64,000 nucleotides of DNA, taken from NCBI RefSeq assembly GCF_000307105.1, contig NC_018645.1, positions 2,813,501 to 2,877,500 on the forward strand, in the 5' to 3' direction. Both the position numbers and the translations under genes were made by a program. This DNA comes from Desulfobacula toluolica Tol2. Its GTDB lineage: Bacteria; Desulfobacterota; Desulfobacteria; Desulfobacterales; Desulfobacteraceae. The notes under the pieces are model-generated. The model saw only the letters and a program-made list of their open reading frames with translations, was not told the DNA's origin and made no database searches. Position 1 is the stretch's first letter. Each line of letters starts with the position of its first letter. Positions 1-64,000 of the stretch are shown here, in pieces.

Positions 1-1038
1 TGATCCCAGAATTTGCCCTGCCTTTTTTAATAGCTGGGTACAATATTCAGTAAATCCCAAGATTAAAAATCCTTTTGGATCTTCAATAAATTTCATTTGA
101 TCCAACGCATTGGTAATGGCCTGAAAATTTGAATTTTTATGTTTATCCGGGTGATATTCTCTGAAGACGTCTTTAAATTCAATAGCAAGTCCAGGCTTGA
201 TTTCTTCAAACAAAGAATAACTTCTGTCCCCGAGTTCATCAGCAATATTTTTACTGATGGATTGAAGAATATCATTAAAAACCGTCAGTATAGCGGAAAA
301 ATCTTTTTCCCCGCCCTGATCATCCAGTTGAATCTCTTCTTTTTGTTCAATCAAGCCGGATGAAATCACGGAAAAAAAGATTTTATATACAGCAAATTCA
401 TCATATCCACTTTCAGTTATGATTTGACGGACCGACCGGGTTCCGTCAATCAAAGAAAGAACCCGCCACTCATTTGCATTGAGCTTTATCTCATCCTTGC
501 TTTGCACCTTTCCCGACATTTTAAACACCATTTTATCACTAGGGATGAATTCCTTTAGAACTGACAATTCATCAATACGCCGGGATGCTTCAAGAATCAG
601 TTTCATGGGATTGAGCTGGGTGACAATCATGCCCTTTAAGTTCAACCTAGTATCTTTATATTCAAACCTGCCTTTTTTCCAGAAAAGAAGATTATATAAA
701 ATAGCTTCAACCTGCCGGGTATTATACTTTTTCAAGGTATCAACCGAAATATATCCTTTTTCTACAAGTATTTTGCCCAGATGCATCTTTTCCTGTCTGG
801 CAAGGGCAAAACATTTTTGAAGTTGCTTCGCTGAAATGATTCCGTCATTTCGCATCAGAGACCCCAGTCTTGCCTCCTTAAAAGAGGCTGATGCATAAAT
901 AATTGTTCCCTGCTCAAAAAAAACCCGGCTTTCCTCATCATCACAGGTTACTGTCAGCACTCCTGTTTTCTGATCATTACACAACAGCTGAAGGATACTT
1001 GCCAGAGTTAATCCTTCAAAATCACCCTGAAGATTCAT
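1..1038 (-). CDS. DUF4388-domain protein with C-terminal J-domain-like segment (partial, runs off left edge)
   Basis: The minus strand is open for 346 codons from an ATG at 1038 (AAGGA just upstream) to base 1 with no stop, so the C-terminus lies outside the window. The N-terminus (MNLQGDFEGLTLASILQLL) matches the start of DUF4388/PATAN-type domains, which occur in deltaproteobacterial signalling and gliding proteins. The middle, about residues 60-220, looks helical. Around residue 296 there is an HPDK motif inside FREYHPDKHKN, followed by a helix, as in DnaJ J-domains. That suggests an Hsp70 (DnaK) contact, but this is inference. The cellular role is unknown. Domain assignment is by eye. Confidence 0.75.
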   Translation of the reverse strand, partial: MNLQGDFEGLTLASILQLLCNDQKTGVLTVTCDDEESRVFFEQGTIIYASASFKEARLGSLMRNDGIISAKQLQKCFALARQEKMHLGKILVEKGYISVDTLKKYNTRQVEAILYNLLFWKKGRFEYKDTRLNLKGMIVTQLNPMKLILEASRRIDELSVLKEFIPSDKMVFKMSGKVQSKDEIKLNANEWRVLSLIDGTRSVRQIITESGYDEFAVYKIFFSVISSGLIEQKEEIQLDDQGGEKDFSAILTVFNDILQSISKNIADELGDRSYSLFEEIKPGLAIEFKDVFREYHPDKHKNSNFQAITNALDQMKFIEDPKGFLILGFTEYCTQLLKKAGQILGS

Positions 1039-1379
1039 AATGTCCTTTTTGTATCTTTCATTATCCTTTTTCCAGTCCAAAACCTTTTGATATGCTTTAA
1101 AGACCGCCAGTGAAATACTATGCCATAATATTTGGGCGAATACAATATCATCCTCCTTGATGGCATTAGTTCAGACACACCTGATATAATGACTCTTCAG
1201 AATACGACATCCCCATATAACTGCCACGGGCAAACTTAGCCATTTTATACTATAATCTGGTCACCTTGGTTTGCCCACAACAAAGATTGAAAGTTGCTGT
1301 TTGAATTTTTGAAGACTTTCATATAAAAAAAGATTAAAAGAAGTAGTTAAACGATATCATATTTATATAATTGGAAATA
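1039..1379. other. Intergenic region upstream of truA with no supported gene
   Basis: This 341-bp stretch separates the divergent DUF4388 gene and truA. It contains one copy of the dispersed repeat (listed separately). A 44-codon minus-strand frame beginning near 1172 overlaps the DUF4388 start codon. It has no recognisable product, and I do not support it as a gene. Confidence 0.5.
1217..1320 (-). repeat. Dispersed intergenic repeat, copy A
   Basis: Read on the minus strand, this segment starts GAAAGTCTTCAAAAATTC, continues through GTTGTGGGCAAACC and a GACCAGATTATAGTAT segment, and ends GCCCGTGGCAGTTAT. The same ordered blocks occur at 20166, 24761 and 58597. It holds short internal inverted repeats (GAAAGT/ACTTTC). 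It sits in the truA upstream region, inverted relative to the other copies. Confidence 0.7.
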
Positions 1380-2123
1380 ATGAAGAAAAATTTTAAAATT
1401 ATTGTTGAATACGATGGTACGGATTTCTTTGGCTGGCAAAGACAAAATGACAAGAAAACCATTCAGGGTGAACTTGAAAAAGCCTTAAGCATGATCCTGA
1501 ACCAGGATGTCAGAATTTCAGGATCAGGACGAACAGATGCAGGTGTTCATGCATTTGGTCAGGTTGCAAATTTTCATGTCAATACCGGTATATTGCCACA
1601 GAATATTAAAAAAGGAGTTAACAGTGTAATCAAGCAACCCATTGTGATCAGGGAATGCCAAATTGTGGATAATGATTTCCATGGCAGGTACAAAGCTGTT
1701 TCCAAGGAATATCATTATTTTATTTTGAACAGGGAAGATCCTTGCGCCATAGGCAGGTCATATCAATGGCATATCCGGCATCCTCTCGATATTGAGGCTA
1801 TGAATCAATGCTGCAATGAGATTACAGGGGTGTTTGATTTTAAATCTTTTGAAAACACAGGAAGTCCAAGATCTTCAACCATCCGGGAAATCTTTTTTTC
1901 ACATATCAGCGTGTTGGATAATAATAGGTTGGTATTTAAAATTTGTGGCAGTGGTTTTTTAAAATATATGGTACGAAATTTAATAGGAACCATTGTTCTT
2001 GCGGGATTAAATAAAATCACGGTTACTCAGTTTAGAAAAATACTTGAAACAAAAGACAGGACAAAAGCAGGTCCGACAGCACCTGCTCATGGATTGTTTT
2101 TAAAAAAAGTAAATTATTCGTGA
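1380..2123 (+). CDS. truA: tRNA pseudouridine(38-40) synthase TruA
   Basis: TruA converts U38-U40 of tRNA anticodon arms to pseudouridine. The 247-residue product has the family-typical length and opens with KIIVEYDGTDFFGWQRQ. It carries the catalytic motif SGSGRTDAGVHA with nucleophile Asp53, and the C-terminal FLKYMVRNLIGT motif. I start at the ATG at 1380. An in-frame TTG nine bases upstream is also possible but adds nothing conserved. The 3' end overlaps the convergent ClC gene by 10 bp. Confidence 0.95.
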   Translation: MKKNFKIIVEYDGTDFFGWQRQNDKKTIQGELEKALSMILNQDVRISGSGRTDAGVHAFGQVANFHVNTGILPQNIKKGVNSVIKQPIVIRECQIVDNDFHGRYKAVSKEYHYFILNREDPCAIGRSYQWHIRHPLDIEAMNQCCNEITGVFDFKSFENTGSPRSSTIREIFFSHISVLDNNRLVFKICGSGFLKYMVRNLIGTIVLAGLNKITVTQFRKILETKDRTKAGPTAPAHGLFLKKVNYS

Positions 2124-3904
2124 TCTTTTATTTTTTGGATATGATCATTGTAATGAGAGATGATATCACGCCTGTAGATCAAACCGATCAGCTTGCCTGA
2201 ATCATTTTCTTCCACAACAGGCAAGGCATCAATATTTTTTTGAGTCAGCTTTAAGAGTACGGTGTTCAGATCTTCGGACGGCAAAGTATAAATCAGATCT
2301 GACACCATGATATCTTTCATGACAACCAGTTGTTCTATATGGGGGGTAAAAATAATTTCCCTGATATCAGTAGAGGAAAAAATACCGGAAAAATGCCCCT
2401 TGCTGTTGATAACGGGAAAATAGTGCTGTTTTGTACTTGAAAAAAATTTTTTAAATTCACTGAACGGCATATCTTCATTCACACATCTGACTTCTTTGAT
2501 CAAGTGTCTTAAACTTCCAACTTTCATGGTTTGAAGGATATCCATCATCACCTCTCCTGCATGGACAGGTGAATCAATCCTGGATTTAACCTGATTTTCA
2601 AAGATCGTCCATCTCCTGCACAACAAATAACAAATGGAACACACCATGAGACTTGGCAACAGCAAGTGATAGGAGTTGGTCATTTCACTGATAAAAATTA
2701 TTGTTGAAATCGGCGTATTGGATACTGCTGCAAAAAAGCCGGCCATACCGACAATAACAAAGGAACCAGGGGTAGTGACAACCGAAGGGATCAGCAGGTT
2801 AAAGATTTTCCCGACCGCCCCCCCCATGGCGGCACCAATAACAATGGACGGACCAAACACACCTCCGCTGCCGCCGGACCCAATGGAAAATGATGTGGTA
2901 AATATTTTTCCCAGGGCCAGTGCGATCAAGGTGGGGATGGCTACCTGGTTGAAAATAGCCTCTTGTGCAATCCCATACCCAAATGCAAGTGTATAAGGAA
3001 GAAAAAAGCCGATAACACCCGTGATCAATCCGCCAATGGCTGGTTTAAAATGGTTGGGGATTGAAAACTTCTTGAACAGATCAATCACCCCGTAAAATAC
3101 TTTAATGTACAAAACAGCAGTGAGTACAAGAATAACGGCCAGGACAAGATACGGCCCCAATTCCAATGGATTTTGAAATTTAAATCCAGGCGAATCAAAT
3201 AAAGAACCCCATCCGAAAACAATACAGAAAATACAATAGGCGACAACAGAAGAAATACCCGCAGGAATGATAACTTCCGATTCAAAATCAGGGTCACGGT
3301 AGAGTACTTCAGCAGCAAAAAGCGCGCCCGCCAAAGGGGCTCGAAAAATACTGCCCACCCCGGCACCGATACCGGCAGCCATCATGATCCGTCTTTCTCT
3401 TTCGGAAAGCTTGAATTTGGTGGCCAGAAAAGATCCAAACCCTGCGCCGATTTGCGCGATAGGCCCTTCTTTGCCCCCGGAACCCCCGGTTGTCAATGTG
3501 ATGGTGGATGCAATGGTTTTGATTATGGGAATTCTGCCCCGGATCAGTCCGCCTTTATGATGGTATGCATCAATGGCGGCATCAGTTCCGTGGCCTTCTG
3601 CCTCCGGGGCGAATGTGTAAACAAGCCAGCCGCTGACAACACCGCCTAAAGCAGGCAGTATGAGAAGTATCCATTTGTTGAACGGCGTCTGGGTATGGGG
3701 TAAAAAAAGGTGTTCTCCTGCCGGAGATGTTGGTCTGTATCCGGCCATCATATCCAGGAAATAATGCATGCCAAATCCGCACAAATAATGAAAAACAATG
3801 GCACCGCACCCGGCAATAACACCGATTAAAACGAAATAGAATAGCCACTTACCGGCAACTGCAATATCTGCCGAGCCTATCTTTTCTCCCACACCCATGG
3901 GCAT
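2114..3904 (-). CDS. ClC-family chloride channel/transporter with CBS domains
   Basis: This is a 596-residue inner-membrane protein. About 430 residues form the multi-helix ClC core with ion-binding motifs GSGGKEGPIAQIG, GIGAGVGSIFRAPLAGALF and GSGGSGGVFGP. The glutamate of the GKEGP loop is the family's gating/proton glutamate. A cytoplasmic C-terminal CBS pair (about residues 460-590) may sense adenine nucleotides, as in other CBS-bearing members. I cannot tell exchanger from channel by eye. The ATG at 3904 overlaps the upstream aminotransferase stop (TAATG), so the two genes look translationally coupled. A second ATG at 3898 is possible. Confidence 0.93.
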   Translation of the reverse strand: MPMGVGEKIGSADIAVAGKWLFYFVLIGVIAGCGAIVFHYLCGFGMHYFLDMMAGYRPTSPAGEHLFLPHTQTPFNKWILLILPALGGVVSGWLVYTFAPEAEGHGTDAAIDAYHHKGGLIRGRIPIIKTIASTITLTTGGSGGKEGPIAQIGAGFGSFLATKFKLSERERRIMMAAGIGAGVGSIFRAPLAGALFAAEVLYRDPDFESEVIIPAGISSVVAYCIFCIVFGWGSLFDSPGFKFQNPLELGPYLVLAVILVLTAVLYIKVFYGVIDLFKKFSIPNHFKPAIGGLITGVIGFFLPYTLAFGYGIAQEAIFNQVAIPTLIALALGKIFTTSFSIGSGGSGGVFGPSIVIGAAMGGAVGKIFNLLIPSVVTTPGSFVIVGMAGFFAAVSNTPISTIIFISEMTNSYHLLLPSLMVCSICYLLCRRWTIFENQVKSRIDSPVHAGEVMMDILQTMKVGSLRHLIKEVRCVNEDMPFSEFKKFFSSTKQHYFPVINSKGHFSGIFSSTDIREIIFTPHIEQLVVMKDIMVSDLIYTLPSEDLNTVLLKLTQKNIDALPVVEENDSGKLIGLIYRRDIISHYNDHIQKIKDHE

Positions 3905-5214
3905 TAACCTTGTCTGAGATCATTAATACCTTTTAAAATGATATCAAATAATATTTCAACATCACTCTCCTCAAGGCAGGAGAACGCCACCCGGATATTT
4001 TTTTCTCCAAGGGCAATCAAACCTGTGCCATAATTTTCAAGCAGATGAAGTCTTAATTTTTCAGCATTCACATCTTTGAGGCGGATACACATGAAATATC
4101 CTGAATTAAAAGGATAAACATCAAAGGCATCCTTAAATTTAGGGTTTTTTAAGACCTCTTTCATTTTTAATGCCCGGGTTTTGAGAAGTTCAAATTTCTC
4201 CTGTTTATAGGCATCATAATTCATGTCTTCCATGGATTTTAAAAGAATGGTCTGGCTTAAATGGGATGCATTGGAAATATTTCCACGAATACATCCTGCT
4301 GTCTTTTTTTCCAGCGCTTCCAAAACTGTTTCATCATCGCCATACACACCATAGGTAATAAATCCTGTCCTGAAACCCCAGACATAATCTTCTTTTGTGG
4401 CACCATCCAGTTTTACCGCCACAAGGCGTTTGTCCGCACCAGCCAATTTGGAAAATATGGATTCCTTGCTGGTTTCTTCTTCAAAAAACAACCCAAAGTA
4501 AGCATCATCACACGCTGCGACCACATTGGTTCCCTGCCGGGCAACGTCAATTAAAATACTTGCAACTTTGTCTGCTTCAGCTACACTCAAAGAATATCCG
4601 CTCGGGTTATGGGGGAAATTCAAAACCGTTACAATTTTATCATTTTCCTTGGCCTGCTCACGGATCACCTGTTCAAACGATTCAACATTAAATCGAGTCA
4701 ACTTATCGTCATATGCTTTGTAATTAACAATGCGCGCGCTGTTTCTGATACAAAAACTCATATTGTAATTGCCCCACATCATGTCAGGCAAAACAATCAC
4801 ATCATTGGAATCAACCCACACATCAGACAAAATGCTTATCCCATGGGTGATACCGGAAGTGACAACAGGAAGGCTGATGTTTTTATTTTCAAGAGATGGA
4901 TTTTTTTTGTAAATACCAGACTTCCATTTTTCTCGAAGATTAAGAACCCCATAGGATGGAGCATAGGATAAATAATCGTCCGGATCAATATCTTTGATAT
5001 ATTTTGTAACTGACGGCAGACTCAATACACTGGCGCCTTCTTTGGCAATACCAATGGTTGCATTGATTTTATGTGCGTATTGTTTGGCTTCAGCACTCTG
5101 GCTCAGGATGCCTTTTGGAAAGAAAAGTGCTTTTCCCATATTGGAAAGCATTTCAAAAATGTGGGGGTTGGACCCATTAATAATATCGTTTAGTTCTTGT
5201 GCAATTGGATTCAT
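3904..5214 (-). CDS. PLP-dependent class I/II aminotransferase
   Basis: This 436-residue fold-type I aminotransferase shows the NFPHNPSGY motif that binds the cofactor phosphate and pyridine region, the CDDAYFGLFF segment with the aspartate that contacts the PLP ring nitrogen, and the probable Schiff-base lysine in LDGATKEDYVWGFRTGF. A C-terminal NIRVAFS segment holds the substrate-carboxylate arginine. Substrate is not determinable from sequence: the aspartate/alanine/aromatic subgroup is plausible. It is cotranscribed with the downstream ClC gene, with which it overlaps by one base, although no functional link is evident. Confidence 0.85.
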   Translation of the reverse strand: MNPIAQELNDIINGSNPHIFEMLSNMGKALFFPKGILSQSAEAKQYAHKINATIGIAKEGASVLSLPSVTKYIKDIDPDDYLSYAPSYGVLNLREKWKSGIYKKNPSLENKNISLPVVTSGITHGISILSDVWVDSNDVIVLPDMMWGNYNMSFCIRNSARIVNYKAYDDKLTRFNVESFEQVIREQAKENDKIVTVLNFPHNPSGYSLSVAEADKVASILIDVARQGTNVVAACDDAYFGLFFEEETSKESIFSKLAGADKRLVAVKLDGATKEDYVWGFRTGFITYGVYGDDETVLEALEKKTAGCIRGNISNASHLSQTILLKSMEDMNYDAYKQEKFELLKTRALKMKEVLKNPKFKDAFDVYPFNSGYFMCIRLKDVNAEKLRLHLLENYGTGLIALGEKNIRVAFSCLEESDVEILFDIILKGINDLRQG

Positions 5215-5317
5215 AGTTCACTCGTTAAAAATTCAATCTCTTAAAATGGTTATTGGATAAACAAACCGCAAAAACAATTTATTGATAAAGCTTTAGAAAC
5301 GTACTTTGACCTAAAAA

Positions 5318-5356
5318 AAACTCTGCAGCTTTATCAAGACTAAAACCACAGAGTTT
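5318..5356 (-). terminator. Rho-independent terminator after the PxxKW gene
   Basis: On the minus strand AAACTCTG (5349-5356) pairs with CAGAGTTT (5318-5325), an 8-bp stem. It is followed by a run of T residues, with only 20 bp between the gene stop and the stem. Confidence 0.7.
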
Positions 5357-5378
5357 AAATAAAACTGATATATAAAGA

Positions 5379-5651
5379 CTATCTTCTTTTAGATGCTTTG
5401 ATCGGGTTGATTTTTTGTTTTTTCGTTACTTCAACGGTTTTAACATGAGTTGCAATATTACAATTGCCGTTTTTCCATTTTAATGATGGATCAGGAGCAG
5501 CAGTACAATAAACACCGGTTTCAAATTCTCCTGTTCTCTGACATCCGTTGCATTCGTCAATAATGGGTAGACAAGCGCCTTCATTGTAGCTACAGCCTTT
5601 TGATGTCATGAATACGCAGTCGTCACCTTTTCTAATAGTTGTACAAATCAT
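5379..5651 (-). CDS. PxxKW family cysteine-rich protein
   Basis: This is a small 90-residue soluble protein with eight cysteines spaced through the first two thirds (for example DECNGCQRTGEFETGVYC). A PSLKW motif gives the family its name, and the tail is basic (KINPIKASKRR). Proteins of this type are typical of sulfate-reducing deltaproteobacteria and their function is unknown. The cysteines suggest metal or Fe-S binding (inference). I place the start at 5651 (MICTTIRKGDDC), where the conserved sequence begins. An upstream in-frame extension to 5705 is not conserved-looking. The gene stands alone, followed by its own terminator. Confidence 0.75.
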   Translation of the reverse strand: MICTTIRKGDDCVFMTSKGCSYNEGACLPIIDECNGCQRTGEFETGVYCTAAPDPSLKWKNGNCNIATHVKTVEVTKKQKINPIKASKRR

Positions 5652-5866
5652 AATAATAATCCTGTATCTTAATCCTGTAGTTTGAATTTCAAATAGTCCC
5701 TTCAAGGACTATAACCTTAACTAACTATCACAACATCAAAAAACTGTCAATGTTTGAGATTGTTTGCCTGAGTATTTTTTTATATGAAAAATGATTTGAG
5801 TATTGTATATAAAAAAACAATGCAGCAATCTTTTCAACAAAACAAAGGATTAGATAACGTTCAATC

Positions 5867-6850
5867 ATGATAATAGAAAAAGCAAAAGAAGTATTAAGAA
5901 TAGAAGCAGAAAGTATTTTAAAATTAACCCGGAATATTAATACCTCTTTTGAAGATCTGGTTAATATTATTTGCAGTTCTACTGGAAGGGTTGTCATCTC
6001 TGGAATTGGCAAATCAGGACTGATCGGCAAAAAAATTGTTGCCACACTTATCAGCACCGGGACAAATGCAATGTTCCTGCATCCGGTTGAAGCGCTTCAC
6101 GGTGACTTGGGAATGGTGAATAAGGACGATGTGTTTATAGCTATTTCAAACAGCGGTGAAACCAATGAATTGAACCAATTACTCCCGGTAATCAAGCAAA
6201 TCGGGTGTAAAACGGCAGGATTCACAGGAAAAACCAATTCCAGCATGGCAAACTTTTGTGATATCGTCATTGATACAGGGGTTGAAAAAGAAGCCTGTCC
6301 CTTTAATATGGCTCCGACTTCAAGCACAACAGCCCAGCTTGCCATGGGTGATGCCCTGGCTGTTGTATTGATCACCAAGAAAAAATTTAAAAAAAGCGAC
6401 TTCATGAAATCCCATCCCGGAGGTGTTTTAGGGAAACGTCTTTCCTGCAGGGTTGGTGAAATCATGTTTGAGGCATCGACCGCACCGGCTGTATTAACAG
6501 GATCTTCCATGGGGTCGGCCATCGAAGAAATGGATAAATTCAGATTGGGTGCAGTGATTGTTATGGACAAGAACAAAACGCTTAAAGGAATTATCACTGA
6601 CGGAGATATCCGTCATTATCTGGCCAAAACACAATATGATTTAGCAAGCCAACCTGTTGACATGATCATGAGCAAAAACCCGCACACATTAACATCGGAA
6701 TCTTTTTTATATGATGCATTAAATATTATGGAAAAATATCAGATCACAGTGCTTCCCATTGTTGATAAGAAAAACAGGCTTGACGGACTTTTACATTTAC
6801 ACGATATCCTTGGAAAAGGATCTTTTCAATTTAATGGAGGGCATAAATGA
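5867..6850 (+). CDS. kdsD: Arabinose-5-phosphate isomerase (SIS + CBS)
   Basis: KdsD/KpsF interconverts ribulose-5-phosphate and arabinose-5-phosphate, the first step toward KDO for lipopolysaccharide. The 327-residue product has an N-terminal SIS domain (about residues 35-185) with SGIGKSGLIGKKI, HPVEALHGDLGM and SNSGETNEL. The SHPGGVLGKRL link leads to a tandem CBS pair (about 205-320). Its stop overlaps the start of the next gene (ATGA), so it is coupled to the phosphofructokinase gene. Confidence 0.93.
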   Translation: MIIEKAKEVLRIEAESILKLTRNINTSFEDLVNIICSSTGRVVISGIGKSGLIGKKIVATLISTGTNAMFLHPVEALHGDLGMVNKDDVFIAISNSGETNELNQLLPVIKQIGCKTAGFTGKTNSSMANFCDIVIDTGVEKEACPFNMAPTSSTTAQLAMGDALAVVLITKKKFKKSDFMKSHPGGVLGKRLSCRVGEIMFEASTAPAVLTGSSMGSAIEEMDKFRLGAVIVMDKNKTLKGIITDGDIRHYLAKTQYDLASQPVDMIMSKNPHTLTSESFLYDALNIMEKYQITVLPIVDKKNRLDGLLHLHDILGKGSFQFNGGHK

Positions 6851-8166
6851 AAAATTTTGATTTTTGCACGGATATTCCCACTCTTGGAGAAGCAAAAATT
6901 ATATCTCCGCTTAAAAAGCATACCAAACCGGGTGAACCTGAAAAAAGATTTATTTCAGATGATGCAAGGGTAATTGTTGACGTGCAGATAAATCGCCTGG
7001 AATCTGATTTAAAAAAAAACAGCAGCTTTGATCAGGCCGGGCCAAGAGAAAAAATATATTTTGATCCAAGCAAGCTCAAATGTGCCATTGTAACCTGCGG
7101 CGGATTATGTCCTGGATTGAACGATATTATCCGGTCTATTGTCCTGGAACTTTACCACATCTATAATGTTAAAACGATTTATGGAATCAAGCACGGACTT
7201 CAAGGATTTATTCCTGATTTTCAACACGATGTAATGAACTTGAATCCTGATTCAGTATCAGGAATTCAGAATACTGGAGGATCAATATTGGGTTCCTCCC
7301 GGGGAACTCAGGATATCGGTATGATTGTAGATTGTCTTGAAAGAATGACTATCGGCATTCTGTTCATGGTGGGCGGTGACGGGACATTAATGGCATCGAA
7401 AAGAATTGTAGAAGAAATTGAACAAAGGAATTTAAAGATATCGGTTATAGGAATTCCCAAAACAATTGATAATGACATTTACCTGGTATCCAGATCATTT
7501 GGATTTGATACTGCGGTTGATGTTGCAACCCTTGCCATCAAGGGGGCACACAACGAAGCGATTGCATACCCCAATGGAATCGGTTTGGTAAAACTCATGG
7601 GCAGACATTCCGGATTCCTGGCTGCAACGGCTGCACTGGCCCAACAGGATGCTAATTTTGTTCTCATTCCCGAGGTTGATATTTCCCTGGATGGAAAAAA
7701 CGGTTTTTTACAGGCCCTTGAAAATCGAATACTCCATCGAAAACATGCGGTTGTTATTGTGGCCGAGGGTGCGGGTCAGAAATTATTTGATAAACAGCAA
7801 AAAAAGTTTGATCCTTCCGGAAATATTGTTCTTCAGGATATTGGCCTTTTTCTCAAAGAAAAAATATCACAATGGTTTAAGGCAAAAAACATTCCCATTT
7901 CATTAAAATATATTGACCCGAGCTATATCATCAGAAGCCTGCCCGCAAATGCCAATGACAGTGTTTTTTGCGGTTTTCTCGGCCGGGACGCAGTTCACGC
8001 CGGAATGGCAGGAAAAACCAAATTATTGATCAGTTTCTGGAACAACCATTATGTTCATGTACCAATGGATGCTGCATCAGGAAAGCGAAAGAATCTTGAC
8101 CCCCAGGGAAAACTCTGGCAGTCGATTCTGGAAGCAACTGGCCAGGATACTTTTTTTACCGACTGA
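6847..8166 (+). CDS. 6-phosphofructokinase, PfkA superfamily (ATP-type, TP0108-like)
   Basis: This is a 439-residue phosphofructokinase of the long PPi/ATP superfamily. GGDGT at about residues 176-180 carries the glycine expected of ATP users, where PPi enzymes have GGDDT. PKTIDND at about 203-209 carries the lysine seen in PPi-type and trypanosomal/TP0108-like enzymes. The combination points to the ATP-dependent TP0108-like clade (inference; donor use needs assay). FGFDTAV and MGRHSGFLA are also present. It overlaps kdsD by 4 bp and converges on the LpoA-like gene with an 11-bp overlap. Confidence 0.88.
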   Translation: MKNFDFCTDIPTLGEAKIISPLKKHTKPGEPEKRFISDDARVIVDVQINRLESDLKKNSSFDQAGPREKIYFDPSKLKCAIVTCGGLCPGLNDIIRSIVLELYHIYNVKTIYGIKHGLQGFIPDFQHDVMNLNPDSVSGIQNTGGSILGSSRGTQDIGMIVDCLERMTIGILFMVGGDGTLMASKRIVEEIEQRNLKISVIGIPKTIDNDIYLVSRSFGFDTAVDVATLAIKGAHNEAIAYPNGIGLVKLMGRHSGFLAATAALAQQDANFVLIPEVDISLDGKNGFLQALENRILHRKHAVVIVAEGAGQKLFDKQQKKFDPSGNIVLQDIGLFLKEKISQWFKAKNIPISLKYIDPSYIIRSLPANANDSVFCGFLGRDAVHAGMAGKTKLLISFWNNHYVHVPMDAASGKRKNLDPQGKLWQSILEATGQDTFFTD

Positions 8167-9817
8167 TTTCGACAAATTTTCCCTTTTTAATCGTCATAAG
8201 AAAAAGCTCCCTATGGGCAACTCCATTTGCATCAAAAATGGTGTTGCCGGTCACGCCTTCGAACATACGCTTGCCTTGCAGGGTATCCTTCAGCGTCTCC
8301 CGGGAATCAACCGTTTCGTCCATGGCTGTCAAAAAAAGAATGGAAGCCGTATCATAGGATATGGCTTCTAAAAACTTTGGCTTTGTATTAAAGACCGCTT
8401 TGAATTTTTTTACAAATTGAGTTGTCTTTAAATTTTGACTGTTGTCAAAAAATCCGTCAGTTATGATAACTTGCTTGTTATAACCCTTTGCATCTTTCAA
8501 AAGACTTTCATGATGCCACAGATTTGTTCCGACAAGATACATGCCTGTAGCATCGTTAAATGAAAGTTGTGGAAGTATTAAGTTGATATTTGAAGGAGAA
8601 TCAGGAATAAAAAGGGCTTGAAAATCAATCTGAATTTTTTCTTTTGGATTATCATCCTCTTCTGATAGCGGATTGTTTTCAAATTCAACAGCTTCAGGTT
8701 TTAGAAAATCCGGAACCGGGAAAAACTGTCCGGTAAGCTTTTGTATCGGCTTGGTAAAATCTGTTTTTTTACCGTCATATAGCTCTATACCAACGACTTC
8801 TCCACCATATTCATCAACAACATCCCAAAAAAGTTCCATATATTTTTTGCCGTATTTTTCGTTGGGATAGAGAATTGCCACTTTTTTTATTCCAAGTTCC
8901 TGAAACAGATAAGCCCCAAGGGTTCGTACCTGCATATCAGGAGTAATGAAGTTTGAAAATAAATATTCTCCCTGCAGGGGAAACTCGCTTTTTTGTGTTA
9001 ACGCAATCATTGGTATTCCAAGTTTTTCAGCTTCCCGGCCAGCCGGATTAACTGTTAACAATGGCCCTATTATCCCTGCAACGTTTTTTTGATGTAAGTC
9101 TCTTACCCCTTCAATGGCAATATCCGGGTTGGCCCTGGTATCTTTTATAATGAGTTTAAATTCCCTGGAGTATTTTTTTGACAATTCCTGTATGGCCAAT
9201 TGAATTCCGGCCAATGCCCTTTGACCAAAAACAGCATATTTTCCTGTCAAAGGCAAAAGGCACCCAATCGTATCCTTATGAAAAAATGTTTTTTTTATGA
9301 CCGCCACAAGATCAGCTGCATCATTATAATAAGGGTGATCAGGATATTGAAACAAAAAAGTTTCAAGTATCTCTTTTGATTTAACAGCATTGTTTTCCAA
9401 AGCAAAATTAAGCCCTGTCCAATACATTAACAGGGGTTTGGGAATATGGATATTTTTTGTATCCAGAAGCTCTGCTATGGTTATTGCCGGTGTTTTTACC
9501 AGAACCGATTCAATGCGGGATATCAGTTGCGGTGTTTCATCTTCAGTTGCCTGGGCAAGCGCCTGGTCATAAACAAACAAGGCGTCCTTGTAACTTCCCC
9601 GCAAAAAAAATTTATCTGCTTCGGCAGATAAAATTTCAACAAGTGATATTTTTGGCTGATCCTGTTCTGTTTTGTCTTTTGCCGGTTCATCCGCCTCTAC
9701 CGGGAGTTTGTCTTTTTCAAAGGGAGGCTTTCCAGGCAGGTACGAACAAGCAGACAACCACAATATAATATTGAAAATTATGAAAAAATTAAAAAATTTT
9801 GTATGATTAGGCTTCAT
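8156..9817 (-). CDS. LpoA/LppC-like lipoprotein with periplasmic-binding-protein fold
   Basis: The 553-residue product starts with a lipoprotein signal ending in the lipobox LSAC. An acidic/lysine-rich linker and a helical TPR-like region (about residues 75-180) follow. The C-terminal half resembles type I periplasmic binding proteins (GCLLPLTGKYAVFGQRALAGI, VAGIIGPLL, VAILYPNEKYG). This matches penicillin-binding-protein activators of the LpoA type, but an amino-acid-sensing role cannot be excluded. I start at ATG 9817 so that the signal peptide is first; a TTG at 9856 also opens the frame. It lies downstream of miaA on the same strand. Confidence 0.8.
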   Translation of the reverse strand: MKPNHTKFFNFFIIFNIILWLSACSYLPGKPPFEKDKLPVEADEPAKDKTEQDQPKISLVEILSAEADKFFLRGSYKDALFVYDQALAQATEDETPQLISRIESVLVKTPAITIAELLDTKNIHIPKPLLMYWTGLNFALENNAVKSKEILETFLFQYPDHPYYNDAADLVAVIKKTFFHKDTIGCLLPLTGKYAVFGQRALAGIQLAIQELSKKYSREFKLIIKDTRANPDIAIEGVRDLHQKNVAGIIGPLLTVNPAGREAEKLGIPMIALTQKSEFPLQGEYLFSNFITPDMQVRTLGAYLFQELGIKKVAILYPNEKYGKKYMELFWDVVDEYGGEVVGIELYDGKKTDFTKPIQKLTGQFFPVPDFLKPEAVEFENNPLSEEDDNPKEKIQIDFQALFIPDSPSNINLILPQLSFNDATGMYLVGTNLWHHESLLKDAKGYNKQVIITDGFFDNSQNLKTTQFVKKFKAVFNTKPKFLEAISYDTASILFLTAMDETVDSRETLKDTLQGKRMFEGVTGNTIFDANGVAHRELFLMTIKKGKFVEISR

Positions 9818-9875
9818 ATTGTTAACACTTATTTTATTTATTATCTCAACTTTCAAAGTTAAGTTCGAGCAGACG

Positions 9876-9899
9876 GGAGGTCAGGCAAGCCTGGCCTCC
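9876..9899. repeat. Short strong hairpin between miaA and the LpoA-like gene
   Basis: GGAGGTCAGGC (9876-9886) and GCCTGGCCTCC (9889-9899) form a near-perfect 11-bp inverted repeat with one mismatch or wobble. No T-tract follows, so this is not a classic terminator. A REP-like element or RNA processing site is possible. Confidence 0.5.
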
Positions 9900-9956
9900 A
9901 TCCTTTAACTTATCCTTGTGAACCTGTGGCGTATGGACTATATGAAAAACAAAAGG

Positions 9957-10868
9957 CTATGTCAAAAATTGTTTGATCAGTTTTTCAGCCAAATCAACCT
10001 GGGACGGCTCAAACCAATGGATATCTTTATCCTGACGAAACCATGTAAACTGACGTTTTGCATATCGCCTGGTGTCACGCTTTAATAGCCTGACAGCTTC
10101 TGTCCAATCCACCTCATTTTTAATGAACATGCCCATATGTTTATAACCGATGGACTGCATGGGTTTCAAGTCAAAGGAATATCCCATTTCAGCCAGAGTG
10201 GTGACTTCGTGGAGCAACCCTTGCTCAAGCATCAGATCAACCCTTTTATTAATGCGGTCATATAATTTTTCCCTGTCCATGAAAAGGCCTATTTTCAGAC
10301 TGTTGTATCTTAATTCATCAAAATTATGAGTATCTTGCCGGTCTGAAATCAGACGACCTGTTGTTTGATACACCTCCAATGCCCTGATAACTCTGAATGA
10401 ATCATTGGGATGTATTTTTTGAGCAGCTTTGGGATCACACTTTTCAAGTTTTTCATAAAGACTTTGGTTGCCTTGTTCTTCAAGTTCGGCAGTCAATTGT
10501 GACACTGTTTGTTCACATATGGGTTTTGACCGGAACAAACCATGCAACAAAGCCCTGATATAAAGACCTGTGCCTCCAACAATGACTGGAATTTTTCCGC
10601 AGGCGGTAATTTTTTCAATGGCTTGATCTGCGTTTTTTACATATAGGCCTGCATCAAAATCATCTTTTGGATCGATAAAATCCACAAGATGATGCCGTGC
10701 CAGTTTTAATTCTTCGGAGGTTGGTTTGGCAGTACCGATATTCATATGCTTATAAATCTGCATTGAATCCGCACCGATAATTTCCGCGTTAAAACGCTTT
10801 GCAACCCGTATGGCAACTGTTGTTTTGCCAATTCCTGTGGGACCGCAAATGACAATAATTTTCTTCAT
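9957..10868 (-). CDS. miaA: tRNA dimethylallyltransferase MiaA
   Basis: MiaA prenylates A37 of UNN-reading tRNAs. The 303-residue product shows the P-loop GPTGIGKTT and ADSMQIYKHMNIGTAKPT. It also has the VGGTGLYIRALLHG segment and RRYAKRQFTWFR near the C-terminus, all diagnostic of the family. The ATG at 10868 places the P-loop about eight residues from the N-terminus, as expected. It is the first gene before the LpoA-like gene on the minus strand and is divergent from hdrA. Confidence 0.96.
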   Translation of the reverse strand: MKKIIVICGPTGIGKTTVAIRVAKRFNAEIIGADSMQIYKHMNIGTAKPTSEELKLARHHLVDFIDPKDDFDAGLYVKNADQAIEKITACGKIPVIVGGTGLYIRALLHGLFRSKPICEQTVSQLTAELEEQGNQSLYEKLEKCDPKAAQKIHPNDSFRVIRALEVYQTTGRLISDRQDTHNFDELRYNSLKIGLFMDREKLYDRINKRVDLMLEQGLLHEVTTLAEMGYSFDLKPMQSIGYKHMGMFIKNEVDWTEAVRLLKRDTRRYAKRQFTWFRQDKDIHWFEPSQVDLAEKLIKQFLT

Positions 10869-10897
10869 AAACAATATATATATTCATTCAATAAGTG

Positions 10898-10927
10898 TTG
10901 ACAACCTTTGTTTGATCGCTTTATAAC
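10898..10927 (+). promoter_or_regulatory. Candidate sigma70-type promoter for the hdrA operon
   Basis: A consensus TTGACA (10898-10903) is followed 18 bp later by TATAAC (10922-10927), about 100 bp upstream of the hdrA start. It is the only strong match I see in the miaA-hdrA gap. A ribosome-binding site (AGGAGA, 11011-11016) precedes the ATG. Confidence 0.55.
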
Positions 10928-11024
10928 ATAATACTTTGGCTAAGAAAATATAAGCTTTATAAAATCATAAACAATTTAAATAATTAAATAGATATGATCT
11001 TTATAGAAACAGGAGAATGTTAAT

Positions 11025-14000
11025 ATGAGTAATAAACTAACCGGATCTGTAGTTGTGATTGGTGGCGGTATTTCCGGCATGCTTTCAGCTTTAGACCTTG
11101 CAAATTCCGGGTACTACGTTTATTTGGTGGAAAAAGGTCCCTCAATAGGCGGCGTTATGGCCCAGCTGGACAAGACCTTTCCGACAAATGACTGTGCAAT
11201 GTGAATTATCTCACCCACACTGGTCGAGGTCGGCCGGCATTTAAACATTGAGCTTTTAACGCTTTCAGAAGTTATTGATGTAAAAGGTGAGAAAGGTAAT
11301 TTTCAGGTAGAAATTTTAAAAAAGCCGAGATATGTAGATGAAAATCTTTGTGTCGGCTGTGGCGCATGTGCGGAAAAATGCCCTGGAAAATTTGATGATA
11401 CCTACAATGCAGATCTAAAAAAAAGAACGGCTATTTATGTTGAATATCCCCAGGCCGTACCATTAAAATATGCCATTAATCCGGATGTCTGCTTAAAACT
11501 GACAAAAGATAAATGCGGTACCTGCGAAGAAGTCTGTCCTGCCAATGCAATTGATTATACACAAACCGAAAAGAAACTAACCATTGATGCAGGATCAATT
11601 ATTTTTTCTCCTGGGTTTACACCCTTTGATCCGTCAAAATTTGATAATTATCAATATGCAAAATTTCCCAATGTTGTAACATCCATGGAATTTGAGCGAA
11701 TTTTGTCGGCAACCGGCCCCACCATGGGACATGTGACAACATTTCCGAAATTGCCGGTCAAACCTAAGAAGAAAAAAGACAAACTGCTGGCTGAAAAAAG
11801 AAAAGATCCCAAAAAAATCGCATGGTTTCAATGTGTGGGGTCAAGGGATATCAACAAATGTGATAACCCTTACTGCAGTTCTGTCTGCTGTATGTATGCA
11901 GTAAAAGAGGCTATTATAGCCAAAGAGCATGCAGGCAGTGATCTTGACTGCTCTATTTTCTTTATGGACATGCGGACACCTGGCAAGGAATTTGAAAAAT
12001 ACTATCAGACTGCCAAAGAAAAACACGGCATTAATTTTATCCGCTCCAGGGTTCATTCAGTCACTGAAAATCCTGAAACCCACGACCTGGATATACGCTA
12101 TGTTGATGAACTGGGTCAAATTATTGATGCAACCTATGACATGATTGTTCTTTCCGTGGGGCTTGAAATTCCGCCTGAAACAAAAGAGCTTGCCCAAAAA
12201 CTGGGTATTGATCTGACACCCAGCGGATTTTGCAAAACCGACTCCTTTGAACCGGTTTCAAGTTCCAGAGATGGTGTTTATGTGTCCGGTGTATTCAACA
12301 ATCCAAAAGATATTCCCGAATCGGTTCTGGATGCCAGTGCAGCAGCATCGGCTGCCGGGGATGCCCTAAGTTCTGCCAGAGACACCCTGACCAAGGCGAT
12401 TGAAAAAACACCTGAAATAAATGTCGTGGGAGAACGACCCAGAATCGGTGCGTTTATTTGTGATTGCGGCTCAAATATCAAGGGTGTTGTGGACTGTGCA
12501 GCCGTCACGGAATATGCAAAGACTCTGCCCTATGTTGAATTTGCCGATGAAGCCATGTATGCCTGCAGCCAGGATGCCCAGGATAAAATGGTCGAATATA
12601 TCAAAGAAAAAAATCTTAACCGGATTGTGGTTGCGGCATGTACGCCAAAAACACATGAGCCGCTGTTCCAGGAAACACTTGCCAATGCAGGGTTAAATAA
12701 ATATTTGTTTGAAATGACCAATATTCGTAACCATAATTCCTGGGTACATAAAAACAATCCTGAACTTGCCACTGAAAAAGCCAAAGACCTGGTACGCATG
12801 GCAGTTGCCAAGGCGGCTTTAGCCGAACCATTAAAAGAAGAAAAAATCAATGTAAATGATTCTGTTGTGGTTATTGGTGGCGGACTGGCAGGCATGACCT
12901 CTGCAAAGAGTCTTGCAACCCAGGGATATCAGACGCATATTATTGAGAAAAAAGAACGGCTGGGAGGTGAAGCTCATAAACTTTATAAAACCGCCCAGGG
13001 TGAAAATGTTCAAGCCAAACTTGATGAGCTGATCAAAGAGATTGAAAGCAATGACAATATAACGGTTCATTGCAATACCACTCTTGAAAGTGTTGACGGA
13101 TTTGTCGGCAATTTTAAATCTACTTTGAAGAATGCTGATAAAGAATTTGAACTTGAGTATGGTGTGGCTGTTCTGGCTACGGGTGCCAAAGCCTTTGTAA
13201 CAGATGAATATGAATACGGAAAAGATGAGCGTATCATCACATCCCTTGATCTGGATAAGATGTTCAAGGAAGATGATGCCAGGCTTGATGCCGTGAATTC
13301 TGCGGTTTTTATCCAGTGTGTGGGATCACGACAACCTGATCGCCCCTATTGTTCAAGGGTCTGCTGTACACACTCCGTTGACAGCGCCATTGAACTCAAA
13401 GAACGCAAACCTGATATGGACGTGTTTATTCTTTACCGTGATATCAGAACCTATGGGGAAAGAGAGCTTTTATACAAAAAAGCAAGAGAACTAGGGGTTA
13501 TTTTTATCAGGTATGATGTGGAGAATAAACCAGCCGTCAGAATTGCCGACGGAAAGGTTTTGATCAAAGCAACGGATCATGTGTTGAACCAGCCCATTGA
13601 AATTGAAGCCGATCTGCTCACCCTTGCAACTGCAATCGTTCCAAGAAGAGATGAAAAATTGGCCAATTTTTATAAAGTACCGCTCAATGACGAGGGTTTC
13701 TTTGTTGAAAAACATGCTAAATTAGGTCCTGCGGAATTTGCAACTGATGGTGTATTTGTCTGTGGTTCAGGCCATTATCCAAAACCCGTCAACGAAGCAA
13801 TCACACAGGGAAGAGCATCCGCATCCAGGGCGCTTACCCTTCTTGCAAAAAAAGAAAGTCTGTTTACCAGTGGAACCATTGCAAGTGTTGATCAGATGAA
13901 ATGCAGCCAATGCGGAGTTTGTGTATCCATTTGTCCCTATTCGGCTCCAGGCTTTGTAACGGAAGGAAGGTTTGAGGGAAAAGCAGAAGTCAACCCGGTA

Positions 14001-14117
14001 CTGTGCAAAGGATGCGGACTGTGTGTCGCTTCTTGCAGATCCGGCGCTTTGCACCTCAGAGGCTTTGATACAAATCAGATTTTTTCACAAATATTTGCAC
14101 TGGGTGAAGTAGGTTAA
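11025..14117 (+). CDS. hdrA: HdrA-type flavin/Fe-S electron-transfer subunit, selenoprotein (in-frame UGA at 11202)
   Basis: HdrA is the FAD/4Fe-4S hub of heterodisulfide-reductase-like complexes. The gene runs 1030 codons from ATG 11025. TGA at 11202-11204 (residue 60) falls in [19 protein letters not shown], where standard HdrA has cysteine, so it is read as selenocysteine. A 7-bp hairpin starts 16 nt after the UGA. Domains seen: an N-terminal FAD Rossmann motif ([14 protein letters not shown]), ferredoxin-like clusters ([19 protein letters not shown]), a second Rossmann motif ([14 protein letters not shown], about residue 615), and C-terminal clusters [11 protein letters not shown] and [11 protein letters not shown]. 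This is the long, two-module form. It is first in an operon with mvhD and Flx-like genes. Confidence 0.93.
11220..11237 (+). promoter_or_regulatory. Candidate bacterial SECIS hairpin in hdrA
   Basis: CTGGTCG (11220-11226) and CGGCCGG (11231-11237) can form a 7-bp stem, including G-U pairs, with a four-base AGGU loop. The stem begins 16 nt after the UGA. Bacterial SECIS elements lie just 3' of the UGA inside the reading frame with a short GU-containing apical loop, which fits. Confidence 0.6.
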
Positions 14118-14132
14118 AGGAGATCATAACGA

Positions 14133-14555
14133 ATGGCTGAAAAAGATATTAAAATTGTAAGCTTTCTATGCAACTGGTGCAGTTATGGTGCAGCAGACCT
14201 TGCAGGTGTCAGCAGGATGGAATATCCGGCTGATATTCGGGTTATACGAATTCCCTGCTCCGGCAGGATGAGTCCTAAATTCATACTTTCAGCATTGAGA
14301 GAAGGCGCGGATGCCGTATGGGTTTCCGGCTGACATCCGGGTGAATGTCATTACCTGGATGGTAATTATTATGCACGCAGAAAATTTGCACTCATGGGAA
14401 ATCTTTTGGAACATATGGGAATTGAACGAGACAGAGTCCATTTTTCTTGGATCTCGTCTGCCGAGGCAACCAAGTTTGTAGATGTGGTTAAAGAGATTTC
14501 AGATAAAGTAAGGGCACTTGGGCCAAATAAGAAACTTGTAAAGGACTATAATTAA
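14133..14555 (+). CDS. mvhD: MvhD/FlxD-type electron-transfer subunit, selenoprotein (in-frame UGA at 14331)
   Basis: MvhD-like proteins carry a 2Fe-2S cluster and pass electrons to HdrA. The frame from ATG 14133 to TAA 14553-14555 encodes 140 residues, with TGA as codon 67 in [17 protein letters not shown]. Most homologues have cysteine there (GCHPGDCHY). Translation continues with conserved sequence on both sides ([15 protein letters not shown] before, [15 protein letters not shown] after), so the UGA is selenocysteine rather than a nonsense mutation. It starts 15 bp after hdrA behind AAAGGAG. The nearby hairpin at 14350 supports recoding. Confidence 0.93.
14350..14366 (+). promoter_or_regulatory. 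Candidate bacterial SECIS hairpin in mvhD
   Basis: ATTACC (14350-14355) and GGTAAT (14361-14366) form a perfect 6-bp stem with a UGGAU loop, the loop starting 22 nt after the UGA. An alternative 9-bp stem (14334-14342 with 14353-14361) begins directly after the UGA. The two structures are mutually exclusive. Confidence 0.55.
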
Positions 14556-14568
14556 TAAAGGTAAGTTT

Positions 14569-15528
14569 ATGAATACCTGTATAAATAAAATCAGGGAACT
14601 TTCTTTGGAACTTCTGGATAAAGGAGAGGTTGTTAAAGTTATTGGTTTTGCAAACGGAACCATTCCCATGGCAACAAGTCCTATTACCATTTCATCAAAA
14701 CAAGATGTTGAAAAATTGGTTTTTAATTCAACATGCGGACTTAATCTTGCTAGTTATATAAAACAAAGTATTAAAAATAAAAAAGACAAAATTGCGATTA
14801 TCGCCAAAGGGTGTGATACAAGAAACATTGTCACCCATATTGTCGAAAATCAAGTCAGCAGAGACCAGGTGCATATCATTGGTGTACCCTGTAAAGGAAT
14901 GGTAGATAAAAACAAAATTGCATCCTTGTTCGAGGATGAAATCATCGAATTCACAGAAGACGGTGATACATTGAATGTTAAATCTTCCATAAAAGAAGAA
15001 AAACTGGAGAAAAAGGATTATCTGAGAGAAAACTGCAAGCTTTGCATGCACAAAAATCCAGTGATTTATGATGCGCTGGCAGCAGACCTTGTTGAAGAAC
15101 AAAACCTTGATAATCCTTATCCTGATGTTGACAAAATCGAGGCAATGGATTCGGATACAAAATGGCAGCATTTTCAAGATCTGACACAAAACTGTATTCG
15201 ATGTTATGCATGTAGAAATGCATGTCCCTTATGCTATTGTCCCACATGCTTTGTGGATGAATCAGGCCCCCAATGGGTTGGCAAAGGCCAGGACAAAACA
15301 GATGTAGACACTTTTCATTTTTTAAGAGCGTTCCATTGTGCCGGTCGCTGTACGGACTGTGGTGCATGTGTGGAAGCCTGCCCCATGAATATTAATGTCA
15401 GGGACTTTACAAGAAAGCTGAATAAAGATGTTTTTGAAATGTTTGGCTGGGAAGCAGGGCTGGATATTAATAAACGTCCTCCCCTGGACGCATACAGTCC
15501 GGATGATCCCAACGATTTTATCAAGTAA
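14569..15528 (+). CDS. 4Fe-4S electron-transfer protein of the Hdr/Flx cluster (FlxB/FrhB-like)
   Basis: This is a 319-residue cytoplasmic iron-sulfur protein. The N-terminal half resembles FrhB/FdhB-type or Flx subunits (AIIAKGCDTRNIVTHI, VHIIGVPCKGMVD) and includes CKLCMHKNP. The C-terminal third holds two cysteine clusters, CIRCYACRNACPLCYC and CTDCGACVEACP, typical of two 4Fe-4S centres. It follows mvhD by 13 bp behind a weak ribosome-binding site. In this operon, which lacks HdrB and HdrC, it could take the electron-relay role of HdrC (inference). Exact subunit naming is uncertain. Confidence 0.75.
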   Translation: MNTCINKIRELSLELLDKGEVVKVIGFANGTIPMATSPITISSKQDVEKLVFNSTCGLNLASYIKQSIKNKKDKIAIIAKGCDTRNIVTHIVENQVSRDQVHIIGVPCKGMVDKNKIASLFEDEIIEFTEDGDTLNVKSSIKEEKLEKKDYLRENCKLCMHKNPVIYDALAADLVEEQNLDNPYPDVDKIEAMDSDTKWQHFQDLTQNCIRCYACRNACPLCYCPTCFVDESGPQWVGKGQDKTDVDTFHFLRAFHCAGRCTDCGACVEACPMNINVRDFTRKLNKDVFEMFGWEAGLDINKRPPLDAYSPDDPNDFIK

Positions 15529-15544
15529 ATAAAAAGGGTATACA

Positions 15545-16597
15545 ATGAAATTTATAAAAATTGATAAAAAAGACTGGGCCAAGGGCATTGAAAAATCCAG
15601 GGAAACCTATCAGCTTTTTGGTCCTGTCAAAGATAAAAACGGCTTTTTCATCAAAAGTCTTGAAAAGGATGTATTGCCAGACATGGAATATCATGATTCC
15701 GTGATGTCGGCAAAATCGGTGCTGTTCCCGCAAACGGAAAAAATGCTTAGCGCGACCCTGGATGAATCTTGTGAAGATCATCACATAATGAAAAACATTC
15801 AAGATGATTATTCGCCAAGAGCAGTTGTGGGAATCCGGCCATATGACGCAAAAGCCGTGGAGCTGGTAAAACTTAATTTTGATACCGAGGATTACCGTGA
15901 CCCTTATTGGTGTGATGCATATGAAGCAACAACCTTTGTAGGTTTGGGCATCAACAAACCCGGGCCTTTTGATTTTTCAACATCCACAGGTTCAGGGCCA
16001 TTTTGTGAAGACGGGCTTGATGTCCTTCTGGCAGATCTTGATGACATGTATCTGGCAAAGGTTCTTACGGATAAAGGGGACGCCTTTCTGGGAGCCTGCG
16101 GGTTTGATAAGGTTGTCGATGAAAAAGAAAGTGGAGTGATGTTTGATGTTTTGAGAAAAGAAGCTGAAAAAAACATTACTTCTCAAATTGATACGGATAA
16201 ATTAAAAGACAAAACCATTCTTGAGCTTCATGAAGCACCTTTCTGGGATGATCTTGCATTTTCCTGCATCAATTGCGGCACCTGCACATATGTGTGTCCC
16301 ACCTGCTGGTGTTTTGACATACAAGACGAAACCAAGCAAAAATCAGCCACCAGGTTCCGTAACTGGGATACCTGCATGTCTCCTCTGTTTACACGTCACG
16401 CAACAGGACATAATCCAAGGGAGTCAAAAACCCAGAGGGTCAGACAAAGATTCATGCATAAACTGAAATATTTTCTTGATAAATACGACCAGGGGATCAT
16501 GTGTGTCGGATGCGGCAGATGTGTTAAAAGCTGTCCGGTTAATATCGATATCCGTGAAGTGTGCAACCGTATGAACTCGTACGAAAAACAAGATTAG
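15545..16597 (+). CDS. 4Fe-4S dicluster protein, FlxC/AsrA-like
   Basis: The 350-residue product resembles the Fe-S subunits of anaerobic sulfite reductase (AsrA) and of sulfhydrogenase/Flx complexes. Features include an N-terminal region with VVGIRPYDAKAVELV, then the clusters CINCGTCTYVCPTCWC and CVGCGRCVKSCP near the C-terminus. It would relay electrons between the flavin reductase encoded next and the MvhD/HdrA pair. It starts 16 bp after the preceding gene and ends 19 bp before the reductase, so all five genes look cotranscribed. Confidence 0.82.
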   Translation: MKFIKIDKKDWAKGIEKSRETYQLFGPVKDKNGFFIKSLEKDVLPDMEYHDSVMSAKSVLFPQTEKMLSATLDESCEDHHIMKNIQDDYSPRAVVGIRPYDAKAVELVKLNFDTEDYRDPYWCDAYEATTFVGLGINKPGPFDFSTSTGSGPFCEDGLDVLLADLDDMYLAKVLTDKGDAFLGACGFDKVVDEKESGVMFDVLRKEAEKNITSQIDTDKLKDKTILELHEAPFWDDLAFSCINCGTCTYVCPTCWCFDIQDETKQKSATRFRNWDTCMSPLFTRHATGHNPRESKTQRVRQRFMHKLKYFLDKYDQGIMCVGCGRCVKSCPVNIDIREVCNRMNSYEKQD

Positions 16598-16616
16598 CGG
16601 ACAAAGGAGGAAACAC

Positions 16617-17462
16617 ATGGAAAACCCCTATATACCGTATCCAGTTCGCATTGATGAAATTGAAATTGCAACTGAAGACAAGTCCTTGAAAACGTTTAAA
16701 TTTGTTTTTTTAAACAAGGAGGATGAAGAAAAATTTTCCTATCAGGCCGGACAATTTGCTGAATTGTCTATCCCTGGCATAGGAGAAATTCCCATTGGAA
16801 TCGCATCATCTCCCGTTGAAAAAGGATTTGTAAAATTCACAGTATTTAGAACAGGTGTTGTCACCGCCCACCTTCACAACATGAAGGTGGGAGATATAAT
16901 GGGAATCAGGGGGCCTTTGGGCAATTGGTATCCCTGGGACAAGCTGGAAAATAAAAATGTGGTTATCATTGGCGGCGGATTTGCATTTACTACCTTAAGA
17001 TCTTCCATTATTTATATGCTGGACCCTTCCAACAGAAGCAAATTTAAAAATATTGACGTGGTTTACGGTGCAAGATCTCCAGGCATGCTTTTGTACCGGG
17101 AAGAACTTTTCGAATGGGAAAAACGCGATGATATCAACATGCATATTACGGTTGATGGAACCGATGACCCTGACTGGAAATACCACACCGGATTTGTTCC
17201 AACAATTGTTGAGCAAAATGCTCCTAAAGCGGATGAAGATACTTATGCCATTATCTGCGGACCACCGATCATGATTAAATTTACCCAGCCTGCATTAACA
17301 AAGCTTGGTTATCAGGAACACCAGATTATAATGTCCCTGGAAAACAGAATGAAATGCGGAATCGGCATGTGCGGCAGATGTAATATCGGGAAAGAACTGG
17401 TTTGTAAAGACGGTCCAGTCTTTACTCTTGAAGAAATCAACCAAACCCCGAAAGAATATTAA
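16617..17462 (+). CDS. FAD/NAD(P)H-binding oxidoreductase, FlxA/AsrB-like
   Basis: This 281-residue ferredoxin-NADP reductase-like protein has an FAD-binding beta-barrel (YQAGQFAELSIPG, GIASSPVEKGF), an NAD(P)-binding domain (VVIIGGGFAFTTLRS), and a C-terminal cysteine motif for a 2Fe-2S cluster (MKCGIGMCGRCNIG with a later cysteine in KELVCKDGP). It is the likely NAD(P)H entry or exit point of the Hdr/Flx complex. It has a good ribosome-binding site (AAAGGAGGAAACAC-ATG) and is last in the operon, 123 bp before dsrC. Confidence 0.87.
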   Translation: MENPYIPYPVRIDEIEIATEDKSLKTFKFVFLNKEDEEKFSYQAGQFAELSIPGIGEIPIGIASSPVEKGFVKFTVFRTGVVTAHLHNMKVGDIMGIRGPLGNWYPWDKLENKNVVIIGGGFAFTTLRSSIIYMLDPSNRSKFKNIDVVYGARSPGMLLYREELFEWEKRDDINMHITVDGTDDPDWKYHTGFVPTIVEQNAPKADEDTYAIICGPPIMIKFTQPALTKLGYQEHQIIMSLENRMKCGIGMCGRCNIGKELVCKDGPVFTLEEINQTPKEY

Positions 17463-17479
17463 ATCAACTTGATTTTATA

Positions 17480-17509
17480 TTGACAAGTAACCATTGCTTA
17501 AGATATGTT
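17480..17509 (+). promoter_or_regulatory. Candidate promoter for dsrC
   Basis: TTGACA (17480-17485) and TATGTT (17504-17509), spaced 18 bp, lie about 75 bp upstream of dsrC. The -10 match is imperfect. The 123-bp gap and the terminator after dsrC suggest that dsrC can be transcribed on its own. Confidence 0.4.
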
Positions 17510-17585
17510 TAGCATTCAATTATTGAAGCTAAGACAGTATGTCTTAAAATGATAAGAAAAAAAACCTTTTACAGGAGGAAATTAA

Positions 17586-17903
17586 ATGGCAACAATTGAA
17601 TTTAACGGGAAATCTTTCGAAATAGATGAAGATGGATTTCTTCTTGATTACAATCTTTACAACACTGAATGGGTTGATTATGTAAAAACTCAAGAAGGTA
17701 TTGAGGAACTTACTGACGAACATTGGCTGCTTGTAAAAGTTCTTCAGGACTATTACGAAAAAAATGGTATTGCTCCAATGGTTAGAGTTCTTTCAAAACT
17801 GACCAAGTTTAAACTGAAACACATCTATGAACTATTCCCGTCAGGACCTGGAAAAGGTGCATGTAAAATGGCCGGTCTTCCAAAACCAACCGGATGTGTA
17901 TAG
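17586..17903 (+). CDS. dsrC: DsrC, sulfur-carrier protein of dissimilatory sulfite reduction
   Basis: DsrC accepts the sulfur of sulfite from DsrAB as a trisulfide that is then reduced, usually through DsrMKJOP or Hdr-like proteins. The 105-residue product has the canonical C-terminal arm CKMAGLPKPTGCV with both redox cysteines (Cys93 and Cys104) ten residues apart. This marks a functional DsrC rather than a TusE-like paralogue. A strong AGGAGGAAATTA ribosome-binding site precedes the ATG, and an efficient hairpin follows. Its place directly after the Hdr/Flx operon hints that the DsrC thiol/disulfide pair could be a substrate of that complex (inference). Confidence 0.96.
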   Translation: MATIEFNGKSFEIDEDGFLLDYNLYNTEWVDYVKTQEGIEELTDEHWLLVKVLQDYYEKNGIAPMVRVLSKLTKFKLKHIYELFPSGPGKGACKMAGLPKPTGCV

Positions 17904-17936
17904 TAAGTCAGTATTCTATATAGTTGATTAGCTTTT

Positions 17937-17967
17937 AAAGGCTCTGCATAATAGTTGCAGGGCCTTT
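17937..17967 (+). terminator. Terminator after dsrC
   Basis: AAAGGCTCTGCA (17937-17948) pairs with TGCAGGGCCTTT (17956-17967) over 12 bp with one G-U, around a 7-nt loop. Ts are at the stem end, followed by ATT. It lies 34 bp after the dsrC stop. Confidence 0.75.
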
Positions 17968-17995
17968 ATTGGTTCTGGTTCAAGGAGTATAAGCT

Positions 17996-18451
17996 ATGCC
18001 GGCAATTGATGATCAAAACAAAAAAATCCTTAACATGATCCAGGTTGATTTTCCCATTCATTCAAGACCCTATAAAATCATTGCGGATAAACTCGGCCTT
18101 TCGGAAAATGAATTGATCCAGCGGATCAGTCAAATGAAAAAAGATATGCTGATCAGAAGAATCGGCGGAAATTTCAGTCCTGACCGGCTCGGATACCATT
18201 CAACACTGTGTGCTGCCAGAGTGCCTGAAGAAAAAGTTGAACTATTTACAAAAACCGTCAATTCATATTCCGGTGTAACGCACAATTATAAACGGGATCA
18301 TACCTTTAATATCTGGTTTACATTTATTGCGCCTTCAGTTGAAATAATCGAGAATAATTTAAAAGAAATCATCAAGGCAACCGGTGTTGAGACCATATTG
18401 AATCTGCCTGCGACACGAGTTTTCAAAATCAGTGCCAATTTTAAATTATGA
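17996..18451 (+). CDS. AsnC/Lrp-like siroheme decarboxylase subunit (Ahb family)
   Basis: The 151-residue product has an N-terminal helix-turn-helix (NKKILNMIQVDFPIHSRPYKI) and a C-terminal ferredoxin-like domain with GVTHNYKRDHTFNIWFTF. This histidine/asparagine/tyrosine motif is typical of AhbA/AhbB siroheme decarboxylases and NirD/L/G/H. These convert siroheme to didecarboxysiroheme in the alternative heme pathway of sulfate reducers. AhbA and AhbB normally work as a heterodimer; no second copy is present here. I lean to AhbA without certainty. It overlaps the next gene by ATGA. Confidence 0.75.
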   Translation: MPAIDDQNKKILNMIQVDFPIHSRPYKIIADKLGLSENELIQRISQMKKDMLIRRIGGNFSPDRLGYHSTLCAARVPEEKVELFTKTVNSYSGVTHNYKRDHTFNIWFTFIAPSVEIIENNLKEIIKATGVETILNLPATRVFKISANFKL

Positions 18452-19260
18452 GCTCTGTTAAAGCGGCTCTTATCGTTCAAAACTGTATTGCCGGAAATTT
18501 TAAAAAAAATCTTGAATCAAGCCTTTCCTTTATATCATCAGCCGCCCTGCAAGGTGCTGATATCATTGTTTTTCCAGAGATGAATCTTACCGGATATGTT
18601 TCAGGCCCTGACATTGTTTCCATTTGCCAACCCATAAGTAAAGATATTGTGACCTTGTTTTCAAACATGTCACAAGATTTAAAAATTACTATCCTGGTTG
18701 GTTTGGCAGAAAAGACACCTGACAAAAAAATATATGCTTCTCATCTGGTGTTCAAACCTTCAGGATCATTTGAACGTTATAGAAAAATTCATACTTCACC
18801 GTTTGAAAAAAAATACTTCACCCCTGGAGATAAAATCCCAGTGTTTAAATCACAAGGGCTTAATTTCGGTGTTCAGCTTTGTTATGATGCCCATTTTCCG
18901 GAATTATCACTGGCCATGGCTTTAAAAAAGGCAGACATAATTTTTATTCCCCATGCTTCACCCAGAGGCAGCTCACAGGAAAAATACGATTCCTGGCTTC
19001 GTCATCTAAGGGCCAGGGCATTTGATAACGGCCTGTATATTGCCGCATGCAATCAAACCGGTGACAACACCAAGGGTTTGTTGTTCCCGGGGATAAGCTT
19101 GTTGATCGGGCCGGATGGAAACGTCATATATAAATCAATTGATGGCGCTGAAGGTATCCATATGATCCGGATAGAAAAAGAGCTTTTAAACAAGACCAGG
19201 TCCCATAAAATGAAATATTTTCTACCAAACAGACGCTGTGACCTGTTTAACAATATTTAA
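18448..19260 (+). CDS. Carbon-nitrogen hydrolase (nitrilase superfamily)
   Basis: This 270-residue enzyme of the nitrilase/amidase superfamily carries the catalytic triad: Glu in VFPEMNLTGY, Lys in YRKIHTSPFEKKYF, and Cys in VQLCYDAHFPELS. The family hydrolyses C-N bonds of nitriles, amides or carbamoyl groups. The substrate cannot be inferred here. The start overlaps the Ahb-like gene (ATGA), suggesting coupled translation. It converges with mlaA, with one base between the two stop codons. Confidence 0.88.
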   Translation: MSSVKAALIVQNCIAGNFKKNLESSLSFISSAALQGADIIVFPEMNLTGYVSGPDIVSICQPISKDIVTLFSNMSQDLKITILVGLAEKTPDKKIYASHLVFKPSGSFERYRKIHTSPFEKKYFTPGDKIPVFKSQGLNFGVQLCYDAHFPELSLAMALKKADIIFIPHASPRGSSQEKYDSWLRHLRARAFDNGLYIAACNQTGDNTKGLLFPGISLLIGPDGNVIYKSIDGAEGIHMIRIEKELLNKTRSHKMKYFLPNRRCDLFNNI

Positions 19261-19261
19261 T

Positions 19262-20131
19262 TCAATTTTTTATTTTTTCTTGCCGATGCTGAATATAGGC
19301 ATCCCTTATTGCGGCATAGGGATCAAGAGCTGCTTTCTTCAACGCCTCATAATCTCCAATATGAAAAGAGGTATCGTTAATTCTATCATAGGCTTTAAGG
19401 CCCCAGGAAAGTTCCCATGGTTCTAAATAATCAATTGGGGTTAAAAAAGAATCTCCAACACGACCGAGCGCATCCCTGATGGTTGATGGACCTAATACGG
19501 GAAGCATCAGATAACATCCATTGCCAATAGAATAGTAACCAAGTGACTGGCCCAGGTCTTCATCTGATGTGCGCAGATTGAATTTGTTCTGGGCGACCTG
19601 GCCAAAGCCTAAAACACCAAAGGTTGAATTGACTAAAAAAATATCAAATTCAGTTCCTGCTTTCTTTATTTTGCCTTGTAAAACATTATTGACAAACCGG
19701 ACCGGGAAAACAAGGTTATGGAAAAAATTTTTCATCCCTTTGCGCACCAAATTGGGTGTAATGGCTTTATAGGCTGAAGCAAGTGGTTTTATTGCTGCAA
19801 AATATAGAATATCATTTAATGCATACATCGTGTAATTAAAATAATACAATGGATCGGCAATTAATTGAGGTTCTTCTATATTATCATAATCCTCAAGAAA
19901 TAATTCATCCAGATCATCTTTTTTTTGTATGGATTGGTTGATTTGAGCAAAAAAAACACTGTTATCTTCATTTGTTTCAATGAGTTGTCTGGAAGCAACA
20001 AAAATGGAATCATACGGCAAAACAACTGATATTTTTTGGTTGCTCTGAGCAAATCCACTGGAAATCAAGATAAAAACAAATAAAATAGAGGTTAATATGG
20101 AAAAAGAATATTTTTTTTTCATTATGAGCAT
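19262..20131 (-). CDS. mlaA: MlaA (VacJ)-family outer-membrane lipid asymmetry protein
   Basis: MlaA removes misplaced phospholipids from the outer leaflet of the outer membrane. The 289-residue protein shows the family core DPLYYFNYTMYALNDILY, FVNNVLQGKIKKAG, STFGVLGFGQVA, EDLGQSLGYYSIGNGCYLMLPVLGPSTIRD (shown in pieces) and a late PIDYLEPWELSWGL-type segment. The N-terminal signal peptide ends in SSGFAQS and shows no lipobox cysteine, unlike the E. coli lipoprotein, so it may be a periplasmic form. No mlaFEDCB genes are nearby. An upstream AAGGAA suits ATG 20131. Confidence 0.87.
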   Translation of the reverse strand: MLIMKKKYSFSILTSILFVFILISSGFAQSNQKISVVLPYDSIFVASRQLIETNEDNSVFFAQINQSIQKKDDLDELFLEDYDNIEEPQLIADPLYYFNYTMYALNDILYFAAIKPLASAYKAITPNLVRKGMKNFFHNLVFPVRFVNNVLQGKIKKAGTEFDIFLVNSTFGVLGFGQVAQNKFNLRTSDEDLGQSLGYYSIGNGCYLMLPVLGPSTIRDALGRVGDSFLTPIDYLEPWELSWGLKAYDRINDTSFHIGDYEALKKAALDPYAAIRDAYIQHRQEKIKN

Positions 20132-20557
20132 AAGTTCCTTTTTTTATCTTATTGATTTTTATATAAAAGTTTTCAAAAATCCAAACAGCGACTTTCATGT
20201 TTTGTTGTGGGCAAACCAGGATGAAATACCAAGTCTGCCATTAGAAGTTACGAACACGACATTTATATATCTTCTAAGGTTTAAAAATTCAAGACGATAG
20301 CTGTGATAGTAAAATTATTATTCTAAGAATATGCAATTTTATGAAGCAAGTTTTATCAATAAAGATTGACACATATATAAAAAACCAATACGCATACAAT
20401 GCTTAATATATAAAAATTAATACCATAAAACATATACAGGACAGGTAACCATATGGCCCAGAAAGTCACATAAATCATTCCCTATTTATTTCATGAATGG
20501 ATGGATGCTTTAAAGGGTTTTTAAATTATAGAATCAGGTAAAGGAAAAATTGGAATA
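20132..20557. other. Divergent intergenic region between mlaA and the activase gene
   Basis: This 426-bp AT-rich stretch contains repeat copy B (20166-20252). I see no other gene, no tRNA and no clear terminator. Confidence 0.5.
20166..20252 (+). repeat. Dispersed intergenic repeat, copy B
   Basis: It starts AAAGTTTTCAAAAATCC, then has CAAACAGCGACTTTCATG, GTTGTGGGCAAACC and AGTCTGCCATTAGAAGTTAC. It aligns with copy A but lacks part of its middle block, and with copy D across the first half. It lies in the upstream region of mlaA and of the activase. Confidence 0.68.
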
Positions 20558-23500
20558 ATGAAATCACATATTCTCGGCATTGATGTAGGTTCTGTGTCTG
20601 TTCATATTGTCGTGATAAACCGGGAAGGCAATTGCATCCATACCGGCACATGTCATCATCATGGAGAAGTAAAACAATGCCTTTCAAACTTGATTGAAAA
20701 AATTGATATAAGCCATATACATAATATTGCAGTTACCGACGAAACTCCTTCCTTTATTGATGCAACCCGGTCTTATGATGAACAATTGACCCTTATACAG
20801 ACTGCTCGATATTATCATAAAAAACTTGACGCTGTTTTACACATTGGCGGTGAAAAATTTTCATTGAGCAGATTTGACGGAGGGCATACTTATATTGGCA
20901 CAAAACACAACACCTCCTGTGCTGCCGGCACGGGAAGTTTTCTTGATCAGCAGGCCCGAAGATTAAACCTGTTGGGCGGCTCCCGGGAACTGAGCCAAAA
21001 AGCCCTTTTAAATTCAAATAAAATTCCTTCTATTGCTACCCGCTGTGCAGTATTTGCCAAAACAGATCTTATCCATGCCCAACAGGAAGGTTATGATATT
21101 GAACAAATCTGTGACGGTCTGTGCCATGGTCTTGCAAAAAATATCTCCAACACCCTTTTTAACGATCTACATGTAGGTGAAAAAATTATTTTTTGCGGTG
21201 GTGTTTCGCAAAACATATCTGTTAAAAATCATCTTGAAAAAATTACCGGTCACAAATTTATCATTGATTCAAAAGCAGTTTTTTATGGCGCAATGGGTGC
21301 TGCGCTGTGTCTTCTGGATGACATGCGCAATCAAAAACAAATCAAGCAAAAAAACTTTGCGTCAATTAAAGATTTTTTTATTTCATCAAAAAAAGAAAAA
21401 ATTCTTTTATATCCTGCTCTTTTGCTTTCGCTTTCACAATATCCGGATTTTAACTGTTTTTCCTCCTATGTTCATGACGATGTGGAAGCCGATATTTATC
21501 AAAATCCAGCCAAAATAGACACAGCACATGGATATCTGGGCCTGGATGTAGGATCAACAAGCACAAAGAGCATACTGATCAATCAAGATGGAATACCTAT
21601 TGTCGGTTTTTATACAAAAACCGCATCAAGACCTGTGATGGCAGTTCAAAAAATCTTCAAAGCCCATGACTTGTTTTTTAAGACATATGGAATCGAAATG
21701 ACCATTATTGGGTGTGGAACTACAGGCTCCGGTCGACGAATCAGTGGCAAAATCATAGGTGCTGATATTGAACCCGATGAAATTACCGCCCATGCGAGAG
21801 CAGCCGTTAATTTAAATAAAAACGTAGACACCATTATTGAAATTGGGGGACAGGATGCAAAATTTACCCTGCTTAAAAACGGCATGGTCACCTCCTCTGT
21901 CATGAATACAGTATGTGCTGCAGGAACAGGCAGCTTTATAGAAGAACAGGCTTTAAAACTTGAGTGCCCCTTATCAGAATATTCCAAGCGAGCAGAAGGG
22001 GTTGTGTCGCCTGTGACCAGTGACAGATGTACAGTTTTTATGGAAAGGGATATCAATTATTATTTTGCCCTTGGATATCAGAAAAATGAAATACTGGCCT
22101 CGGTTTTACATGCTGTAAGAGATAATTATCTGACAAAAGTAGCCAATATCGCCCAAATCGGAAATTGTATTCTTTTTCAAGGGGCAACTGCCAAAAACAA
22201 GGCGCTGGTTGCGGCATTTGAACAAAAATTAAACAAGCCTATCCATGTATCAAAACATTGTCATTTGACAGGTGCGCTTGGAGTTGCATTATTATCAAAA
22301 GAAAAACTGATCAAAAAATCCTGTTTCAGGGGATTTCAACTTTGGAAACAAGAGATTCCGATCCGCCGGGAAACTTGTGAAATCTGCACCAATCATTGTA
22401 AACTGACCATCGCTGACATTGGTGATGAAACCCTTGCATATGGTTTTTTGTGTGGCAGAGATTACCAGACAAATAAAATGATTCCAAAGCAAAACACCCA
22501 TGATCTGTTGAAACTAAAGAAACAAGCCATTCCAAATTACAAAAAAACAGCTGTTAAGCACGATTTTATCATGGGTATTCCCAAAGCACTTCACCTTTTT
22601 GAAGACATTGATTTTTGGAGCCACTTTTTTTCCAGGCTGGGAATTAAAACCGTAACAAGCTCAAAGCTTACACACCCCGTAAAATTCGGGAAAAATTTTA
22701 CATCAGCAGAGTTTTGTGCGCCGGTCGTTGCTCTGCATGGTCATGTCAAGTATCTGATGGATATGGCTGATTACATTTTTCTGCCATTTTATTTTGAAGA
22801 AAAACCTGATGAAAAAAACATACGCAAACAGCAAAGACGCAGGCAGCATTGTTACTACACTCAGTTCAGTCCATCTGTGATATCATGTCTTTCAGATTTT
22901 GATCAAAAAAAGATAATATCACCTGTTGTCAGATATCTGTACACCAATTTTCATACCAAGCTGGAATTATACAAGTCTTTAAAAAATATATCTGCCGGGT
23001 TTTCATTCTTTGATATCTCAAACGCATATGACAATGCAGTGGAATTTAAAAAAAAGTGTCAGTCAAACAAAAAAAACATTTATCGGCAATATAAATCCAA
23101 AGGCCCTGATATCAATATTGTCCTCTTAGGAAGGCCCTACACTATTTTGGACAATAATATGAACAACAATATCCCAAAGCTTTTTGAAAATCTGGGAGTT
23201 AAAACCTTTTTTCAGGATATGCTTGATTTTGAAACTCATGATTTTTCAAACATAGACCCTTTGTTAACAGAAATTCACTGGAATTATGTTGCACAAATTC
23301 TCAAGGCTGCATATATGACGGCAAATACTGAGCATCTTTATCCTGTCTATATCAGTTCATTCAAGTGTGCCCCTGATTCTTTCGGTATCCAGTATTTCAA
23401 AAAAATCATGGAAACCCACAACAAGCCCTATCTTGTATTGGAGCTTGACGAACATGACTCAAGTGTTGGTTATGAGACAAGAGTTGAAGCAGCCGTCAAT

Positions 23501-24796
23501 GCATTTAAAAACCACAACAATTTAACATCAAAAGCAAAAGAAAACCAAAAACAAGACCTGTCCCATCTGCATCCGAAATTTTTATCAAAAATAAACAACA
23601 AAACAATTATTTATCCCAATTGGGATTCTTATTCAGGCAGCCTGATTGTATCCATATTAAAAAACGAAGGACTTCAGGCGCTTTTAATGGAAGAGACTCC
23701 TGAAACCTTAAAAAAAAGCATGCTGACCAATACCGGTCAATGTCTTCCTTTAAATGCTTTGGCAGCGGGATTTATTCATACGGTTGAAAAAAACAATCTT
23801 GATCCGTCAAATTGTGTATTATGGTTAAATCCTTCGGAAATTGCCTGCAACATCAAAATGTACCCCTATCACATTCAAACAATTCTTAAAAAAAACGGTA
23901 ATGGATTTGAAAATTCTGAAATTTATAAAGGCCAGCTATCGTTATTTGATATCTCTTTAAAAGCAGCTACAAATGCATATTTTGCCTATATGTTTGGCGG
24001 GTTGCTAAGGAGTGTTGGTTGTAAAATCAGACCCTATGAAATTCATCAGGGCCAAACAGACCAGGCGCTTGACAATGCCTTGAAAATATTGTGCAATGCC
24101 TTTGAAAGGGGCGAACCCAAGGAGGCGGTATTAAAAAATGCAATAGGGCCGTTTTCAGATATTGAAACAAAAACAAAATATAGGCCCAAAGTAGGTATTT
24201 TCGGTGATCTTTATGTGAGGGATAATGATACAATCAATCAAGATTTGGTTCGTTTTATTGAAGACAATGGGGGCGAAGTCATTACCACACCCTATTACAA
24301 ATATATCAAAATCATTGCCAATTCTTATTTTAAAAAATGGTTTAAAGAAGGAAAATATTTAAGCCTTTTTTCAAACAAATCCCTTTTTATAGCCATGCAG
24401 GCAATGGAAAAAAAATATTATAAATATTTTGAACCGATTTTGAGTAAATCTGCGTTTGAGGTAAAAGGATCTTATGAGAATATCCTTTCCGAATACGGTA
24501 TTCTCCAGGAACATACCGGTGAATCCATGGATAATATTTTAAAAATTCATCACATCATCAACGAACACCCTGACTTAAAACTGCTGGTTCAAACTAATCC
24601 TGCATTTTGTTGTGCAGGACTCATTACAGAGGCAATGGCTCAAAAACTTGAAGCAAAAATCAACATACCCATTGTAAGTATCACCTATGATATTTCAGGG
24701 GGCAAAAAAAACAAGGTGATACTCCCGTTTCTCAAAGATTCAGAAAAAAAGCATTCGTATGAAAATCTTCAAAAGTCCAAACATCGGCTTTCATAA
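20558..24796 (+). CDS. Large acyl-CoA dehydratase/benzoyl-CoA reductase activase-like protein (BcrA/HgdC x2 + DUF2229 + HgdB-like)
   Basis: The 1412-residue protein has two ASKHA ATPase modules. The first starts at residue 4 (LGIDVGSVSVHIVVINREG) with CAAGTGSFLDQQARRL near residue 126. The second starts near 327 (LGLDVGSTSTKSILINQDG) with CAAGTGSFIEEQALKL near 454. A cysteine pair follows (CEICTNHC, about 605), then a DUF2229/HgdB-like half. Single-module relatives use ATP to push electrons into radical dehydratases or aryl-CoA reductases via a bridging 4Fe-4S cluster. The role of this large fused form is unknown. No dehydratase or reductase subunits adjoin it. Repeat copy C overlaps its 3' end. 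Confidence 0.85.
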   Translation: MKSHILGIDVGSVSVHIVVINREGNCIHTGTCHHHGEVKQCLSNLIEKIDISHIHNIAVTDETPSFIDATRSYDEQLTLIQTARYYHKKLDAVLHIGGEKFSLSRFDGGHTYIGTKHNTSCAAGTGSFLDQQARRLNLLGGSRELSQKALLNSNKIPSIATRCAVFAKTDLIHAQQEGYDIEQICDGLCHGLAKNISNTLFNDLHVGEKIIFCGGVSQNISVKNHLEKITGHKFIIDSKAVFYGAMGAALCLLDDMRNQKQIKQKNFASIKDFFISSKKEKILLYPALLLSLSQYPDFNCFSSYVHDDVEADIYQNPAKIDTAHGYLGLDVGSTSTKSILINQDGIPIVGFYTKTASRPVMAVQKIFKAHDLFFKTYGIEMTIIGCGTTGSGRRISGKIIGADIEPDEITAHARAAVNLNKNVDTIIEIGGQDAKFTLLKNGMVTSSVMNTVCAAGTGSFIEEQALKLECPLSEYSKRAEGVVSPVTSDRCTVFMERDINYYFALGYQKNEILASVLHAVRDNYLTKVANIAQIGNCILFQGATAKNKALVAAFEQKLNKPIHVSKHCHLTGALGVALLSKEKLIKKSCFRGFQLWKQEIPIRRETCEICTNHCKLTIADIGDETLAYGFLCGRDYQTNKMIPKQNTHDLLKLKKQAIPNYKKTAVKHDFIMGIPKALHLFEDIDFWSHFFSRLGIKTVTSSKLTHPVKFGKNFTSAEFCAPVVALHGHVKYLMDMADYIFLPFYFEEKPDEKNIRKQQRRRQHCYYTQFSPSVISCLSDFDQKKIISPVVRYLYTNFHTKLELYKSLKNISAGFSFFDISNAYDNAVEFKKKCQSNKKNIYRQYKSKGPDINIVLLGRPYTILDNNMNNNIPKLFENLGVKTFFQDMLDFETHDFSNIDPLLTEIHWNYVAQILKAAYMTANTEHLYPVYISSFKCAPDSFGIQYFKKIMETHNKPYLVLELDEHDSSVGYETRVEAAVNAFKNHNNLTSKAKENQKQDLSHLHPKFLSKINNKTIIYPNWDSYSGSLIVSILKNEGLQALLMEETPETLKKSMLTNTGQCLPLNALAAGFIHTVEKNNLDPSNCVLWLNPSEIACNIKMYPYHIQTILKKNGNGFENSEIYKGQLSLFDISLKAATNAYFAYMFGGLLRSVGCKIRPYEIHQGQTDQALDNALKILCNAFERGEPKEAVLKNAIGPFSDIETKTKYRPKVGIFGDLYVRDNDTINQDLVRFIEDNGGEVITTPYYKYIKIIANSYFKKWFKEGKYLSLFSNKSLFIAMQAMEKKYYKYFEPILSKSAFEVKGSYENILSEYGILQEHTGESMDNILKIHHIINEHPDLKLLVQTNPAFCCAGLITEAMAQKLEAKINIPIVSITYDISGGKKNKVILPFLKDSEKKHSYENLQKSKHRLS

Positions 24797-24866
24797 TTTG
24801 GTTTCTGCCCTTTAGGGTATTGTGAACAAACCGATAAAAATACCAGGTCTGCCCGTGGCAGTTATT
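24761..24866 (+). repeat. Dispersed intergenic repeat, copy C (overlaps the activase 3' end)
   Basis: It begins GAAAATCTTCAAAAGTCC inside the activase coding sequence and supplies its last 11 residues and stop. It then has GGTTTCTGCCCTTTAGGGTA, GTGAACAAACC, and ends ACCAGGTCTGCCCGTGGCAGTTATT. It shares the TTTCTGCCCTTTAG block with copy D. Confidence 0.7.
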
Positions 24867-25686
24867 CCCATAATCTGAAAGTATCTGTCTGACGCTCACC
24901 AGGAAGATAGGGTTTGATTTCAGGATATTTTTTTAAAATCGAGTTTTGAAAATTCATTCGTTTAACATTAAACCGGTTGTGTGAATCAACTGCCCTGCGG
25001 TATCTCAAATAATACTGATCATAATTTTTAAGATGTTGTGAGCTTTTATACTCTGTAATATTATAAAAGTTGATGTGGGTATATTTCAATAAGTCTACAA
25101 AATTATCCAGATATTTTTGAAGACTTTTATAGTGCTGGATAACGGTTCTGTTGGTATAAAATTTTTGAATATTAAACACCCATTCAAATTCTTTTCTGTT
25201 AAAAAAACTTTCATAATCAGATACATATGCCGCAAGTCGGTTTATGTCATCTTGATTTTCAATCATGATAAGTCTAAGTTGATCAATAAATTCAATTGTA
25301 GTTCGAATTTCATTTATCCTGGATTCAACCTTACTGAGATTTTCCAGTTCTCCCAAGGCATTATCAAGTGTTATGGTACTTGTTTTTAATTCTTCGCAAA
25401 GATGGAGCATTTGCTGTGTAACAGGAGGCAGATGTGAATATTTGTTTTTTTCCATATAATTTGAATAAAGAAAAAATTCAGCGCCTGCTACTGCTGAAAA
25501 CGTCAATAAAAAAACCATAAAAAGAATAACACCGGATTTTTTACGGGATTTAAAAATAAAATAAGGGGTCGTGACAGGGGCAAACAAAACAATGAGCGAC
25601 CACCATTTGGGTTGATTTTTATGATAACACTCATAGAGCATTAATGAGGAAATAATTGCCACATATGAAAAATAGATATAATACAA
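24862..25686 (-). CDS. Hypothetical membrane protein with coiled-coil region
   Basis: I do not recognise a family. The 274-residue protein has three N-terminal hydrophobic helices (about residues 2-18, 28-46, 52-75). A long hydrophilic, mostly helical domain (about 80-270) follows, rich in Asn, Tyr, Glu and Lys and probably coiled coil. It starts with TTG, 4 bp after the comEC stop, so it is translated from the murA-comEC strand as an operon member. An envelope function is possible, but nothing specific can be claimed. Confidence 0.6.
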   Translation of the reverse strand: MYYIYFSYVAIISSLMLYECYHKNQPKWWSLIVLFAPVTTPYFIFKSRKKSGVILFMVFLLTFSAVAGAEFFLYSNYMEKNKYSHLPPVTQQMLHLCEELKTSTITLDNALGELENLSKVESRINEIRTTIEFIDQLRLIMIENQDDINRLAAYVSDYESFFNRKEFEWVFNIQKFYTNRTVIQHYKSLQKYLDNFVDLLKYTHINFYNITEYKSSQHLKNYDQYYLRYRRAVDSHNRFNVKRMNFQNSILKKYPEIKPYLPGERQTDTFRLWE

Positions 25687-25690
25687 TTTT

Positions 25691-28123
25691 TTATCTGCCT
25701 TTATAGGTTTTTATATTATGGTCTTTACCATTACTTGATATGAAGATCGCGCCGTCCTCATCAGTTCTGAAAATATCTATTTCTTGTTTTTCATATCGTT
25801 TTAAAACCATGGAATGAGGAAAACCATATTTATTTTTCCGACCGCAGGATATTATTACACTCTTGGGGTGTACTTTATCAAGGAAAATTTTACTGCTTGA
25901 TGTGGAACTTCCATGATGGGGTGACAACAGGATATCTGAATGGAGATCAAGCTCATTGTTCATGCTTAACCTTTTTTCCCTTTGCAATAAAATATCGCCT
26001 GGAAACAGCATTGAAAAATTGTTGTATGCTATTTTGAAAACAAGAGAATTATTATTAAAATCATCTGAAAACCTCTCTTGAAATGACCCATAAAAAATCA
26101 ACCGGGCAGTACCGAAATCCAAATATTTACCCTGTGTTAAAGGATTAAATATTCTTATATTGCGTTCTTTGCAAGTGTTGATCAAGTCTGTATATTTTTT
26201 TGAATTTCTTTTGTCTGAGTTTTTAATCAAGGTACCTACCTGAAAGTTCTGCAAGATAAAGACAAGCCCATTTAAATGGTCGGAATCAGGATGAGTTAAA
26301 ATAACTGAATCTATTGAACGGATTCTTTTATGCCATAAAAAAGGCGCAATAATAAATCTTCCCGTATCAAATGAGGATATGTCGGAAAATCCGCCACCAT
26401 CCACTAAAATATTTTTACCATTCAATGTTTGAATAAGGGCACTGTTGCCCTGCCCCACATCAATGATTGTAATGGTTAAATTTTCAGGGACTGCTTTTTT
26501 CAAGCTGACATTTGAAGCATTAGCCATCAACAATACAATACTTAAGGCAAACAGCACGGCCGGTGATTTTCTATGCCCTTTTAACAGGAAAAACACTGAA
26601 ATAATACCCAGGTAGATTGCCGCAATTTCACTCCATTGAAAGGTGATTGTTCTTGACCATGAAAAAGGAATGCACACAAGCCATTCACACACTGTAATGG
26701 AAAAAGAAACAAGAATGCTGCACACATTAATAATAAAAACCGCAAGAGAGGGAAAACAAACAAAGCAGGCAAGAGAGATGAGTCCGAGGGGCAATACAAC
26801 AAATCCTATAACCGGGATAAATATAAGATTTGATATAAGCGAAATACTTGAAACCATATTAAAATAATGGGCTGTCAAAGGCAATGTCCCCAAACCGGCA
26901 AAAAAACTCACACATGCCATTAACCCCATCTTGGCAAATAAATTTTTTTTTAAAACAAATGATTGTTTTTTAAACAATATATTGTTTTTTAACAGGGAAA
27001 CACCACAGATAATAAATGTAACGGCAACAAACGATAATTGAAATGATATTGAAAAAAGGGCCGAAGAATCCATCAATAAGATGAGAATTCCTGCGACTGA
27101 AAGGCTTGAAAGAATATCTTTTTCTTTTTCACAAACAAATGAAAGCAACAAAACACTTATCATTAAGAATGCTCTTTGAGTGGATGGAGAAAATCCTGAA
27201 AAAATCGCGTACCCTATTAACGGAACAAGGGTTAATATGCCTGCAAGTTTTCTGGATCTTCCTGAAATTAAAAGAGCGGGCATGACAGATAAACATTTAT
27301 AAAAACAATAAAAAAACAGAGTGCCGACAATAGACAAATGAAGCCCAGAAATGGCTAAAAGATGACTTATGCCGGCTTTTGAAAACAGGTCCCGAACTTC
27401 CGGACAAAGAACTTCTTTTTTTCCAGTAACCAGCGAAGCCAATATTTTTCCGGAGTCAGAATGCTTTGTATGATTTAATATAAAATAATAATAATTGATC
27501 CTGAGTTTTTCTATTTTCCGGATCAATTGTGAGAAAAAACCGACTTGATCCGGGCGTGTAAGGATTTTAATTTTTTCCTGGTAAGTATAGGCAGTACCAT
27601 ATATTGCCTTTAGTTTTAAAAATTTCTCATAATCAAACGCGCCTGGATTCATAAAATTTCGAACAGATTTAATGGAGGATTTAAACAGAAGAATATCGCC
27701 ATACCCCGGAATTTTTTCATTCTGACCTTTTTTATCCAGACCTTTTTCAGCATATCCGTATATGTTCAGATTAATCTTGCCTGTGACTTTTTGCTTTATG
27801 TTATTTTTCGTCTCTATTGTCCGGCAAAGAAGGGTGACCGTATATTTTTTTTCATAATGTTTTGCAAAAGAAACAACCCGACCGGTAATAATGATTTTTT
27901 TTGAATCCAGATAATTGCAGATATGATTAGAGGGCAGATCAGGGATTAATTTGATATGAATCAAAAGATACCCGGACCAGAAAATCAACCCAAGAATGAA
28001 AAAGAAAACCAGTTTTTTATTAAAATAAAAGGCTGGAAAAATCATGACAGAGAAAGAACAAACAGCCCAGACAGCAATGACTTTATGATCAGGAAAAGTG
28101 TTTCCGGAGAAAATCCCTGCCAT
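25691..28123 (-). CDS. comEC: ComEC/Rec2-family DNA-uptake channel
   Basis: ComEC carries transforming DNA across the inner membrane. The 810-residue product has an N-terminal OB-like region (TGKINLNIYGYAEKG), the polytopic Competence domain (HLLAISGLHLSIVG, FSGFSPSTQRAFLM) and a C-terminal metallo-beta-lactamase-like domain with VDVGQGNSAL-type, DGGGF and HPDSDHLNG motifs and a late SPHHGS. Its length and domain order match full ComEC. No other competence genes are nearby. It follows murA by 93 bp on the same strand. Confidence 0.93.
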   Translation of the reverse strand: MAGIFSGNTFPDHKVIAVWAVCSFSVMIFPAFYFNKKLVFFFILGLIFWSGYLLIHIKLIPDLPSNHICNYLDSKKIIITGRVVSFAKHYEKKYTVTLLCRTIETKNNIKQKVTGKINLNIYGYAEKGLDKKGQNEKIPGYGDILLFKSSIKSVRNFMNPGAFDYEKFLKLKAIYGTAYTYQEKIKILTRPDQVGFFSQLIRKIEKLRINYYYFILNHTKHSDSGKILASLVTGKKEVLCPEVRDLFSKAGISHLLAISGLHLSIVGTLFFYCFYKCLSVMPALLISGRSRKLAGILTLVPLIGYAIFSGFSPSTQRAFLMISVLLLSFVCEKEKDILSSLSVAGILILLMDSSALFSISFQLSFVAVTFIICGVSLLKNNILFKKQSFVLKKNLFAKMGLMACVSFFAGLGTLPLTAHYFNMVSSISLISNLIFIPVIGFVVLPLGLISLACFVCFPSLAVFIINVCSILVSFSITVCEWLVCIPFSWSRTITFQWSEIAAIYLGIISVFFLLKGHRKSPAVLFALSIVLLMANASNVSLKKAVPENLTITIIDVGQGNSALIQTLNGKNILVDGGGFSDISSFDTGRFIIAPFLWHKRIRSIDSVILTHPDSDHLNGLVFILQNFQVGTLIKNSDKRNSKKYTDLINTCKERNIRIFNPLTQGKYLDFGTARLIFYGSFQERFSDDFNNNSLVFKIAYNNFSMLFPGDILLQREKRLSMNNELDLHSDILLSPHHGSSTSSSKIFLDKVHPKSVIISCGRKNKYGFPHSMVLKRYEKQEIDIFRTDEDGAIFISSNGKDHNIKTYKGR

Positions 28124-28216
28124 CAGTGAAAGAAAGACAAAAAAAACAGCTGGTTTTAAAAAATTTAAAGGTTTAAAAAATGTTTTCCCATCATTTTATC
28201 TTGATTTTTTAAATTT

Positions 28217-29470
28217 TTACTTGATTCGTTTTATATCCGCACCCAGCAATGAAAATTTTGTTTCAATATTTTCATATCCTCTATCTATATGATAGACCCT
28301 TGAAATCATCGTTGTTCCTTCCGCAATAAGCCCGGCAATAACAAGAGAAGCGCTGGCCCTTAAATCCGACGCCATAACGGGAGCGGCTTGGAGATTTTCA
28401 ACTCCCTTGACCATGGCAATGTTACCGTTTGATATGGAAATCTTTGCCCCCATTCGAAGCAATTCATTGGCATGAACAAACCTGTTCTCAAAAATGGATT
28501 CATGAATCATACTTCTTCCGTCTGCAACAGTCATCAAAGCCATGAACTGCGCCTGCATATCGGTTGGAAATCCTGGATATGGCAAGGTTTTAATATCAAC
28601 ACTTTTTATGGGTTTATTCCCAATGACCCGGATGCTGTCTGAAAAGATTTCAATGCTTGTACCTGTTGCTTTTAATTTGTTGATGATCCCGCCAATGTGA
28701 TCTGGATTACACCCTTTAATAAGAACATCACCGCCTGTTGCTGCTGCTGCAACCATAAAAGTACCGGTTTCAATTCTGTCTGGAATGATGCTGATATCTG
28801 CAGAAGAAAGATTTTTCACCCCTTCTATGGTAATTATAGGCGTACCAGCTCCGTTTATTTTTGCCCCCATCAGATTCAAGGCATCGGCAAGGGCTACAAT
28901 CTCCGGTTCACGGGCCGCATTTCTCAGTTCTGTGGTCCCTTTTGCCAGGGTTGCCGCCATCATTAAATTTTCAGTACCCGTTACAGTAGGCATATCAAAA
29001 TATATCTCATTACCGATCAGTCGGTTTGCTTTTGCTTCAATATAGCCGTGATCAATACTGATGACGGCACCCAGAGCTTCAAGCCCTGACAGATGCATAT
29101 CCACAGGCCGGGCACCAATGGCACAGCCTCCGGGCAGCGATACCTTTGCATGACCGAATCTTGCCACCAAGGGCCCTAATACAAGAATGGAAGCCCTCAT
29201 TTTTCGAACCAGATCATACTCGGCTTCAATTTTATTAATTAAAGACCCATCCACTTCAAGGCAATTGTTTGATGCCTTGCATGATGCACCCAAATCCTCC
29301 AAAAGTTGTCGGATACTGGTAATATCCATCAGATTGGGAACATTGGAAAAACAGGTTTTGCCATTCACCAGAATGCTTGAAGCAATCAAAGGAAGAGCTG
29401 CATTTTTAGCCCCGCTGATATTCACTTCGCCATGAAGCTGTCTGCCGCCGATAATTTGAATTTTATCCAT
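28217..29470 (-). CDS. murA: UDP-N-acetylglucosamine 1-carboxyvinyltransferase MurA
   Basis: MurA transfers enolpyruvate from PEP to UDP-GlcNAc, the first committed step of peptidoglycan synthesis. The 417 residues include the SGAKNAALPL motif with the Lys-Asn pair, the catalytic-loop cysteine in GGCAIGARPVDMHL (the fosfomycin target), PYPGFPTDMQAQFMAL and the C-terminal HIDRGYENIETK. It is full length with a clear ATG. The gene is the last core gene before the tRNA-Leu island and presumably drives comEC transcription. Confidence 0.97.
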   Translation of the reverse strand: MDKIQIIGGRQLHGEVNISGAKNAALPLIASSILVNGKTCFSNVPNLMDITSIRQLLEDLGASCKASNNCLEVDGSLINKIEAEYDLVRKMRASILVLGPLVARFGHAKVSLPGGCAIGARPVDMHLSGLEALGAVISIDHGYIEAKANRLIGNEIYFDMPTVTGTENLMMAATLAKGTTELRNAAREPEIVALADALNLMGAKINGAGTPIITIEGVKNLSSADISIIPDRIETGTFMVAAAATGGDVLIKGCNPDHIGGIINKLKATGTSIEIFSDSIRVIGNKPIKSVDIKTLPYPGFPTDMQAQFMALMTVADGRSMIHESIFENRFVHANELLRMGAKISISNGNIAMVKGVENLQAAPVMASDLRASASLVIAGLIAEGTTMISRVYHIDRGYENIETKFSLLGADIKRIK

Positions 29471-29563
29471 AAAATACTTAACTTTATAATGATTTAAATA
29501 AGGGTTTCAGATGAAATCTATCTACGCTGTTTGATCGAAAAACTCAAGAAATATTTGTTCTCA

Positions 29564-29597
29564 AAGTATTACTATTAAAAAAGTATTACTATTAAAA
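29564..29597. repeat. 17-bp perfect tandem duplication upstream of murA
   Basis: The unit AAGTATTACTATTAAAA occurs twice head to tail (29564-29580 and 29581-29597), about 95 bp upstream of the murA start and just outside the left end of the island. Function unknown. Confidence 0.7.
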
Positions 29598-29644
29598 GTA
29601 AAAAGGGTTTGTACCTGATTTGACCAAAATTATTTACTATTTTC

Positions 29645-29707
29645 CTGGTATCTGGGACGAGGATTGAACTTGTACAGAGATTATCTTCGAGAGATTTCAA
29701 ATCCTTA
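29645..29707 (-). pseudogene. Decayed copy of the tRNA-Leu 3' part (attL of the island)
   Basis: This 63-bp segment aligns without gaps to 43879-43941, the 3' part of tRNA-Leu(UAA), with about ten differences, mostly transitions. It keeps CTGGGACGAG and GTACAGAGAT exactly. The 5' part of the tRNA is absent, so it cannot be functional. When an element integrates into a tRNA 3' end it brings a replacement 3' end, and the original 3' fragment is left at the far side and decays. The direct repeat therefore bounds an insertion reaching to 43.88 kb. Confidence 0.75.
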
Positions 29708-29814
29708 TGAGTATTATTTAACATTGTTCTTTTTTTCAAATCCTTAGATACCAGTCATTTTCATATTCTATTTTTGGTTTTGTTTGGAACCGTCTGTAAA
29801 TATTTGACCTTGAC

Positions 29815-29844
29815 GGGCACAATTTAGGCACAACATGGGTACAA
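29815..29844. repeat. GGCACAA-type iterated sites inside the left island end
   Basis: GGGCACAA (29815), AGGCACAA (29826) and GGGTACAA (29837) are spaced exactly 11 bp apart, one helical turn. A related pair preceded by the same GAC lies at 43802-43821 inside the other end. The arrangement suggests arm-type binding sites of the lost integrase (inference). Confidence 0.5.
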
Positions 29845-29959
29845 ACTTAACCAATCTTCCAATTCATTTTTAGCATGAATATTTAAACTTTTTAGTTTGA
29901 AAACTCAAGGTATATTTATTTCGGACACTATCTATACCGCTTGATTGATAGCCAGACAA

Positions 29960-30110
29960 TTATCTTTGCTTTTGCAAAAAATTATCCAAAGCGTCAAGCA
30001 AGATTCCAGTCACAGTCATTTTATTGTCGTTGGCATGCCTTTCAGCTTGTTCTATAAGCTGACAAGGCAATTCAATGGTTAAACTTTGGGTAGGATCAAG
30101 GATGAAAAAA
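29960..30110 (-). pseudogene. Fragment of a ribbon-helix-helix-like small protein (start not found)
   Basis: The frame reads SLTIELPCQLIEQAERHAND and DALDNFLQKQR and ends at 29960. It resembles short CopG/RHH-type DNA-binding antitoxins (an IELP strand then two helices). No ATG, GTG or TTG lies upstream of the strand before the histidine-kinase stop. The only ATG in frame (30277) lies deep inside the kinase coding sequence. I treat it as a truncated remnant joined to the kinase 3' end. Confidence 0.4.
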
Positions 30111-32033
30111 TCAATTTGAAACCGTCTTGAAAACCAGTGAAAATTCAGATCCCCCGGAATGAAAACAATCTTTTTTTTCTGTGCAGAAGTCGCATTCAAG
30201 GATATTTCCCGGGCAGACATCTGAAACTTTTGGGATAAATCGGCACCTGAAAGAGGACACATGAATGCTGAAATCATACCGTCTGGAAAATATTTTCATC
30301 CGCAAAAGGTCTGCCCCCCTGCCTCCGGCATTAAAATCAAAAGGTGCTTTTGAAGAATAGTTTGCAGTTTCCTGGGTTGAAAAAAAACCTTCAAAAATTT
30401 TTTTCCGGTGTTCTTGAGTAATGCCCACTCCAAAATCCTTGACCACCAACACGACATCTTCCCCCTGTTTTTGCACTATGACATCAACCTTTCCATGATC
30501 AGGGGTATTTTCAACAGCATTTCTAACCAATCCATCAATGACTTTTTGTAACAGGTCTTTTGGCATGTGAACGGCCGGGACCGAATCCACAATGCAGTTG
30601 AGTTCCAGCTGGCGGTGAGGAAAGAGGGGTTTCAGGTGATTGATCCTTTCTTGGGTATATGCATCCAGATAGATGTATTCCGGTTCTGTTTCCCTGGTAT
30701 CAAAGATATCTTTAATACGGTGTCTGACCCTTTCAATCAGGGGAGTATTCCCTATTTCATCTTCAATAACCGTTTCAAGCAGGTCTGTACATTGGTCAAC
30801 AATAAATGAAAGAAAATTGTAGGTTTCAAATTTTTTCTCCTGTATGATGTCATCCACCTCGCTTTGAAGCTTCCGGATACGGTCCATGTTTCTCTGTGCC
30901 CTGGCCATGGTCGGTTCCCACGTGTTTTCAGGAAGGGCGGCCAGTTTTTTTTTCAGAATACTCAGTGTACCGCTGAAGATGGAAATGGGTGTTTTCAACT
31001 CATGGGAAAGATGATTGATGGCCTTGTCTTTTGCCCGGTCCAGGCTGGACAATTCCCGGTATGCTTTTTTGAGTTCTTCTGAAAAACGGGCGTTTTCAAT
31101 GGAAAGGGCCACCGTACCGGCAATTGTTTCCAGTAATTCCACATCCGTATGTTCAAATATGCCCACGGTCTTATTATAAGCGGCCAATACACCGATTCTC
31201 CGATCATTGCTTTTGATGGGCACGATCACATAATTTTTAAAATCATGCCCAAACTTCATATCCCGACTGGGATAAATATGCAGGTCCCTGGAGGTATCAT
31301 TGACTATCAGCGGCTCACCCGTCTTGATGACATTGCCGGATGCCAGGTCATGGATGGAGAAACGGATTTCCTTTATTCGCTTCAGGGTCGCGGTATCATC
31401 ATAAGCCGCACCCTGGAAGAAGAATTCCTGTTTTTCTTCGTCCAATAAAATGACAAGCGCTCCCTTTGTATCTAAAAGCCGCTTGATTTCACTGCTGATA
31501 TAATCCAAAAGACCCTCAAGATCAGTGTATTCCGGAAGGGCCATGCTGATTTTCAGCATGGCCTCATTGTTCTTGGCAAACCGCTTCTCATTTGCAATAT
31601 CCCGGAGGATGAGCAGTTCGCCGGATAATCCCATTTCAGATTTTGAAAACACTTCCCCCCGTGTGACCACGTCAATGAGACGTCCATCTTTTGTAAGGCG
31701 TTTGGTTTCATACCGTGGTACAATCCGCTGATCAAAAAGTTCTTTGATTTTTTCTGATGTTTCCTCTTGAAGGTGTGTGGGTACAAAAGGCATTTTTTCA
31801 CCTTCCATTTCTTCAAGGGTCCAGCCAAAGACATCTGTGAATGCAGGGTTTAGATATGAAACACGCCCTTTTAAAGAGAATACCGCCATGGGGTAAGGGA
31901 CAAAATCCAGCAGTTTTCGGTATCTTCTGGAGGATTCCTTCAGGGAGATTTCATTCTGTCTGAGTTGAGCAATTTCAAATTCTAAAGCCTCAACCTTTTG
32001 AGCAAGTTCTTCATAGCTGATTTTTTCAGCCAT
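30111..32033 (-). CDS. PAS/GAF hybrid sensor histidine kinase
   Basis: This 640-residue, apparently soluble sensor kinase begins with a short coiled coil (EELAQKVEALEFEIAQLRQ) and a PAS domain (about residues 40-150, YRKLLDFVPYPMAVFS, ERF-like GELLILRDI). A GAF domain follows (about 165-310), then a HisKA dimerisation helix with phosphoacceptor His in INHLSHELKTP and an HATPase domain (LVRNAVENTPDHGKV, VVKDFGVGI, KIFEGFFSTQ). The C-terminal tail is unusual: it is cysteine-rich, with C-(x)-C spacing around DVCPGNILECDFC and KKDC, possibly metal- or redox-sensing. No response regulator is adjacent. The start at 32033 has GGAGA upstream; a TTG-less upstream extension exists. It lies within the island. 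Confidence 0.87.
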   Translation of the reverse strand: MAEKISYEELAQKVEALEFEIAQLRQNEISLKESSRRYRKLLDFVPYPMAVFSLKGRVSYLNPAFTDVFGWTLEEMEGEKMPFVPTHLQEETSEKIKELFDQRIVPRYETKRLTKDGRLIDVVTRGEVFSKSEMGLSGELLILRDIANEKRFAKNNEAMLKISMALPEYTDLEGLLDYISSEIKRLLDTKGALVILLDEEKQEFFFQGAAYDDTATLKRIKEIRFSIHDLASGNVIKTGEPLIVNDTSRDLHIYPSRDMKFGHDFKNYVIVPIKSNDRRIGVLAAYNKTVGIFEHTDVELLETIAGTVALSIENARFSEELKKAYRELSSLDRAKDKAINHLSHELKTPISIFSGTLSILKKKLAALPENTWEPTMARAQRNMDRIRKLQSEVDDIIQEKKFETYNFLSFIVDQCTDLLETVIEDEIGNTPLIERVRHRIKDIFDTRETEPEYIYLDAYTQERINHLKPLFPHRQLELNCIVDSVPAVHMPKDLLQKVIDGLVRNAVENTPDHGKVDVIVQKQGEDVVLVVKDFGVGITQEHRKKIFEGFFSTQETANYSSKAPFDFNAGGRGADLLRMKIFSRRYDFSIHVSSFRCRFIPKVSDVCPGNILECDFCTEKKDCFHSGGSEFSLVFKTVSN

Positions 32034-32357
32034 TTTATTTCTCCAATTGTTTAAAAACAAAAATGTCCGTATCAGGATCACAGGATTTTTTGAAAATTAA
32101 ATACGGCCAATATCTGCACATGATCGCTGTAATCCCTTAATCCAAGGCGTTGACCTCTTTTGTTATTGGTGGTGGACACTCAGAAACCGCCCAGTTAAAA
32201 CTTGTATTCATAATTTCCAGATTAACAGAATTTGATCTCTGATACAACATCTTGTGGTTAGTCAAATTTTGGAGAAAACCCACAATACAAATAGTATTAT
32301 GAGCAACTTTTAGCGGTTACCCGTTGGATAATTATTTTTGAGTGAAATAAACGAAAT
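32034..32357. other. Intergenic region between the kinase and hepT
   Basis: This 324-bp stretch has no supported reading frame, tRNA or terminator-like hairpin that I can see. Confidence 0.4.
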
Positions 32358-32714
32358 TTATTTAAGCATTTTTTGAATCGTTTTTTTTAATAGCGGAAGA
32401 TGATTTTGGCAAATATCATATATGATTTCATGATCAACTTTTTCATAATGATGGGAAACGATATCACGCAATCTCATGATATTTTCCCAATTGATCTCAT
32501 CGTAATTTTTTAAAAAAGAGTTGTCTGCTTTTTCAATTTTTTTTAGCAGCTCACCAACGACCTGCAACCGCATGGCAATGGAATCAAGAATAGTAACCCC
32601 GTTATCATCAAGAACAAAATCATCCGGTTTGCGGATATCTTCGAATCGGTTAAGGATCAACTCTATTGATTTAAAAATCAGAAACAGATTTTCAGAAATA
32701 ATTTTATCAGGCAT
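32358..32714 (-). CDS. hepT: HepT-like HEPN toxin (RNase family)
   Basis: HEPN toxins of HepT/MntA modules are small all-helical ribonucleases that cleave RNA, including tRNA, until neutralised. The 118-residue product carries the active-site motif R-x4-H-x-Y in RLRDIVSHHYEKVDHEIIY, so both the nuclease His and the tyrosine targeted by the antitoxin are present. The ATG at 32714 overlaps the antitoxin stop by 8 bp, the standard coupled order MNT then HEPN. A six-residue upstream extension is open but unneeded. Confidence 0.88.
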   Translation of the reverse strand: MPDKIISENLFLIFKSIELILNRFEDIRKPDDFVLDDNGVTILDSIAMRLQVVGELLKKIEKADNSFLKNYDEINWENIMRLRDIVSHHYEKVDHEIIYDICQNHLPLLKKTIQKMLK

Positions 32715-33009
32715 AAATAATTTCCTGTTCAATGCGTTTCAAAAAGCGGCTTTCTCCCATATTGCGCTTTCTGACTATCTCAATTTTCCGGCCAAATTTT
32801 TTTTCCATATATGAATTTAGACCGGCGACCCATTCAAAACGAGGTTCTGCAAATTCAACCAAAAAATCAATATCACTGTCAGGGGTTTGTTTGTTCTTGG
32901 CATAAGAACCGAATAGACCAATAGTAAGAACCCCAAAATTTTCTTGTAAAAAAGATTTTTCAGCTCTAATTATATTGATAATTTCATTTTTGGAAATAGA
33001 CTTGCTCAT
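32707..33009 (-). CDS. mntA: MntA-like minimal nucleotidyltransferase antitoxin
   Basis: The 100-residue protein shows the pol-beta nucleotidyltransferase signature GLFGSYAKNKQTPDSDIDFL, that is GSx(10-11)DxD, with a later aspartate region in a KIEIV strand. In characterised modules MntA adds AMP to the HEPN toxin tyrosine and so blocks it. It is the upstream gene of the pair and overlaps hepT. Such pairs are common cargo of defence islands and may stabilise this one (inference). Confidence 0.87.
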   Translation of the reverse strand: MSKSISKNEIINIIRAEKSFLQENFGVLTIGLFGSYAKNKQTPDSDIDFLVEFAEPRFEWVAGLNSYMEKKFGRKIEIVRKRNMGESRFLKRIEQEIIYA

Positions 33010-33166
33010 TTGAATCCTTCTGATAACAAATATATTCTCACTATATTTGAGTGAGCCTGTACTGTCAAATTCAAACTCTCATTTTCAATCAATATTTTTA
33101 AATGGTATCCAACCAACATAATTACTGATAGAAAAGGGATCGGTTTTATACCAATCCCCCATAATT

Positions 33167-33665
33167 TTATCTGTAAAGATTATCAATCCAATGAATAGCT
33201 TCTGTATCACTGACTTTTCCAAGATACCGCTGAGTGGTTGATAGATTTGCATGGTGTAGAATTATTTTCGACACGATTTCAATGGGTACCCCAGATCTGC
33301 TTGCATAAGTAGCGGCATGTCGTCTAAGGTCGTGGGGGTTCAAATTCACATTTATCATTTTTCCTGCATTTTGAACTATTTCACGGGCCCGGGTGTATCC
33401 AAATGGAAACACGTTGTGATTATCTCTATAAAGTTGAAGAATGACCTGAGTAAGGAAAATTTGAGTTTTTTCGTTGATTGTTTTTTACCGTCAGTAACCT
33501 TGGTCAAAAAACTCATAACATCTTCGGATGTGATTTCTGATATTTCATATTTTCCATATTCATCTTTGAAACGTGTCAGGAAATAGAGATAATTTCGAAT
33601 AGTGTTTTTTTTGAATTCACTCTTTGATAGTCAAGAAAAGTGTCGATTGCATTTGATGTTTTCAT
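33167..33665 (-). pseudogene. Tyrosine recombinase/integrase with internal deletion and frameshift
   Basis: An N-terminal SAM-like core-binding piece starts at ATG 33665 (MKTSNAIDTFLDYQRVNSKK, then a four-helix region to about SFFNFI). The C-terminal catalytic piece follows in another frame up to 33167. It keeps box II HDLRRHAATYA, an HANLSTTQRYLG segment and the nucleophile Tyr. The middle, which holds the box I arginine, is missing, so the product cannot be active. I see no other recombinase in the island, so this relic may be what is left of its mobility gene or of a separate element. Confidence 0.8.
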
Positions 33666-34263
33666 GATGCTCTCCTTTGATAAAAAATTGGATTTCGCCT
33701 GGGAAGATGCCTCTATCGAATATTTTACAGAGCATGAGCTATTTTTTCAACTGACAGACCATAGCAAGGGCAGGGATATTCAATTTGGATTAAAATACTG
33801 TGTTGGATGTGCTGCCAAAAAGCCCGGAGTGACAGGGATAGTCTGGTTTTTTTTTAAATTCTGAAGAGTTTGGATTATTGCCAATAGTCCTGGGTTTGAG
33901 ATCTTTAAAATACCAATATAAATCAAAACATTTTTTCATTCATAATTTTAGGAATGATAATGCAAGTTATCTTGAGTTTTAAGTTTGTCTAAAAATGACT
34001 ACTGAAAGATAAAGTAATAGACGCATTTTATAATTTTTCTATCCAACAATCATCCGTCAACTTTTTAGAAATTCGTGATTTTATATAATCCTTTATTGAG
34101 GTTGGCTTCTTTAATGATTGCTTGAATGAAATTTATATATCTATTATAAACTTTAAATCGTAAACATTGTTTCAGAAATGCCTTGTTTACAATGGATTCT
34201 TCTGATACCGACAAGATAACAATGTTTATTAATAACATGATTATAGCTCTTTGAGGAAAATTT
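33666..34263. other. Region upstream of the Zorya operon with no supported gene
   Basis: Short open frames exist on both strands (for example 74 codons ending at 33864) but none shows a recognisable family, good start context or credible composition. The last bases hold the zorA ribosome-binding site TGAGGA. The operon promoter should lie here, but I cannot pick it confidently. Confidence 0.45.
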
Positions 34264-36216
34264 ATGTCGAAAAGCACAACAGCCGCAGAAATGGTAGATA
34301 AAATTGATCTGACAAAGTTACTGCCAAATTTTAAATCGGTGCTAAATGGATTCCCGCAAAGCGCAGAGGATTTAAGCGCATGGTTTATTTTGATACTTTT
34401 GGGTGTTTTTATTTCATTCTTAATTCCATCTATATGGAAATCATTTAAAACATTCAGGCAAATTAAATGGTTAAAAAATCTTTTAAAAGAACATACTTCA
34501 GAAACGATAGCAGAAAGTAGACAAGATTTTATAGATAAGGCCCAAAAAGTAAAACATGACGTTGGACACTTATGGTTAGAATTCAATGAGACTCTAATTG
34601 AGGGTGATCGAAATAATAAGATCCGTCTTTATAATACATATGATGCAGCATATTTTTTTAATTCAGCAACATTGGCACCAGGGATTACTGGTAGTCGGCT
34701 TATTGCTGCTGTTCCTGGTTTTCTAACCGCAATTGGTGTTGTTGGGACTTTTGTTGGACTTCAACTTGGTCTTGCTCAACTTAATATCGCGAATGATGTT
34801 TCTATAGAAGAAATGAAAGCAGGTGTGGCCGGAGTTATAAATGGAGCAAAGCTCGCTTTTATAACTTCGGTTTGGGGTGTAATACTCAGTGTTCTGTTCA
34901 ATATCATTGAAAAAATTATCGAGCGGGCAACTAAAACAAAGATTACCCAGGTACAGAACCTTATTGATAAATTATTTAATCGGATTAGTCCGGAAGAGCA
35001 GCTTCAACGCATTGCAAATGACGGTAAACAATCTCGCGAGAGCCTTCAAGGTCTTGCGGAAAAGATCGGATTAAAAATGCAGGAATCTTTAATTCAAGCG
35101 ACCGAGGGAATCCAATCAGGATTGGAAACAAGTTTGGAGAAGATCATGGCTCCGGCTATCAATAAGTTGGTGGATGAGACATCAGATGGTAATCAGAAAG
35201 CCTTGGAAAATCTACTGGACAAATTCATGGAGAAATTTGGTACTGAAGGAGGGCAGCAAAGACAGGCAATGGATGACGCCTCTGATAAAATGAATGCATC
35301 TTTAGCTTCTTTCGGAACATCCATGCAGGCCTTTCTTGATAAAATGGAAGTTTCTCAAAATAACGTTGCCCAAAAAGAAGAAGAGTTGGTTGAAAATATT
35401 TCATCTCAGGTAAATTGGTTGGTTGAGAATACAAGTTCTCAGAATAAAGTTCTTACAGAATTTATTGAAAATACATTTGGTGAACTTTCAGATAAACTAA
35501 ATAATAGAGATGACGTTGCTGCTAATAGAGAAAGAATACGGGGTGAAGAATTCATAAATCAGACAAATGAAATGAAAAAAGGTACGTCGGATTTATTAGA
35601 GCGAATTGATCAGGGTTTAAAAACTCAATTTAAGGAAACAAGGGAACTACTAAATCAAGGACAATCTCTCCAAAGTTCAATAACGGAATCAGTCTCAGCA
35701 AATGCCAAAGCCACTAAACATATGAAGGAAACATCCTCAGAATTAAACTCAACGGTCAGCAAGTTAAAAACTTTTGGTGGGTATATTCATCAAACGGGGA
35801 TGAAACTATCAGAAACAATCACAGCAGCGGTAGCAAGCACTGAGACGCTTGCAAAAGAAAACCAGGCCAGTACATCAGAGATAAAGAAAATATTCGAACG
35901 AATCCTGGTAAGCTCCAATGAATTCAATACTCTTATTCAGAAAATGAAAAACTTAGTAGATACTGCGGATACTATGTTTGAAAAGATGGATGATCAACAA
36001 CACTCTTATCTCGCTCAGTTGAAACAAAATGTGGAAGAGTTAGCTGTGAAAATGAGTAATTTGCTTAAAGACTACGCAAGTCAAGCAAATGGTCAGACAG
36101 CACAACATCTTAGGGTTTGGGCTGAAGGGACTACACAATATACTACCAGTATGAATAATGCAGCTCAAGCTCTTGCATCTGTTGTAGATGATATAGAAGT
36201 AAAGTTGGGACGTTAA
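34264..36216 (+). CDS. zorA: ZorA: MotA-like stator subunit of a type I Zorya defence system
   Basis: ZorA and ZorB form a 5:2 inner-membrane, ion-driven motor thought to sense phage infection. The 650-residue product has an N-terminal membrane helix (AWFILILLGVFISFLIPSI, about residues 40-60). Two MotA/ExbB-like helices flank a cytoplasmic loop: GFLTAIGVVGTFVGLQLGL (about 150-175) and KLAFITSVWGVILSVLFNII (about 198-220). From about residue 235 to the end it is almost entirely helical/coiled coil, matching the long cytoplasmic tail of ZorA. It is first of four tightly packed genes, 1 bp before zorB, with a good ribosome-binding site. Confidence 0.93.
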   Translation: MSKSTTAAEMVDKIDLTKLLPNFKSVLNGFPQSAEDLSAWFILILLGVFISFLIPSIWKSFKTFRQIKWLKNLLKEHTSETIAESRQDFIDKAQKVKHDVGHLWLEFNETLIEGDRNNKIRLYNTYDAAYFFNSATLAPGITGSRLIAAVPGFLTAIGVVGTFVGLQLGLAQLNIANDVSIEEMKAGVAGVINGAKLAFITSVWGVILSVLFNIIEKIIERATKTKITQVQNLIDKLFNRISPEEQLQRIANDGKQSRESLQGLAEKIGLKMQESLIQATEGIQSGLETSLEKIMAPAINKLVDETSDGNQKALENLLDKFMEKFGTEGGQQRQAMDDASDKMNASLASFGTSMQAFLDKMEVSQNNVAQKEEELVENISSQVNWLVENTSSQNKVLTEFIENTFGELSDKLNNRDDVAANRERIRGEEFINQTNEMKKGTSDLLERIDQGLKTQFKETRELLNQGQSLQSSITESVSANAKATKHMKETSSELNSTVSKLKTFGGYIHQTGMKLSETITAAVASTETLAKENQASTSEIKKIFERILVSSNEFNTLIQKMKNLVDTADTMFEKMDDQQHSYLAQLKQNVEELAVKMSNLLKDYASQANGQTAQHLRVWAEGTTQYTTSMNNAAQALASVVDDIEVKLGR

Positions 36217-36217
36217 T

Positions 36218-36970
36218 ATGCTTAGACGATTTGTTCAAAGCCAGGCTACTGTTGATGAAGAAAATCCATACTGGCTATCCTTTTCTGATTTGATGTCGGC
36301 TCTTCTCGTGGTTTTTATCCTAGCGGCGGTTGCTTTGATTATAGAGTTGACCCAAACTCAAAAGATTATTCAACGGGATATTGAAGAATTAAGGAATGCT
36401 GAACAAGCCAGAAAACAGATATTATATGAAATTAAAGATGAGCTTGCGTCTAAAAACATAAAAGTTGAAGTTGCTGATAATGACACCGTGTTGAGAATTC
36501 CTGAAAATACGCTGACATTTGATTCCGGTCATGATGAAATCCCTGAGGCTGAAGAGGTACAAAGGGCTGTCACCGCAATTGGGCTGGCATTACATCTGGC
36601 CATTAATAAACCTTTTAGTGACACGAATAATAAAATGCGGTTCGAATATCTCGATACAGTATTTATAGAAGGGCATACAGACAGTGTGCCTTTCAAAAGG
36701 ATAAAAGGGGGAAATTGGAGGCTATCAACAGATAGAGCTATTTCCTTATGGAAATTTTGGGAAAAGCACCTTGCTCTTACTCCAAGCTTCAATGAAATGG
36801 AGAATGCATACAAACAAAAATTGTTTTCGGTCAGTGGTTATGCTGCCTCCCGGCGGGTGCAAACTATTGAAAAAACACCTGAACAACGGCGGCGTAACCG
36901 TAGAATTGATTTGCGATTTACAGTTAAGCGACCATCTATTGCTGAATTAGAGGATATTGCTGATCGATGA
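36218..36970 (+). CDS. zorB: ZorB: MotB/OmpA-like stator subunit of the Zorya system
   Basis: The 250-residue product has a single N-terminal membrane helix preceded by YWLSFSDLMSALLVVFILA. Asp24 occupies the position of the proton/sodium-carrying aspartate of MotB. A periplasmic OmpA-like peptidoglycan-binding domain follows (about 100-235) with FIEGHTDSVPFKR, NWRLSTDRAISLWKF and ASRRVQT...RRRNRRIDLRF. This is the ZorB arrangement, with a linker of about 60 residues. It overlaps zorC by ATGA. Together with ZorA it anchors the motor to the cell wall. Confidence 0.94.
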   Translation: MLRRFVQSQATVDEENPYWLSFSDLMSALLVVFILAAVALIIELTQTQKIIQRDIEELRNAEQARKQILYEIKDELASKNIKVEVADNDTVLRIPENTLTFDSGHDEIPEAEEVQRAVTAIGLALHLAINKPFSDTNNKMRFEYLDTVFIEGHTDSVPFKRIKGGNWRLSTDRAISLWKFWEKHLALTPSFNEMENAYKQKLFSVSGYAASRRVQTIEKTPEQRRRNRRIDLRFTVKRPSIAELEDIADR

Positions 36971-38424
36971 AGCCTGCTATATTGTCAGTTCAAGGATTGA
37001 AATTTATAATACCAGATGATCCTTTTGGGCATTATCTTGCTAAGATAAAAAGGCTTGAAAACCAGTTGTCTTCTCTGGCTAAAAAGGCTGGTACTGAAAA
37101 TAAAAAGTTTAATGCCGCCTTGAATTCTTTAGTAGAGAGCGTGCGCAGGAATAGAGATTTAGAAACCGAACTGGATTCTCCTATTAAAGTCAGGGCGCTG
37201 GCAGTATCTTTGACCACCAGTTGTGCAGAACACATTAGTTTAACACAAAGAATTCTAAATAAAATTGATCAGTTAAGGCCCAAGCCGAGTACGCTGCTTC
37301 TCCAGAGTATGTATCACTTCTATTTGAAACGTTATGACAAATTGCATGATCCGAGAGCTGTTGCAAAATGGTTGTTAAAATCACTGCCAAAACGAAATCT
37401 TAAAAAGTCATTTCATGATACATTGTTGAGCCCAGATGGGCCTAAATGGCTCGCAAAAGAGTCTATTCGTACCAACCGGGAATTTCAAAATATTGTGTCA
37501 TATTTAGGATTGGACCGGTATGCCTCAGGTAGATTTATGACAATTGCTAAAAACATCTATTATGTAGAACAATTGAAACTGATCCCATTAAATCAACACC
37601 ATAATTTATTGTTGGAAGTTCAAAAGAGTTCAGTATATGAATCTACTTACGATGAATCATACCTCGTTGGCCATAAGGTCTTGGAAATCTTAATAAGCAG
37701 AGCTGCCAATACGAAAATTGATGACAGTTGGCTTAATGTGATTATGTCTATTGCCGGTGATCCCAGAGTCCCCAAGGACCATCCTTTGTTTCAAAAATGG
37801 TGGAGCCTGTTAGATCAGCGCCTTTATAATATAGTAATAGGTTGGCTCTCTAAATTAGACCTTCGTTTGTTTTTGGAGGCACTTGAAAATTATTCTAACC
37901 TTCCAGGCAAAGAAGAGTTGCACAGAATGTTTCCATCCCGGAAGAAATTTTTAGAAGGGTTGGATGATAAAAAGTTGATTGCACATACTCGCCTATATCT
38001 TTCAAAAAGTGCAGAACGATATCTAAAGAGTAACTATAAGCCCGAACATTTGCCAGCATACTCAATGGTGAATGATGGGACCAGATCCTTAATACATGTA
38101 CAGTTTGTTAACAATCAAGCACATATGGTAGAGGGGAGTCACAGTTGTTTCTTATGGTTATATAGAAAATTACATTCTTCAGCCGTTGTATATGACTATG
38201 GAGCCAATTTTGTGTTTTATAGCGAGCTGACATCTGGATTGAATCAAAAAATGATTGAGAAAAATTGTGAGGCTGTTGCTCAGATCAAACACACGCCTGT
38301 CAATTTCAGGTGGCAGAAAAATGCGATTGAAGCTTTAAGGGGACTTGGCGTATATATTTCACCCCAAGATGTCTTATCACTTGAGGATTATAGGTCGTTT
38401 AAACGAAAATTTGGGGTAATATAA
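36967..38424 (+). CDS. zorC: ZorC: EH-signature cytosolic effector/adaptor of type I Zorya
   Basis: The 485-residue soluble, largely helical protein fits ZorC by position (between zorB and the helicase gene), size and lack of membrane segments. The C-terminal part contains MVEGSHSCFLWLYRKL (Glu389 by my count) and IKHTPVNFRWQ (His442), consistent with the EH signature region that gives the domain its name. In studied type I systems ZorC binds DNA and is needed with ZorD for the intracellular response. Assignment rests on context and these motifs; it overlaps zorB by 4 bp. Confidence 0.85.
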   Translation: MKPAILSVQGLKFIIPDDPFGHYLAKIKRLENQLSSLAKKAGTENKKFNAALNSLVESVRRNRDLETELDSPIKVRALAVSLTTSCAEHISLTQRILNKIDQLRPKPSTLLLQSMYHFYLKRYDKLHDPRAVAKWLLKSLPKRNLKKSFHDTLLSPDGPKWLAKESIRTNREFQNIVSYLGLDRYASGRFMTIAKNIYYVEQLKLIPLNQHHNLLLEVQKSSVYESTYDESYLVGHKVLEILISRAANTKIDDSWLNVIMSIAGDPRVPKDHPLFQKWWSLLDQRLYNIVIGWLSKLDLRLFLEALENYSNLPGKEELHRMFPSRKKFLEGLDDKKLIAHTRLYLSKSAERYLKSNYKPEHLPAYSMVNDGTRSLIHVQFVNNQAHMVEGSHSCFLWLYRKLHSSAVVYDYGANFVFYSELTSGLNQKMIEKNCEAVAQIKHTPVNFRWQKNAIEALRGLGVYISPQDVLSLEDYRSFKRKFGVI

Positions 38425-38425
38425 T

Positions 38426-41400
38426 ATGGATGTGATAAAATGGTTCGATAAACTCCGGACGTCTTCTGAGAATGAAAAATACTCTGTTCAACCTGATTTC
38501 GAGGGTTTGAATTTCACAACAACATCAACTATCTCTGTGGCAATTACAAAAGGTCAGGCAGGGGGATGGATTACTCATCAACATATTGCCTTAACAATGT
38601 TAGCGGAAGAAGGGAACGCCGAAGTTATCCCCAACGGGTTTATAGTCCCAACAGAAGTGGCGGTTAATTTTGATAAAAGTTCATGTGATTCATTAGGTTT
38701 ACCTCCAAGATGGGATGGAAAAATTGATGCAGAGATTAAAGGTAATACCGGCAATAGTAGTTTTGGTGTGGGCCTTTCTGTTGAAACACCTGATAGTCGG
38801 TTTACAAGGATCTATAAAGTAATAGGTCCTGTCCTTAAATTTTCAGAAGACAGGCAATATTTGTTGTCACCCGCCCAGCAGATCATATTCGGTGCTCATC
38901 AAACTCATGGTGAAACTGAAAAAAATGAATACGACAATTTAAAACTGTTATTTGCGTTACAAAAGGGTCAAGAACTTGGAGCGCAACTAAATCTCAAACA
39001 TTTTAACAAGCTGAATATCAAAGCCCCGGAATCGATTACGATTGAAGTCGAACTGGATGAAAACGGGAATTTAATACTCACCCCCTATATGGGTCAGGAA
39101 GCGAGTTCCGAGAGAGTCAACAAAGTTTTAGGTCAGCTCCAGGCTGATAATTCAACTGCATTAAGGGTGGATGATGAAATCATTTTGTTTGATGATCAGA
39201 AACTGAAAGCGGTACATGAGATCCTTGAAAATAGAACGATTCCGAAAAGCAAAGTCCAAGAGTTTTTAAAAACTCCAACTGCTTTTATTGATGCAAGTCT
39301 GGTGGATCTTGATCTTGGTTTCTCAGCAAGGGTTAAAGGGGCGACAGTTTTTAAACATGCCTATTTTGGTGAGACTGACGGTTCCGGTATTGATTGGTTT
39401 GGACGGTCCTCCTCTGCTGGTGAAATCGTATCTTTTAATAAATTGGAAAGCCAGGTTGAAGATAAAGAGACGCTTGAACAATTAAAGGCGTTAGTTGAGG
39501 ACGCTCAAAAAACAGGAGCTCATGAGATAGATTTCCAAGGGAAAATCTATGATATCTCCACTCCTGATGCAGTCCTTAAAACGCTTGAAAGAATTGATCA
39601 GAAAATTAATAAAAGTGGAGATTCCCTATATACATCTCTCTTCGATGAATATGATGAGGACCAAGAAAATCCAGATGATATAGAACCATCTGTCACAGTC
39701 GTAGATATCGATCTGAATGATGAAAATTTGGATCGATCATCACCAACAGTAGACAAAGCCATTGATGAAATCCTTTTTCCGGTTGAAAAATTGAAGTGGG
39801 ATAATTATGCACGGACGCCATATCCTCATCAAATGATCGGAATTCAATGGATTGTTGGATTATCAAGAAACAGCGATGGAGGGGTACTGGCTGATGACAT
39901 GGGCCTGGGTAAAACATTCATGGCTTTATCTGCAATTGATCAGATTTATAAGCTGAATTTTGAATCAAACTTAACAAAGAAACCTGCTCTCATTGTTGCA
40001 CCTCTAAGTCTCTTAGAGGTCTGGAAAGATGAAGTAGATAAAACTTTCAGCTCTTCACCATTTAAATCAATCATCATTCTCCAGGCCAGTGCAGATTTAA
40101 AACAATATCGGTCTGGTGGCATTGAAATTCGTAATCAAACATCGTGCGATGGTGGTCAAGAAGGTATCAAATACTCTTTGAAGATTGGAAAACATTTTGA
40201 TACTGAGCGTCTCGATATGCCCGAAAGGTTAGTTATTACCACATACCAAACGTTGCGAGATTATCAGTTTTCTCTGTGCCAGATTGACTGGGGAATGGTG
40301 GTATTTGATGAAGCACAAAACATAAAAAATCCTAATGCGCTCCAAACACGTGCCTCTAAGGGGTTGAAGGCCGATTTTAAATTGATTGCAACAGGAACAC
40401 CAGTGGAAAATAGTCTGGCAGACTTTTGGTGTCTAATGGATACAGCTTGCCCTGGCCATCTCAACAACTATCAGTTTTTTAGAGAACATTACGTGACACC
40501 AATTGTCAGAGCCGCAGGGGATGAGATTGAAGAAGTCAGAGGCAGAGTCGGCCGAGAACTCAGGATCAAAGTCGGCTCACTGATGTTGCGTCGCCTAAAG
40601 GAGGATAATCTTGAAGGGCTTCCTGAAAAGAAAATTTTTGTGGGTATTGAAGATCAAGAGTGGCTGTTTCTAAATTCACTTAAAAAGATTATGACTGGGG
40701 ACCAGCTTAGCGCATATAACGCAACATTAGATTCTCGGGTTAACGCAGAACGAAACGAAGTTCTTGGTGCATTGCAAAGATTAAGGGATATATCACTCCA
40801 CCCACGATTGGCTGACAAAGGACAATTAGAGAGTCCAAACAAAAAAAAACAGTTACGTTCACTGTTTGATGAATCGGCCAAAATGCGAAGCCTTGTTGAA
40901 ATCCTTGAACAAATTAAAAAACGAAAAGAAAAATGTATTATCTTTACGGTAAACAAAAGGCTTCAACAGTTTTTAAGCCAGGCTTTGGGAGCTTGGTTTG
41001 GTTTTGGACCTCTTTCAATTATTAACGGTGATGCTAAAGCTGTCGCCAAAAGGGCGTCAGTGCCAACCCGGAAAAGTATGATATTAGATTTTGAGGCTGT
41101 TGAAGGTTTTAATATAATTATCATGTCCCCAGTTGCTGCCGGAGTTGGCTTGACTGTTGTCGGCGCAAATAATGTTGTCCATTTTGAACGCCACTGGAAT
41201 CCTGCTAAAGAAGCTCAAGCGACAGACAGGGTGTATCGAATCGGTCAGGAGAAAGACGTAAATATATATGTACCAGTCTTGCACCATCCAGAGTTTGAGT
41301 CTTTTGATGTAAATCTTCATCGTTTGTTAAGCAAGAAAACATCTCTCAAAGATGCAGTTGTCACTCCGGAACAGGTCATTCCTAACCCTTCAGGATTTGA

Positions 41401-41875
41401 TATGAAGTCTTTTACCCCAAATCACCAAATTACATCAGATGATCTGCATAAGATTTCATGGGAACAATTTGAAGCCCTTTGTTGTCTAATTATTGCAAAA
41501 GATTCAAACCCCTATGACAAGTGGCTGACAAAATCTGGCGCAGACTATGGGGCAGACGCTGTGGTTGTCGGTGATCCAAATTATCTGATTCAGTGTAAAC
41601 ATAAAAATACAAAAAATGCTATTTACGATGGATACAAAGCTGTGCTGGAGGTTCAGGCCGCAAGAATAAAATATGAAAATGCCCTTGGAAGATCATTCTC
41701 ACAGCTGTTATTCATGACGAACGCATTAAAGCTTTCAGGCAGAACTCGAAAAACAGCGCAAGAATATAATGTGGAGATTATGGGTCAAAAAGAATTAAAG
41801 TCGTTGCTGGAAACCCATCCCATATCCATAAGGGATGTCTATGCTTTTATGAATAAAAAAAGACTGGCTCTCTGA
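38426..41875 (+). CDS. zorD: ZorD: SNF2-family helicase with C-terminal Mrr-like nuclease domain
   Basis: This 1149-residue effector has an N-terminal region of about 480 residues without recognisable motifs. The SNF2 ATPase core follows with GGVLADDMGLGKTFMAL (about residue 488), VVFDEAQNIKN (about 627), ATGTPVENSLADFW, and motifs V-VI in AAGVGLTVVGANNVVHFERH and QATDRVYRIGQ. The C-terminus (about 1010-1140) is a PD-(D/E)xK/Mrr-type domain: WEQFEALCCLII, then GADYGADAVVVG and YLIQCKHK giving D...QxK. This domain set is that of ZorD, which degrades invading DNA. It begins 1 bp after zorC and closes the operon. Confidence 0.94.
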   Translation: MDVIKWFDKLRTSSENEKYSVQPDFEGLNFTTTSTISVAITKGQAGGWITHQHIALTMLAEEGNAEVIPNGFIVPTEVAVNFDKSSCDSLGLPPRWDGKIDAEIKGNTGNSSFGVGLSVETPDSRFTRIYKVIGPVLKFSEDRQYLLSPAQQIIFGAHQTHGETEKNEYDNLKLLFALQKGQELGAQLNLKHFNKLNIKAPESITIEVELDENGNLILTPYMGQEASSERVNKVLGQLQADNSTALRVDDEIILFDDQKLKAVHEILENRTIPKSKVQEFLKTPTAFIDASLVDLDLGFSARVKGATVFKHAYFGETDGSGIDWFGRSSSAGEIVSFNKLESQVEDKETLEQLKALVEDAQKTGAHEIDFQGKIYDISTPDAVLKTLERIDQKINKSGDSLYTSLFDEYDEDQENPDDIEPSVTVVDIDLNDENLDRSSPTVDKAIDEILFPVEKLKWDNYARTPYPHQMIGIQWIVGLSRNSDGGVLADDMGLGKTFMALSAIDQIYKLNFESNLTKKPALIVAPLSLLEVWKDEVDKTFSSSPFKSIIILQASADLKQYRSGGIEIRNQTSCDGGQEGIKYSLKIGKHFDTERLDMPERLVITTYQTLRDYQFSLCQIDWGMVVFDEAQNIKNPNALQTRASKGLKADFKLIATGTPVENSLADFWCLMDTACPGHLNNYQFFREHYVTPIVRAAGDEIEEVRGRVGRELRIKVGSLMLRRLKEDNLEGLPEKKIFVGIEDQEWLFLNSLKKIMTGDQLSAYNATLDSRVNAERNEVLGALQRLRDISLHPRLADKGQLESPNKKKQLRSLFDESAKMRSLVEILEQIKKRKEKCIIFTVNKRLQQFLSQALGAWFGFGPLSIINGDAKAVAKRASVPTRKSMILDFEAVEGFNIIIMSPVAAGVGLTVVGANNVVHFERHWNPAKEAQATDRVYRIGQEKDVNIYVPVLHHPEFESFDVNLHRLLSKKTSLKDAVVTPEQVIPNPSGFDMKSFTPNHQITSDDLHKISWEQFEALCCLIIAKDSNPYDKWLTKSGADYGADAVVVGDPNYLIQCKHKNTKNAIYDGYKAVLEVQAARIKYENALGRSFSQLLFMTNALKLSGRTRKTAQEYNVEIMGQKELKSLLETHPISIRDVYAFMNKKRLAL

Positions 41876-42287
41876 ATTCAATTTTGCTTTGTCAAACTAT
41901 ACAGGTTCGAATTTCTTCCTCATTAGTGCAATGTTTTTGGAGACTCCTTTTTGAGTAAAAAATTCGAAGCTTTTGAATTAAGTATAATTATCCTATCCTT
42001 AACTTTTACCGGGCCTTTCCTTGTTAAGAATACCAGACCTATTTGTGACTTTTCAGAATGTGGAATCTTTTAATTTTTTTCAGTAATCGTATGGAGAATT
42101 CAATGGGAACGACTTGTATTCATAGGGTTGTATTTTTCTGGATAAAGTCTGCCACAAGATATAGTAGTTAAATAGAAACTGTTTCGGGAAAATATTTCCT
42201 GCATAGATCTGATTTTCCAACGAACCTGTCAGTTATAACAACTTGCATAATACCGTTCTTACCAAATATTCAACAATTTAAATGACA
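41876..42287. other. Gap after zorD with no supported gene
   Basis: This 412-bp AT-rich stretch separates the convergent zorD and NERD genes. I see no coding frame with support, no tRNA and no T-tract hairpin. It may contain decayed sequence. Confidence 0.45.
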
Positions 42288-43078
42288 CTATGACTCTGTT
42301 GCTGAATATTTCAAAGTTCCTCTGCATTTAGGGAATGTTGAGCATCCCCAAAACTGTGTTCCGGCATTTGGCCCTTTTTTTGCTGTTCTTAAAATCATCA
42401 CATTCCCACACTTCGGACAAGTCACTGCATCCTGTTTTTCTTCAACAATCTGCTTAACATGCCTTACATGCTCACGATGCGTTTTATATGATCGTTCAAA
42501 TCTTCCAAATTCAATTATCCTGATTGCTTCTTTAATTTCAGCTTTGGATAATAAGATTTTGTTCTTTGACTTTATAAAATTGATATAGCCCCTGGGATAA
42601 TTTACATTTGCAGGCATGGCAGTTTTAAATTTACAGTCTCCTACAAAAACAATGACGGAAAAAATTTTCTCCGGTTCAATATTCAGCATATTTTGAAGTG
42701 TCTTGACGTGTTTATAATTCTGGTGCAGCGGATTTTGAAATTTGGTATTATATTTAAATATTTTTTGGGTCCACATCTTCTGGCGCTCACTTCCAAAAAT
42801 CCACCCCTTCATATTTTTTGTTTCTACAACAAAAATACCGTATTTTGAGACGATGATATGATCAATCTGAGTTGTTCCATCCTCTGTGGGCAACGTCACG
42901 TTCTTGATCAAGTGATATTTTTTCTTATCTAAAAAAAGAGTTGAAGCTACATTAATTATAACTTCGCCAATGAATCCTTTAAAAAAAGGTGTTTTGAAAA
43001 AAAAATTGCAATTGCAATGAGAATCAAGTACCAGAATTTAAATAAAATAGTTATTAAGAATATAGGTGTCAGATCCAT
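42288..43078 (-). pseudogene. NERD-domain protein with topoisomerase-type zinc finger, frameshifted in a 9-base homopolymer
   Basis: The downstream 207 codons encode a NERD nuclease-related domain (TEDGTTQIDHIIVSKYGIFV, VETKNMKGWIFG, WTQ, NPLHQNYKHVKTL) and a C-terminal zinc ribbon (CPKCGNVMILRTAKKG, FWGCSTFPKCRGT). The expected N-terminus lies in another frame: ATG at 43078 opens MDLTPIFLITILFKFWYLIL, a membrane anchor. The frame must shift by one at the A-run 42997-43005 to restore the family sequence KTPFFKGFIGEV and join the rest. With one extra base the product would be about 263 residues, the usual layout. It is either a real mutation, phase-variable, or a sequencing error. Confidence 0.8.
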
Positions 43079-43125
43079 TCGGTCCTCGCTTAGGTTAACA
43101 TTTTATTTCAGGCTTCTTATTCAAT

Positions 43126-43455
43126 TCAAACATCGTCATGCTCTACATCTCCATCCCCATAGTCCCATGTCATATCTGAACAAATGACATTGAACCATTC
43201 TTTAAATACCTTATATGTCCTTTTTAGTGGCCAATCATCCGGATCAACCATCCAGGACTCAAGTTGCTCTTCAAAAACATGCTTGAATATTTTTTTTAGA
43301 TATGTTTCATAGTCAAATTCACCGTATTTATCTGGGATTAGAATTGTAGTTGCATGAGGTTTGTCATAATCGACACCATCCTTAAAACTATTCGCCCAAT
43401 CTATATATGGTTGTTTGGGAATGATTGTGATAGCGGTTCTGTTGATGGTTTGCAT
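43126..43455 (-). CDS. Hypothetical acidic protein (109 residues)
   Basis: I do not recognise it. It starts MQTINRTAITIIPKQPYIDW and has an aromatic- and acid-rich sequence (WMVDPDDWPLKRTYKVFKEW) with a very acidic C-terminus (DYGDGDVEHDD). No membrane segment or signal peptide is seen. The composition looks like a genuine small soluble protein. It lies between the NERD gene and the island's right end, 48 bp upstream of the NERD start on the same strand. Confidence 0.55.
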   Translation of the reverse strand: MQTINRTAITIIPKQPYIDWANSFKDGVDYDKPHATTILIPDKYGEFDYETYLKKIFKHVFEEQLESWMVDPDDWPLKRTYKVFKEWFNVICSDMTWDYGDGDVEHDDV

Positions 43456-43457
43456 TT

Positions 43458-43740
43458 TTATATATCTCCCCGTTCTTTCTGGCTTTCTTCTGGATGAGAC
43501 ATGCTTAATGGAATATTCAGAAAGCCTGCAAGCGTTATCATATCAGCCTTATAATTGACATAACCTTCAAAAATATATTCGTTCCAAAAATATTTGTTTT
43601 TTCCGTATCTCATAAAGGATTCATATGCTTTGGTTTTATCTGTTTTGCTTGTCGCTTTTAGATTCCGATCAAAGAAGACTTTTCTGTCAATCTTCTTTGC
43701 TGAAAGAACCTGGTTGCCTTGTATTACGGCAAATAAATAT
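43458..43740 (-). pseudogene. Possible gene remnant directly upstream of the 109-residue protein
   Basis: A frame open from an upstream stop near 43750 to TAA 43458-43460 reads GNQVLSAKKIDRKVFFDRN and later YFWNEYIFEGYVNYKADM, which looks protein-like. It has no start codon near its upstream end (the first ATG gives only about 50 residues). It ends 3 bp before the next gene, as operon partners do. It is probably the 3' part of a truncated gene at the island edge. Confidence 0.35.
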
Positions 43741-43801
43741 TATCTGCTTGTTCAAGAGCATTTGTCAATTTTGACAAATCAGGTAATCTCGAATCTCAGA
43801 C

Positions 43802-43821
43802 GGGCACAAATCCAGGCACAG
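43802..43821. repeat. GGCACAA-type sites inside the right island end
   Basis: GGGCACAA (43802) and AGGCACAG (43814), preceded by GAC, match the triple site at 29815-29844 (GACGGGCACAA is identical at both places). Same orientation, about 60 bp inside the tRNA-Leu end. Likely integrase arm sites (inference). Confidence 0.5.
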
Positions 43822-43841
43822 TGATTAATATCAAAAACAAA

Positions 43842-43871
43842 AAGGGCTCAACCAAAATTGGCTAAACCCTT
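43842..43871 (-). terminator. Terminator after tRNA-Leu
   Basis: On the minus strand AAGGGTTTAGCC pairs with GGTTGAGCCCTT over 12 positions with three G-U pairs around a 6-nt loop, followed by TTTGTTTTT. It starts 8 bp after the tRNA 3' end. Confidence 0.65.
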
Positions 43872-43879
43872 GATATTTC

Positions 43880-43967
43880 TGGTACCTGGGACGAGAATTG
43901 AACTCGTACAGAGATAATCTCCGAGGGATTTTAAGTCCCTTGCGTCTACCAGTTCCGCCACCCAGGC
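43880..43967 (-). tRNA. tRNA-Leu (anticodon UAA), island attachment site
   Basis: The minus strand gives GCCTGGGTGGCGGAACTGG, an anticodon arm GGGA-CTTAAAA-TCCC with anticodon TAA, a long class II variable arm, the T-arm GAGTTCAATTCTC and an encoded CCA (43880-43882). The 88-nt length and long variable arm fit tRNA-Leu. The acceptor ends with a G1-U72 pair. Its 3' part recurs in decayed form at 29645-29707, marking it as the insertion site of the island to its left. Confidence 0.95.
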
Positions 43968-44061
43968 GTAATTCTTGATTTTTTTATACCATTTTTTTAA
44001 ATTTTGCAAGCTTAAAACCATAAGATTGTCACTTTAAGCTATTTCTGATAAAAAGAGGTCT

Positions 44062-44652
44062 ATGAAATCAATCAATACTGAAAAAATAATATTGGCATCC
44101 GGATCTCCGAGAAGAAAAGAGCTTCTTGAGCAGGTTGGAATAAATATTGAAATCTCTGTGTCAACCATTGATGAAGAAACGGTTTCAATCAAAAAACCTG
44201 AAGATTATGTAAAAGAACTCTCCTTTTTAAAAGCAGAAGACACTTCCCTTTTATATCCTGAATCCTGGGTCCTGGGAGCGGATACCATTGTTGTCGTTGA
44301 CAATCAGATTCTTGGCAAACCTCAATCCAAACCAGATGCCATTGATATGCTCACCAAATTAAATAATCGTGAACACAGTGTTTATACAGGGTTTTGTCTG
44401 ATTCATCAGAAAAAAAGATCCATCATTAAAAAATGTGTTGAAACAAAAGTATATTTTAAACATTTAAGTGATCAGGAAATTCAATGGTACGTCAATACAG
44501 GCGAACCGTTTGACAAGGCCGGTGCTTATGGGATACAGGCAATTGGCGCAATTCTTGTCAAGCAGATTAAAGGCTCCTATTCCAATGTTGTAGGGTTGCC
44601 TGTTTGCGAGGTCGTTGAAACATTGATGCATCTTAATATCATTCAATTTTAA
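44062..44652 (+). CDS. maf: Maf-family nucleotide pyrophosphatase
   Basis: Maf proteins hydrolyse non-canonical or modified nucleoside triphosphates (dTTP/UTP/pseudo-UTP types), and are linked to septum-inhibition phenotypes. The 196 residues show the N-terminal signature ILASGSPRRKELLEQVG, the metal-site ADTIVVVDNQILGKP and PFDKAGAYGIQ. Typical length. It is divergent from tRNA-Leu and is followed 14 bp later by the YggS gene. Confidence 0.94.
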   Translation: MKSINTEKIILASGSPRRKELLEQVGINIEISVSTIDEETVSIKKPEDYVKELSFLKAEDTSLLYPESWVLGADTIVVVDNQILGKPQSKPDAIDMLTKLNNREHSVYTGFCLIHQKKRSIIKKCVETKVYFKHLSDQEIQWYVNTGEPFDKAGAYGIQAIGAILVKQIKGSYSNVVGLPVCEVVETLMHLNIIQF

Positions 44653-44666
44653 GGACTTAAATCATC

Positions 44667-45359
44667 ATGTCACCCATAAAAGATAATATAAAAAAAACCA
44701 ACCAACAAATTGCTGACACCGCAATGTCCTGTGGCCGACAGCCGGATACCATTCAATTGATTGCCGTCAGCAAAAGAAAACCTGTTGAAAGCATAATGGA
44801 AGCAATCAAAGCCGGGGTAACACATCTGGGAGAAAATTATATTCAAGAAGCAATTGAAAAAATTGATGTTATTGGAAAAGACAATGCCTGCTGGCATTTT
44901 ATCGGGCATCTCCAATCCAATAAAGCTAAATTTGCAGTAAATTATTTTGAGTATATTCATACGGTTGACACATTGAAACTGGCAAATCAAATCAATAAAC
45001 AGGCAAAAAAAATCAACAAAATACAAAAAATTCTTTTGCAGGTCAATATTGGTGAAGAAGAAACGAAATCCGGAACCGGCATAGAAGAGGCAGTCGAACT
45101 GGCAAATCAGATCAGTGCGCTTGAAAATGTATCATTACAGGGATTGATGGGCATGCCGCCATACTTCTCAGACCCGGAACAGGCCAGGATCTATTTTAAA
45201 AAAATGGCAGCCATAAAAAAAGAGATCATGGCACATCAATTTAAAAACGTGGCCATGAACCATTTGTCCATGGGAATGAGCAATGATTTTAAAGTGGCCA
45301 TTGAAGAAGGATCTACAATGGTAAGAGTCGGAACCTCCATATTCGGGAAAAGAGATTGA
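44667..45359 (+). CDS. yggS: YggS/PLPBP family PLP homeostasis protein
   Basis: The 230-residue protein belongs to the single-domain alanine-racemase-like fold that binds PLP without enzymatic activity and buffers vitamin B6 pools. Seen: AVSKRKPVESIMEAI with the PLP lysine, HLGENYIQEA, HFIGHLQSNKAK, LLQVNIGEEETKSG, LMGMPPY and the C-terminal MGMSNDFKVAIEEGSTMVRVG. The stop overlaps the TTG start of queH (TTGA), implying coupling. Confidence 0.94.
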   Translation: MSPIKDNIKKTNQQIADTAMSCGRQPDTIQLIAVSKRKPVESIMEAIKAGVTHLGENYIQEAIEKIDVIGKDNACWHFIGHLQSNKAKFAVNYFEYIHTVDTLKLANQINKQAKKINKIQKILLQVNIGEEETKSGTGIEEAVELANQISALENVSLQGLMGMPPYFSDPEQARIYFKKMAAIKKEIMAHQFKNVAMNHLSMGMSNDFKVAIEEGSTMVRVGTSIFGKRD

Positions 45360-45886
45360 AACTATTGCTTCATACCTGCTGCGCCCCCTGCTCTATCTAT
45401 CCTGTAAAAGTTTTACGGCAGATGGATATGGATGTAATGGGTTTTTTTTATAGGCATAATATCCATCCCTTTCAAGAGTGCCAAAAAAGGGAAGAAACCC
45501 TGAAACACTATTCCGATAGCATTGGATTGAGGGTTATTTATCAACAGGATTATAAGATGGAAGAATTTCTTCAATCCGTTGTTTTCAGGGAAAAAGACCG
45601 GTGCAGGTACTGCTACCATGACAGACTCAAAGCAACGGCGCGTGTTGCCAGAAAAGGAAAGTTTGACGCCTTTTCCACAACCCTTTTGTACAGCAAATTC
45701 CAGAACCATGAGCGCATTATAAAAACCGGAGAGTCCATTGCCAGGCAATATGATGTAAAATTTTTCTACCAGGATTTCAGAGAGGGCTGGAAATTCGGGA
45801 TTGAAGAATCCAAACGGCTTGGCATGTACCGTCAGCAGTATTGTGGCTGCATATACAGCGAAAAGGACCGGTATTTTAAACAATAA
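45356..45886 (+). CDS. queH: Epoxyqueuosine reductase QueH
   Basis: QueH (formerly DUF208) reduces epoxyqueuosine to queuosine in tRNA using an Fe-S cluster and a second metal, in species without QueG. The 176-residue product has the N-terminal LLLHTCCAPCSIYPV, a middle CRYCYHDRLKATA and the C-terminal RQQYCGCIYS with paired cysteines, as in the family. The start is TTG at 45356, overlapping the yggS stop. No better ATG exists because the conserved sequence begins at the second codon. Convergent with the PilB-like gene. Confidence 0.93.
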   Translation: MKLLLHTCCAPCSIYPVKVLRQMDMDVMGFFYRHNIHPFQECQKREETLKHYSDSIGLRVIYQQDYKMEEFLQSVVFREKDRCRYCYHDRLKATARVARKGKFDAFSTTLLYSKFQNHERIIKTGESIARQYDVKFFYQDFREGWKFGIEESKRLGMYRQQYCGCIYSEKDRYFKQ

Positions 45887-45899
45887 TCGGTCAACCAGG

Positions 45900-48104
45900 C
45901 TACTTGGGTTGAGGGCGTTTAATCTGCTTGAGCATCTTCACGAACCGTTTGTCGCTGCTGTCAAGCCTTGCTGCAAGAACACTGAACAGATGCTTTGCCA
46001 CATCTGGATATTTTTCAATAACCTCAAACAATTTGTCTCCCGGAAACCTTTTAACCGTTGATCGCCCTTTGGATATAATGGATGCTGATCTGGGTTCGCC
46101 GGTAATTGCCGACATTTCCCCGAAATATTCGCCCGGCTGTACAATTTCAGCAATTTTCTTTCCGCCTTTAACAACATACAACCCGCCTTGAACAAGCTTA
46201 AAAAAATCAATATCAATATTATCTTCACGGATAATAACGTCCTTATCCTCATACCGTTCAACATCAGGATTAATAAGATAGGCCGGCAGCGCTTCCTTGG
46301 TAATGGTCGTCTTTTTCAGCACTTCTTCAAGAGATGTTTCAGAACTTCTGATTTTCTGAAGACCCGCATCTCTAAGGGTTACCATTCCTTCCTGAACGGC
46401 AACCTTTCTGAGCTGATCTTCGGGCACTTCAGCACTAATGGCTTTGCCTACTTCATCTGTGACCTCCATTAATTCATAAAGCCCCAGCCTGCCCTTGTAT
46501 CCGGTCCCATTGCAATGGCCGCAACCTTTAGGGCCGTATATGTTCAAATTTTTAATTTCATTTTCTGAAAATCCATACAATTCAAGGTCTTGGGGATTAT
46601 GACCTGTAACAATCTGTTTGCAGTGAGGACAAAGCCGCCGGGCAAGGCGCTGGGATAAAACCAGAGTAACGGCAGATGCCACCATATAAGAAGGTATGCC
46701 GATATCAATGAGACGGCCTATGGTTGAGGGACAGTCATTGGTATGAAGAGTGGCAAACACAAGATGCCCTGTCATAGCAGCTTTAATCGCTATTTCAGCC
46801 GTATCCATATCCCTGATTTCACCTACCATGATGATATCAGGATCCTGTCGCAGAAATGCTTTAAGAGCCGCAGCAAAGGTCATACCGACCTCCTCTTTCA
46901 CCGCCACCTGGTTGATTCCTTTAAAGTTAAACTCAACAGGATCTTCAGCCGTCAATATTTTGATATCCTCTTTATTCAACCGGTTCAGTATGGAATAAAG
47001 GGTGGTTGTTTTTCCACTTCCTGTTGGACCTGTTACAAGCAATAGTCCATAAGGCCGTGAAATACATTTTTTCAACGTATCAAAAGTAGAGGCTTCAAAA
47101 CCCATTTTGGTCAGATCAATATTCAGGGCGCTTTGATCAAGGATACGCATGACAATGCTTTCACCAAAAAGAGTCGGCAAAGTAGACACCCTGAAATCAA
47201 TGGATTTTTTTTTCCCGAGTCTCAATTTTATTCTTCCGTCCTGGGGAACTCGTCTTTCTGCAATGTCAAGTTCAGCCAGAATTTTAATTCTCGAAATAAC
47301 TGCATTTTTTATACTCAGGGGCAGATTCATGGCTTTATACATGGAGCCGTCCAGCCGGTATCTAACCTGAAATGATTTTTCAAAGGGTTCAATATGAATA
47401 TCACTGACACCATCATTAATGGCCTTGGTAAGGATACCATTTACCAGTTTGATAATCGGTGCATCAGATGCCATGAACTGTTCCTGGTCATCCTCCATGT
47501 CAGTATATCCGACTTCCATTTCTTCTGCCGCCTCAGAGACCAGGGAGCCAAAATCATCAACAGAAGTAACTGGTTCGTCATCTTCAGAATCATCTTCAAA
47601 CTGAAGAAAACTTTTATATTCTTCATCACTGATTTTATAAAAATCACGATAAGCCTGAATCACATCGTTTTCAGTTGACACAAAAACCTGAATCGTTTTT
47701 CCAAGTTTTTTCTGAAGTTCCTCAACAACAGAGGTATCTGTCGGCTCAACCATGGTAATGGATAATTCTTCACCTTTTAATGCAAGGGGAAAGACCATTG
47801 TGGATTTAGCCACTTCATAGGGCAGGATTTCCAGAACCTTTGAATCAGGTTTGATGTCGGAAAATCTAATGATATTGTAATTGTAGATTCTACCCAGGAC
47901 ATTGATGATGGTATCGGGATCAATATATCCTTTGTTTAAAAGAATGCTGCTAAGTCGTTCATTGGTTTTCTTGTGTACAGCTAATGCCTCATCCAGTTGC
48001 ATACTGGTAATTTGACCTTCTTTTGAAAGAATCTCTCCAATCTTTGTTTTTCCCGCACCGGATTGATCTTTTATGGTTGATTGAAGGCTGGATGATTTGG
48101 CCAT
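45900..48104 (-). CDS. PilB/GspE-type secretion ATPase fused to a C-terminal cyclic-nucleotide-binding domain
   Basis: The 734-residue protein contains an N-terminal GspE/MshEN-like region (IGEILSKEGQITSMQLDEAL, residues about 20-165) and an acidic linker. The type II/IV assembly ATPase core follows with Walker A GPTGSGKTTTLYS, Walker B DPDIIMVGEIRD, a HLVFATLHTND His box and the zinc motif CPHC...CGHCNGTG. From about residue 600 a Crp-type cNMP-binding fold follows (VQPGEYFGEMSAITGEPRSAS). It would power pilus extension or secretion. The fused nucleotide sensor suggests ligand control. No other pilus genes are close by. Confidence 0.9.
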   Translation of the reverse strand: MAKSSSLQSTIKDQSGAGKTKIGEILSKEGQITSMQLDEALAVHKKTNERLSSILLNKGYIDPDTIINVLGRIYNYNIIRFSDIKPDSKVLEILPYEVAKSTMVFPLALKGEELSITMVEPTDTSVVEELQKKLGKTIQVFVSTENDVIQAYRDFYKISDEEYKSFLQFEDDSEDDEPVTSVDDFGSLVSEAAEEMEVGYTDMEDDQEQFMASDAPIIKLVNGILTKAINDGVSDIHIEPFEKSFQVRYRLDGSMYKAMNLPLSIKNAVISRIKILAELDIAERRVPQDGRIKLRLGKKKSIDFRVSTLPTLFGESIVMRILDQSALNIDLTKMGFEASTFDTLKKCISRPYGLLLVTGPTGSGKTTTLYSILNRLNKEDIKILTAEDPVEFNFKGINQVAVKEEVGMTFAAALKAFLRQDPDIIMVGEIRDMDTAEIAIKAAMTGHLVFATLHTNDCPSTIGRLIDIGIPSYMVASAVTLVLSQRLARRLCPHCKQIVTGHNPQDLELYGFSENEIKNLNIYGPKGCGHCNGTGYKGRLGLYELMEVTDEVGKAISAEVPEDQLRKVAVQEGMVTLRDAGLQKIRSSETSLEEVLKKTTITKEALPAYLINPDVERYEDKDVIIREDNIDIDFFKLVQGGLYVVKGGKKIAEIVQPGEYFGEMSAITGEPRSASIISKGRSTVKRFPGDKLFEVIEKYPDVAKHLFSVLAARLDSSDKRFVKMLKQIKRPQPK

Positions 48105-48118
48105 AATAAATCCTTAAA

Positions 48119-48331
48119 TTACTTGTAATTCTTATAAATTCTAATAGAACCTGCTAAAACTAAAAGCCCGCCTAATATATAAAAACTTGATCTGACCAGA
48201 AAAAGCTTTTGTTTAAAAAATTCAATAGTTTCTATCTGCAGCATGACTTGAGGAATACGGTAAAAAACACCCAATCCCACTGCAACCAGAAGGATACCAT
48301 AATAAAATTTAAAATTTTTTTTGTCCATCAT
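48119..48331 (-). CDS. Small membrane protein of unknown function (70 residues)
   Basis: Two hydrophobic helices (FKFYYGILLVAVGLGVFY, then SSFYILGGLLVLAGSIRIY) separated by a basic/amphipathic segment suggest a two-pass inner-membrane protein. I do not recognise a family. It sits between the ABC-F gene (6 bp upstream) and the PilB-like gene (14 bp downstream) on the same strand, so the three are probably cotranscribed. Confidence 0.6.
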   Translation of the reverse strand: MMDKKNFKFYYGILLVAVGLGVFYRIPQVMLQIETIEFFKQKLFLVRSSFYILGGLLVLAGSIRIYKNYK

Positions 48332-48337
48332 AAATGA

Positions 48338-50176
48338 CTACCTTTCAACTTCTTCCAACCGGTTATTAAACGATCTTTCTATTTCTTCAAACAATTCCAT
48401 CTGGGTTTCAAGATCTTCAAAAAGCTTTTCATTCAAATTTTCAAGTTCTGACAGTTCTTTGGCCAAACTCTGAATTTTTCGGCCATCCTGATTTTGCGAC
48501 GCTTCCAGCAGGCATTCATTAATCTTGCTGATCAAAAGTTCATTTTTTTCAATATCATTTTCCAATTTTTCAATTTTCCGTTTTACAGGTTTGAGTTCTT
48601 TCGATTTTTGAGTAATGATTTCCGATTTTTTCCGGCGAAGGTCTTTTTTCGACAAAACCAAAGGCTTTATTTTTTTTTCAACAACACAATCTTCATCCTC
48701 CCACCCCTCTTTATCTAAAAACTCCTGATAAGTCCCCTCAAACAGTTCAACAGCATTGTTTTTGAACACAACAAGCCTGTTTGCAAGAGAATGTAGAAAC
48801 ATTTCATTATGCGTCACAATAACCACAGCACCTTCAAAATTGTCGAGTGCGGCAATAAAAGAATCACAAGACTCTATATCCAGATGATTGCTGGGTTCAT
48901 CCAGCAACAACAAATTCAAAGGTTTCATCAGCAATTTACCTAACATAACCCTTGATTTTTCTCCACCTGACAACACGGATATTTTTTTTAAAGCCGAATC
49001 TTTTTCAAACATCATGCCCCCACAGACAGTCCTGACCGCCTGTCTGTCAGCATCAGGTGAAGAATAAGCCAGTTCTTCTTCAATGGTAAAATCATCATTC
49101 AACGATTGAACATTTGTTTGTTCAAAATAGTCCAGCTGTACGCCCGGATTAATTTTAATACTGCCGGAGACAGCATTGAGATTTTTACTTATCAGCTTTA
49201 AGAGGGTTGTTTTTCCTTTACCATTTTTACCGATAACAGCAATACGGTCATCCGGATAAACGGTCAAGGAAAGATTGTTGATCAACAGATGATCTTTTTG
49301 CCACCCAAAAGACAAATCTTCTATCATCAATACCTGCTTACCTGAAAAAGGCAGATAATTAAAAGAAAATTCAAGATCTTTGAGTTTTTGGAGTTTTTCT
49401 TTTGTTTTAGATTTTTCCAGCGTTTTTATACGGGATTGTACCATGTTTGCCAGGCGGGCTTTTGCTCGGAACCGTGAGATAAACTGTTCCATCTCTTTAT
49501 TTCGTTTTTCTTCATTTTGTCTTGTTTTTTCATAGACTTCTTCATCCTGGGCAACCTGCAAATAATATTTAGATGTATCTCCCTTGATTTTTTTGATTTT
49601 TTGCCTGTGAATCCCTGCAATATGCGTTACAACATTATCCATAAACCCACGGTCATGCGTAACCAGCAAAACTTCTCTGGGCCAGGAAATCAGAAATTGT
49701 GAGATCCATCGAATTGATGTGATATCAAGGTAGTTTGTCGGTTCATCAAGGATCAAAAGATCCGGCTCGGAAACCAATACTTTGGCAAGATTGAGCCTGA
49801 CCTGGAAACCGCCTGAAAAGGCGGCGGGATCTTTTATAAAATCATCTTGGGAAAACCCAAGTCCGGCCAGAATTTTTTCAGCCTTCCAGGAATGATCTTT
49901 TTCATGTTCTAAAAGTCCCAGCATGGCTTCATCAATCACACGGGATCTGGAAAATAAAATTTTTTGAGATAAAAAACCTATTCTATACCCCGAAGGACAG
50001 GATATGCTTCCCTCATCAGGATGTTCACTGCCTGATATCATGTTTAAAAGTGTGGTTTTACCATGGCCGTTTCTGCCGACAAGCCCGACCCTTTCACCAG
50101 GATTAATCTGAAAACCTGTTTTATCCAACAGGATGTGATCTCCAAAACCTTTTGATATTGAATCTATATTCAGCAT
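48338..50176 (-). CDS. ABC-F family ATPase (Uup/EttA-like)
   Basis: The 612-residue soluble protein has two ABC domains: Walker A GLVGRNGHGKTTLLN with signature FSGGFQVRLNLAKVLV and DEPTNYLDI, then GKNGKGKTTLLKLI with LSGGEKSRVMLGKLL and DEPSNHLDI. A charged linker lies between them, and a C-terminal coiled coil of about 80 residues (KSKELKPVKRKIEKLENDIE) resembles the Uup DNA-binding tail. ABC-F proteins act on ribosomes, so a role in translation or ribosome quality is likely. It has no membrane domain, so it is not a transporter. Confidence 0.92.
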   Translation of the reverse strand: MLNIDSISKGFGDHILLDKTGFQINPGERVGLVGRNGHGKTTLLNMISGSEHPDEGSISCPSGYRIGFLSQKILFSRSRVIDEAMLGLLEHEKDHSWKAEKILAGLGFSQDDFIKDPAAFSGGFQVRLNLAKVLVSEPDLLILDEPTNYLDITSIRWISQFLISWPREVLLVTHDRGFMDNVVTHIAGIHRQKIKKIKGDTSKYYLQVAQDEEVYEKTRQNEEKRNKEMEQFISRFRAKARLANMVQSRIKTLEKSKTKEKLQKLKDLEFSFNYLPFSGKQVLMIEDLSFGWQKDHLLINNLSLTVYPDDRIAVIGKNGKGKTTLLKLISKNLNAVSGSIKINPGVQLDYFEQTNVQSLNDDFTIEEELAYSSPDADRQAVRTVCGGMMFEKDSALKKISVLSGGEKSRVMLGKLLMKPLNLLLLDEPSNHLDIESCDSFIAALDNFEGAVVIVTHNEMFLHSLANRLVVFKNNAVELFEGTYQEFLDKEGWEDEDCVVEKKIKPLVLSKKDLRRKKSEIITQKSKELKPVKRKIEKLENDIEKNELLISKINECLLEASQNQDGRKIQSLAKELSELENLNEKLFEDLETQMELFEEIERSFNNRLEEVER

Positions 50177-50311
50177 AATTTAGTCTGTATTTTGATGTTT
50201 TCCTTTTATTTTTATGAACAGAGTACCATATCATTGTGCCAATAAATTATAAACCATAAGAATGACTTTGAGACTGGTTTTTCAATATACAGGCGTCAAA
50301 GACTATCGTAC

Positions 50312-50331
50312 GTCAGGATCAAAAGCCTGAC
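50312..50331. terminator. Weak hairpin downstream of the 50371-50811 gene
   Basis: GTCAGG (50312-50317) and CCTGAC (50326-50331) form a 6-bp stem around an 8-nt loop, 40 bp after that gene's stop on the minus strand. No clear T-tract follows, so its role as a terminator is uncertain. The rest of 50177-50370 holds nothing I can support. Confidence 0.3.
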
Positions 50332-50370
50332 CTCACTTCTATGCCTCCGTTCAAAGCTATAACCGGATGA

Positions 50371-50811
50371 TCAATCAATATCCAGCCAATATGGAGACCA
50401 TTTACATCTTTCTTTATAAGGAAATTTAATAAGTTCGGTTGCCAGAATGGAAAAATCTTTATCTCGAATGGTATAATACACCACCTGTTCCCTGTCCATA
50501 ATAATTTTGAGACCGACTGCAGCATAAAGGGTCAAGTGTTTATCTCCGACAAAACATTCAATTGCACCTGTAATGATTTTCAGGTCAGATTCATTTTGAA
50601 TATCAAAAAGATCTATCATGGTTATTTTGAAAGGCTTCCCATTGAAATGATCTGTTGCGTTCGTTCTGGTCAACTCGCAGGTCATAAAATTCTTAAAACT
50701 CATTTCAAACTGATTAAATTCATATTCATCTGCTATCAGCGGACTGGATAAAAAAGCAGACATAATAAATACACACAACAATGGTATGATAATTTTCACA
50801 AATCTAAACAT
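50371..50811 (-). CDS. Hypothetical exported protein (146 residues)
   Basis: A signal peptide (MFRFVKIIIPLLCVFIMSAF, cleavage near SSPLIADE) is followed by a small mixed alpha/beta domain of about 110 residues with two cysteines that could pair. I do not recognise a family. I start at the ATG at 50811, which overlaps the upstream gene's stop by 8 bp; an in-frame TTG at 50832 is less likely. It is probably cotranscribed with the exported receiver-like gene, which may point to a joint envelope function (inference). Confidence 0.6.
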   Translation of the reverse strand: MFRFVKIIIPLLCVFIMSAFLSSPLIADEYEFNQFEMSFKNFMTCELTRTNATDHFNGKPFKITMIDLFDIQNESDLKIITGAIECFVGDKHLTLYAAVGLKIIMDREQVVYYTIRDKDFSILATELIKFPYKERCKWSPYWLDID

Positions 50812-51589
50812 TCTTTTTAATAATTTTTTCAATGGTTTTTTGCAGATCTCTTAAGATAACAGGTTTGAGATGAACAGATCTGAAACCTGAAAATTTTGAT
50901 AAAAATTCATTGTTTACAGTTAAATTTTTATAACCTGTGTCAATAAGGATAGGAACCTTATGATTAATTTTTAATATTTGTTTAACAAATTTATCAGATG
51001 GCATCTCTTTAACAGTATATTGGGCTATAATCATTTTGAATTTATCGGGTTGTAATTTAAAAAAATCCAGGGCTTGCTTTCCTGTTTTAAAAATTATGGT
51101 TTGATATCCCATTTTTATAACAACATTCTGAATAAGATGAGTTCTTTTTTCATTGGAATCAACAATTAAAATATAATTATTCCCTTCAAGAGTATTTTGA
51201 TCAAAGTCCTTTGACTCATCTTTTTTCCATTTTGTTCCATTCATTGGGTGGAGTGATGTCACATCTATTTCATAGGCCTTTGCCAGGATAAATTCATCCA
51301 TACGGTCATCGGAAATTTTTGTAATAAATTTTTTATTTTTTCCAATATATTGTCGCAGCCATTTACGGTAATTGTAATCACTGCCTGTCAGGATTAAAAT
51401 TTTCGGTCCTGCAATAGAGTTGACCTGAATAGAGTGATAGATCAAGGGGTCATATGAAAACGGAGCTTGGGTTTCTTTATAATTTTCTTCAATAAATTCA
51501 ACTATAAAATCTTTGGCAAAACAATCTTTGACAAAAACAGGGGTGCCTAAAAAAACAAATAACAAACAAATAATAAAAGTTTTTTTCAT
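50804..51589 (-). CDS. Exported protein with degenerate response-regulator receiver domain
   Basis: The 261-residue protein has a clear signal peptide (MKKTFIICLLFVFLGTPVFV, then KDCFAKD). A YfiR-like or unrelated segment follows (about 30-125), then a CheY-like fold (about 138-258): YILIVDSNEKRTHLIQNVV in place of the acidic pocket, MIIAQYTVKEMPSDKFV where the phospho-acceptor Asp is replaced (Gln in the strand end), ILIDTGYKN and VHLKPVI keeping the Thr and Lys. Receiver domains are normally cytoplasmic and phosphorylated. An exported one lacking the Asp cannot work that way, so a protein-binding role is likely. Domain call by eye. Confidence 0.65.
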   Translation of the reverse strand: MKKTFIICLLFVFLGTPVFVKDCFAKDFIVEFIEENYKETQAPFSYDPLIYHSIQVNSIAGPKILILTGSDYNYRKWLRQYIGKNKKFITKISDDRMDEFILAKAYEIDVTSLHPMNGTKWKKDESKDFDQNTLEGNNYILIVDSNEKRTHLIQNVVIKMGYQTIIFKTGKQALDFFKLQPDKFKMIIAQYTVKEMPSDKFVKQILKINHKVPILIDTGYKNLTVNNEFLSKFSGFRSVHLKPVILRDLQKTIEKIIKKNV

Positions 51590-51660
51590 TTACAATTCCC
51601 ATGCTTACACAATCATTTCCTTTAAAGGCTATCGACAAATTCAAAAAAGATCTTTATCCT

Positions 51661-52008
51661 TTAAAGCAAAATCATTATAACTCCAAGCATTATAAAAAAA
51701 ATAATGCCTATTATGATCAAGATTAATGAACTGCTATGATCATTTTTCCTTCTACCCCGAAAAAAATCTAATAATAAGCCGGAAAAACTTATAAAAGCAA
51801 TCAATACAATCAAATCTATAAGATAATGCAAATATTGAATATCCCAATCCGTTCTTATGTCCAGCTTATAAAATCTATCAAACATGGTTTCAAATTCAGG
51901 TTGAGCAAGATGAAAAACCAATAATATCAAAACCAACAATATCCCTGCAAGGATATTAAGACAAATTAAAACTATTGCCCATGCATCAACTTTTTTTCGT
52001 CTGTCCAA
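51661..52008 (-). CDS. Hypothetical membrane protein (115 residues)
   Basis: Three hydrophobic helices are visible (IVLICLNILAGILLVLILLV, YLIDLIVLIAFISFSGLLLD and ILIIIGIIFFIMLGVIMILL), with a basic RGRRKND loop. No family is recognised. The start codon is TTG at 52008. It lies on the opposite strand to cheR, with only about 50 bp between start codons. Confidence 0.55.
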   Translation of the reverse strand: MDRRKKVDAWAIVLICLNILAGILLVLILLVFHLAQPEFETMFDRFYKLDIRTDWDIQYLHYLIDLIVLIAFISFSGLLLDFFRGRRKNDHSSSLILIIIGIIFFIMLGVIMILL

Positions 52009-52061
52009 AATATTCCTTATTTTTTATTTCATTTTTCTTACTATTATATTATTATCTCGCC

Positions 52062-52859
52062 ATGGATTCTATAGTTCTATCAAAAAAAGAGTTTAATGAT
52101 TTAAGAAACCTTGTGTATTCAACTTCAGGGATTAACCTTCACGAAGGCAAACTTGAACTCTTAAAATCTAAAATTGCCAAAAGAATGCGGCTGACAAAAA
52201 AATCTTTAAAGGATTATCTCAGATACTTAAATACAGATGAAAAAGAAGTGATTGAATTCATTGATACTGTTACAACAAACCATTCTTTTTTCTTCAGGGA
52301 AAATAAAAGCATTGAATATATTATAAATCAATTCAACAACCATCCACAAAAAGACAAAAAAGAATTTAAAATATGGTGCGCTGCCTGTTCAACAGGAGAT
52401 GAACCCTATTCAGTTGCAGTTCAACTCAAAAATCTGGGACTTTCTTTTTCAATTATGGCGACAGATATTTCCCATACAGTTCTTGATACTGCAGCAAGGG
52501 GTATCTATAAAACAGAGAAGCTGAAAAAAGTTCCTTTACCTATTCTTCACCGTTTTTTTCAAAAAGGAACCGGAAAATATACAGGGTATATAAAAGTAAA
52601 AAAAGACATTACCCGGCATATCATGTTTAAAAAATTTAATTTAATCAAGGATCCTGCGCCACAAATGAATTTTGATGCTGTGCTATGCAGAAATGTGATG
52701 ATTTATTTTGATGCACAAACCAGTGAAAAAGTAATCAACAAACTTTATCAGACTATTGTTCCAAAGGGTTTTTTTGCCATAGGAAATGCGGAAAGCCTTA
52801 TGAACCTAACTCATAATTATAAATCCATAAAAAAAATTCCCAGCCTTTATATAAAATAA
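52062..52859 (+). CDS. cheR: CheR-type chemoreceptor glutamate methyltransferase
   Basis: CheR methylates glutamates of chemoreceptors with S-adenosylmethionine. The 265-residue protein starts at ATG 52062 (MDSIVLSKKEFNDLRNLVYS). It has an N-terminal helical domain, then the SAM-binding fold with FFRENKSI (T/N-H-x-S-FFRE region), KIWCAACSTGDEPYSVAV, ATDISHTVLDTAARGIY and FDAVLCRNVMIYFD. Upstream in-frame codons to 51975 are hydrophobic and not part of the family. No chemotaxis partners adjoin it, so it may serve a distant or Che-like signalling pathway. Confidence 0.9.
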   Translation: MDSIVLSKKEFNDLRNLVYSTSGINLHEGKLELLKSKIAKRMRLTKKSLKDYLRYLNTDEKEVIEFIDTVTTNHSFFFRENKSIEYIINQFNNHPQKDKKEFKIWCAACSTGDEPYSVAVQLKNLGLSFSIMATDISHTVLDTAARGIYKTEKLKKVPLPILHRFFQKGTGKYTGYIKVKKDITRHIMFKKFNLIKDPAPQMNFDAVLCRNVMIYFDAQTSEKVINKLYQTIVPKGFFAIGNAESLMNLTHNYKSIKKIPSLYIK

Positions 52860-53038
52860 ACTCAATCATATATCTGCTATCTATTACGCACTTTGGTTAA
52901 AAAATCCATCAGTTTGATATGCATCAACCTGATCCCCTAATTTCCCCTTACAATATTTTTTTTAAATTATTACGAATTGAATTAATTCACATTTTGATCA
53001 AGATTAATTATTTTGTGAGGAATAAAAAAAAATACAAT

Positions 53039-53077
53039 AAAAAAAGGACTTAAGATTTAATCCTAAGTCCTTTTTTT
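53039..53077. terminator. Bidirectional terminator between cheR and tRNA-Cys
   Basis: AAAAAAAGGACTTA (53039-53052) and TAAGTCCTTTTTTT (53064-53077) form a perfect 14-bp stem with an 11-nt loop. It gives U-tracts on both strands, so it can end cheR (plus) and the tRNA transcript (minus). Confidence 0.85.
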
Positions 53078-53081
53078 ATTA

Positions 53082-53156
53082 TGGAGGCGGCTTCCGGATT
53101 TGAACCGGAGAATAACGGCTTTGCAGGCCGTTGCCTTACCCCTTGGCCAAGCCGCC
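53082..53156 (-). tRNA. tRNA-Cys (anticodon GCA)
   Basis: The minus strand reads GGCGGCTTGGCCAAGGGG, anticodon arm ACGG-CCTGCAA-AGCCGT region with GCA, T-arm CCGGTTCAAATCCGG and acceptor AGCCGCC-T with encoded CCA (53082-53084). It is 75 nt and follows tRNA-Gly by 19 bp on the same strand. Confidence 0.95.
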
Positions 53157-53175
53157 TTATTTTATAAATTGTGTA

Positions 53176-53250
53176 TGGAGCGGGAAACGGGATTTGAACC
53201 CGCGACTTCGACCTTGGCAAGGTCGCACTCTACCACTGAGTTATTCCCGC
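53176..53250 (-). tRNA. tRNA-Gly (anticodon GCC)
   Basis: The minus strand reads GCGGGAATAACTCAGTGG, anticodon loop CTTGCCAAG with GCC, T-arm GCGGGTTCAAATCCCGT and acceptor TTCCCGC-T with encoded CCA (53176-53178). It is 75 nt and first of the two-tRNA transcript. Confidence 0.95.
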
Positions 53251-53267
53251 TCAGCAAACAGGAAAGA

Positions 53268-53296
53268 TTTATATACCTGAATGATGAATTTGTCAA
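53268..53296 (-). promoter_or_regulatory. Promoter of the tRNA-Gly/tRNA-Cys transcript
   Basis: On the minus strand TTGACA (53291-53296) is followed 17 bp later by TATAAA (53268-53273), ending 17 bp before the tRNA-Gly 5' end. Near-consensus boxes with ideal spacing. Confidence 0.75.
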
Positions 53297-53450
53297 TATT
53301 AATTTTGCAATTATCAAATTAAAACAAAAGAAATCTTCTATCTTTAATAAAGTAATCAAGTCCTGATCACACCCCAAAAATCAATGCACAGCAAATAAAA
53401 AACATACTGATTCCATGAAAATTAATTCCAATGTGATTATATGGTCTCAA

Positions 53451-54095
53451 TTATCCATTCTTTTTATTCCAATCTGCCATGAACGCGTCAATTCCTTTGT
53501 CCGTCATATGATGGGCTGCAAGCTTCTTTAATACTCCATACGGAATGGTCGCAATATCGGCCCCCAGAAGAGCTGAATCCAGCACATGAAGTGGATTTCT
53601 TACACTTGCCACAATAATCTGGGTATCAAAGTCATAATTGGTAAAGATTTGAGCTATTTCCTCAACCAGCCCCATTCCTTCCTGGGCAAGATCATCCAGC
53701 CTGCCCACAAACGGGCTGACAAATGTTGCACCGGCTTTGGCAGCCATCAATGCCTGCAGTGCTGAAAAAACCAAAGTGACGTTTGTTTTTATGCCTTCAT
53801 CCGAAAGGGTCTTTACAGCTTTTAACCCTTCAATTGTCATTGGAACTTTAACAGCAATATTATCAGCTATTTTTGCCAGATCTCTGGCTTCTTCTACCAT
53901 GCCGTCATACTCAAGACTGATAACTTCCGCACTGACCGGACCTTTTACGATCCCGCAGATATCGGCAATAATCTGTTTAAACTCTCCGTCTTCTTTAGCA
54001 ATTAAAGAAGGGTTGGTGGTTACACCGTCTACCATGCCCATATCATTGGCATCTTTGATCTGCTCAATATTGGCAGTATCAATAAAAAACTTCAC
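53451..54095 (-). CDS. talC: Transaldolase of the TalC/fructose-6-phosphate aldolase subfamily
   Basis: This short transaldolase of 214 residues opens [20 protein letters not shown]. It has [10 protein letters not shown], the Schiff-base lysine in [28 protein letters not shown] and [11 protein letters not shown]. Members transfer dihydroxyacetone units in the pentose phosphate pathway, or act as fructose-6-phosphate aldolase. Sequence reading alone cannot separate the two. The start is GTG at 54095 behind a strong AGGAGG. It is the last gene of the minus-strand run, 10 bp after folK. Confidence 0.92.
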
Positions 54096-54105
54096 TTTAA
54101 GCCTC

Positions 54106-54612
54106 CTAATCCAGAAGAATAACCTTCTGGGTTTCTTGTTGTTCTATTTTTTTTAACAATTCATCTGATCGACAATTCAAAACCGGATGTATTGCGTTAG
54201 CTCCTATATCACAAATGGGTATCAATACAAAACACCTTTCGTGCATTCTTGGATGGGGAATTTCAAGAAGTTCGGTTTTGAGAATCAAATCATCATAATA
54301 AATAATATCCAGATCAATGATTCTGGGACCAAACCTGAAGGGTTTCCCATCTTTATCCAGATCTTTTTCCAAAACTTTTAAAGCAGCCAGCAGATCTTCA
54401 GGATTTAATACTGTTTGTATTTTTAAGGCGGCATTTACAAACCAGTCCTGGTCTGTAAAATTTTGGGGTTCTGTTCTGTAAAAAGACGACACACCAAGCA
54501 CATCAATATGAGGATGGCTGTGTAAATGTCTTATGGCTGTTTCAAGATTTTTTTTCTTATGGCCCTTATTGGAACCAATACTTAAATAAGCGGTATGCTG
54601 CTTCATTTTCAT
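54106..54612 (-). CDS. folK: 2-amino-4-hydroxy-6-hydroxymethyldihydropteridine pyrophosphokinase
   Basis: FolK transfers pyrophosphate from ATP to hydroxymethyl-dihydropterin in folate synthesis. The 168 residues show [57 protein letters not shown] and [16 protein letters not shown], all canonical. The ATG overlaps the lipoprotein stop (ATGA), so it is part of the arg run operon. No other folate genes are adjacent. Confidence 0.95.
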
Positions 54613-55040
54613 TTATACTCAAATTGAACCGTTGTTGAATGCTCACTTCTCATGCCATCATCACCAATCGCCTGAACCCTGAAATAATATTTAAATCCTT
54701 TTTGTATTCCAGTGGCAAATTCCATAAAAGGCATGAAGACAGTCCCGGCCGGCTTAAACTCAAAAGGACACCCCTCACAGGCTTCAAATGTTTTTTTGGC
54801 CATAAAAACTTCAAAGCTGTCCGGTTTTACAAAAGCTGTTTCAGCATCAATTTTATGGTTCCAGGAAAGAGTGATCTCATTGTCAACAACCTTGTATTTC
54901 AAATCAAAAGGGGCTGCAATTTTTTGCCCTTTTATTTCAGGAGGCAATGGAGGGCCTTTTTTTCCACATCCTGAAAAAGCCAGGAGAGCAATACCGGACA
55001 ATACCATTAAAGCAAAAAAAATGATTCTCTTGTTTTCCAT
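54609..55040 (-). CDS. Small lipoprotein with fibronectin III-like domain
   Basis: A lipoprotein signal (FALMVLSGIALLAFSGC) puts the lipidated cysteine before GKKGPPLPPE, the stretch shared with the LptM (YifL) lipoproteins usually found near argH/lysA/dapF. About 100 residues of beta-rich sequence follow (LSWNHKID, KYYFRVQAIGDDG) resembling one fibronectin type III domain. It starts in an overlap with the argH stop (TAATG). An LptM-like role in outer-membrane LptD assembly is possible for the N-terminus only (inference). Confidence 0.75.
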   Translation of the reverse strand: MENKRIIFFALMVLSGIALLAFSGCGKKGPPLPPEIKGQKIAAPFDLKYKVVDNEITLSWNHKIDAETAFVKPDSFEVFMAKKTFEACEGCPFEFKPAGTVFMPFMEFATGIQKGFKYYFRVQAIGDDGMRSEHSTTVQFEYK

Positions 55041-56434
55041 TATATCCCAAGCTCTACTGCTGCTTTACCGACAGCCTTTTTAACATTATCAAAACCGGTT
55101 CCCCCGTACGAGATTCTTCTTGAAATCATCTTGTCTATGGCGATAAATCCATAAACATCTTCATCTATCAACTCACTTAACACTTTAAGCTCTTCAATGG
55201 TCAGATCATTGAGTTCTTTTGCCTGATCCAGTGCATAAGCCACGGCTTTACCGGCTACGGCATGGGCATCCCGAAAAGGCATTCCTTTTGAAACCAGGTA
55301 ATCGGCAAGGTCGGTTGCATTTAAAAATCCCGTGCAGCAGGCATCATACATTCTATCTTTATGGATCTCAATATTTTCAAACATCCGGGTATACACATCC
55401 GTACAGATCTTGAGCGTATCCACGGTGTCAAACAGCGGTTCTTTGTCTTCCTGCATATCTTTATTATAAGCCATGGGCAATGATTTCATGAGAGTAAGAA
55501 TGGCAACAAGGTTGCCCACAACCCTTCCGGTTTTACCCCGCACAAGTTCTGCAACATCAGGATTCTTTTTCTGGGGCATGATGCTGGAGCCGGTTGTAAA
55601 AGCATCTGAAATGGTAATAAATGAAAACTCGGAAGAAGACCAGAGAATCAACTCTTCGGAAAGCCTTGAAAAATGTATCATACAAATGGATGCATGAGAG
55701 ATAAACTCAATGACAAAATCCCGGTCAGACACGGAATCAATACTGTTGTCGGAAACTTTTGAAAAGAAAAGCAGCTCTTTGGTGAATTCCCGGTTCAACG
55801 GATAGGTTGTACCGGCAAGAGCGGCTGAACCCAGGGGCATGACATCAATTCTTTTAAAGCAATCTTCAAACCTTTCAATGTCCCGCTTGATCATTTCATA
55901 ATATGCCATCAAATGATGAGAAAACAATACAGGCTGAGCCCTTTGAAGATGGGTATATCCTGGCATGATCACATCCAGGTGATTTTGAGCCATTCTGACC
56001 AGGGCTTTTTGAAACCCAACCAGAAGATCAATAATGATTCTGGTCTCTTTTTTCAAATAAATCCTGACATCCAGCGCAACCTGATCATTACGGCTTCGTC
56101 CGGTATGAAGCTTTCTTGCCACATCTCCGCTGATTTTGCCCAGAGCATCTTCAATATGCATATGAATATCTTCAAGCCCGGCTGAAAATTGAATTTCATT
56201 GTTCTCAATTTTCTCTTTTACTCGTCCAAGCCCCTTAACAAGAATATCAGCCTCATCCCGGGTAATAATGGACTCTTTGGCCATCATTTTCAAATGGGCA
56301 ATACTTCCTTCAATGTCACTTTCATACAGCCGTTTATCCACATCAATGGAGGCATTGATTTTTTCAACCAGTTCATCCGTACTCTGGGAAAATCTTCCTC
56401 CCCAGAGTTTTTCACTCCCGCCGCTCTCACTCAT
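55040..56434 (-). CDS. argH: Argininosuccinate lyase
   Basis: ArgH cleaves argininosuccinate to arginine and fumarate, the last step of arginine synthesis. The 464 residues include LWGGRFSQSTDELVEKINAS, HTGRSRNDQVALDVR, PGYTHLQRAQPV and the fumarase-family signature GSSIMPQKKNPDVAELVRGK. It is full length with ATG 56434. It follows argF by 22 bp. argG, which makes its substrate, is not in this cluster and must lie elsewhere. Confidence 0.97.
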   Translation of the reverse strand: MSESGGSEKLWGGRFSQSTDELVEKINASIDVDKRLYESDIEGSIAHLKMMAKESIITRDEADILVKGLGRVKEKIENNEIQFSAGLEDIHMHIEDALGKISGDVARKLHTGRSRNDQVALDVRIYLKKETRIIIDLLVGFQKALVRMAQNHLDVIMPGYTHLQRAQPVLFSHHLMAYYEMIKRDIERFEDCFKRIDVMPLGSAALAGTTYPLNREFTKELLFFSKVSDNSIDSVSDRDFVIEFISHASICMIHFSRLSEELILWSSSEFSFITISDAFTTGSSIMPQKKNPDVAELVRGKTGRVVGNLVAILTLMKSLPMAYNKDMQEDKEPLFDTVDTLKICTDVYTRMFENIEIHKDRMYDACCTGFLNATDLADYLVSKGMPFRDAHAVAGKAVAYALDQAKELNDLTIEELKVLSELIDEDVYGFIAIDKMISRRISYGGTGFDNVKKAVGKAAVELGI

Positions 56435-56456
56435 TATACTTTAAATTCCCTTGTAT

Positions 56457-57374
56457 TTAATTGCCCAGTATCAAATTTTCCAGAATGGCTTTGTGCATAT
56501 GTCTTTTATTTTCAGCCTGATCCCAGAACACACTGTTTTTATCTTCAAGAACATCTTCTGAAATTTCTTCACCACGGTGAGCCGGCAGGCAATGCATTAC
56601 CATCACATCATCCTTTGCACCAAACAGCAATTCCTTGTTGACCTGAAATCCTTCAAAATCAATAATCCGTTTGGCTAATTGAGCTTCATCTCCCATGCTG
56701 GCCCAGACATCCGTATACACGACGTCAGCATCTTTTACGGCTTCCTTGGGATCATTTGTATACACAACATTGTTGTCCCCTTTTGCCGAGACTGCCTCAA
56801 TGATTTGAGGATTGATGCCATACTCATCAGGGCAGGCTACCCTCAAATCAAAGCCAAGAATACTTGCTGCATTGATCCAGGAATTGGCAACATTATTCCC
56901 ATCCCCCACCCATGCTATTTTTACATCCTTGTATCCGCCCTTATGTTCAACAACTGTCATAATATCGCTCAGAATCTGACAGGGATGAAACGCATCTGTG
57001 AGTGCATTTATCACCGGTATGGTTGCGTTTTGTGCAAATTCTTCCACCAGGGACTGGTCAAAAGTTCTAATGGCAAGACAGTCAATATATCGCGACAAAA
57101 CCCGTGCCGTATCTTTGGGCGGCTCGCTTCTGGCAATTTGGGTATCCTGGGCGCTCATATAGATGGGATGACCGCCAAGCTGAACCATTGCAGTTTCAAA
57201 AGCCAGCCTTGTGCGGGTGGATTTTTTGTCAAAGATTAATCCCAGGGTCTTTCCTGTCAACACGTTGTCAAAGATACCTTTTGCATATCTTTGCTTTAAT
57301 TGGATCGCTCGCTTGAAAAGACGGTCAAAGTCATCTTTTTCAAGGTCCAAAAGTGATAATAAATCTTTTTTCAA
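56457..57374 (-). CDS. argF: Ornithine carbamoyltransferase
   Basis: ArgF makes citrulline from ornithine and carbamoyl phosphate. The 305 residues contain the carbamoyl-phosphate motif KKSTRTRLAFE, the ornithine-loop segment VYTDVWASMGDE and the catalytic HCLPAHRGEEI. The frame starts with TTG (57374) behind GTAGGAGATATA. No upstream or nearby ATG matches the family start. It lies 18 bp downstream of argD in the arg operon. Confidence 0.95.
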   Translation of the reverse strand: MKKDLLSLLDLEKDDFDRLFKRAIQLKQRYAKGIFDNVLTGKTLGLIFDKKSTRTRLAFETAMVQLGGHPIYMSAQDTQIARSEPPKDTARVLSRYIDCLAIRTFDQSLVEEFAQNATIPVINALTDAFHPCQILSDIMTVVEHKGGYKDVKIAWVGDGNNVANSWINAASILGFDLRVACPDEYGINPQIIEAVSAKGDNNVVYTNDPKEAVKDADVVYTDVWASMGDEAQLAKRIIDFEGFQVNKELLFGAKDDVMVMHCLPAHRGEEISEDVLEDKNSVFWDQAENKRHMHKAILENLILGN

Positions 57375-57392
57375 AACAATATATCTCCTACA

Positions 57393-58565
57393 TTAGAAAA
57401 GGCTGTCCAATGCCGATATCAGCCTGTCAATCTCTTTATTTTCAATAATCAAGGGTGGTACAAATCTGAGAATCCTATCCTGAATTCCATTAATTATAAA
57501 GCCTTTTTTCATTAATTGATCCACAAAATACGCTGCATCTTTATCAATTTCCAATCCCAGCAAAAGGCCTTCACCCCTGACATGCAAAACCCTTGCATGT
57601 TTTTCTTTGAGTTTCTCAAGTTTGTCCTTAAAATATTGACCTTTTTGACAAACCATATCCAAAAAAGATTCCTGGCTGATGATATTCAACACTTCCAGGG
57701 CTGCTGCCGTGGCAAGAGGCGTACCCCCAAAGGTTGTGGCATGACTGCCAAAATCAAACCCTGTTGCCGCCTCCCCGGTCGCAAGCATGGCACCTATGGG
57801 AAGACCGTTTCCAAGAGCTTTTGCAAGGGTCATAATGTCCGGCGTGATGCCATACAGTTGGTGGGCAAAAAGCTTGCCGCACCTTCCCATGCCGCATTGG
57901 ATCTCATCAAAAATCAATAATATTCCTTTTTTGTCACACAGATCCCTGACAGCCTTTAAATACAGGGCATCGGCAGGGACAACTCCGCCTTCTCCCTGAA
58001 CCGGTTCCAGCATAACCGCGCAAACAGTATCATCAATTTTATTTTTCAAGGCATCAATATCATTAAAGGGAACATAGGAGAATCCTTCAAGCAGGGGATA
58101 AAATCCATCTTTGATTTTATCCTGGCCCGTGGCAGACAAGGTGGCCATGGTCCGTCCATGAAAAGATTGTTCCATCGTGATAATCTTAAACCGGTTCTTT
58201 TCCCCTTTTTTTTGAAAATATCTTCTGGCAAGTTTGATGGCAGCTTCGTTGGCCTCTGCACCTGAATTTGCAAAAAACACTCTGTCTGCAAAGCTTTTTT
58301 CACACAATTTTGCCGCAAGATCTGCCTGGGGCATGGTATAAAAAAGATTGGACACATGAACCAGGGTGGAAGCTTGCTTGGCAATAGCCTCCGTGATTTT
58401 CGGATGACAATGCCCCAGGCTGCAAACCGCAATCCCGGCTAAAAAATCCGTATATTTTTTTCCATCCTCATCCCAGAGAGTGGCTCCCTCACCTTTAACA
58501 AAAGCTTTGCCTTGTCTCAGATAGGTTTTAAATACAAAATCATCTGTTTTTTTTATTGAATCCAC
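57393..58565 (-). CDS. argD: Acetylornithine aminotransferase
   Basis: ArgD is the PLP-dependent class III transaminase that forms N-acetylornithine. The 390 residues show GVCSLGHCHP-like AGIAVCSLGHCHPKIT, FANSGAEANEAAIKLAR, the FDEIQCGMGRCG motif and the Schiff-base lysine in TLAKALGNGLPIGAM, plus HATTFGGTPLA. The start is GTG at 58565 with GAGAGG upstream. The 149-bp gap to argB is mostly filled by repeat copy D, which therefore sits inside the operon transcript. Confidence 0.94.
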   Translation of the reverse strand: MDSIKKTDDFVFKTYLRQGKAFVKGEGATLWDEDGKKYTDFLAGIAVCSLGHCHPKITEAIAKQASTLVHVSNLFYTMPQADLAAKLCEKSFADRVFFANSGAEANEAAIKLARRYFQKKGEKNRFKIITMEQSFHGRTMATLSATGQDKIKDGFYPLLEGFSYVPFNDIDALKNKIDDTVCAVMLEPVQGEGGVVPADALYLKAVRDLCDKKGILLIFDEIQCGMGRCGKLFAHQLYGITPDIMTLAKALGNGLPIGAMLATGEAATGFDFGSHATTFGGTPLATAAALEVLNIISQESFLDMVCQKGQYFKDKLEKLKEKHARVLHVRGEGLLLGLEIDKDAAYFVDQLMKKGFIINGIQDRILRFVPPLIIENKEIDRLISALDSLF

Positions 58566-58596
58566 GTTTAAACCTCTCAGCCTTACAGATTTATTT

Positions 58597-58719
58597 GAAA
58601 GTCATCAAAAATTAAAACCGCGACTTTCATGTTTTGGTTTCTGCCCTTTAGGTATTGTGGGCAAACCCGAATGACCAGATTGCAGTATGAAACAGTCAGG
58701 GCTGCCTGTTGCAGTTAAT
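58597..58719 (+). repeat. Dispersed intergenic repeat, copy D (between argB and argD)
   Basis: It begins GAAAGTCATCAAAAATTA, then GCGACTTTCATGTTTTGG, TTTCTGCCCTTTAGGTATTG, TGGGCAAACC, GACCAGATTGCAGTATGA and GCTGCCTGTTGCAGTTAATT. It is the most complete of the four copies and its end overlaps the argB stop codon (58715-58717). Confidence 0.72.
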
Positions 58720-59593
58720 TCAAAAACACCTGGGTGCCGATACCGGAATCGGTAAACAGCTCAAGCAATACAGCATGGGGCAGTTTCCCATTGATAATAT
58801 GGGCTTTTTTCACACTGTTTCTTAATGCATCCAAAGCACATTCAACTTTGGGAATCATGCCGCCTTTAATCCCGTCTGTTTCAATCATCTCTTTAATGTT
58901 TGCCGCATCCACGGAAGATACCAGTTTTTTATCCTTATCCAGTACGCCATCAACATCCGTCAACAGTATCAAGCGCTCTGCCTTCAGGGCTGATGCGATC
59001 TTTGAAGCAACAACATCGGCATTTATATTGTAGGTTTCACCATTTTTGCCAACCCCCACAGGGGCAATGACGGGAATAAAACCTTTGTCGGTCAGTGTAT
59101 GAATAATATCAGGATTAATGCCGGACACATCGCCAACCATACCTGGATCTATGATTTCAGGCGGTTTATTTTCATCTTCCTGGTGATAGATGGTCATCTT
59201 TTTTGCAGTAATAAGCATGCCGTCCTTTCCGGTCAATCCTACGGCTTTACCACCCTGGCGGTTAATCCTTGCAACAATATCCTTGTTAACTTTTCCGCCT
59301 AAAACCATCTCGACCACATCCATGGTTTCATCATCCGTATATCTCATGCCCCGAATAAATCTTGAGGTAATCCCCATGGAATCCAAGACTTTGTTGATCT
59401 GGGGTCCGCCCCCGTGAACCACAACCGGATTTACCCCAATGTATTTTAATAAGGTGATGTCGTTGGCAAAATCTTTTTTCAGATTTTCATCCTTCATGGC
59501 ATGTCCGCCGTATTTCACCACAATGGTTTTTCCAGAAAATCGTTTTATATATGGCAACGCTTCAATGAGTATGTCTGCAACATTGTTATTCAT
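58715..59593 (-). CDS. argB: Acetylglutamate kinase
   Basis: ArgB phosphorylates N-acetylglutamate and is usually the arginine-feedback-controlled step. The 292-residue protein shows [28 protein letters not shown], a central [25 protein letters not shown] and [13 protein letters not shown], all canonical. The N-terminal extension (about 25 residues before the kinase core) is of the kind seen in arginine-sensitive forms (inference). The ATG overlaps the hslU stop by 4 bp (ATGA-type), so proteolysis and arginine genes share a transcript. Confidence 0.96.
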
Positions 59594-60963
59594 AGGATAT
59601 ACCTTGTCAAATCTTCATTTTCAACAATATCCGTCAATTGCTTTTTCACAAAAGAGGCATCAATGACAATATTTTTTTCTTCAATATCCGGTGCTGCAAA
59701 AAGGATATCTTCCAAAAGTTTTTCCATGATGGTATGAAGCCTTCGGGCACCTATATTTTCGGTTGATGAATTCACCTCCTCTGCAATCGAAGCAATTTTT
59801 TCAATAGCATCATTGGTAAACTCAATCTCTATGCCTTCTGTTCTCAACAAGGCAATATATTGAAGTATCAATGCATTTTTCGGCTCAGTTAAAATCCTTG
59901 TAAATTCATGGGCACCCAAAGAGGTAAGTTCAACTCTTATGGGAAACCTTCCCTGAAGTTCAGGGATCAGGTCTGACGGTTTTGACACATGGAATGCGCC
60001 GGAAGCAATAAACAGAATATGATCTGTTTTAACAGTTCCGTACTTTGTGGGCACTGAACTTCCCTCAACAATGGGCAGCAAATCTCTTTGAACCCCTTCT
60101 TTAGAAACTTCAGGCCCCTGACTTTTTTCTTTACCGGCAATCTTATCGATTTCATCAATAAAAATAATCCCGGACTGCTCAACCATGTTGACGGCTTCTG
60201 TTTTAACCTGATCCATATCAACAAGATGAGCTGCCTCTTCCTGGGTCAAAAGCTTGATGGCATCTTTAATTTTGACCTTGCGGCGCTTGGTATTCTTGGG
60301 CATCAGGTTTCCCAGCATATCTTTGACATTAATGCCCATCTCCTCGATTCCGGTATTGGAAAAAATTTCAACCATTGGAGAAGATTTGTCAGCCACCTCA
60401 AGATCAACCTGTCTTGAATCCAGCTTCCCGGATCTCAACATTTTTCTTAGCTTTTCCCGGGTAGATGCCGTGGGTTTAGGATCTTCTTCACCCTGATCGG
60501 TTGCAATAATATCCAGATCATTTGATATGCTTGCACCAGTTTGTGAGGACGGAGGCAGCAAAATATCCAGAATTCTTTCTTCGGCTATCCCGGCTGCTTT
60601 TTCCTGTACTGCTTCCTGCTGCCTGGCTCTTAAATTATTTACCGTCAGCTCAACAATATCCCGGATCATGGATTCAACATCCCTGCCCACATATCCCACC
60701 TCGGTAAATTTTGAGGCTTCCACCTTATAAAAAGGCGAATTGGCTAAATTGGCCAGTCTGCGGGCAATCTCTGTTTTTCCCACGCCTGTGGGACCGATCA
60801 ATATAATATTTTTGGGAGCAATCTCTTCTTGAAGATCTTTGTCCAGCTGTCGCCTTCTCCATCTGTTTCTAAGGGCAATTGCAACGGATTTTTTGGCATC
60901 TTTCTGACCAATAATATATTTATCCAGCTCAGTAACAATCTGTCTTGGTTTTAAATCTTTCAT
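59590..60963 (-). CDS. hslU: HslU, ATPase subunit of the HslUV protease
   Basis: HslU unfolds substrates for the HslV peptidase. The 457-residue AAA+ protein has an N-terminal [20 protein letters not shown], Walker [16 protein letters not shown], the pore-loop [16 protein letters not shown], a helical I-domain (about 110-230), Walker [12 protein letters not shown] and the C-terminal tail [10 protein letters not shown] that docks on HslV. It follows hslV by 19 bp and overlaps argB. Confidence 0.97.
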
Positions 60964-60982
60964 TTGTTTTTATTTTCTCTAA

Positions 60983-61522
60983 TTAAAGTTCTTCCACAGT
61001 GATATGATGATTTGTATAAATACACAAATCTGCTGCTATTTTCATGGCTTTTTCTACAATTTTCCTTGGTGCAAGATCGGTATTTTCAAGCAGGGCAACT
61101 GCGGCAGACTGTGCAGCCGTACTTCCGGAACCAATACTGATAACCCCGTCATCGGGTTCAATCACGTCCCCGTTGCCGGACAAAAGATAGGTGTTCTCCG
61201 TATCTGCTGCAATCATCATGGCTTCAAGACGTCTTAAATACTTATCAGTTCTCCAGTCCCGTGCAAGCTCAACACAGGCCCGTGTCAAGCTGCCATTATA
61301 CCGTTCCAGCTTTTTTTCAAGCTTTTCAGACAAGGTCAAAGCGTCTGCTGTGGCCCCGGCAAAACCGGTAATAATTTTGTCATTATAAATTCTTCTGACC
61401 TTTCGGGCCTTGTGCTTTGTAACGATGTTACCCAATGTCACCTGGCCGTCTCCTGCTACAACAACACAATTTTTATGCCGTAAAGCAAGAATTGTTGTAC
61501 CGTGAAATACCTCTTTATTCAT
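60983..61522 (-). CDS. hslV: HslV, proteolytic subunit of the HslUV protease
   Basis: HslV is the proteasome-related peptidase. The 179-residue frame starts at ATG 61522 (MNKEVFHG then TTILALRHK). Removal of the propeptide would leave the N-terminal catalytic threonine. It also has [28 protein letters not shown] and a [19 protein letters not shown] segment. A GTG nine bases upstream is also in frame but ATG has better spacing from GGTGAT. Order xerC-hslV-hslU is common in deltaproteobacteria. Confidence 0.96.
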
Positions 61523-61568
61523 TTTAATCACCCTATATTTTCAACAATGTATTTTCAGCGCCATATTT

Positions 61569-62513
61569 TTAACTTCTGGGATGGGCCTTATCATAGACCT
61601 GCATTAATCTGTCCATGCTCACATGAGTATAAATCTGGGTTGTTGAAAGGCTTGCATGCCCCAAAATCTCCTGAATTCCCCTTAAATCAGCACCACAATC
61701 CAGCATGTGAGTTGCAAAGGAATGCCGCAATGTATGTGGAGAAACAGGAACATTCAACTGGCACTGTTTTACAACTTTATCCAGAATACGATGGATGGAC
61801 CGAGAACTTAACCGTGTAAAATTTTTATTCACAAAAACCGGAATGAACTTCTCCTTTAATAACACTCTGTACTCTTTTATAGCAGCCAAAGCCCTTTTAC
61901 CCACCGGCACGACCCTTTCTTTGGAACCTTTCCCAAAGACTCTAATCATTTGACGTTTAAAGTCAATATTCTCAATATTCAGGCCTTCCATTTCCGAAAC
62001 CCGCATGCCTGTAGAATAAAATGTTTCAAACATGGCAAAATTTCGTTTATCCAACCAGGTCTCTTTTTTCATGGAATCCAGAAGATAGAACACATCATCA
62101 ATGCTTAAAAACCTGGGGATGGGTTTTTCAAGCTTTGGAAAGGGTATCATATCTGCAGGATTAACCAGGATCAGACCTGATGTGACCAGATAATCAAAAA
62201 AAGCTTTCAGCGACGATAATTTTCTTGCAATGGTCCGCTTGGTTTTTCCTGATTTTACAAGATGGGCAAGATAATTTCTGATGGCGGTTTTATCAAGGGT
62301 GGTAACTTGCCGCAAAAAAGATTCCTGCCGGTTGACTTCATCAGTCCCCTGGTCAGGATTATGGTTAGGAATCTGATCAAAATTTTGATCAAAAGGCTTA
62401 TTGTCTGTAACAAATTGAATAAATCCTGAAATATCAGAGCGATATGCACGGCAAGTATGGACAGAATAACCTTTTTCAGCCAGGAGCGTATCAACGAACC
62501 TGTCAAGAATCAT
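61569..62513 (-). CDS. xerC: Tyrosine recombinase XerC
   Basis: XerC with XerD resolves chromosome dimers at dif. The 314-residue protein has the N-terminal SAM-like domain (DRFVDTLLAEKGYSVHTCRA) and the catalytic domain with box I Arg in YSTGMRVSEMEGL, Lys in GKGSKERVVPVG, HTLRHSFATHML, LGHASLSTTQIYTH and the nucleophile tyrosine. An insert of about 30 residues (about 45-75, DNKPFDQNFDQIPNHNPD) is unusual. The start overlaps the upstream gene's end by 11 bp. Confidence 0.93.
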   Translation of the reverse strand: MILDRFVDTLLAEKGYSVHTCRAYRSDISGFIQFVTDNKPFDQNFDQIPNHNPDQGTDEVNRQESFLRQVTTLDKTAIRNYLAHLVKSGKTKRTIARKLSSLKAFFDYLVTSGLILVNPADMIPFPKLEKPIPRFLSIDDVFYLLDSMKKETWLDKRNFAMFETFYSTGMRVSEMEGLNIENIDFKRQMIRVFGKGSKERVVPVGKRALAAIKEYRVLLKEKFIPVFVNKNFTRLSSRSIHRILDKVVKQCQLNVPVSPHTLRHSFATHMLDCGADLRGIQEILGHASLSTTQIYTHVSMDRLMQVYDKAHPRS

Positions 62514-63102
62514 GTTTCAATCCTGCATATTCCATTACAAGTTTCATATCCTCCCATACCTGGCGTTTGAATTCAGAATGCTTTAAAAGCAGTGAAGGAT
62601 GAAATGTCGGCATAACCTTAATGCCATCAATCTCATGAAATTTCCCCCGAAATTGTTCTATGGGATGTTTCGTGTTCAACAGGAACTGCCCGGCCTTTGT
62701 GCCAAGTGTAATGATAACTTTGGGAGAAATGATCTTTATCTTTTGATGCACAAATTTTATATTCTCTGCATTGCATATGAACACTGAACCAGGAGACAAG
62801 TTCATGGCATTAAGGATTTTAACAAACAACTCACCACTTTGGCCTTTAAAAAAATATCTTTCACTGTCTATGATAAAAACAGATGCATTTTCAGGGCCTT
62901 CAAACAACAAAAGTTGTTTGACCTGTTCCCGTACACCGGATTTATTTCCCCAGTTGCAGATCAGGTTTTCAGATTCTTTTGAAATTCCCAGAACTGTATT
63001 GCCCATCTGTTTTTGACAAGAAAGGTATTGAGAAAAATCATTTATCACCCGGACAAAATCCATCTTGATTGAACCAGGATCATTTTGAATATCTGTATCC
63101 AT
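62503..63102 (-). CDS. Family 4/5-like uracil-DNA glycosylase homologue lacking canonical catalytic and Fe-S motifs
   Basis: The 199-residue C-terminal part matches the uracil-DNA glycosylase fold: FVKILNAMNLSPGSVFIC, KVIITLGTKAGQFLL, FRGKFHEIDGIKVMPTFHP and FKRQVWEDMKLVMEY. The GEAPGxxED loop is replaced by a FIIDSERYFFKGQSGE segment, and the paired cysteines of family 4 enzymes are not visible. The HPS loop (PTFHPSLLL) is kept. It may be inactive, altered in substrate, or regulatory. I start at ATG 63102; a TTG at 63141 is also open. It precedes xerC with an 11-bp overlap. Confidence 0.75.
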   Translation of the reverse strand: MDTDIQNDPGSIKMDFVRVINDFSQYLSCQKQMGNTVLGISKESENLICNWGNKSGVREQVKQLLLFEGPENASVFIIDSERYFFKGQSGELFVKILNAMNLSPGSVFICNAENIKFVHQKIKIISPKVIITLGTKAGQFLLNTKHPIEQFRGKFHEIDGIKVMPTFHPSLLLKHSEFKRQVWEDMKLVMEYAGLKHDS

Positions 63103-63344
63103 TATTAAAATCCATACCACTTTTATAATATGATTGATCAAGCATCATATCTTCTAAAACGATTTATATGAAATGTCAATTGCGTGATTCAAGCTGTCTT
63201 AATAGACTGTTGAAAAAATATTTATAACACAAAAATTTGACCATATTGACCTTGAATCAAAAACAATCATAAAAAAAACATATCATTGATAAAACCTTTG
63301 ATTAAAAAGTTGCATAATATAGAGTTTTATGGTTTATCACTGTC

Positions 63345-64000
63345 ATGAAAAAAAGATTTTATTCTTCGAAAAGGCCCTATAAAAATTCGACCGAACGACC
63401 TGAGACAAAACATATGAAACCAGGATCTGAAAAGTCCTTAAGACATGTGTTTAAAAAAATCGGGATACCGGAAGAAAGCAGATTCATACCAGACCCGTTT
63501 CAGGTTCAAGCCATTGCCGCCATAAAAAAATCCGATTGCCTGGTCACAGCCCCCACGGGCGCAGGAAAAACCTGGATTGCCGAGCAGGTGGCGCAAACTG
63601 TTTTGCAAAAAAAAGGCAAGGTCTGGTATGCCACTCCTTTAAAGGCATTGACCAATTCCATCCATGCACGGTTTTCAATGCTTTTTGGCAAAGAAAATGT
63701 CGGGATTCTCACGGGTGATATAAAAGAAAACCCTGATGCCCCCATTGTTATCGGCACAACGGAAATATTAAGAAATCAGCTTTATGATGCCATGCATACT
63801 GGTGAAGATTTAACCTGCGATCTGATTATCCTGGATGAAGCCCATTTTCTTGGAGATGAACAACGAGGTGTTGTCTGGGAAGAAATCATGATCTATCTGC
63901 CGGTTCGAATTCCTTTACTGCTGCTTTCGGCAACCATTGGCAATCCGTTTCAAATTGCACAATGGCTGGAATCCATCAGGGGTAAAAAATGTCATGTCAT
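63345..64000 (+). CDS. DEAD/DEAH-box helicase (partial, runs off right edge)
   Basis: From ATG 63345 the frame stays open for 218 codons to the window end. After a basic N-terminal stretch (about 30 residues) come a Q-motif-like FQVQAIAAI, Walker A APTGAGKTWIAEQ, TPLKALTNS, GILTGDIKENP, TTEILRNQL, DEAH in LIILDEAHFLGDEQRG, and LLLSATIGNP. This is the superfamily 2 Ski2-like pattern of large DEAD/DEAH helicases. The C-terminal domains lie outside the window, so RNA versus DNA substrate is not decidable. Confidence 0.88.
   Translation, partial: MKKRFYSSKRPYKNSTERPETKHMKPGSEKSLRHVFKKIGIPEESRFIPDPFQVQAIAAIKKSDCLVTAPTGAGKTWIAEQVAQTVLQKKGKVWYATPLKALTNSIHARFSMLFGKENVGILTGDIKENPDAPIVIGTTEILRNQLYDAMHTGEDLTCDLIILDEAHFLGDEQRGVVWEEIMIYLPVRIPLLLLSATIGNPFQIAQWLESIRGKKCHV

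Follow-up and report, generated by a model that had tools for sequence, protein, structure and literature searches.

The hdrA gene of the sulfate-reducing bacterium Desulfobacula toluolica carries a UGA codon within its reading frame. It must be asked whether this codon ends the protein or is read as an amino acid and, in the latter case, what the residue would do in the enzyme. The DNA analysed is a stretch of 64,000 nucleotides, here called the window; positions are those of the window unless a contig or locus is named. A sequence-only reading of this DNA had proposed selenocysteine (Sec) at residue 60. The gene and its codon are as follows:

11025-14117, + strand: hdrA, encoding a fused, two-TrxR "type II" HdrA of 1030 codons through UGA readthrough (frame listing, domain and fold matches)
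11202-11204, + strand: in-frame TGA, predicted selenocysteine 60 in C57-A-M-U60 (homologous loci, genome pattern counts)

The TGA at 11202-11204 is the sole internal stop of the frame, and in the hdrA translation U60 sits in TNDCAM-U-IISP. Homologous loci were collected from a search of the order Desulfobacterales (29 loci) and from a second search (80), giving 109; locus L097 has no alignment over codon 60 and is left out of the count. Codon 60 is TGA in 47 of the 108 aligned loci, TGC in 33 and TGT in 28; other codons are absent. Every aligned locus therefore has either cysteine (61/108) or UGA (47/108) at this position, and the protein is conserved on both sides of it. The 1030-codon frame with its single TGA, the cysteine of the homologues and the conserved flanks had all been put forward from the letters alone, and each is borne out. 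For hdrA codons 61 to the end, dN/dS (Nei-Gojobori) is 0.057 against L078, 0.048 against L094, 0.049 against L082 and 0.035 against L083, the last with synonymous sites near saturation; for L095 they are saturated. Values of about 0.05 indicate strong selection on the protein encoded beyond the TGA.

If the TGA were a true stop, a sequencing error or the mark of a pseudogene, a 59-residue product and a restarted C-terminal part would be separate. The codon itself is what such an explanation expects, and an ATG-started open frame is found at 11685. Against it stand 47 further loci with TGA at this codon (many of them related), the low downstream dN/dS and the continuity of the domains. The conserved TGA and the low dN/dS all but rule this explanation out, and we give it practically no weight.

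A hairpin follows the TGA:

11220-11237, + strand: putative SECIS hairpin, CTGGTCG-AGGT-CGGCCGG, identical in 52 of the 53 UGA copies examined (exception L025)

This is the 7-bp hairpin with an AGGU loop, 16 nt downstream, of the sequence-only reading. Two of its seven pairs are G-U, its first base is the 16th after the TGA, and the region has an MFE of -10.2 kcal/mol (48 nt folded). The 18-mer is identical in all 47 TGA loci of the other-genome comparison. Across 146 genomes of the order, the pattern TGA-N15-18mer is found at 329 sites in 122 genomes, whereas TGY-N15-18mer is found in none; a control with the reversed pattern gave no hit in any row. The 329 sites set against none also speak against a true stop. 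The exact pattern, which misses UGA copies with other hairpins, occurs in 75 of 247 genomes drawn from the phylum, a draw that includes 9 of the order. Rfam at gathering score reports no SECIS in the 64-kb window and lists three tRNAs only.

The hairpin region is unusually uniform at the nucleotide level. The 48 TGA sequences (47 and the window) have one form per codon in CTG GTC GAG GTC GGC CGG, and most other nearby codons in them are variable; the same six positions in the 61 Cys sequences range from 5 to 15 codon forms, some of which change the amino acid. Because the codons are frozen where UGA is present and TGY sites are absent, the hairpin is selected as nucleic acid, in a manner tied to UGA. 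As strongly as sequence can indicate it, the hairpin at 11220-11237 would be the SECIS that directs decoding of UGA 11202; binding by SelB is predicted. A nearly frozen SECIS of 18 nt would also be a simple marker for mis-annotated hdrA genes in the phylum.

Within the D. toluolica genome a hairpin follows the UGA in 6/6 copies, and the identical 18-mer is present in 5/6 (window included) and in 0/8 Cys copies. The sole exception seen is the Sec-type HdrA of L025 (contig C1 near 1366402), whose coding sequence is divided between two frames; its hairpin has a different stem, five bases further on, and a GGTC loop. A near-SECIS (at most one mismatch) is found in six of the 33 Cys rows which encode LVEVGR, where 0.9 would be expected. 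In these rows (L101, L117, L120, L123, L124 and L200) the SECIS is one base off intact and stands behind TGT. They are at most suggestive of remnants of Sec-to-Cys conversion; the rows fall in two clades, so they do not represent six separate events.

Selenocysteine insertion requires its own machinery, and a search for selA, selB, selC and selD had been proposed along with the codon. The whole genome, one 5.2-Mb contig, contains all four: tRNA-Sec scores 76.5 bits (cut-off 47), and selA (605.6 bits), selB (358.7) and selD (360) are each above the curated cut-off; selD itself has one TGA. In the order as a whole, selB is matched at 1e-60 in 125/146 genomes. Eighteen of the 21 genomes without a match still carry UGA-SECIS sites; these are draft genomes, selA is present in 20 of the 21, a tRNA-Sec above the cut-off in 15, and none lacks both. 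The missing selB is likely to reflect draft incompleteness. Since selB is found in most genomes and UGA-SECIS sites occur without it, a co-occurrence test has little power, and co-occurrence was dropped as a strong argument. In genome G142, contig C71 carries both selA and, about 5 kb away from it, a second tRNA-Sec gene that passes the cut-off (63.8 bits).

UGA 11202 of D. toluolica hdrA is very probably decoded as selenocysteine. SelA, SelB, SelC and SelD would carry out the insertion, with the hairpin at 11220-11237 as signal. Another decoding would have UGA 60 read as cysteine, at least at low selenium, by a selC* tRNA-Cys together with SelB*. Such a system, whose tRNA is charged with Cys, has been proposed for some Desulfobacterales (Mukai et al. 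2017, via PMC7609411), and selC*/selB* pairs do occur in relatives. The D. toluolica genome, however, has one selB and one tRNA-Sec over the cut-offs; no second selC/selB pair over the cut-offs was found in it. We consider a cysteine at codon 60 of this gene highly improbable.

The place of Sec60 in the enzyme depends on the architecture of the protein, which consists of two halves:

11025-12377, + strand: half 1 (residues 1-451), a TrxR/FAD domain with inserted ferredoxin; it contains U60, E224 and K294 and has no N-terminal cluster domain
12432-14114, + strand: half 2 (residues 470-1030), with N-terminal cluster domain, second TrxR domain and C-terminal ferredoxin domain

The HdrA domain set (N-terminal cluster, TrxR/FAD, inserted and C-terminal ferredoxin) is complete, with two copies of the TrxR domain and an altered order. 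Residues 10-445 align with 155-569 of 8rvu_a, residues 469-626 with 9-166, and residues 889-1025 with 521-651. An AlphaFold2 model (35 sequences) has a mean pLDDT of 83.7 and a pTM of 0.86; residues 46-57 are below pLDDT 50, and the loop preceding U60 is thus of low confidence. In VIA-align, half 1 of the model matches the HdrA of 8rwn_A (Z 34.5, rmsd 1.5, 424 residues), and the model from residue 470-472 on matches the HdrAs of 7bkb and 5odc (Z 30.4 and 29.6). Below the HdrAs in the ranking come flavin reductases of other kinds, thioredoxin reductases for the most part. The NCBIfam HdrA2 model (NF040770) gives 923.3 bits, below its curated cut-off of 1100; it has 777 positions and also spans a fused MvhD domain, and the separate flxD gene here scores 169.2 bits at positions 647-775. 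The label "HdrA-like" holds; "HdrA2" does not.

The bifurcation residues of HdrA are E356 and K409 in the numbering of M. thermolithotrophicus (PMC12054007). Their counterparts in half 1, E224 and K294, are found in 35/35 rows, and the bifurcating flavin is therefore probably bound by half 1. In half 2 of this HdrA both counterparts are Asp (alignment read by eye). Residue 786, which corresponds to K409, is D in the window and K in 15/35 rows; a second bifurcating flavin is therefore possible in relatives.

HdrA residues 6-108 align without gaps on residues 143-245 of 5odc chain A (phmmer), and U60 falls on residue 197. Cys197 is the ligand which one HdrA lends to the N-terminal cluster of its partner in the archaeal dimer (PMC9012536); the source names M. 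wolfeii as the origin of the structure, and the numbering is the ground for equating this Cys197 with the M. thermolithotrophicus residue 197 (5odc). Fused HdrAs show complementary loss of Cys197 and the N-domain (PMC9012536). In the window HdrA, the N-terminal cluster domain of half 2 contains C479, C481, C514 and C539, all invariant in the alignment, and residues 640-699 of half 2 have no conserved Cys (no column with Cys in more than 3/35 rows). As half 1 has U60 without an N-domain, and half 2 has an N-domain without such a Cys, U60 is probably a selenolate ligand of the cluster.

Sec60 would then stand in for the cysteine ligand of an Fe-S cluster, taken as [4Fe-4S]. By homology, half 1 would lend U60 to the cluster in the N-terminal domain that opens half 2. 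This cluster lies on the low-potential route that leads from the bifurcating FAD to ferredoxin, and the role of the selenolate would be to tune or protect the ferredoxin exit. The sequence-only reading had held that a selenol may tune the flavin or a cluster; with the Cys197 alignment, the cluster, probably on the ferredoxin side, is the part that can be kept, and a direct role at the flavin is less likely. We regard it as likely that Sec60 is inserted through the SECIS and the Sel machinery and that it serves, most probably, as an Fe-S cluster ligand on the ferredoxin branch.

Sec60 might also be inserted and not be a ligand; its selenol would then be redox-active and could, for instance, pair with C57 as a selenenylsulfide close to the flavin. 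C57 and C/U60 make up a CxxU motif, both are invariant in the alignment, and CxxU is typical of redox selenoproteins. It is also the motif given for HdrA in a review (PMC13188914). However, published work assigns the aligned Cys197 to a cluster as its ligand (PMC9012536), and each of the fused HdrAs compared has retained a single Cys197 position along with a single N-domain; a ligand role explains this pairing and a redox role does not. We judge the selenol role unlikely and retain the reading of Sec60 as a cluster ligand.

The genes downstream of hdrA indicate the complex in which this ligand would work:

14133-14555, + strand: flxD/mvhD (FlpD family), 140 codons, putative second selenoprotein gene of the operon
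14331-14333, + strand: in-frame TGA of flxD, VSG-U67-HPGEC
14350-14366, + strand: candidate flxD SECIS, ATTACC-TGGA-TGGTAAT
14569-15528, + strand: Fe-S protein, FlxC-like (name inferred from the operon)
15545-16597, + strand: Fer4_22 protein, FlxB/HydB/AsrA-like (name inferred)
16617-17462, + strand: FAD/NAD-binding protein, FlxA/HydG-like (HydG/AsrB/FlxA kind), probable NAD(P)H entry
17586-17903, + strand: DsrC, C-terminus CKMAGLPKPTGCV, two cysteines

The flxA-D genes are present beside hdrA, with gene names partly inferred. FlxABCD-HdrABC is a proposed NADH-fed bifurcating complex, and DsrC is its proposed disulfide partner in Desulfovibrio (Ramos et al. 2015, via PMC6687939). The gene content of the window operon (HdrA, FlxD, Flx Fe-S proteins, FlxA and DsrC) suggests that the complex bifurcates electrons from NADH and that a DsrC-type disulfide is its high-potential acceptor. 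It counts against the main reading that Flx-Hdr systems normally have HdrBC; the genes at 14133-17903 include no HdrB or HdrC family match.

The sequence-only reading had mentioned neither the in-frame TGA of flxD nor the known family of Sec-containing HdrAs. Most compared relatives have ATTACC-TGGA-AGGTAAT at equal distance behind the flxD TGA; in the window, the MFE fold favours another hairpin than the candidate SECIS. The HdrA/FlxD residue pairs in 80 loci are U/U (19), C/C (47), C/U (4) and C without FlxD (9), with 1 unscored. In 42 chosen other-genome loci they are U/U (19), U/none (1, at a contig end), C/C (16), C/U (2) and C/none (8), with 1 spurious GGG row; in the D. toluolica genome without the window they are U/U (2), U/C (3), C/C (7) and C/none (2). 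Every Sec-HdrA of the window operon type with a readable FlxD is U/U (38 rows; the two sets may overlap). As a general rule the linkage of HdrA-Sec with FlxD-Sec is weak, since other paralogues do not follow it.

An unrelated system is found elsewhere in the window:

34264-41875, + strand: type I Zorya anti-phage system, ZorA, ZorB, ZorC and ZorD (PADLOC E 1.6e-232, 5.9e-101, 3e-205 and 0)

D. toluolica has several HdrA paralogues. The best 14 of 29 matches to the HdrA N-terminus in its genome have TGA (6) or Cys (8) at codon 60; the 15 weaker matches, with E 7.6e-14 and above, are second TrxR halves or weak and were left out. Two Sec HdrA copies, L212 and L213 (C1 near 455991 and 5160364), have identical tree rows and are probably a recent duplication. 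A Cys-type copy of the operon is found in L171 at 6717-14457 (C1 about 3383716-3391456). Identity to the window operon is 57% for HdrA, 62% for FlxD, 48% for the FlxC-like protein, 45% for the FlxB-like protein and 68% for FlxA; HdrA and FlxD are both Cys in this copy, and an extra, HdrD-like gene comes first. No conserved 5' leader was seen before the Cys operon, whose start was located in 8 of the 16 loci tried.

The HdrA tree has 107 rows (65 Cys, 42 Sec), and the Sec label requires 4 changes. The nearest neighbour of the window HdrA is L094, from a Desulfobacula metagenome bin (91% identity). The D. toluolica Cys HdrA belongs to a 13-row all-Cys set (99*). All 13 genomes of this set also have a TGA HdrA among the matches listed; the loci of the set were picked from that match list, and the sample is not random.

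In 13 fetched genomes of the order a second, weaker selB match is found, in 12 of them with a second tRNA-Sec-like gene nearby. The discriminator position of the second tRNA is U in 12/12 (by eye); that of tRNA-Sec is normally G (PMC5330540). The U discriminator and the second selB together fit a selC*/selB* system. In five of the 13 (L158, L159, L160, L161 and L167), selC*/selB* is less than 4 kb from a Cys-type HdrA, and the second selB is divergent, with 26-32% identity to own SelB. Where it lies beside a Cys-type HdrA, selC*/selB* is possibly a selenium-starvation module. In Methanococcus maripaludis, selenium supply determines whether the Sec or the Cys forms are used (PMC11097638). The titles or opening abstracts of the literature searched yielded no description of a selB*-HdrA(Cys) neighbourhood or of an invariant SECIS.

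Other second selB genes have different neighbours. At L169:7335-10467 the second selB overlaps a frame with a cysteinyl-tRNA synthetase-like start (by eye), which fits the described cysS*; ARAGORN finds no tRNA near it. The second selB pairs of L162, L163 and L168 are near 2-hydroxyacyl-CoA dehydratase-like and activase-like genes (by eye), and that of L162 has selD and a formate dehydrogenase-like gene among its neighbours as well.

A wider model can be offered tentatively. Sec60 would be a selenolate ligand between the halves of the pseudodimer, at the ferredoxin exit, and the Sec enzyme and the Cys operon of Desulfobacterota would be an isoenzyme pair. In some species the Cys operon, selC* and SelB* would form a selenium-starvation module, which swaps the enzyme and simultaneously rereads UGA as Cys in the remaining selenoproteins. 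As a whole this model is possible rather than probable.

To our knowledge, selenium as a ligand of an Fe-S cluster has rarely been shown directly. For all but a few proteins, such as FdhA, FrhA and FrhD, the interactions of Sec with ligands are deduced from homologues that have Cys (PMC13188914). HdrA is a testable case: it offers one defined cluster, Sec and Cys isoforms in one cell, and fused halves which can be separated.

HdrA is already known as a selenoprotein family, and the window HdrA is a genuine further member. Sec-containing HdrAs are described in Desulfobacterium autotrophicum HRM2 (HdrA1, HdrA2, HdrL1 and HdrL3; PMC2702500), in Syntrophobacter fumaroxidans, Syntrophus and others (PMC1794560), and in Desulfococcus multivorans (PMC5109826). 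The window HdrA shares with these deltaproteobacterial proteins a UGA-encoded Sec, neighbouring mvhD/frhD selenoprotein genes (in several cases) and the CxxU motif (PMC13188914). The hdrA-frhD-frhG-frhA operons (PMC1794560) carry hydrogenase genes, whereas the window operon has HdrA-FlxD, Flx subunits of NADH type and DsrC. A nearly invariant SECIS was not met in the excerpts of these descriptions.

Methanococcus maripaludis HdrA-U/VhuD shares Sec in both proteins, and paired Cys isoforms at selenium depletion (PMC11097638, PMC2933860). The archaeal HdrAs whose structures are known have one TrxR domain per subunit and form dimers; the window HdrA is instead a fused pseudodimer with a bacterial SECIS in frame. 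Type II or fused HdrAs (PMC12054007, PMC9012536) also have two TrxR domains, and Cys197 and the N-terminal cluster domain in complementary halves. In HdrA3/4 of ANME the half with the N-domain comes first and the Cys197 half second; the order is reversed in the window HdrA, and Sec takes the Cys197 position. FlxABCD-HdrABC (PMC6687939) shares the FlxA-like NAD/FAD protein, Fe-S proteins, FlxD, HdrA and DsrC as proposed partner, but it includes HdrB and HdrC, both absent from the window operon. Three things go further than the published descriptions, as far as the excerpts of these sources extend: a SECIS that is nearly frozen, the placing of Sec at the shared-ligand position of a fused HdrA, and the setting of the gene among Cys isoenzymes and selB*.
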